DNA of 22,463 bases from a virus: the IMG/VR virus record IMGVR_UViG_3300050821_001888, positions 1 to 22,463 of that record, one strand, 5' to 3'. How positions within the stretch are numbered: the first letter of the stretch is position 1; each line of letters begins with the position of its first letter. The notes beneath the pieces are model-generated. The model did not search any database. It was given only the letters and a program-made list of their open reading frames with translations, and had not been told where the DNA came from. Of this stretch, positions 1-22,463 are shown piece by piece. Both the position numbers and the translations under genes were made by a program.

Positions 1-2
1 TG

Positions 3-554
3 ACGGCGGATAACCTTGGCAATGTCAATATCAGCTATCTCTCTGCCAACAGCCTTATCGTCAGAACTAGTTTCACGGCTGCGGATACCTGTAATCCGAT
101 ATTTCAGGGCGACGCGCTGTTCAACCGTCGGTGCATAGTTCAGCCGCCGGTTTACGATGGGGACGCCGCGACCAAGGCGTACGTCGATGGCCTTGTCGGT
201 GGCGCCGACCCACTGACGCTGACGCAGGGGCTTACGCTCGATGGCAGCGCGCTCGGCGTCCGATACTCGGCGCTCGGCTCGGATGGCGCGTCGCATCAGA
301 CCGCGATGGTCTGGGATGGCTCGAACTTCAATGCCTGGGTGGACGGCACCAATGTAGGCGCGCTGGCAAACCATAACTTCGTCAATTACCAGCTGCAGAG
401 CTACCTCCCGCTTTCCGGCGCTGCGACGATGACCGGCCCGATTATTCTGGCAGCCGATCCGACGACCGCGATGCACGCGTCGACGAAGCAATACGTCGAT
501 GCCGCCGTCGCCCCGCTTCTCGCGCGGATCGCCGACCTCGAAAGCCGGTTATGA
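3..554 (+). CDS. phage fibre-like structural protein, C-terminal part (5' end outside window)
   Basis: The reading frame is open from the left edge (first full codon at 3) to TGA at 552-554, so the N-terminus is missing. The protein carries two copies of the ATKxYVD-type linker found in phage tail fibres (TKAYVD near 175-195 and STKQYVDAAVA near 480-510), a LPLSGAATMTGPI stretch, and a short C-terminal coiled-coil-like segment (LLARIADLESRL). Similar linkers occur in the spike-fibre and fibre genes downstream. It has no S74 chaperone domain. Its position upstream of the tail completion gene, instead of after the baseplate genes, is unusual; it could be a head fibre, a decoration protein or a misplaced fibre module. 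It overlaps the next gene by ATGA. The fibre-like nature is fairly clear, the location in the virion is not. Confidence 0.7.
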   Translation, partial: TADNLGNVNISYLSANSLIVRTSFTAADTCNPIFQGDALFNRRCIVQPPVYDGDAATKAYVDGLVGGADPLTLTQGLTLDGSALGVRYSALGSDGASHQTAMVWDGSNFNAWVDGTNVGALANHNFVNYQLQSYLPLSGAATMTGPIILAADPTTAMHASTKQYVDAAVAPLLARIADLESRL

Positions 555-1084
555 GCGACCTGCAAATCCGCGTCTCGTCCTGGGGCAGCGTCATGCTGGA
601 CAAGCGCGAAATGACGAAGCTAATGCGCGCCGCTGGTAATGACGTGAAGACGAAGACCGCGCGACTGATCAACGCGTCATCTGGCGGTGGAGCGATCACG
701 CATTATCGCGGCAACCGACACGGGACCTATCGCGCGTCGATGCCGGGTGATCCACCGGTTCGCGCGTCGGGCGATCTCCGCGCGAGCCTGAAGACGTATC
801 CCTTCAAGTCTGGCGACGGGTTCGCCGTCCGCGCCCGCCAGTTCTATGCCCTTTTCCTCGAAGTCGGAGCGCGCGGCGGAGGCAATCCGTTTGGAGGACG
901 ACCCGCCGCATCGGCCGCGTGGCGCGGGCAACAGCACCGCAAGCGCGCGCGCGGACGCTACACGCAACGCGTCCTGGAGCCGCGACCGTTCCTCGACCGC
1001 GTGATGCAGCAGGAGGAACCGATGATCGAACGCCGGATGCGCGTCGCGTTCGAGAGGGGATTGACCTGGAAGCAAACCAAGTGA
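551..1084 (+). CDS. phage tail completion / HK97 gp10-like or Mu gpG-like virion morphogenesis protein
   Basis: The 177-residue protein is basic and has the pattern PGDPPVRASGDLRASL in the middle (about residues 56-75), then YALFLEVGA and near the end LEPRPFLDRV. These are recurrent in the HK97 gp10 / virion morphogenesis families that act at the head-tail junction or in tail completion. Start is the ATG overlapping the previous stop (ATGA). The gene ends by overlapping the GTG of the tail terminator gene. Position directly before the tail terminator fits a connector or completion role. Family assignment is from motif memory only. Confidence 0.7.
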   Translation: MSDLQIRVSSWGSVMLDKREMTKLMRAAGNDVKTKTARLINASSGGGAITHYRGNRHGTYRASMPGDPPVRASGDLRASLKTYPFKSGDGFAVRARQFYALFLEVGARGGGNPFGGRPAASAAWRGQQHRKRARGRYTQRVLEPRPFLDRVMQQEEPMIERRMRVAFERGLTWKQTK

Positions 1085-1716
1085 ACGCGATCACGCCGCC
1101 GACCTCGATCATCGGCGGGTTCATCTCCTCGCTGCGGATGAACGCTCCGATCTTCGCCGGACGCGTCGCCGGGGCGGCGGAGTTCTATCGCGGCCTCCGC
1201 GACTACACGACCAGTCTACCGATGCCCGCCGCCTACGTCCTCCCGCTTGGCCAGGAAGCGGAGCCGAACAATAACTGGGGCGGGCTGTTGCAGATCATTC
1301 ACAAGGGCATCGGCATCGCCGTCGAACTCGACGCGCAACGCGATCGTCGCGGGCAGGACCCGACGATGCAGTTCGAGACGATCGAGACGCAGATATTCGC
1401 CTCGTGCCTATGGCTGCAACTCGGCGACTGCCGGATGGCGCGCGGAAGCTACTTCACCGGAGCGCGCTATCTCGACCTCGACCGCGCGCGCCTCTGGTAT
1501 CAGTGGGAGTTCGGCCTCGACTGGCAGATCACCGACGCCGACGGCGTGCAGCCGCAGTCGATCCCGCTCGAATCAATCGAGGTCGACATCTTCAAAGGAC
1601 CGAACGTAGCACCCGGCACGATGCCCGCCGCCGTGGTGCAGATACCGACCGGCGAGACGCCCGTCCCGCCGACTGACGGACCGTGGCCTGATCCAAGCAA
1701 ACGGAGGACCGAATGA
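1081..1716 (+). CDS. phage tail terminator protein, Mu gp37-like
   Basis: I chose the GTG at 1081, which overlaps the preceding TGA as GTGA and has a GGAAG Shine-Dalgarno at 1068-1072; a longer frame from 919 would lie inside the previous gene. The 211-residue product has the features of tail terminator proteins: LPAAYVLPLG-like text (here MPAAYVLPLG), a variable-length insert with DAQRDRRGQDP, a WLQLG region, and GARYLDLDRARLWYQWEF. Such proteins cap the tail tube and join it to the head. The next gene is the DUF2635 protein and then the sheath, the same order as in Mu-like phages. The C-terminus is Pro/Thr-rich and probably flexible. Confidence 0.75.
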   Translation: MNAITPPTSIIGGFISSLRMNAPIFAGRVAGAAEFYRGLRDYTTSLPMPAAYVLPLGQEAEPNNNWGGLLQIIHKGIGIAVELDAQRDRRGQDPTMQFETIETQIFASCLWLQLGDCRMARGSYFTGARYLDLDRARLWYQWEFGLDWQITDADGVQPQSIPLESIEVDIFKGPNVAPGTMPAAVVQIPTGETPVPPTDGPWPDPSKRRTE

Positions 1717-1898
1717 TTGTGAAACCCGCTCCGGGTCGCGCTGTCCGCGATCCGCGCTCAATGGCACTGCTGACGGAAGACGGTCGCGACGTGAACGAGC
1801 GCGACCCGTTCTGGGCACGCCGTCTCCGCGACAAGGACGTCGTCGAGGCCACAGGGGACACGCAACCCGTCCAAAAACCGGCAGCAAGGGAAGCGTAA
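1713..1898 (+). CDS. DUF2635 family protein (Mu gp38-like)
   Basis: This 61-residue protein begins MIVKPAPGRAVRDPRSM and continues to WARRLRDKDVVEA, the signature of the short DUF2635 family that sits just before the sheath gene in Mu-like phages. The function in the family is not established; it is presumed to help tail assembly. It starts at an ATG overlapping the tail terminator stop (ATGA). Only 4 bases separate its TAA from the sheath ATG, and the sheath ribosome binding site (AAGGGAAG) lies within its last codons. Confidence 0.8.
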   Translation: MIVKPAPGRAVRDPRSMALLTEDGRDVNERDPFWARRLRDKDVVEATGDTQPVQKPAAREA

Positions 1899-1902
1899 AG
1901 CG

Positions 1903-3375
1903 ATGGCAATCAATTTCACATACTACCCGACGAGCAACCGGGTCCCCGGTGTCTACGTCGAGATGGACCCGTCGCAGGCGAACACCGCGACGGTGCTTCA
2001 GAACACGCTTTTGATCGGACAGATCACAGCGGCCGGAGCCGCTATTCCGGACGAGCCGGTATTGATCGAAAGCAAGGCACAGGTCCTCACGCTATGCGGA
2101 CCCGGCTCGATGCTCGCACAGATGGCGAACCGCTACCTCGACCGCGATCCGTTCGGGCCGCTCTACATCCTGCCAGTCGCCGACGCCGCCGCGGCGGTCG
2201 CCGCCACTGGCACGATCGCGCTCGCCGGCACCGCGACGCAGTCCGGCACGCTGAACATCTACATCGGCGGCATTCGGGTGCAGTCGTTGGTAAATTCCGG
2301 AGACACCGCAGCGATCGCCGCGACCGCGCTCGCGGCAGCGATCACCGCGAACGCCGACCTTGCCGTGACCGCCGCCGCCGCGACAGGAACCGTGACGGTG
2401 ACCGCGAAGAACAAAGGCGCCGCCGCGAACGACATCATGATCATTCAGAACTATCTCGGCACTGCCGGAGGCGAGTATCCGGTTCCGGGGATAACGGTGA
2501 CGATCACGGCGATGTCGGGAGGCACCGCGAACCCCGACTTTTCCAACGCGCTCGCGAATCTCTCGTCGCAAGCGTTCGACTTCATCTGCCTACCCTACAC
2601 CGACACCGCGTCGCTCGACTTGATGAAGGATTTTCTCGCCGACGACGTCGGACGCTGGTCATGGGAACAGATGGTCTATGGCGGCGCGTTCTCCGCCTAT
2701 CGTGGCACGCTCGGCGCCTGCACCGCGTTCGGTCTCGCACGAAACGACCAGCATATGAGCGTGGTGGCGTTCAACGGCTCGCCCGATCCGGCATGGATCT
2801 GGGCCACCGAAGCGACCGCCGCATCCGCCGCTTCGCTCCGCGTCGATCCTGGCCTTCCGCTGCAATACATCAACACGACGCTAAGGGCGCCACCGATCCC
2901 GTCGCGCTGGTCGCTCGGCGAGCGGAATACGCTGCTCTATGACGGCATGTCGACGTTCCGCGTCGGTGACGACGGCACCGTGATCGTCGAGCGGATGCGG
3001 ACGACATACTCCAAGAACGCCGCTGGCGCGCCGGACGACTCATATCTCGACGTCGAGACGATGTATGGGCTGATGTTCGTCGCGCGCCAAATGTCGGACT
3101 ACCTGCTGACCAGATACGCGCGCAAAAAGCTCGTCTCCGACACGACGCCGATCCTGTACGGTTCCAACTGCGTGAACGCGCCGCTGATCAAGGCGAGCGT
3201 GATCGTCGATTATCGCGCGCTCGAACAGCAAGGCTACGTGCAGAACTCCGCCACCTTCGCGCAGAACGTGGCGGTCGAGAACGCGGGCGACGGACTGGTG
3301 AAAATCCTCGCGCCGGTCGACCTCGTCAATCAACTGCGACAGATCGCGATCCTGTTGCAGTTCCGCAAATCATAA
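1903..3375 (+). CDS. contractile tail sheath protein (Mu gpL-like)
   Basis: The 490-residue product matches Mu-type sheath proteins in length and layout. The N-terminus (about residues 1-60) contains SNRVPGVYVEMDPSQAN and NTLLIGQ, typical of gpL-like sheaths. Residues about 100-210 are Ala/Thr-rich and look like the variable outer domain. The C-terminal half has the conserved sheath core (for example near residues 230-270 and 400-490), ending with a helix-rich VNQLRQIAILLQFRK segment. The protein polymerises round the tail tube and contracts to drive it through the envelope. The start ATG at 1903 is preceded by AAGGGAAG. The tube gene follows 12 bases later. Confidence 0.92.
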   Translation: MAINFTYYPTSNRVPGVYVEMDPSQANTATVLQNTLLIGQITAAGAAIPDEPVLIESKAQVLTLCGPGSMLAQMANRYLDRDPFGPLYILPVADAAAAVAATGTIALAGTATQSGTLNIYIGGIRVQSLVNSGDTAAIAATALAAAITANADLAVTAAAATGTVTVTAKNKGAAANDIMIIQNYLGTAGGEYPVPGITVTITAMSGGTANPDFSNALANLSSQAFDFICLPYTDTASLDLMKDFLADDVGRWSWEQMVYGGAFSAYRGTLGACTAFGLARNDQHMSVVAFNGSPDPAWIWATEATAASAASLRVDPGLPLQYINTTLRAPPIPSRWSLGERNTLLYDGMSTFRVGDDGTVIVERMRTTYSKNAAGAPDDSYLDVETMYGLMFVARQMSDYLLTRYARKKLVSDTTPILYGSNCVNAPLIKASVIVDYRALEQQGYVQNSATFAQNVAVENAGDGLVKILAPVDLVNQLRQIAILLQFRKS

Positions 3376-3387
3376 AGGAGGGCAGCT

Positions 3388-3759
3388 ATGCCGCAATGTG
3401 AACGTCTCGCCGGTATAACCGGACTGACGATCGACGGCACGCCTTACATGGTGGTGTCGGACGTGACGTGGTCGCCGGTCCGCTGGCGACGAGAAACCCT
3501 CGCCGGCCTGGACTCGATCCACGGGTTCAGCGAGGTCCCGCTGCAAGGATACGTTGAGGCGACGCTACGCGACGCGGGCGACCTCTCCGTTGAGAGCTTC
3601 AACGAGATGCGTTGCGTCGAGGTGCAAGTCGCGCTCGCGAACGGCAAGATCGTCGGAGGCGCGAATATGTGGTGCGTCTCCGCACTCGAGGTCCGGGCAG
3701 CGGAGGGGACCTTCCAGGTCCGCTTTGACGGGACGGACGTCGCGGAAACCTTCGCATGA
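3388..3759 (+). CDS. phage tail tube protein (Mu gpM-like)
   Basis: The 123-residue protein follows the sheath, as in other contractile tails, and has the length of Mu gpM-type tube proteins. It is rich in beta-strand-like text with RRETLAGLDSIHGFSEVP in the middle and a C-terminal RFDGTDVAE. The segment after the start (CERLAGITGLTIDGTPY) fits the N-terminal strand of tube subunits. The ribosome binding site AAAGGAGGG just before the ATG is the strongest in the window, in keeping with a protein needed in many copies. The stop overlaps the next start as ATGA. Confidence 0.88.
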   Translation: MPQCERLAGITGLTIDGTPYMVVSDVTWSPVRWRRETLAGLDSIHGFSEVPLQGYVEATLRDAGDLSVESFNEMRCVEVQVALANGKIVGGANMWCVSALEVRAAEGTFQVRFDGTDVAETFA

Positions 3760-4091
3760 TGGACGCCATCGTCGACCAGTTCGACGCCGCGACGCCGGAC
3801 GAGCCGAACACGCTGGACATCGAGATCGACGTCGTGTTCCAGCGCAAGCCGTTCACCTCGCTACACCTCCGCGAGCCGCTGGCGAAAGAGATCGAGCGCG
3901 CGGAACGCGAACTGAACGTGGCGAGCGCGACGCCCTATCACTTCCGCCGCTACCAGATGACCTTGATCGCACAGGTCGCGAAGGTGCCGATCGAGGTCGT
4001 CGGCGAGTTGCCGAACTCGCAACTGCGGAGGGCTTGGGATTTTTTGCGGCGACAATTAGATGCCGATACCCCGGAAATTGGCGAGAACTGA
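3756..4091 (+). CDS. tail assembly chaperone, zero-frame product (Mu gp41-like)
   Basis: The 111-residue protein contains FQRKPFTSLHLREPLAKEIERAE, typical of the gp41/phage tail assembly (FluMu gp41-like) proteins that bind the tape measure during tail assembly. It sits between the tube and tape measure genes, the position of tail assembly chaperones. The start ATG overlaps the tube stop (ATGA). Near its 3' end is a T TTT TTG run (4040-4046), so a minor part of ribosomes probably shifts to the -1 frame and makes a longer product (see separate entry). The zero-frame product ends at 4091 after 14 further codons. Confidence 0.85.
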   Translation: MMDAIVDQFDAATPDEPNTLDIEIDVVFQRKPFTSLHLREPLAKEIERAERELNVASATPYHFRRYQMTLIAQVAKVPIEVVGELPNSQLRRAWDFLRRQLDADTPEIGEN

Positions 4092-4222
4092 TCGCTGATC
4101 TGACCCGCTGGTGGGGCTGGGGACCGCTCGACGCGTGGAACCTCGACGGCACGCAACTGATATGGTGGGCAGAACAGACACAACGCCTTCTCGAACGCGA
4201 ACGCGCCGCGCGCGAGACATGA
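3756..4222 (+). CDS. tail assembly chaperone, -1 frameshift product (gp41-like + GpE-like extension)
   Basis: After decoding the zero frame up to the TTG at 4044-4046 (97 residues), a -1 slip would continue in the other frame for 58 more codons to TGA at 4220-4222, giving about 155 residues. The extension reads WWGWGPLDAWNLDGTQLIWW and ends in a charged helix with LLERERA, resembling short P2 GpE-type tail proteins. The extension frame has no good start codon or ribosome binding site of its own after the shift site and stops 4 bases before the tape measure ATG. This is the layout known for P2 E/E', lambda G/GT and many others. The shift itself is inferred and has not been observed here. Confidence 0.75.
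4040..4046 (+). promoter_or_regulatory. -1 programmed ribosomal frameshift slippery heptamer T TTT TTG
   Basis: The six T residues at 4040-4045 plus G at 4046 lie in the zero frame as GAT TTT TTG, i.e. X XXY YYZ with X=Y=T and Z=G. Slippage by -1 moves from the gp41-like frame to the GpE-like frame. The same heptamer type is reported for the P2 E gene. It is located 43 bases before the zero-frame stop. No strong downstream stem or pseudoknot is obvious by eye. Confidence 0.75.
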
Positions 4223-4226
4223 GATA

Positions 4227-6287
4227 ATGGCCGGCTATTCCGTCACCTTCTCCGTCGTCGATCGCGCGTCGAAGGAACTCGACGCGATCAACCGCCGGAT
4301 CGCCGCGATCCGCGCGCCGATCGAGCGGATGTCGCGCTCCGTCTCGCGCTTCGTCGACGTCTCCGGACTCCGCAAGGTCGCACAAGGCTTCGAGTGGATC
4401 GGCAAGGCGGCGATGGGCGTGCTGCGGACCCTCGTCGAGATCGTCCCCGTCCTGGGCACGATCACCGGAGCCGCGAGCATCGCCGGCATGGCCGCGCTGG
4501 TCCGATCGTATGCCCAATGGTCGCGCCAACTGACCGCGACCGCCGACGGCCTCGGCATGACGACCCAGCAGGTGCAGCGGTTCGAGGACGCGATGCGCCT
4601 CGCCGGGGGCAATGCGTCGGATATGGACGAGGCCCTGAAGGGGCTTTACTCCAACACGACCGCCTTCATCCGTGGCCAGGCGTCGACCGACACGATCGGA
4701 TGGCTGAACCGGCTCGGGATCAACGTCCGCGATTCGACCGGCCATCTCCGGAACATGAATCAACTCATGCCGGAGGTGATCGACAAGATCAGCAAGATAC
4801 AAAACCCCGCCGACCGCGCCGCCGCCGCCGCCGCGCTCCTCGGCGAAAGCGGCGCCAAGGTGGTCGAGGGGTTCCGCCAGTCGAGCAAGGGGTTCGATGG
4901 GTTCTTTCGCGACGCGGAACGCTTCACCGCTGTCACCGATGAGCAGCGCAAGCAACTCGAACTGTTCAGCGAAGCGCAGGGCCGGATCGGTGTCGCCTTC
5001 GATCATCTCGGACAGCAGATCAGCGCGACACTGGCGAAGAACTTCACCCCGCTGATCAACCATCTCTCGGAGTTCGTCGAGAAACATTCCCCCGAGATCA
5101 TCGCCGCCGTCGACCGGATCAGCGGCGAGTTCGCCGCGTGGCTCGACGGCATCAAGTGGGAGAACGTCCAAAAAGGGTTCGACGCCCTGATCGAGTCCCT
5201 GACCTGGGTGTCGCAACATCTCGACACGATCAAAACGGTCGCGGAGATCATCGCCGGCATCTTCGTCACGAAGTGGGGCATCCAGGTCGTCGCCTCGATC
5301 GCGCAAGTGGTCGGCGCGCTCGGCTCGCTCGGCGGAGGGGCCGCGACCGCTGGCGCGGCAGCCGGAGGAGCAGGGCTACTCGGCGCGCTCGGCGCCGTCG
5401 CTGGTGTCGCCGCGTTACTCGGAGCCGGAGCCGCAGCAGGCAAGATGAACGCGCCGATGGTTGATGATAACGGTCGCGTCGTCGGAACCTGGGGCGGCAA
5501 GCCACAAGAGGCGCCGACCTCCGTCGTGAAGCCGGAGAACCTGATCACCGGCAAGTCGATCGGCCAAGGCATTGGCAACTGGGCGTCGCGCGTGTGGGGT
5601 CACATCAGCGGAACGAACCCTCAAGAGGGAGCGCTCGGGCTTCCGGCTCCCGCTCCTGGCCAAGCGCCGCAGCAACTCGGGCAGCTTCCGGGCGACACGT
5701 CCTGGGGTGACTACGGAACCCGCGCGAACAACCCCGGCAATATGAATTACGCGTCGTGGCAGAACGCAGCCGGTCGCTACAGCTACATGGACCAGACAGA
5801 AGGCCGACAGCACACGATGGCCGTTTACAACACGATGGAGGAAGGGGTCTCCGACGCTTACAAGCTGATGGTGCGAAAGCAGGAACAGCACGGCAAGACG
5901 ATTGCCGGAGCATTGTCGGGTTGGTCCACCACGCCGGGGTACGACAAGACGATCTCCGGAATAGCTGGCTTGGACCCGAATGCTCCGTTCGATGTGGCGA
6001 GCGCCGATCCGGCGACGGTCCAGCGCTTGATGGCCGCACAGTTCAAGATGGAGGGACGACGCGGCTCTCATTCCGCGACGCAAGACCAGATCATGGGCGG
6101 CATTGCCATGGCGCGAGGTGGAGCGTCCGACGTTCCGTCGCCGCCGTCCGGAACGATCAACGGCGCGGTTGACGTCTCGATCACGCACAAGAACCCGCCG
6201 CCCGACGCCGCCGTGACCGCCAAGGGGTCAGGCTCGGTCAATGTCGCTCCGCCCCGCGTCGAGTTTCAGGACTTCTCCACGGTATGA
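4227..6287 (+). CDS. tail tape measure protein with C-terminal peptidoglycan-active-like domain
   Basis: At 686 residues this is the longest protein before the spike and follows the chaperone, as tape measures do. The N-terminal half is mostly helical, with a hydrophobic segment at about residues 65-95 (VLRTLVEIVPVLG...) and a second, long Gly/Ala-rich hydrophobic region at about 330-405, likely to cross or disturb the inner membrane. Residues about 120-300 contain phage tail tape measure text such as LAGGNASDMDEAL and LLGESGAKVVEGF. From about residue 490 to 640 there is a separate domain with R499-ANNPGN, similar to the RxNNPGN motif of phage structural proteins linked to muramidase activity. 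A C-terminal tail follows. It overlaps the next gene by ATGA. Tape measure identity is sound; enzyme activity is inferred. Confidence 0.85.
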   Translation: MAGYSVTFSVVDRASKELDAINRRIAAIRAPIERMSRSVSRFVDVSGLRKVAQGFEWIGKAAMGVLRTLVEIVPVLGTITGAASIAGMAALVRSYAQWSRQLTATADGLGMTTQQVQRFEDAMRLAGGNASDMDEALKGLYSNTTAFIRGQASTDTIGWLNRLGINVRDSTGHLRNMNQLMPEVIDKISKIQNPADRAAAAAALLGESGAKVVEGFRQSSKGFDGFFRDAERFTAVTDEQRKQLELFSEAQGRIGVAFDHLGQQISATLAKNFTPLINHLSEFVEKHSPEIIAAVDRISGEFAAWLDGIKWENVQKGFDALIESLTWVSQHLDTIKTVAEIIAGIFVTKWGIQVVASIAQVVGALGSLGGGAATAGAAAGGAGLLGALGAVAGVAALLGAGAAAGKMNAPMVDDNGRVVGTWGGKPQEAPTSVVKPENLITGKSIGQGIGNWASRVWGHISGTNPQEGALGLPAPAPGQAPQQLGQLPGDTSWGDYGTRANNPGNMNYASWQNAAGRYSYMDQTEGRQHTMAVYNTMEEGVSDAYKLMVRKQEQHGKTIAGALSGWSTTPGYDKTISGIAGLDPNAPFDVASADPATVQRLMAAQFKMEGRRGSHSATQDQIMGGIAMARGGASDVPSPPSGTINGAVDVSITHKNPPPDAAVTAKGSGSVNVAPPRVEFQDFSTV

Positions 6288-7105
6288 GCGGCTCGTCGCC
6301 CGACCCGTTCGGGCAACTCTCCCAGGTCATCGGCAAGGCCGCGTCGATCGACAACTCCGGCAACTCGTGGAACGACGGCGAGTGGTGGCAACAGCTTCAG
6401 CCGGGGTCCTGGCGCGGGTGCGGTTTCGTCCTCGATGCCGGCCAGACCGTCGCAGGACGTCGCGTTGCGATCCACGAATACCCCTATCGCGACGACGCCT
6501 GGGCGGAGGACCTGGGCAAGCTCCCGCGCCGCTTCACCGTGCAAGCCTATCTGACCGGACCCGACGTCTATCAGCAACGCGACGCCATGATTGCCGCGTG
6601 CGAGCAATCCGGATCGGGAACCCTGGTGCATCCGACCCTGGGCTCGCTGTCCTGCGTCCTCATGGAGTTCTCCGTCACCGATCGCCGCGAGCGGGGTCGC
6701 TACGTCGAGGTTCAGTTCTCGTTCATCCTGGCTGGGGACGTGCAATACCCCTCGACCTCGATCGCCACCGGCTCGGCGGTGCAGTCCGCCGCCGCCAGGG
6801 TGACGAGCGCAGCACAGACCGACCTGGGGGCCGCGCTCGGGGAGATCGGAAGCTTTCCGCGTGTCGCTTCGGAGAACGTCGCCGGCTTCACCGGCTTTGC
6901 TACCGCGACCGTCGACGATGCCAGCCGCATGATCGGTGCCGTCGCGGGGCTACAGGGCTTCTATGGGCGGTTCTCGAACGGATCGCTGCAATCACTCGCG
7001 CCACCGACCGCGACCGCCCACAGCCTCCTGGCAGCCGCCACGACGACCCGCTCCGCCGTGTATGCCGCCGCCGACCTCGTCAACCTGACCGCGACCGCCT
7101 TATGA
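6284..7105 (+). CDS. Mu gpN-like protein, N-terminal (DNA circularisation N) domain
   Basis: The 273-residue product has the start of the family historically called DNA circularisation proteins: GSWRGCGFVLDAG (about residues 42-54), then AIHEYPYRDDAWAEDLGK and VQAYLTGPDV. In Mu-like phages gpN is a baseplate/tail component between the tape measure and gpP. Known homologues are about 450-490 residues, with a second conserved region at the C-terminus. Here that second region is encoded by the next gene, joined by an ATGA overlap. This protein alone is therefore the N-terminal half plus an Ala/Thr-rich segment. It also overlaps the tape measure stop by ATGA. Confidence 0.8.
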   Translation: MSGSSPDPFGQLSQVIGKAASIDNSGNSWNDGEWWQQLQPGSWRGCGFVLDAGQTVAGRRVAIHEYPYRDDAWAEDLGKLPRRFTVQAYLTGPDVYQQRDAMIAACEQSGSGTLVHPTLGSLSCVLMEFSVTDRRERGRYVEVQFSFILAGDVQYPSTSIATGSAVQSAAARVTSAAQTDLGAALGEIGSFPRVASENVAGFTGFATATVDDASRMIGAVAGLQGFYGRFSNGSLQSLAPPTATAHSLLAAATTTRSAVYAAADLVNLTATAL

Positions 7106-7668
7106 GCGCGCAAAGCGACGCGTTCGCCGCCGCCGCGACGCAGCTCGCCGGGGCACTCGTCGCAGCCTTCAACGATCCGCGCGACGCGATCCGGCTGCTG
7201 ATCTCGCTTACGTCCTGGCAGCCGCCGCTGATCCCCGGCACGGGGCCGCTCGCGGCGGAAGCGAACGCCGCGCAAGCCGCCCTCGCGGACAATCTCCGAT
7301 GTGCCGCCTGCGCCGCCCTTGCAGGGGCCACGCAAGCCTATCGCCCGTCGTCCTATCAAGACGCCACCGCGCTGCGGACCGCCGTCTGCGACGCCCTGGA
7401 CGCCCAGGCGACGGTGACAGCAGACCGGGGGAACGATGCGAGCTTCGCCGCCCTGCGGGACCTCCGGACCCTGGTCTCCCTCGACCTCGCCGTCCGGGGC
7501 GCGGCACTGCCCTATTTCGTCGAGATCACGACCGCCGCCTCGATCCCCTCACTCGCCGAAGCCTGGGCGCTGTATCAGGACACCACGCGCGAGCCGGCCC
7601 TCGTCGCCGCGTCCGGCGTCGCCCATCCGCTTTTCATGCCGCTGACCTACCCCGGATTATCGCGATGA
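7102..7668 (+). CDS. Mu gpN-like C-terminal region encoded as a separate gene
   Basis: The ATG at 7102 overlaps the stop of the gpN N-domain gene (ATGA). The 188-residue product ends with the pattern normally found at the C-terminus of full-length gpN proteins: AALRDLRTLVSLDLAVRGA, LPYFVEITTAASIPSLAEAW-type text, and VAHPLFMPL. Together with the previous gene the length is 461 residues, as expected for one gpN. I see no sign of decay, and the two products probably assemble together in the baseplate. A sequencing error that splits one gene is possible, but the exact ATGA junction argues for a real two-gene arrangement. Confidence 0.7.
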   Translation: MSAQSDAFAAAATQLAGALVAAFNDPRDAIRLLISLTSWQPPLIPGTGPLAAEANAAQAALADNLRCAACAALAGATQAYRPSSYQDATALRTAVCDALDAQATVTADRGNDASFAALRDLRTLVSLDLAVRGAALPYFVEITTAASIPSLAEAWALYQDTTREPALVAASGVAHPLFMPLTYPGLSR

Positions 7669-8894
7669 GCGACGCGCATGGCGTCTCCGCGCGCGGCGCA
7701 CCGGTCGGTGCCTCCGACACGCTGACCCTCACGGTGGGGAACAAGGTCCTCGATGGCTGGCAACGGGTTCAGGTGACGCGACCGCTCGCCGGGATCCCCG
7801 CCTCGTTCAACCTCGAAGTGACGGAGAAATATCCGAACAAGCCGGACGTCGACATCAAACCGGGCGATCCCTGCGAGGTGAAGATCGGCGGCGACCTCGT
7901 GATCACCGGTTACGTCGATCGCTACGCCGCCACGATCTCGCCAGCGCTTCACTCGATCCGCGTCTCCGGACGCTCCAAGTCGGAGGACCTGATCGACTGC
8001 TCGGCGGAGTTCGGCGACATCAACAAGCCGGGGTTCCAGACTGTGAACGGCACGACGCTCGCGCTCGTCGAGCAACTCGCCGCCCCCTATGGGATCAAGG
8101 TCAAGACATCGGCAGGCGATGGCGTGACGATCCCGCAATTCAACATCAACCTGGGCGAGACGCCGTGGGAGATCATCGACCGCGTCACCCGCTATTCACA
8201 AATGCTCGTCTATGACCTCCCCGACGGCTCGATCATGCTCGCCAAGGTGGGCACCGACAGCATGGCATCCGGCTTCTCGATCGGAGACAACGTCGAGCAA
8301 GGCGAAGTGACGCTGTCGATGGATCAGCGGTTCAGCGAGTACGAGGGGCATCTGACCTCGATCCTGACCTTCGGCACCGAAGCCGGAGTCAACACTCCGG
8401 ACGTCGGACAGGTGATCAAGGACGAGGGCGTGCCGCGGTATCGCAAGCGCTACGTGATCAGCGAGCAATTCGTGAACGGACGCGACATCGTCACCGACCG
8501 CGCGATCTGGGAAATGAACAAGCGGAAAGGGCAGTCGTTTCAGTTCAACGTGGTATGCGATTCCTGGCGCGACAGTGGCGGCAAGCTCTGGGAGCCGAAC
8601 AAGCTTTGTCCGATCTCCGCCGCCGTTCTGAAGCTCCGCAACGTGAATTACCTGATCGGCACCGTGACCTATCTCCGCGACGAAAGCGGACAGCACGCGA
8701 CGCTGTCCCTCTGGCCGCCTGAGGCGTTCGCCGTCGAACCGTCCGGACCGCTTGGCATCGTCACCGTCGAGGACGTCGAAAACAACAATCCGACGAAAAA
8801 GGAAACCGACACGACCACCCGGGGCGGGTCGGTCCGCAGCGACACGAACCTTCCGTCCGACAGCGGATCAGCACCACGGACCGCCATCGTATGA
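7665..8894 (+). CDS. baseplate hub protein, Mu gpP-like (gp44)
   Basis: I use the ATG at 7665 (ATGA overlap with the previous stop), which gives 409 residues; the open frame extends further upstream but only as shadow. The N-terminus contains [24 protein letters not shown], and the middle has [20 protein letters not shown] and [16 protein letters not shown], hallmarks of the gpP/gp44 hub (a gpD/gp27-type fold) on which the spike sits. Near residue 160-170 is [18 protein letters not shown]. The C-terminal 50 residues are polar and low-complexity ([16 protein letters not shown]). The next gene encodes the spike, as in Mu. Confidence 0.88.
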
Positions 8895-11749
8895 CCGCGA
8901 CCGATCGCCTTTATCGCCGCGTCCAGATGGCGGTCGCCTCGGTGACGATCTCCGCCACCAATGACAAGGGGCCGGTGCACCTCGTCCAAGGCAAGGTGCG
9001 CGGCACGCCGGAGACGATCGACAACCTGCAAACGCTGAACCTCTACGGGTTCGCCTCGCACGCTCCGGTTGGCTCCGACGCCCTGGTGGTCTTCGGCAAC
9101 GGTGACCGCTCGAACGGCGCGATCGTCGCGACCGCCAATCAGAAGGCCCGTCCGCGCGATCAAGCCGAAGGCGAGGTGTCGATCTATGACGACCTCGGCA
9201 GCGTCGTCCGCCTCGCCAGGGGCGGGAACATCGACGTCGCCGCCACCGGGACGCACACAACGAGCGTTCCGACCGTCGCCGTCGAGGCAACGCAGGGCGT
9301 GACGATCACCACGCCACAGCACCACGTCGAGGGCCGAAGCTCGGTCTCCGAAGCGCCCATCTCGCCGAACGACGTCGCGACGAAAGGTTACGTCGACGGG
9401 GTGGTGGGCGGCGGGGTGGTGGGACCGCCTGGACCAGAAGGCCCGGCTGGTCCGACCGGACCGACCGGGCCAGTCGGACCGCAGGGACCCGCCTCGACCG
9501 TTCCTGGACCGGCTGGGCCAGCCGGCGCCACGGGGCCACAAGGACCGCAGGGGCCAGCCTCGACAGTGCCCGGACCGCAAGGACCCGCAGGGCCTACGGG
9601 CAGCACAGGGCCACCAGGACCGCAGGGCGATCCTGGTCCGACCGGAGCGGACTCCACCGTTCCAGGTCCGCCAGGACCGCAGGGCAGTACCGGGCCACAA
9701 GGACCGATCGGCTTGACCGGGCCACAGGGGCCACAAGGCCCATCTGGAGCCGACAGCACGGTGCCAGGACCGCCGGGGCCACAGGGCGACACTGGCGCGC
9801 AAGGGCCACAAGGTGCAGCCGGGCCGACGGGTGCCACCGGACCACAAGGGCCAATTGGCTTGACCGGCGCCACCGGGCCGCAGGGCGTGCCTGGAGCAGA
9901 CAGCACCGTGCCAGGACCGCCAGGGCCAATCGTGGTCAGCGCCGACGCGAACAACTTCGCTCACCTTGGCAGCGACAGCTTCATATACGTTCCACCTGCA
10001 TTGCCGCTCACAGGTGGTGCACTCAGTGGAGGACTCAGCTTCGGTAGCGCGGTTGCTGCTAATGCAAACGACGTGACGCGGCACATCGCGTTGTATGCAA
10101 CGACATTCGGGATCGGCATTACTGGCTCGCGGATCAATTACAATGTGCCCGCCACAAACTCGCACTTTTTCCGCAGCGGCAACGCGGATCGCGTTCAGAT
10201 CACCGACGCCGGGATAAACATGCAGGCAGGGACGGCGATCACTCTTGCTGCTGATCCCACGGCCGCGCTGCACGCAGCAACGAAACAATACGCGGACGTG
10301 CATCCATTCGCCGATGCCGCGAACAACGCTTTCACTTACGCTCGCCATCAAAATGCGTGGGCGGCCGTGCCCTCGATTGTGCGCATCGGCACCAGTCAAT
10401 CATGGGACCCCGGAAGCATCGACGCGACGAATTCGGGGCTGATCGGAATCTGGACGGTCGTCAATCAGGGCGGCACTGGCGTCAACTGGCCAGCGGGAAA
10501 CGTCGATCAGACCGCGCTGATCCTGCACGGTTACAACTCAAATGCTGGCTGGCAGAATCAGCTTATGATGGGCGGCCGTGAGCGCGGCGGCGGCGCGGCG
10601 ATCTGGTATCGCAGCACAACGGATGGAGGATTTACGCCGTGGCGCCGCTTGCTCAGTGATGCCGGAGGCGCCCTCGTTGCCGGTGCAACCCTAACGCTCG
10701 ACGCTGATCCGACGACCGCACTGCAAGCCGCGACCAAGCAATACGTGGACAACACGGTCACCGCGTCCGGCGTGTCGTCGTTCAACACGCGGACCGGCGC
10801 CGTCACTTTGACGTCCGGCGACGTGACGACGGCACTTACGTTTACTCCGTATAACGCCACCAATCCGGCCGGTTACCAGACCGCCGCACAGGTCGCGACT
10901 TCGCTTGGTTCCTATCTTCCGCTTAGCGGTGGCACGATCACCAGCAACCTGACGGTCAATGGCGGACTGACCGCCAACACGATCTGGGGCAATCCAACGT
11001 TTACCGGCTCCATTTACGTGAACGGCACCGGCACCTTTTATGGCGACGGTAATTTGATGTGTTGGAGCAATAGCGGCGGTGTCGTTCGCATGAGGTTCTA
11101 TAGCGCTGGTGTTCGTGATTGGCGCTGTGGCGTTGATGGTAGTGGCAGCTTCGCTATCTCCGACGAAACTGCCGGCGCTTACCGGCTCTATGTCGATACC
11201 AGCGGCATCGTTCGCGCTCCGAATAGCGTCGTCGCGGGAAGCAACTTCCAGGCTTGTAACGGCGACGCGAACTGGGGCTATGGCGGCAGCGGGCGCATCC
11301 TGCAAATGGCCGCCAGTTGCTACTTCGATTTCGATAACACCGGGCAATTGACGTGGTACCGCTTCGGCAATGCTGTGACGATCCTGCGAAACGATAACTA
11401 CTTCGGCAACTACGCCGGGCCGGTATTCGGCAACGGTGCCTACGCCAACACGTCCGATCGCAGGCTGAAGGAGGAGATCGAGGACGCTCCGGAAGGGCTG
11501 GCGGCGGTCCGCAAGCTGAGTCCTCGCAAGTTCGTTCGCAAGGGTTCGCACTACAAACGCCGGGAAGTCGGCTTCATCGCCGACGAGGTGCGCGACGTCA
11601 TACCGGAAGCGGTTGTCGAGCTGACCGAGTTCCATCCGACGAAAGAGACGATGCTGGGCGTTCACGAGACCATGCTGATCCCGGTGCTGGTCAACGCAAT
11701 CAAGGAACTGGCAGCGCGCGTCGAAACCTTAGAAAAGGGGCGTCCCTGA
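8891..11749 (+). CDS. baseplate spike (Mu gp45-like) fused to collagen-like, fibre and S74 chaperone domains
   Basis: One uninterrupted frame of 952 residues. Residues 1 to about 130 are a clear Mu gp45-type spike: [20 protein letters not shown], then [18 protein letters not shown] and [18 protein letters not shown]. Instead of the HxH-type metal-binding tip, the protein goes through an ATKGYVD linker to a Gly-X-Y collagen-like region (about residues 178-347), then fibre text with two more ATKQY linkers ([13 protein letters not shown] and [15 protein letters not shown]), a pyocin-knob-like segment (about 470-593, with [10 protein letters not shown] and [10 protein letters not shown]), a beta-rich region with [16 protein letters not shown], and an S74 peptidase/intramolecular chaperone domain at the end (SDRRLK, Ser855 and Lys860). 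The chaperone is expected to trimerise the fibre and cut itself off before Ser855. Start ATG overlaps the gpP-like stop. Confidence 0.85.
9421..9932 (+). repeat. collagen-like Gly-X-Y coding repeat within the spike-fibre gene
   Basis: About 500 bases encode Gly-Pro-rich triplets ([17 protein letters not shown] and similar). The repeat is interrupted five times by the insert STVPGP, preceded by A or D (ASTVPGP twice, DSTVPGP three times), and by GPIGLTG segments twice. At the DNA level the words are GGACCGCAGGG-like and GGGCCACAAGG-like with varied third positions. Such triplets form trimeric stalks in phage fibres. The antisense strand shows long open frames here, which come from the repeat and not from a gene. 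Confidence 0.9.
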
Positions 11750-12093
11750 TGGCCACGACGATCATCACGAACACTGGTCCCTACACATTCGGACAACTGA
11801 CGAACCAGAATATCTCGCGACTTATCAGCCTAAATACGAACATCGGGCGGCTCTTTGAGGCGATCGCCACCGCGAGTTCCGGTTACGACGGGGTTCCCGG
11901 CACCGAGTTCGAGATCGGCAACCCGACCAACACGGCGATTCAGAACCTGTTCGGTATTCAGGCGTCCACCACACCGGGCGAACAAGGCAGCGCATACTCC
12001 TACGCGGTCGGGCAACTGCATACCGCGTGGGAAACCTTCTGGACTGCGGCGGCGCCCTATATCGAACAACTCGACAACGGCACCGGGTATTGA
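11749..12093 (+). CDS. small protein of unknown function between spike and gp46-like genes
   Basis: The 114-residue product starts at an ATG sharing one base with the spike stop (TGATG), with AGAAAAGGGG just upstream. It has no motif I recognise. The N-terminus (about 1-50) is NTGPYTFGQLTNQNISRLI..., polar and helix-prone; the protein ends with AAPYIEQLDNGTGY. The same ending, PYIEQLDNG, recurs at 16023-16079 as an 18-codon frame directly after another S74 fibre gene, so this gene seems to travel with the fibre module. A fibre accessory or assembly role is possible but unproven. Confidence 0.7.
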   Translation: MATTIITNTGPYTFGQLTNQNISRLISLNTNIGRLFEAIATASSGYDGVPGTEFEIGNPTNTAIQNLFGIQASTTPGEQGSAYSYAVGQLHTAWETFWTAAAPYIEQLDNGTGY

Positions 12094-12115
12094 AGCGCGA
12101 CGGAGGGGGTGAGTC

Positions 12116-12703
12116 GTGACCGCCTGGATCGAAGCCGGCGGGCTGCCGGTCGTGCAACCGGACGGACCGATCCCGCCCGCGACCTGTGCGGGCGACATCC
12201 TGATCCTGTGGGACAACGTCATCACGATTGGCGACTGGGTCATGGCGGAGGGCGATCTTCAGTCCGGCCAGGACCTCGAAACCGACTGCCTCGTCTCGCT
12301 GTTTACCGACAAGCTAGCGACGCCCGACTTCCGCCCGACTGACGGAACCTCCGACCGGCGCGGCTGGTGGGCCGATCCGTACAACGAGCGTCCACTCGGC
12401 TCGAACCTCTGGCAACTCGAACGCGCCAAGAAGACACGCGACACGCTCGGGCTGGCGCGCCGCTACGCACAAGACGCGTTGCAATGGCTGATCGACGACG
12501 GCATCGCCTCGACCGTCGTCGTCGACACCCGCTGGATCGGCCCCGCCGTGGGATCGACCATGCTGGGGATCGCGATCGCGATCACGCAGCCGGACGGATC
12601 GTTATCGCGATTCGTCTATGGCTGGGCATGGGACGACCTCGCCGTCCTCCGGATCGCCGCACAGGGTCCGCCGATCGCCTCGACACAAAGGATCGCAGCC
12701 TGA
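12116..12703 (+). CDS. baseplate protein, Mu gp46-like
   Basis: GTG start at 12116 with GGAGGGGG at 12102-12110. The 195-residue product carries gp46 family text: LFTDKLATPDFRPTDGTSDR, then RGWWADPY, GSNLWQLERAKKTRDT and ARRYAQDALQWLIDDGIAS. Gp46-like proteins are small baseplate components related to the wedge proteins of contractile tails. It lies directly before the gp47/baseplate J-like gene, the same order as in Mu. The preceding 22 bases hold only the ribosome binding site. Confidence 0.88.
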   Translation: MTAWIEAGGLPVVQPDGPIPPATCAGDILILWDNVITIGDWVMAEGDLQSGQDLETDCLVSLFTDKLATPDFRPTDGTSDRRGWWADPYNERPLGSNLWQLERAKKTRDTLGLARRYAQDALQWLIDDGIASTVVVDTRWIGPAVGSTMLGIAIAITQPDGSLSRFVYGWAWDDLAVLRIAAQGPPIASTQRIAA

Positions 12704-12704
12704 C

Positions 12705-13829
12705 ATGCCATTCGCCCGACCGACGCTCACGGGACTTCGCAATCAAGCGATCGAGGACATCACCACGTCGGGCGTTCCCGGCCTCGACGGACTGCTCCGC
12801 AACGCGGTGCTGCGGGTCCTGGCTTGGGTCATGTCGGGCCTCGCCTATAGCGTGTATGGCTACGCCGACTGGATCGCCCGCATGGGCGTTCCGTTCACCG
12901 CACAGGACGAGTTCCTCTACGCCTGGGCCGCCCTCGTCGGTATCTTTCCGAAGGACGCGACCGGCGCCTCCGGAACCGCGCAATTCAACGGCACACCCGG
13001 TCAGGTAATCCAGCAGGGCACGACACTGACCCGCGTCGACGCGACGCCGTACGAGACGACAGCGGACGGCACAGTCGGCTCGAACGGCATCGTCGAGGTG
13101 CCGTTTACCGCCCTGGTGTTGGGTGCTGCGACGAACTGCATCGCCGGGACGCCGATCTCGATCGCGACGCCGATCACCAGCATCAACGCGTCCGGTGTCA
13201 CGATCGGTCCGACGACGGGAGGCGCGGATCAAGAGACTGACGACGAGCTTCGGACCCGGATGCTGCTACGCTACCGCGACCCGCCGCAGGGCGGTGCAGC
13301 GTTCGATTACATCGAATGGGCGATCGAAGTGCCAGGATGCACGCGTGCCTGGGTCCTGGGGAACGGGGCGGGCGTCGGGACCGTCGTCGTCTATCCGATG
13401 TTCGACGACGCGAACGCCGAAGATGGCGGGTTTCCGCAAGGCACTGACGGCGTCGCGACTGACGAGACACGCTGGCCGGTGATCGCGACCGGCGATCAAT
13501 TGACGATCGCGAATTACATCTACACGCGCCAGCCGGTGACCGCGCTCGTCTATGTCGTCGCGCCGCTGCCGTTCCCGATCGACGTCGCGCTCTATACGCT
13601 CGACCCTAACACGCAAGAGATGCGCGACCTGATTACTGCCGCGTTGGGCGATATGTTCACCGGCAAGGCGGAGGTCGGCGGCACAGTCTATCCGTCGGAC
13701 ATCTATGAGGCGATCCTCGCAACGCCTGGGATCAATCACTTCACCGTCTCGTCGCCGTCCGCACCGATTCAAGCGCCGGTCGGATCGCTTCCTGTCATGG
13801 GCGCCCTGTCAGTGACACTCGTCAATTGA
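12705..13829 (+). CDS. baseplate wedge protein J-like (Mu gp47-like)
   Basis: ATG at 12705, one base after the gp46-like stop, gives 374 residues, normal for gp47/baseplate J proteins. The N-terminus contains LRNAVLRVLAWVMSGLAYS and YGYADWIARMGVPFTAQDEFL; the centre has the typical GGADQETDDELRTRMLLRYRDPPQGG (about residues 175-205), the best-conserved baseplate J segment, followed by YIEWAIEVPGCTRAWV. The C-terminal part ends with VGGTVYPSDIYEAILATPGI, also typical. It forms the wedge ring of the baseplate together with the gp46- and gp48-like proteins. Confidence 0.92.
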   Translation: MPFARPTLTGLRNQAIEDITTSGVPGLDGLLRNAVLRVLAWVMSGLAYSVYGYADWIARMGVPFTAQDEFLYAWAALVGIFPKDATGASGTAQFNGTPGQVIQQGTTLTRVDATPYETTADGTVGSNGIVEVPFTALVLGAATNCIAGTPISIATPITSINASGVTIGPTTGGADQETDDELRTRMLLRYRDPPQGGAAFDYIEWAIEVPGCTRAWVLGNGAGVGTVVVYPMFDDANAEDGGFPQGTDGVATDETRWPVIATGDQLTIANYIYTRQPVTALVYVVAPLPFPIDVALYTLDPNTQEMRDLITAALGDMFTGKAEVGGTVYPSDIYEAILATPGINHFTVSSPSAPIQAPVGSLPVMGALSVTLVN

Positions 13830-14510
13830 ATGCCACAGCTTCCCGTCTACTCCTCGACGGACTTCCTCTGGCAGTTCCAACGCCTGTTGCCTCGTGGGCG
13901 CGTCTGGCATCGCGGCTGGGGCACGCTACAGGCCCAAGCCCTGTTGACCCTCATGCCGACCTGGGCGCGGCTGCACCTCCGCTTGAACGACCTGATCAGT
14001 CAGATATTCCCATGCTCGACAACCGAACTCCTGACGGAGTGGGAGCAGACACTCGGCCTGCCCGATCCGTGCACCGGACCGCTGGATACAATCCAGCAGC
14101 GCCAGGGCGCGGTGTGCTCCAAGTTTTGCTCGCGCGGAGGACAAAGCAAACAATACTTCATCGACCTTGCTGCGGCTGCCGGCTTCGCGATCTCGATCAA
14201 GGAGTTCGCGCCATTCCGCGCCTCGATCAACCGTGCCGGCGACCCGGTGCGCGGTCAGGACTGGGCTTTCGCCTGGGAGATCACCACACAAGCGACGACC
14301 ATCGTCTATTTCCGCGCCAGTCTCTCGACCGCCGGGGAGCCGCTCGCGACCTGGGGGAACAAGACGCTGGAATGCCTGATCGAGCGATATGCGCCCGCGC
14401 ATACCGTGATCATCTGGCGCTACGTACAGGAAGGCGGCGGGTCGGTCTGGGATCGCGGAGAGTCGATCTATGACCAGGGCGCGTCCCTTTGGGATGGGCT
14501 GAATGGATGA
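13830..14510 (+). CDS. putative phage tail protein, YmfQ/DUF2313 family (Mu gp48-like)
   Basis: ATG at 13830 follows the gp47-like TGA without a gap. The 226-residue protein has family marks: LLPRGRVW near residue 20, DLISQIFPCSTTELLTEWEQTLGLPD (about residues 50-75), then QRQGAVCSKF. These proteins end the wedge series and attach fibres or stabilise the baseplate. The last 21 residues form three heptads, SVWDRGE / SIYDQGA / SLWDGLN, an extension not part of the core family. The gene overlaps the following fibre gene by 8 bases. Confidence 0.85.
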   Translation: MPQLPVYSSTDFLWQFQRLLPRGRVWHRGWGTLQAQALLTLMPTWARLHLRLNDLISQIFPCSTTELLTEWEQTLGLPDPCTGPLDTIQQRQGAVCSKFCSRGGQSKQYFIDLAAAAGFAISIKEFAPFRASINRAGDPVRGQDWAFAWEITTQATTIVYFRASLSTAGEPLATWGNKTLECLIERYAPAHTVIIWRYVQEGGGSVWDRGESIYDQGASLWDGLNG

Positions 14511-16026
14511 GCGTCTCGCGCATCGCGTCCTGACGGGAGGACGTCCCGCCCCGCGCCGCGCGATCCCGCGCGCGCCCGCGCCAGCGATTCCAGCGAGCGC
14601 GACAGTGCCCGCCCCGCCGCGCCTTCCTCGCGTGCTGGCCGCACCGCCGCAACAGCGCCGACCACCGCTCGCGCCACAGCCAACGCAGAAGCTTCGGCGC
14701 CGCCTGATCGCGACGACCCACCTCGCACCGGTCCCGTCCCTGCCCACGCCTTACGCTTCGCAGATCAACCCCGCCTATCCGATCTATGGCACGCCGACGA
14801 CGCAAAGCGTTCGCGACAATTTCGGTCACGCCCGAGACGAGATCAACGCATTGCAAATGGGCAAGCTCGATCTCGCTGGCGGCACTATGACCGGACGCTT
14901 AACCCTCTGGGGTCCACCGACACTGCCGTCCGACGCAGCGACGCGGCAATACGTCGACGATAGCACCGCTGGAGGCGACTTCCTGCCGATCACCGGCGGT
15001 GCGCTCCTCGGCCCCCTAAGCATGAGCAATAACAAGATCACGCAGCTAGCAGACGCCACCTCTGCGCAGGACGCTCTCAACACGCGCGTCGGTGACGCCC
15101 GCTATTACGCGGCGTCAAACCCGGCCGGGTATCAGACCGCCGCACAGGTCAGTGCGGTGGTCGGAAACTACCTTCCTTTGGCTGGTGGAACTTTGTCCGG
15201 CAGTCTCGGAGTGAACGGCAATCTAGATTGCCTCAATCAGATCACCGGAGGCAACGTCATCTCGACCGGCTCGATTATGAATTACTCGGGCGCCTTCTAT
15301 GTCGCGAACAATTACGCCTATTATCTCGCCCGCAACCCTAACAATGGAGAGTGGACCTTCGTTGACGCAAACAACGCCCTCGCTGCCGTTCGATCAGATG
15401 GATCATTTTGGGCTAGTAGCTACATCTCCACGCCCAGCTACATACAAGCAAACAACTACATTTATGGCGTCGGCGGCCTCTACGCCTGCAACACAGAGAT
15501 GTATTTTGGTTATGGCGGCAGTGGCAGAACCATGCAGATGGCGCCTAGCTGCTACTGGGACTTCCTCAGTGATGCTTCCCTGGTCTGGAACCGCTTCGGA
15601 GCGCAGATCATCGCCGCTCGCTCCGATGGCATCCTCGGGAATTATCAATGGTATGTCGCCGGGAACGGGGACTATTCCAACTGGTCGGACGCGCGACTGA
15701 AGGATCAGATCGAGGACGCCGAATACGGCCTCGCGCACGTCCGCCAACTCCGCGTGCGTCGCTTCGTCCGCAAGGCGACGCGAGGACTGCCGACCCCCCC
15801 GATCGAGATCGGCTTCGTCGCACAGGAAGTGATGGATGTCGTGCCGGAAGCCGTGACCGCCCTCACAGTCCCCGCTGGCGCGCTTCCGATCGACAGTGAC
15901 ACCGCCCTTGCCGTTCAGGGCGGAATGATCACCGCCATCCTGGTCAACGGGATGCAGGAACTAGCCGAGATCGCCGACACGATCACGGACCGAATGGCAA
16001 CCCTCGAAGCACGGATCGGGGTATGA
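14503..16026 (+). CDS. tail fibre with S74 intramolecular chaperone domain
   Basis: The 507-residue protein begins with about 70 residues rich in Arg, Pro and Ala, then fibre attachment text NPAYPIYGTPTTQSVRDNFG (about residues 87-106), a KLDLAGGTMTGRLTLWG segment, a DAATRQYVDD linker, LPITGGALLGPLSM, and [20 protein letters not shown], shared with the spike-fibre gene (18 identical bases in CAGACCGCCGCACAGGTC). It ends in an S74 domain with SDARLK (Ser395, Lys400) and VGFVAQEV-like text. The chaperone should release itself from the fibre before Ser395. It likely forms a receptor-binding fibre. Start: ATG at 14503; later in-frame starts are possible because the first 70 residues are low-complexity. 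Confidence 0.82.
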   Translation: MDERLAHRVLTGGRPAPRRAIPRAPAPAIPASATVPAPPRLPRVLAAPPQQRRPPLAPQPTQKLRRRLIATTHLAPVPSLPTPYASQINPAYPIYGTPTTQSVRDNFGHARDEINALQMGKLDLAGGTMTGRLTLWGPPTLPSDAATRQYVDDSTAGGDFLPITGGALLGPLSMSNNKITQLADATSAQDALNTRVGDARYYAASNPAGYQTAAQVSAVVGNYLPLAGGTLSGSLGVNGNLDCLNQITGGNVISTGSIMNYSGAFYVANNYAYYLARNPNNGEWTFVDANNALAAVRSDGSFWASSYISTPSYIQANNYIYGVGGLYACNTEMYFGYGGSGRTMQMAPSCYWDFLSDASLVWNRFGAQIIAARSDGILGNYQWYVAGNGDYSNWSDARLKDQIEDAEYGLAHVRQLRVRRFVRKATRGLPTPPIEIGFVAQEVMDVVPEAVTALTVPAGALPIDSDTALAVQGGMITAILVNGMQELAEIADTITDRMATLEARIGV

Positions 16027-16079
16027 CCGCGACCGAGCCTTACATCGAACAACTCGACAACGGACAAGCGAGCTACTGA
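16023..16079 (+). CDS. 18-codon mini ORF, remnant or miniature of the 11749-12093 gene
   Basis: An ATG overlapping the fibre stop (ATGA) opens a frame MTATEPYIEQLDNGQASY ending at TGA 16077-16079. Its middle, PYIEQLDNG, equals the end of the 114-residue protein at 11749-12093, and 20 bases (ATCGAACAACTCGACAACGG) are identical. Its first residues also resemble MATT. It is best explained as an internally deleted copy left after duplication of a fibre-plus-small-gene module. Whether it is translated is unknown. Confidence 0.55.
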   Translation: MTATEPYIEQLDNGQASY

Positions 16080-16080
16080 C

Positions 16081-17265
16081 ATGTATCGCATCGACAATTC
16101 ATCCGCCGCGACGACGCTCGCCGCCCCAACCACACCGGGCGCGATCCCGAATGGATTCTTTCAGGAAGGCAACCCGTCACTCGGGATCGACGCGACGATC
16201 CTCGAGGCCGAATGGCTCAACATGGTACAGGAGGAAGTATCCAACGTCATCACCGCGAACGGACTCGGCGCGGCCGGGGGAGCCGCTGACCTCAACAAAG
16301 ACGCGCGCAATCAACTCCTAACCGCGATCCGCCGCGAGGTCGCCAACGGGGTCTCTGGACAAATCCCCGACGTCTCGAACTTCGTGCATAAGACTGGTGA
16401 CGTGATGAGCGGGAACCTGACGGTTCCCGGCCTGATTGCCACGACCTTGCATGTCTCCGGCACCGGCATCCAGTACACCGATACGCACACCTATCGCTTC
16501 ACCTGGGATGGCAGCCTCATGGCATTTTATGTCGATGGGACATCCCAAGGACACGTAGCAGCAAGGGAATGGACGAGCGCGAACTTTGCCACGATCGCAT
16601 ACTGCCAGGGAACCTTCCTTCCGTTCAGCGGTGGAACTATCTCGGGCAATCTAAGCGTCTCGAACCATCTCGACGTCGGTGGCGGCGGCATCAACACTCC
16701 TGGCGGGGTGACAGCGACGACCGGCCTCTTTGCAGGCTCCGACCAACTGCTCTCCCTGTATACCTCTGCGGATGGCACGCGTTTCGCGCAGTTCATCAAC
16801 GGGTTTAGCCTTCAACTACTGACACCGGCCGTCTCCGGTTTTGATTGGACCTTTGACATTCAGCGCTATGGCGCGACGTGGACACAATGGCGCGGCAGCG
16901 ACATGACGTTTTTCAACGCGCTGGCAGCGGTAGGTGGGGCTGGTGCTTACTTCCAGGTTTCGGACGCCCGCACGAAAGAAGACATCGCGCCGGAGACACG
17001 GGGCCTTGACGTCGTTTGCGCGCTTGAACCCCGCAGCTTCCGCCGCATAGCGCGAGCCGATCGCGCGCTGTTCGACCGCGAGGTCGGCTTCATCGCGCAA
17101 GAGGTTCGCGACGTGCTGCCGGAAGCGGTCGCCGAACGGTCGCTCGCAGACACGGAGGACGACGCGCCGCTACTGGTGACGACCCTCGATCCGATCGTCG
17201 CCGCCCTGGTGAACGCAACCAAGGAGATCGCCGGGCGTCTCGTCGCGCTGGAGGCTAAGTCTTGA
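16081..17265 (+). CDS. tail fibre with N-terminal attachment region and S74 chaperone domain
   Basis: The 394-residue protein opens with MYRIDNSSAATTLAAPTTPG and FFQEGNP...ATILEAEWLNMVQEEVSNVI, an N-terminal attachment region common in phage fibres (residues 1-85). A beta-rich shaft with TGDVMSGNLTVPGL and LPFSGGTISGNLSVSNHLDVGGG follows. The end is a third S74 domain with SDARTK (Ser294, Lys299) and REVGFIAQEVRDVLPEAV. It differs from the preceding fibres in the shaft, so it may bind another receptor or be an alternative tip. The last bases overlap the convergent gene on the minus strand by 11 bases. Confidence 0.85.
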   Translation: MYRIDNSSAATTLAAPTTPGAIPNGFFQEGNPSLGIDATILEAEWLNMVQEEVSNVITANGLGAAGGAADLNKDARNQLLTAIRREVANGVSGQIPDVSNFVHKTGDVMSGNLTVPGLIATTLHVSGTGIQYTDTHTYRFTWDGSLMAFYVDGTSQGHVAAREWTSANFATIAYCQGTFLPFSGGTISGNLSVSNHLDVGGGGINTPGGVTATTGLFAGSDQLLSLYTSADGTRFAQFINGFSLQLLTPAVSGFDWTFDIQRYGATWTQWRGSDMTFFNALAAVGGAGAYFQVSDARTKEDIAPETRGLDVVCALEPRSFRRIARADRALFDREVGFIAQEVRDVLPEAVAERSLADTEDDAPLLVTTLDPIVAALVNATKEIAGRLVALEAKS

Positions 17266-17554
17266 TCCCGAGGGCCAGAGCGATCGCCGCGTTGGTCTCC
17301 TCGTCGAAGCCCTGAAAGCGACCCCGCACGCGCCGCAACGCGGACTCCATGTCGACCGCCCGCTTGATCGTCATCGACATGATCGACGACGCCGCGCTCA
17401 ACATGAGTTGCTGCAGACTGTCGATTGAGACGCCGGTCAATTCGACTCGGAACGTGCCGTCACTCATGAGCGTACAAACCGGGACCGGCTGGATCATCTC
17501 GGGCCGGGGCGTGACTTCGATCTTCTTCTCGGGGATCGCGGTGTCGTCGAGCAT
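17255..17554 (-). CDS. hypothetical small protein, convergent with the fibre gene
   Basis: I chose the ATG at 17554 because GGAGGGAAGCC precedes it; the frame is open further upstream to 17698 but that part is low-complexity and crosses a hairpin. The 99-residue product is MLDDTAIPEKKIEV... with a Pro-rich linker, LTGVSIDSLQQLMLSAASSI in the middle and a C-terminal helical region with FDEETNAAIALALG. I do not recognise the family. No signal peptide or membrane segment. It is read towards the fibre gene, with stop codons overlapping by 11 bases. A role in phage maintenance or late control cannot be told. Confidence 0.6.
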   Translation of the reverse strand: MLDDTAIPEKKIEVTPRPEMIQPVPVCTLMSDGTFRVELTGVSIDSLQQLMLSAASSIMSMTIKRAVDMESALRRVRGRFQGFDEETNAAIALALGIKT

Positions 17555-17592
17555 GGCTTCCCTCCGCCCCGCCTTATGCCCCCCACAGCGGG

Positions 17593-17626
17593 CAAACGAA
17601 AGGGGAGGACCCTTCGGACCCTCCCC
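17593..17626 (-). terminator. terminator/attenuator-like hairpin upstream of the 17554 gene
   Basis: Read on the minus strand, GGGGAGGGTCC, loop GAA, and GGGTCCTCCCC form an 11-bp stem with two G-U wobbles, followed by TTTCGTTTG. The wobbles would be A-C mismatches on the plus strand, so it works on the minus strand. It is about 170 bases after the ribbon-helix-helix gene and only about 40 bases before the next start codon, which would suit an attenuator in the leader of that gene as well as a terminator of the integrase operon. 17627-17793 holds no other gene I can support. Confidence 0.55.
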
Positions 17627-17793
17627 CGCTCCGCCGCCGTCCTGGGGCTTCCTGGGCCAACGACAAGCCCTGGTGGACCTGACAACTTGGCCTGACACTT
17701 TGACAGGCGAACGGAAGCGGAACCAAAGGGGTCCGGCCCTCCGGGACGCGGTCTCTCGTCGCCTTAGCGCCGGATCGCCCGGACAATCACCCG

Positions 17794-18054
17794 CTAGCGT
17801 GGCTTCTTGCGCGGCTTGTCCAGGCCGATCCGACGATGATCAGGAAAAAGCGGCGGGGGACGAGGAAGCGGTGGCGGACGAGCCTCGATCGGCCTCCGCG
17901 CGTCGCGCTGGGCGGTAGCTAGAAGCCCCCTCTCGATCAGAAGGCGCGCCATCGAAGTTATATGCCGCCCCTCCACTTTCGCTAGATGCTCGACGGCGCC
18001 CCAAAGGTCGCGCGTGATTCGGAGTTCGAGCCGTTCGGTGGGTTCGTCGCTCAT
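17794..18054 (-). CDS. ribbon-helix-helix DNA-binding protein (Arc/CopG type)
   Basis: Start ATG at 18054 overlaps the stop of the small membrane peptide gene (ATGA); the frame open to 18096 is ignored. The 86-residue protein has near its N-terminus ERLELRITRDLWGAVEHLAK (strand then helix) followed by EGRHITSMARLLIERGLL, the helix of a ribbon-helix-helix fold. The C-terminus is Pro/Arg-rich and basic (ending DKPRKKPR). Such proteins repress promoters as dimers. Being last in the integrase operon, it is a candidate regulator of integrase or of lysogeny, perhaps acting on repeats at 20349-20578. Its target is not shown by the sequence. Confidence 0.72.
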   Translation of the reverse strand: MSDEPTERLELRITRDLWGAVEHLAKVEGRHITSMARLLIERGLLATAQRDARRPIEARPPPLPRPPPLFPDHRRIGLDKPRKKPR

Positions 18055-18173
18055 TTCCCGATCCCGAACAGGTCTTGCCAGACGCCCCAATCCCACATGA
18101 TCAGCCCGAGCTTGATCACGAGAAACCCCATAACGAGCGCAAGCGCGAGCTTGATGAGGTTCAGGGCGATCAT
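18051..18173 (-). CDS. 40-residue single-pass membrane peptide
   Basis: A frame between integrase and the regulator, linked to both by ATGA overlaps (18170-18173 and 18051-18054). The peptide is MIALNLIKLALALVMGF... with an almost uninterrupted hydrophobic stretch over residues 4-28 and an aromatic end (MWDWGVWQDLFGIGK). It would insert in the inner membrane. The function is unknown; possibilities include superinfection exclusion or a toxin-like peptide. Its double coupling to flanking genes argues that it is a real gene. Confidence 0.6.
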   Translation of the reverse strand: MIALNLIKLALALVMGFLVIKLGLIMWDWGVWQDLFGIGK

Positions 18174-19495
18174 GCCGCCGACCTCCGGACGAGCTGCACC
18201 ACGTTCGACGCCGGAGCCTCGTCCGCCAGCCCGATCAGCGCGAGCGCAGTCGGCGCTCCGTCGAGGAGCATATCCGCCCACTGACACGCGATCCGGTGCC
18301 GCGCGCTCCGATACTCCGCGTGATTGTAGTGTCCCTCGACCGACGACTTCCGCGCGTCCCTCGTCTCGACGCTGTCGCGGAACGCGGAGTGCGCCAGCAT
18401 GACGTCGACAACCCGGAAGCTCGCGCCCTCGTCGATCTCGTTCATGATCGTAGAGAACGTGCCGCGCCAGCCGTGACAGACGAGAACGCGCCCGAGCTTC
18501 GCCTTTTCGAGCGCCTCCCGGATGCAGCGGGTCATCGTCGCCCGATCCATGCACGGCGAGTTCTGCCGCTGCGACGGGAAAACGAACTCGTTCTTGCGGA
18601 GCCGACGCGCCGCGCGGACGACGTCGATTGCCTGCGGGGCGAGCGCGATCACATGAGTGCGCTTCCCCTTCATCCGTTCGGCTGGGATCGTCCATGTCGC
18701 CGCGTCGAGATCGAACTCCGACCAGCGCGCGCCTAACGCCTCGCCGCCCCGAACTGCGGTGAGTGCGATCAGCCGATGCGCGAGCATGGTCCAGGGCGAA
18801 CTGACCTTCGCACGCGCCTCGACCGCCGCGAGGACCGCCCGCGCGTCCTCGATCGTCGCGACATGGGCGTGATTCTTTTCGTCCCCGCGCTTCCGCGCCG
18901 GAAGGTCCTCCGCGATCTTCGCGACGAGGTTCGTCGCGCACCAATCGCGCCGCGCCGCATACGCGAACATCCCGGACAGGTGTTGGCGGAGCGCGACCGC
19001 CGTCCGGGGGTATTTCCGGAACACGCCCTTGATCAGTCCCTCGACGTCGTCCGCCTCGATCGCGGAGATCGCCACGTCGCCCAGCTTCGGCAGGACATAC
19101 GTCTCGATCCGCCGTCCGATCGCCTCCCGCACCAGCGGCGTCCAGTTCGCCTTGTCGCCGCGTGCCTCCATCCACCGCGCCGCGACGAACCGGAGAGTCC
19201 GCTCCGCCGCCTCGACCGCGTGGACCCGCTCGGTCCGCTTCGCCTGGGCGGGATCCGGCGCGATCTTCATCGCCGCGCGCTTCGCCTTCGCTTCCTTGAT
19301 CGAGACATCGGGGAACGCGCCCAGGTTCAGCGTCGTCCGCTTCCCGTCGCGCTGCACCTTGCAGCGCCACATCTTCTGCCGGGGCGTCACCCACAGATCG
19401 AGTCCGTCGCCGAAGCGGAGGATATTCGCGGAGCCGTCGGGGTTGGGGACCGCGCGTTGCGCGTCGAGGAAACCGGGGGTATGGTTGATTGACAT
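18170..19495 (-). CDS. int: phage tyrosine integrase (P4-type site-specific recombinase)
   Basis: I place the start at the ATG at 19495, preceded by AAAGGAG, which gives 441 residues; the longer frame to 19603 lacks support. The N-terminal region (1-75) with LRFGDGLDLWVTPR and LGAFPDVSIKEAKAKR is like the arm-type DNA-binding domain of P4 integrases. Residues about 95-200 are the core-binding domain. The catalytic domain shows R249 (TAVRGGEALGARWSE), K276/K278 (MKGKRTHVIAL), H341-xx-R344 (HGWRGTFST), H369 (LAHS) and the nucleophile Y390 in GHYNHAEY, then WADML. It recombines attP with attB. The stop overlaps the following membrane peptide gene. A hairpin lies directly before the ribosome binding site. 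Confidence 0.92.
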   Translation of the reverse strand: MSINHTPGFLDAQRAVPNPDGSANILRFGDGLDLWVTPRQKMWRCKVQRDGKRTTLNLGAFPDVSIKEAKAKRAAMKIAPDPAQAKRTERVHAVEAAERTLRFVAARWMEARGDKANWTPLVREAIGRRIETYVLPKLGDVAISAIEADDVEGLIKGVFRKYPRTAVALRQHLSGMFAYAARRDWCATNLVAKIAEDLPARKRGDEKNHAHVATIEDARAVLAAVEARAKVSSPWTMLAHRLIALTAVRGGEALGARWSEFDLDAATWTIPAERMKGKRTHVIALAPQAIDVVRAARRLRKNEFVFPSQRQNSPCMDRATMTRCIREALEKAKLGRVLVCHGWRGTFSTIMNEIDEGASFRVVDVMLAHSAFRDSVETRDARKSSVEGHYNHAEYRSARHRIACQWADMLLDGAPTALALIGLADEAPASNVVQLVRRSAA

Positions 19496-19510
19496 AGAGA
19501 ACTCCTTTCC

Positions 19511-19542
19511 CGGCGCCCCGCCCCTGACAGAGCGAGGCGCCG
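19511..19542 (-). promoter_or_regulatory. hairpin in the integrase leader
   Basis: On the minus strand CGGCGCCTCGC and GCGGGGCGCCG pair over 11 positions with one G-U wobble, loop of 10 bases. It ends 3 to 9 bases before the integrase ribosome binding site. It could block or help ribosome access, or act as a processing site. On the plus strand it is followed by TTCTTTTG, but no plus-strand gene precedes it, so a plus-strand terminator has nothing to end. Role inferred. Confidence 0.5.
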
Positions 19543-19560
19543 TTCTTTTGAGTCGATCAG

Positions 19561-19770
19561 CTAAATCTCGGACACCGTGATCGTGTCTCCCGGATATAGC
19601 CACGTCGTCGCCAGGATCAGCGACGCCGCTGCCTGCGCCGTTTCGAGCGCGAGCGTCTCGTCGGTGTCGTCACGATGGACCGAGACGATCCGCTCGTCGA
19701 GGGGACCCGCTCCGTTCGCCAGGACGACCCGGACCCGCCGACGCTTCGAGCGATTCGGATGATTGATCAT
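19561..19770 (-). CDS. hypothetical small protein
   Basis: The ATG at 19770 overlaps the stop of the upstream gene (ATGA). The 69-residue product is basic at the start (NRSKRRRVRVVLANG) and ends LILATTWLYPGDTITVSEI, with a short hydrophobic stretch around residues 45-58. I do not recognise the family. It precedes integrase by 65 bases and lies in the same orientation, so it is probably in the integrase transcript. The longer open frame to 19950 is shadow of the previous gene. Confidence 0.6.
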   Translation of the reverse strand: MINHPNRSKRRRVRVVLANGAGPLDERIVSVHRDDTDETLALETAQAAASLILATTWLYPGDTITVSEI

Positions 19771-19985
19771 GTGCAGACCTTCACGAACACCGTTCCGACG
19801 AAGTCGGACGGAGCGAGCGAGCGGACGTGCGCCTTGATCCACACTTTCGCCTGACCGTAGTTCGAGCGTGGCGCCCAGATCGGACCCGCGAGGCCCGGAA
19901 CCTCGAACGCCCAAGAGCCGAAGCCCTTGGGTGCGCGACCGTGAGTCCACTGGTAATCACGGGTATCGAAATTGAAGTCGATCAT
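19767..19985 (-). CDS. hypothetical small protein
   Basis: A 72-residue product (MIDFNFDTRDYQWTHGRAPK...) with a Shine-Dalgarno GGGAGGG just upstream, inside the end of the previous gene. It is rich in aromatic residues and contains WAFEVPG and WIKAHVR; no domain recognised. Its stop overlaps the next start as ATGA. The three small genes 19561-20300 form a chain towards integrase. Function unknown. Confidence 0.6.
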   Translation of the reverse strand: MIDFNFDTRDYQWTHGRAPKGFGSWAFEVPGLAGPIWAPRSNYGQAKVWIKAHVRSLAPSDFVGTVFVKVCT

Positions 19986-19988
19986 CGT

Positions 19989-20300
19989 TCAGCCCTCCCG
20001 CTTCGCGAGATCGTCCGCGACGTCCTTCGACGCCGCGAGGTCCGCCGCGACTTCCGCGTGAACCGCCGCGTCGTCCGGAGTGACCCGCGACTTCGCGTTC
20101 AGCGCCATGACCGCCGTGTCGATCGAGGACTGACGAGCGCCGCAAGTGATGATCTTCAGATCGGAAGCGCGAACGCCGTGATCGCGATAATCCTGACGCT
20201 CGAAGTCGATCTCGGAGCGATCATAGGAACCGCCGACGATCTCCCAACGAGACTCCGCGTCGTAACGCGAGAGAAGGACGAAGTATTTACGTGAAGCCAT
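19989..20300 (-). CDS. hypothetical small protein, first gene of the integrase-directed chain
   Basis: The ATG at 20300 has AGGAG upstream with 9-base spacing. The 103-residue product begins MASRKYFVLLSRYDAESRW and has an acidic-basic mixed middle (DYRDHGVRASDLKI) and an Ala/Asp-rich C-terminus (VHAEVAADLAASKDVADDL). I recognise no named domain. It is 3 bases from the next start, whose ribosome binding site lies in its last codons. A promoter must be upstream, in 20301-20610. Confidence 0.65.
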   Translation of the reverse strand: MASRKYFVLLSRYDAESRWEIVGGSYDRSEIDFERQDYRDHGVRASDLKIITCGARQSSIDTAVMALNAKSRVTPDDAAVHAEVAADLAASKDVADDLAKREG

Positions 20301-20348
20301 AGTCTGAACTCCTGCCCCAGAACCCGAGGCGCGGTGTCCCGGAGAAGC

Positions 20349-20578
20349 CCGGAACTTGAACCCACTTTCCGCCGAATTTGAACCCGTTTGTTCGTCCAGC
20401 GGCGAAGCTGCTATACACCCGGACCCGCAGAAAACCTAGGAAATCCGCCGCATGAGCGCGCATGACGAAGCACCGCCCGTTTTGGTGAACAACAGTGATC
20501 TGACACCTTAGCCGTTGATATTCCTCGATATTTTGTCATGGCCGCCGGAACTAGAACCCATCTCGAACCCACTAGTTC
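20349..20578. repeat. imperfect direct and inverted repeats (GAACCC family)
   Basis: Copies lie at 20349-20364, 20372-20386, 20545-20560 and 20565-20571. The last two GAACCCA words (20554-20560 and 20565-20571) are 11 bases apart, one helical turn, and are enclosed by an inverted repeat GAACTAG (20548-20554) / CTAGTTC (20572-20578). The arrangement fits binding sites for a regulator or for integrase arms. No protein is shown to bind. Confidence 0.6.
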
Positions 20579-20585
20579 GCAAAAC

Positions 20586-20606
20586 GCATGGCTCGGCCTG
20601 CCATGC
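20586..20606 (-). terminator. terminator-like hairpin after the 20611 gene
   Basis: On the minus strand GCATGGC, loop AGGCCGA, GCCATGC form a perfect 7-bp stem, followed by GTTTTGCG. It begins 4 bases after the stop codon of the 20611-20829 gene, the place for an intrinsic terminator of the upstream small-gene operon. The T tract is short, so termination may be partial. Confidence 0.5.
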
Positions 20607-20610
20607 CGCG

Positions 20611-20829
20611 TCATTCCTCGTCCTCCCCGTCCTCTGCGATGTAGAAGTTCCGCTCGTTCTCCGGGCACTCCTCGCGCATCAACGCGAGCGCGCGCCGCAC
20701 GCTGACCGACTCGGTCCCGTAGGACTCGGTGACGTGCCCGCACAAGCTGCACGTCGCCTGTACACTCTCGACCTCGCGCCCGTCGTCGTTCTCGATCTCG
20801 ACGAACTCGATCGCGCAATGGACCTTCAT
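20611..20829 (-). CDS. small protein with possible zinc-binding cysteines
   Basis: The ATG at 20829 follows GGGAGG with 7-base spacing and overlaps the endonuclease stop (ATGA). The 72-residue product has Cys27-SL-Cys30 (ATCSLCGHV) plus Cys5 and Cys55, and an acidic C-terminus (EDGEDEE). The CxxC pattern suggests a small zinc-binding protein of the sort common in phage early regions. Family and function not recognised. Confidence 0.65.
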   Translation of the reverse strand: MKVHCAIEFVEIENDDGREVESVQATCSLCGHVTESYGTESVSVRRALALMREECPENERNFYIAEDGEDEE

Positions 20830-21377
20830 AGCAAGCCTCCCTGCCGGTGATCGCGGATCGTCCGATGCTTCAGAGCGTTCCCCGCTCTAGCGCGAGCGAT
20901 CTTCGCTCGCCTCTCCGGGATCGTAAGCGCCGATTCCAGACGTGAACGCGCTATCTCTAGCGCCTTTCGGGAGTTGCCGATGTTACGCGCGCGATACTCC
21001 GGATCAGTCCACAGTTCCCGCAATGTAGTGCTATGCCTTGCCCGAGCCACAGGCGACACGACTCTGCCGGGCATTCCGACTCCAGCGATTAGATTGAAGC
21101 CCTTCGGTGCGAGCGTGTCGTATTGATTGATGAGGTGTTTTTCGGCCCAATCAGTGTCGGCCTTACTCTTACAACAGAGGATCGTCGCAACAGTGAACAC
21201 CCCCTCGCCGTGTTCGCGGATCGCTTCCTGCAACGGATAAGTCATACCCTTGGCGGCGTGTGAGACATGGGCGCTCCACCTAGTCGCGACTCGCTTAGAA
21301 GTCTGCCCGATATATTGTTGCCCCGTCGTCGTGCAGGTAATGAGATAGACGATCCAGACCTTCGCCGGAGCGTTCAT
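20826..21377 (-). CDS. GIY-YIG endonuclease, free-standing
   Basis: The 183-residue protein has a GIY-YIG domain at residues 8-96: VYLI (Y11), QYIGQT (Y22), R29/R33 with W34 and H37, E79 in DWAEKHLINQY as the metal ligand, and GFN (N95). The C-terminal half contains HSTTLRELWTDPEYRAR and a repeat-like basic helix region similar to the DNA-binding NUMOD-type motifs of homing endonucleases. It cuts DNA at one or a few sites and can spread its own gene. It is not inside an intron; it lies in a chain of small genes with 4-base overlaps on both sides. Ribosome binding site GAGGTG lies in the previous gene. Confidence 0.88.
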   Translation of the reverse strand: MNAPAKVWIVYLITCTTTGQQYIGQTSKRVATRWSAHVSHAAKGMTYPLQEAIREHGEGVFTVATILCCKSKADTDWAEKHLINQYDTLAPKGFNLIAGVGMPGRVVSPVARARHSTTLRELWTDPEYRARNIGNSRKALEIARSRLESALTIPERRAKIARARAGNALKHRTIRDHRQGGLL

Positions 21378-21580
21378 GCGTTCGGCACCTCGATGCCGCC
21401 CGCGTCCGCGATGATCGCGCGAGCGAGTTCCGCGTCGACGCCGCTCGCGATCACGCGCAGCGGCAGCCGCGTGTGGTTCTCGTCGATCTCCTCGACGTCA
21501 TAGCGCGGCGCGAACGGTTCTTGTCGTCCGAGCATCCAGCGCTCGATCGCCGCATTCCGGACGAGGCGATAGCGGGTCAC
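21374..21580 (-). CDS. hypothetical small protein
   Basis: I favour the GTG at 21580, which overlaps the stop of the membrane peptide gene as GTGA, over the ATG at 21628, which has no ribosome binding site and lies within that gene. The 68-residue product contains ERWMLGRQEPFAPRYDVEEID and a C-terminal helix (DAELARAIIADAGG). The family is not recognised. The stop overlaps the endonuclease start (ATGA). Confidence 0.55.
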   Translation of the reverse strand: MTRYRLVRNAAIERWMLGRQEPFAPRYDVEEIDENHTRLPLRVIASGVDAELARAIIADAGGIEVPNA

Positions 21581-21669
21581 CACTTCAACCCGAACGCCGC
21601 GATCGTCAGCATCGCGATCGCCAGCCATGCGAGCATCAATAGGACGAGCGTTCCGACGAACCGCTTCAT
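21577..21669 (-). CDS. 30-residue membrane peptide
   Basis: The ATG at 21669 overlaps the stop of the upstream gene (ATGA) and its stop TGA overlaps the next GTG (GTGA). The peptide is MKRFVGTLVLLMLAWLAIAM followed by LTIAAFGLKW, a positive N-terminus and one hydrophobic helix ending in KW. It would insert in the cytoplasmic membrane. It is too short to be found by ordinary gene callers; its tight double coupling supports it. Function unknown. Confidence 0.5.
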   Translation of the reverse strand: MKRFVGTLVLLMLAWLAIAMLTIAAFGLKW

Positions 21670-21869
21670 GTCCGCTTGCCCCGCTTCACCTCGCGCTTGA
21701 TCGCCAGCGGCGCCACCACGAGCCAGCCACGCGCCACGCAACAGCGCGCGCACCACGCGCCCGGCTTCGTGCCGCGATCGACCAGGAACCCGCCTGGGGC
21801 TTGCGCAGGGGCTTGTCCTGGCGCGAACGCGACAGCCTTCCGACCGCAGCGGCAGCGCGGGAGCGACAC
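21666..21869 (-). CDS. small zinc-ribbon-like protein, start of the small-gene chain
   Basis: From the GTG at 21869 the 67-residue product has CxCG at residues 6-9 (RCRCGRK) and CxxCC at residues 40-44 (WCARCC), spaced like the two halves of a zinc ribbon, then a basic end (IKREVKRGKRT). The frame is open further upstream into the repeat region, but there the text is low-complexity and not believable. The GTG shares a base with a TAG of another frame. The ribosome binding site is modest (GGGAGC or CGGA). It overlaps the membrane peptide gene by ATGA. Confidence 0.5.
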   Translation of the reverse strand: MSLPRCRCGRKAVAFAPGQAPAQAPGGFLVDRGTKPGAWCARCCVARGWLVVAPLAIKREVKRGKRT

Positions 21870-21884
21870 TATTCCGCCGCTCCC

Positions 21885-22463
21885 GCCATGACCGCCAGGA
21901 CTAGCCACGCCGGACCGAACCAAGGCCCGCCGCGACCGGCCTGGACAGACCGGACCCAGCCGTGACCGCCTTGCCCGGACCCGCCGAGCCATGCCGCACC
22001 GAGGTGCGCCTGCACCTTGACAAGCCCAGCCGTGACCGCCTTGACGTGCCTTGACGTGCCAAGCCCGGCCTTGACTGGCCTTGCGACGCGATGACCGCCT
22101 TGCCCGGCCAGTCCAAAACCGGCCAGACCTCGACAAGCCACAAACGCGCCTTGACTGGCCATGACCGCCAAGCCCTGCCCTGTCCGGTGCAACCCGGCCA
22201 AGCCATAGCAAGCGACACCACGACCGCCAGGACCAGCCGCGACAAGACATGCCCGGCCGCACCTCGCCATGACTGGACCTGCCAGGACCGGCAGGCCAAG
22301 ACTTGCCGGGACTCGCCTTGCCGGGACCGGCCAGACCGCGACCGCCATACCAGGACGAACCGTGACGCGCCTGATCCGGCCTGGACCGGCCAGGACCCGC
22401 CTGGACATGACCGCCGCGACATGCCTTGCCAGGACGAGCCGGGCCTGGACAGAATCGGCCCCG
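21885..22463. repeat. degenerate 5-bp/10-bp periodic repeat of NNGCC/NNGAC, no gene
   Basis: The plus strand is largely built of pentamers ending GCC or GAC (for example TTGAC GTGCC TTGAC GTGCC at 22041-22060). I count about 24 exact GCCNNGAC octamers between 21885 and 22450, many spaced by 10, 15, 20 or 30 bases. Long open frames exist in two or three frames of the minus strand because the pentamers contain no stops; they are low-complexity and I do not call them genes. The repeat reaches the window edge. Possible roles: helically phased protein-binding array, replication or packaging site, or a slippage-born low-complexity filler. Confidence 0.7.

Follow-up and report, generated by a model that had tools for sequence, protein, structure and literature searches.

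A Mu-type baseplate spike fused to a collagen-stalked fibre and an S74 chaperone in an uncultured contractile-tailed phage

Textbook models keep recognition, which is carried out by lateral fibres, separate from piercing, which is carried out by a sharp, metal-capped spike. Fibres that contact a receptor on the tail axis are known from siphophages (the central tip fibres of the lambda gpJ and T5 pb4 type), where the tail is non-contractile and the tip protein unrelated; the fibre proposed below would share this on-axis position, but its locus differs in possessing a sheath gene and hence a contractile tail. Domains that extend past the spike point are likewise found in the evolved VgrG and PAAR-extension proteins of type VI secretion, where they are effectors for delivery, in contrast to the receptor-type fibre described here. 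Phage proteins with collagen stalks are familiar, as are S74 chaperones; the collagen-like prophage proteins of E. coli are side or separate fibres rather than part of a spike. In the latter proteins a Gly-X-Y stalk has been reported (PMC3368898).

The closest described relatives of the present spike are Mu gp45 (PF06890; PDB 9ki1, 3vto) and its SfV-like counterparts, with which it shares the OB and beta-helix parts, the gene order and the hub partner gp44. In Mu, Milano and the majority of relatives the chain terminates with a short apex that in many cases bears an HxH metal site, whereas the present spike continues into a stalk, a fibre and a chaperone. The HxH motif binds iron at the spike tips of P2, phi92 and Mu, its Milano version being given as 166-HVH-168 (PMC10811340). 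In Bacillus phage Vp4 a spike and cell-binding modules are reported in one chain (Gp111), which is split in Deep-Blue (Gp188 and Gp186) (PMC11406892). As in our locus, a piercing-spike module is thereby joined to cell-binding modules in the central spike, although the hosts are Gram positive, the spike is R2-pyocin-like and the modules are carbohydrate-binding; the Vp4 and Deep-Blue spikes are not known to carry a collagen stalk or an S74 domain or to involve an exchange with a metal tip (PMC11406892). A search of the open-licence literature yielded no published account of a Mu-type spike with its tip exchanged for a collagen-stalked fibre, Vp4/Deep-Blue being the nearest case, and thus no sign that the architecture had already been described as common, an outcome that the initial annotation of this DNA had named as fatal to its proposal.

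The fused gene and its genomic setting

The DNA under study (the window) is the entire 22,463-nucleotide stretch of IMG/VR virus record IMGVR_UViG_3300050821_001888. It carries an ordinary Mu/SfV-type contractile tail module in the order sheath, tube, tape measure, DNA-circulation/hub protein, gp44, fused spike, 114-aa ORF, gp46, gp47, gp48 and two S74 fibres (Table 1), with the fused gene in the gp45 slot (gp44-gp45-gp46-gp47-gp48). Elsewhere in the window, the head-tail joining region upstream of the sheath contains the end of another fibre-like protein, with a TKQYVD motif and a coiled-coil end (3-554), and a GIY-YIG type homing endonuclease lies near the right end (20826-21377, minus strand).

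Table 1. Tail module genes of the window and subdivisions of the fused spike-fibre gene
Feature	Position	Strand	Remarks
Contractile tail sheath	1903..3375	+	marks tail type
Baseplate hub gp44	7671..8894	+	start approximate
Fused spike-fibre gene	8891..11749	+	single open frame, 952 aa; Pfam; synteny gp44-gp45-gp46-gp47
Spike module, residues 1-174	8891..9412	+	gp45 N-terminal/OB domain and beta-helix part; PF06890; without the apex/metal-tip domain of Mu gp45
Junction motif ATKGYVD, residues 163-169	9377..9397	+	motif again at residues 463 and 614; ATRQYVD form in lateral fibre
Collagen-like stalk, residues 175-347	9413..9931	+	Gly-X-Y with five STVP-type interruptions; Pfam and repeat count
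Middle fibre region, residues 348-587	9932..10651	+	without Pfam or phage-protein match; model pLDDT 49
Distal fibre part, residues 588-947	10652..11731	+	closest to same phage's lateral fibre, 39% over 389 columns
S74 intramolecular chaperone, residues 855-952	11453..11746	+	Ser855/Lys860 dyad; predicted cleavage before Ser855
114-aa ORF	11749..12093	+	no known family; possible fibre accessory protein
Baseplate wedge gp46	12116..12703	+	
Baseplate J/gp47	12705..13829	+	
gp48	13830..14510	+	counterpart is lateral fibre dock in Mu
Lateral fibre with S74 domain	14503..16026	+	distal half resembles that of central fibre
Second lateral or short tail fibre with S74 domain	16081..17265	+	

The initial annotation had read a Mu gp45-type spike, a collagen-like repeat and an S74 domain in one frame, and this reading was borne out by 952 codons without a stop and by Pfam domains above their cut-offs. 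Phage_Mu_Gp45 is matched at residues 19-84 (window 8945-9142; E 1.8e-14; 53.8 bits against a cut-off of 24.1), and residues 7-146 align with residues 16-146 of the 197 of solved Mu gp45 (PDB 9ki1; E 1.3e-7), so that the homology covers the OB and beta-helix parts and stops before the apex. The collagen repeats begin past residue 170 (Pfam Collagen, E 9.5e-18, above the curated cut-off); the stalk comprises 173 residues of interrupted Gly-X-Y, close to the 170 first estimated, of which 147 lie in runs of at least four triplets, whereas 1000 shuffled sequences averaged 5 such residues and never exceeded 42. If triple-helical throughout, it would be approximately 49 nm long. The stalk thus follows the beta-helix part where the Mu apex would be expected, in agreement with the earlier view of a fibre at the tip of the spike. 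Judged as a member of the gp45 family, the protein possesses the N-terminal domain and the gp44/gp46 slot and lacks the apex HxH, a feature that is typical but not universal, being absent from 22 short relatives.

At the distal end, Peptidase_S74 (PF13884) is matched at residues 855-908 (E 1.9e-12; 47.7 bits, above the curated cut-off), and Ser855 and Lys860 exhibit the S74 catalytic spacing and are invariant across 25 aligned S74 proteins. A single-chain model of a 352-residue fragment was confident only over the chaperone (about 261-352), the fold of which is closest to the self-cleaving MyRF chaperone (7dc3), with a weaker match to the endosialidase chaperone (3gw6). After the predicted self-cleavage, residue 854 would be the last of the fibre. 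The pyocin-knob-like region of the initial annotation is a tentative label based on motif resemblance: residues 348-612, searched for such a knob, gave no Pfam or phage-protein match, and the middle region was poorly modelled. Internal ribosome sites or starts from which the fibre alone might be made were also sought, and only weak candidates with awkward spacing, none of them convincing, were found.

Gly-X-Y repeat DNA misassembles readily, and an in-frame stop interrupts the stalk of one relative (L012), which might suggest that a spike gene and a fibre gene were joined by an assembly or frame artefact. This explanation is scarcely credible: a second contig (IMGVR_UViG_3300021403_000063) overlaps positions 1-10101 of the window (10.1 kb) at 99.98% identity and reads continuously from spike through stalk into fibre, while 28 further, diverged representatives carry a fusion in the same gene slot. 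The frame error that had been put forward as a potential refutation was rejected on these grounds.

Fused and short spikes in related loci

Baseplate loci were gathered by searching viral contigs with gp45, gp44, gp46 and gp47, each as a query of its own, and 18 isolate-phage records were added; the survey is non-random, as loci were picked by their likeness to the genes of the window and some representatives are near relatives. The phages with the fusion belong to a group of uncultured, mostly soil-type, contractile-tailed phages. In nearly all representative loci, fused and short alike, the gp44-spike-gp46-gp47 synteny is maintained. When bacterial and archaeal genome contigs were scanned with the spike query, no relative emerged. 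The 119 representative spikes comprise 29 that are fused, 65 that are short with HxH near the end, 22 that are short and blunt, and three that run off their contig; the domain order spike, collagen and S74, for which a search had been recommended, recurs in the sense that some of the 29 fused representatives have S74 ends, others terminating in different fibre ends or in a coiled coil alone.

HxH was found in none of the 29 fused spikes (residues 125-225 scanned) as against 65 of 87 short ones (Fisher p=9e-14, a value which overstates independence because the loci were found by likeness and some representatives are closely related); the first set had given 0 of 23 and 23 of 38, respectively. 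The tip motif and the stalk are therefore mutually exclusive, the stalk standing in place of the metal tip. Since approximately one quarter of short spikes lack HxH, the metal tip is dispensable in this clade. All 18 isolate phages have short spikes (163-209 residues from the start of the domain), 16 of them with HxH, and as none carries the fusion, it would have escaped studies of cultured model phages.

The fused state has been gained or lost repeatedly. On a tree of the 112-residue spike core, the distribution of fused and short spikes necessitates at least seven changes, all forced by well-supported branches, while the longer gp47 gives nine changes, seven of them forced; these counts fit gain or loss alike. 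The nearest neighbour of the window's spike on the core tree is L009, which is 85% identical in the core and has a normal HxH tip, and on the gp47 tree L151 (720 aa, fused) and L155 (189 aa, short) form a close pair of opposite states.

A conventional spike encoded elsewhere in the phage would have undermined the proposal. The 21 fused records (the window and 20 others, the largest of 47, 42 and 41 kb) yielded neither a second gp45 nor a PAAR cap nor a gpV-type spike, and no second spike was found in the overlapping upstream contig; since all of these records are fragments, a separate tip protein of another kind may lie elsewhere. The same search does detect PAAR genes, which adjoin two of the 22 blunt short spikes, no recognisable cap being found for the remainder. 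An additional 21-residue match in the record of L157 fell below the family cut-off and was set aside.

Several individual loci merit mention. The PAAR genes directly follow HxH-less spikes (L121, about 3318-3590; L179, about 9628-9924) and represent a third way of capping in the group. L142, L145, L146 and others have blunt 155-aa spikes with neither HxH nor fibre, and no PAAR is present in the records of L145 and L146. In L141 a separate S74 fibre gene (2516-3694) lies between the fused spike and gp46, as if stalk and fibre had been split into adjacent genes. The stop in L012 (6321-6323) is followed by resumption of the stalk and the coiled-coil end in the same frame, which is indicative of a broken fused spike or a sequencing error. 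An 83 kb contig (IMGVR_UViG_3300046536_000173; L244, L252) carries two different fused spikes some 40 kb apart and may represent two prophages or a chimera. Relatives of the 114-aa ORF occur solely between fused spikes and gp46 (the window, L012 and L158) and beside none of the short spikes in the searched loci, making it a possible accessory or assembly protein of the central fibre.

Likeness to lateral fibres and the proposed role of the central fibre

The distal part of the window's fused protein aligns with the lateral fibre of the same phage with an E of about 1e-60, far above the lateral fibre of any other phage. Nine phage groups were testable because a lateral fibre of their own is on record, and in five of these the distal end is matched best by that fibre, with wide margins of 202 versus 97, 203 versus 44, 171 versus 85, 254 versus 81 and 204 versus 85 bits (p=3e-7 against 53 phage groups, a post hoc value because the likeness was noticed first and formalised afterwards). 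The own lateral fibre does not rank first in the other four, and certain ends match lateral fibres of different phages of the clade (for example L139 with L137, and L255 with the contig of L012). As the distal ends resemble own or clade lateral fibres, central and lateral fibres draw on one pool of receptor-type ends, and the ATKQYVD-type motifs at module borders of both may be exchange sites.

We propose that the fused protein equips the spike of a Mu/SfV-type contractile tail with a receptor-binding fibre on the tail axis, over and above the lateral fibres, a reading which is probable, if far from certain. The receptor role is favoured because the distal end is of the type borne by the lateral fibres, often resembling most closely that of the same phage. 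A fibre of approximately 50 nm on a piercing point is, on the other hand, mechanically awkward. Moreover, several fused relatives (L006, L014, L117 and L237) possess a stalk with only a short tail or coiled coil and no receptor-binding domain, so receptor binding is not the reason for the fusion in every case. Such relatives are also consistent with the main rival explanation, according to which the stalk is chiefly a trimerising or stabilising substitute for the metal knot, the fibre ends being opportunistic and receptor binding secondary; the mutual exclusivity of tip motif and stalk agrees with such a substitution, as do the short spikes L128, L152 and L155, which end directly in a similar coiled coil without a stalk. 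We regard this explanation as unlikely, since the window and more than half of the other fused spikes have 150-950 residues past the stalk, which in five of nine groups resemble the phage's own lateral fibre and would be superfluous to a stabiliser, and since some blunt spikes manage without any recognisable device.

In the proposed on-axis receptor fibre, the OB and beta-helix parts would rest on the gp44 hub and close off the tube, as they do in Mu. Such a location is the most likely one because gene order and matching domains are those of Mu, and from it the fibre must exit along the tail axis. By analogy with the protein families concerned, three chains would associate, the apex with its HxH-bound metal being replaced in each chain by a thin, hinged collagen stalk, followed by a trimeric fibre folded by the C-terminal S74 chaperone, which would then cut itself off before Ser855. 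The fibre would act as a central leg, contacting the same class of surface receptor as the lateral fibres and helping to guide the tail axis to the cell; contact with the receptor may thus be made by the needle itself. The breaks in the stalk could be hinges, permitting it to fold aside as the tube advances.

Release of gp45 from the hub during infection has been proposed for Mu (PMC11915804), and if the same applies here the whole spike-fibre may go in or be lost. At contraction, we infer, the flexible stalk would either hinge aside or enter with the released spike, while the blunt beta-helix would pierce. The release proposed for Mu would equally accommodate a fibre that is shed or proteolytically separated before or at adsorption, leaving a conventional blunt spike to do the work and a fibre that serves only early reversible binding, and S74 proteins do cut themselves, albeit after the fibre. 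We consider such shedding improbable, as there is no recognisable protease site between spike and stalk and the S74 cleavage takes off the chaperone only.

Returning to the on-axis receptor fibre, a broader generalisation, which we offer tentatively and hold to be somewhat less probable than the role proposed for the window, is that contractile-tailed phages repeatedly give up the metal-capped point and acquire instead, out of the pool of their own lateral fibres, a receptor-binding fibre on the axis, such that the same part senses the receptor and leads the tube. Close pairs with and without the fibre (the window and L009; L151 and L155) open the question to a direct test. A clade in which the spike point has been exchanged for a receptor-type fibre, often matching the lateral fibres of the same phage, implies that a phage can dispense with the sharp tip and that recognition can also involve the tail axis, which, if true, would represent a different mode of triggering or aligning contraction.

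What the first reader, a model, noticed from the sequence alone, without database searches (positions are those of the whole stretch)
21885..22463. Pentanucleotide-phased NNGCC/NNGAC array of unknown purpose
At least 570 bases consist mainly of pentamers ending GCC or GAC; GCCNNGAC occurs about 24 times where a few at most would be expected, with spacing often 10, 15 or 20. This is neither a usual tandem repeat nor coding sequence. Spacing by one helical turn invites the idea of a protein-binding array (partition, replication, packaging, or a decoy for a nuclease).
Basis: partly seen in the sequence, partly recalled or inferred. Interest (0 to 1): 0.75.

Follow-up and report, generated by a model that had tools for sequence, protein, structure and literature searches.

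The report
Phage RNA-guide array (VIPR type)
The strange five-letter pattern at the end of this phage fragment is very probably an array of RNA guides of the recently reported VIPR system, a small relative of CRISPR that phages carry to switch off genes of rival phages, and one of its guides appears to spell part of a rival's DNA polymerase.

Summary
The pentamer array is real (GMCnnGMC 65 vs 5.4 expected; lag-5 z 8.4, lag-10 z 9.7). Read on the minus strand it is G(G/T)C-NN, cut into segments by GGCGGTC, a 4-nt instead of 5-nt step. The same kind of array lies next to two genes of unknown PHROG families (4652, 15946) in 75/80 and 69/80 related phage loci, and in all five annotated phages checked. 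The first protein matches the solved SUSP1 Vipr protein (PDB 36pp, E 1e-7) and its model resembles Csm subunits. So this is a vrRNA array of VIPR, reported in 2026 (PMC13142463). The contig ends inside the array, on the side where vipr would lie; 33 of 40 further loci fetched with the window's delimiter carry vipr.

Decoded by the published one-base-skip rule, guide 22226-22288 spells the family A DNA polymerase motif SQIEAR(I/M)LAWL (0 of 1000 permutations score as high); an 18-base gapped probe of it matches 49 viral contigs, best overall match 22/24. A general DNA-level target search found no excess.

The parts
21885..22463 (-). vrRNA-type array, transcript strand G(G/T)C-NN pentanucleotides; continues past the right end of the contig (5' side of the transcript)
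21890..21896 (-). delimiter GGCGGTC (8th, most 3')
   Evidence: 4-nt step in the 5-nt register
21964..21970 (-). delimiter GGCGGTC (7th)
22034..22040 (-). delimiter GGCGGTC (6th)
22093..22099 (-). delimiter GGCGGTC (5th)
22163..22169 (-). delimiter GGCGGTC (4th)
22222..22228 (-). delimiter GGCGGTC (3rd)
22340..22346 (-). delimiter GGCGGTC (2nd)
22409..22415 (-). delimiter GGCGGTC (1st)
22226..22288 (-). guide segment, 12 NN: CT AG CA AT GA GC CG AT TT GC TG CT; with a one-base skip it decodes to L-(R/S)-(H/Q)-(I/M)-(D/E)-A-R-(I/M)-(F/L)-A-(C/W)-L = family A DNA polymerase motif A
   Evidence: Its 5' edge is a delimiter with one changed base (GCCGGTC), inferred by eye
22344..22411 (-). guide segment, 13 NN, decodes to (I/M)(H/Q)GLR(H/Q)R(H/Q)ATSL(I/M), which looks like a tyrosine-recombinase HxLRHxxA motif; not confirmed as a target
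21857..21886 (-). 12-bp hairpin directly 3' of the last repeats (tail or end of the transcript, inferred)
   Evidence: -36.6 kcal/mol for 21840-21896, z -4.0 against shuffles
21666..21870 (-). small cysteine-containing ORF downstream of the array, same strand; possible gene, no family
18170..19603 (-). tyrosine integrase: the fragment belongs to a temperate phage
   Evidence: PF00589 E 1.7e-16

Best explanation
The array is the 3' part of a VIPR guide-RNA (vrRNA) locus of a temperate contractile-tail phage. It would be transcribed from right to left (minus strand), starting beyond the contig end where vipr and its accessory gene are expected. Each segment between GGCGGTC delimiters is one guide of about 10-14 repeats. 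The G(G/T)C triplets are the scaffold gripped by successive Vipr (Cas7-like RAMP) subunits, and the NN pairs read the target DNA as NNxNNxNN with one base skipped. Binding represses genes of competing phages; one guide is written against the DNA polymerase motif A codons. Shown here: the array, its segmentation, its neighbours in relatives, the homology of the neighbour to SUSP1 Vipr, and the decode match. Inferred: that the unseen right flank of this phage holds vipr/vap, transcription, RNP assembly, the skip rule for this subtype, and repression.
For: Array statistics. Similar arrays in many viral contigs. Neighbour genes are phrog_4652 and phrog_15946; each was found in 33 phage records with the same make-up (27 Mycobacterium, 5 Gordonia, 1 cyanophage). 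All five annotated phages inspected have GGCNN arrays next to them. 75/80 and 69/80 related loci have an array within 2.5 kb, while far regions score low, and 136/148 array segments are on the vipr/vap strand. Segment lengths are quantised at 5n+4 with a mode at 49. The window's GGCGGTC delimiter recurs in L032 (38 copies), which has both genes upstream of its array in the window's orientation; 33/40 further loci fetched with that delimiter have vipr. The profile of 53 neighbour proteins hits PDB 36pp 'SUSP1 Vipr protein', E 1.1e-7; the model (pLDDT 88) matches Csm subunits of type III-A effectors, E 2e-5. Published system. NN composition fits codon positions 1+2 on both strands better than any other phase. 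Polymerase decode: 0/1000 permutations reach its score; the 18-base gapped probe hits 49 contigs and the 40 listed matches read in frame through the motif. A guide in L036 spells the Vipr G-loop VGVGEWRPE.
Against: No vipr gene is in the window; only the anatomy of the array and its relatives link it to the system. A DNA-level target search of 535 segments in 3.4 Mb found no excess over shuffles for any skip length, though that target set is small. The polymerase guide does not match any found contig at all 24 bases (best 22/24), and at DNA level it is not above shuffles in the unselected loci (19/24). The window has many GTC triplets (43 against 57 GGC) whereas relatives have about 4-6% GTC cores and the published consensus is GGY. 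The integrase-like decode is not significant.
Confidence: 0.93

Rival explanations
1. A double-stranded DNA array bound by a phage protein on one helical face (partition, replication, packaging).
For: Spacing near half a helical turn and the lag-10 peak.
Against: Strand is fixed relative to vipr/vap in 136/148 segments; regular 4-nt steps break helical phasing; NN positions carry codon-like content; the adjacent protein in relatives is Vipr, an RNA-guided RAMP.
Confidence: 0.03
2. A degenerating pentanucleotide microsatellite with no function.
For: Pure GC-rich pentamer repeats do occur in bacterial genomes.
Against: Slippage gives identical neighbours; here three bases are kept and two are free, over hundreds of repeats in unrelated phages, beside the same genes.
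Confidence: 0.01
3. A coding region with a repeated peptide.
For: All three minus-strand frames are open, and annotators sometimes call ORFs in such arrays (Pipp gp43).
Against: The pentamer makes stops rare in every frame; the register changes at each delimiter; stops occur in other arrays.
Confidence: 0.01
4. A decoy RNA that soaks up Vipr or Cas7-like proteins of host or rival, rather than a guide array.
For: The contig shows no vipr gene of its own.
Against: One segment decodes to a conserved polymerase motif, and 33/40 loci with the same delimiter have their own vipr.
Confidence: 0.02

Closest known systems
VIPR systems (Vipr + vap + vrRNA; PMC13142463, preprint 2026)
   Same: Tandem pentanucleotides with a fixed GGY-like core and free NN; minimal two-gene phage locus in relatives; neighbour protein homologous to SUSP1 Vipr; NN content consistent with codon-phased targets.
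   Different: Core is G(G/T)C with many GTC in the window; guides are packed head to tail and separated by a single extra base (GGCGGTC) rather than each followed by a long tail. Whether this equals the preprint's 'staggered arrays' could not be checked; its supplement was not readable here.
Class 1 CRISPR-Cas (type III-A Csm, Cas7/Csm3)
   Same: RAMP fold of the neighbour protein in relatives (Foldseek E 2e-5).
   Different: No CRISPR repeats or cas operon; five-base step with free pairs instead of contiguous spacers.
TRAP-binding RNA (triplets with 2-3 base spacers; from general knowledge)
   Same: Triplets separated by two bases and bound by a multimeric protein.
   Different: Different triplet, far more repeats, RAMP neighbour. 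Not tested further.

Membership tests
VIPR | Tandem repeats of a conserved GGY alternating with variable NN | tested here: met
   variant core G(G/T)C
VIPR | 9-16 repeats per guide | tested here: met
   Segments of 10-14 NN in the window; 7-16 in 589 segments
VIPR | vipr gene beside the array | tested here: inconclusive
   None in the window, contig ends in the array; present in 33/40 loci with the same delimiter
VIPR | Neighbour protein is a Vipr (RAMP) homologue | tested here: met
   In relatives only: PDB 36pp SUSP1 Vipr E 1.1e-7, Csm-like fold
VIPR | vap accessory gene | tested here: inconclusive
   phrog_15946 next to vipr in relatives; no PDB match; identity with a named vap not testable; absent from the window fragment
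VIPR | NN pairs specify DNA targets with a one-base skip | tested here: inconclusive
   Polymerase guide supports it; general DNA-level search shows no excess
VIPR | Transcribed vrRNA that co-purifies with Vipr and represses targets | not testable with these tools
   Needs RNA and protein experiments; only a 3' hairpin is seen
CRISPR array | Near-identical direct repeats with contiguous unique spacers | tested here: not met
   Tandem Repeats Finder finds no such array; the register is 5 nt throughout
Rfam families | Match to a curated RNA family | tested here: not met
   No match in 19600-22463

The most novel reading that the evidence does not exclude
A VIPR subtype in which guides are punctuated by a single extra base (GGCGGTC), use a mixed GGC/GTC scaffold, and are aimed at codons of catalytic motifs (DNA polymerase motif A here, a rival's Vipr G-loop in L036) that prey cannot easily change, with the skipped base on the wobble position.
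Probability: 0.35. Interest if true: 0.75.

Novelty: new member of a known kind. Interest (0 to 1): 0.62.

Why it matters
VIPR is the proposed ancestor of CRISPR and was reported only in 2026. This array was found blind, from raw sequence. It links the system to two PHROG families without assigned function and to well-studied laboratory phages of Mycobacterium and Gordonia, and gives a concrete target prediction (DNA polymerase motif A) for a guide subtype with one-base punctuation.

Tried and rejected
blastn of the array against phages and plasmids: no match, expected because NN varies. Relatives of the GIY-YIG protein: none. Genome contigs pattern scan: mostly chance hits and pure short pentamer repeats. 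Target search of 535 segments at DNA level, skip 0-3: no excess. Integrase-like guide: the viral seed scans gave only chance extensions or out-of-frame matches, there was no match with up to 3 mismatches in 385 genomes of the class of a Methylobacterium genome, and permutations score as high, so it stays a lead only. Tail sheath in nine bacterial genomes to place the host: none. Accessory protein fold: no convincing PDB match. Alternation of GGC and GTC as a general rule: not seen in relatives.

Full report
Observation. The array is real and reaches the last base of the record. On the minus strand it reads G(G/T)C-NN. Eight copies of GGCGGTC interrupt the 5-nt register with a 4-nt step, and four of the seven intervals between neighbouring copies fit 5n+4: 69, 59, 59 and 74. 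The 118-nt interval contains a further delimiter with one changed base, judged by eye.

Not unique. In unrelated phages these arrays often sit beside the same two genes, phrog_4652 and phrog_15946, both of unknown function and without Pfam or NCBIfam match. A profile search gave 407 relatives of the first and 248 of the second. Of the best 80 each, 75 and 69 have a period-5 array within 2.5 kb. The same score in the rest of the loci stays at about 0.1, with two at 0.15. Several of the misses are contigs cut next to the gene. 136 of 148 array segments carry GGCNN on the strand of the genes. In the phage collection each gene is found in 33 records: 27 Mycobacterium, 5 Gordonia and one cyanophage. 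Five were opened and all five have the array.

Identity. The preprint PMC13142463 describes VIPR: a RAMP protein, an accessory gene, and vrRNAs of alternating GGY/NN motifs that read DNA with a one-base skip. A profile of 53 phrog_4652-type proteins finds PDB 36pp 'SUSP1 Vipr protein' at E 1.1e-7 over positions 14-189. The predicted structure of one of them (pLDDT 88) resembles the Csm subunits of type III-A effectors. The array in the window is therefore filed as a vrRNA array. The window itself lacks vipr; it ends inside the array on the side where vipr lies in L032, which shares the GGCGGTC delimiter, the strand arrangement and a GTC-rich core. Of 40 further loci fetched with that delimiter, 33 have vipr.

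Segmentation. In relatives the delimiter is GCAGGC or GCGGTC. With GCAGGC, spacings are mostly 39, 44, 49, 54, 59 and 64 with a mode at 49. Several arrays end in strong hairpins; the window's is at 21857-21886, z -4.0 for 21840-21896. Inner cores in relatives are about 70% GGC, 11% GGT and 4-6% GTC; the window's high GTC share, tending to alternate with GGC, is unusual.

Targets. The NN composition fits codon positions 1+2, both strands pooled, better than other phases (in high-GC phages no better than a uniform distribution). A DNA-level search for targets among the loci in hand shows no excess at any skip length. At protein level two of 437 segments stand at least 14 points above their shuffles, against 0 of 1311 shuffles: a segment of L036 that spells the Vipr G-loop VGVGEWRPE, and the window segment 22226-22288 that spells the DNA polymerase motif A. 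For the latter, 0 of 1000 permutations reach its score, although the best reached 52 against 53, so after correction for eight segments this is about p 0.01. An 18-base gapped probe made from it matches 49 viral contigs. Two 16-base probes of the same form gave 47 and 30, so about 2-3 would be expected. The 40 matches printed read in frame through the polymerase motif, with the skipped base at the third codon position, best 22/24. The probe was chosen after the protein match, so the two lines are not independent. In the unselected loci the DNA-level match is not above shuffles.

Verdict. A VIPR guide array, cut by the contig end. Membership rests on the array's own anatomy and on relatives, since vipr is not in the fragment. 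It is a new member of a very recently described kind, with a scaffold and punctuation that may mark a subtype.

Noticed in passing
L036:6582-6645: Guide segment whose NN pairs decode to VGVGEWRPE, the G-loop of Vipr itself: a guide apparently aimed at rival VIPR systems.
   Followed up: partly
L248, L249, L250, L251 (phages Quico, Pipp, Ecliptus, Brocalys): Well-studied Mycobacterium and Gordonia phages carry vipr-like and accessory genes annotated as hypothetical, with GGCNN arrays; in Pipp the array is annotated as gene 43.
   Followed up: partly
L342:3720-3993 and L338:3090-4183: Arrays beside the accessory gene with other cores (GAC-NN and apparently CGC-NN), suggesting that the scaffold triplet itself varies between lineages.
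   Followed up: no
search of phrog_4652 in control genomes: The vipr family model also rings in Caulobacter vibrioides and Thermotoga maritima.
   Followed up: no
window 8891-11749, 14503-16026, 16081-17265: Three tail-fibre-like genes; the first has collagen-like Gly-X-Y repeats, and all end in similar segments that look like the self-cleaving chaperone domain; by eye only.
   Followed up: no
window 20826-21377: GIY-YIG endonuclease gene between integrase and array; no relatives found in IMG/VR with the patterns used.
   Followed up: partly
window 22344-22411: Guide segment that reads like the tyrosine-recombinase motif HGLRHRHATSL under the one-base-skip rule; unsupported by target searches.
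   Followed up: yes
L170, L176, L182, L208, L236: Pure GC-rich pentamer or decamer repeats in bacterial genomes (several Actinobacteria), unlike the degenerate phage arrays.
   Followed up: no
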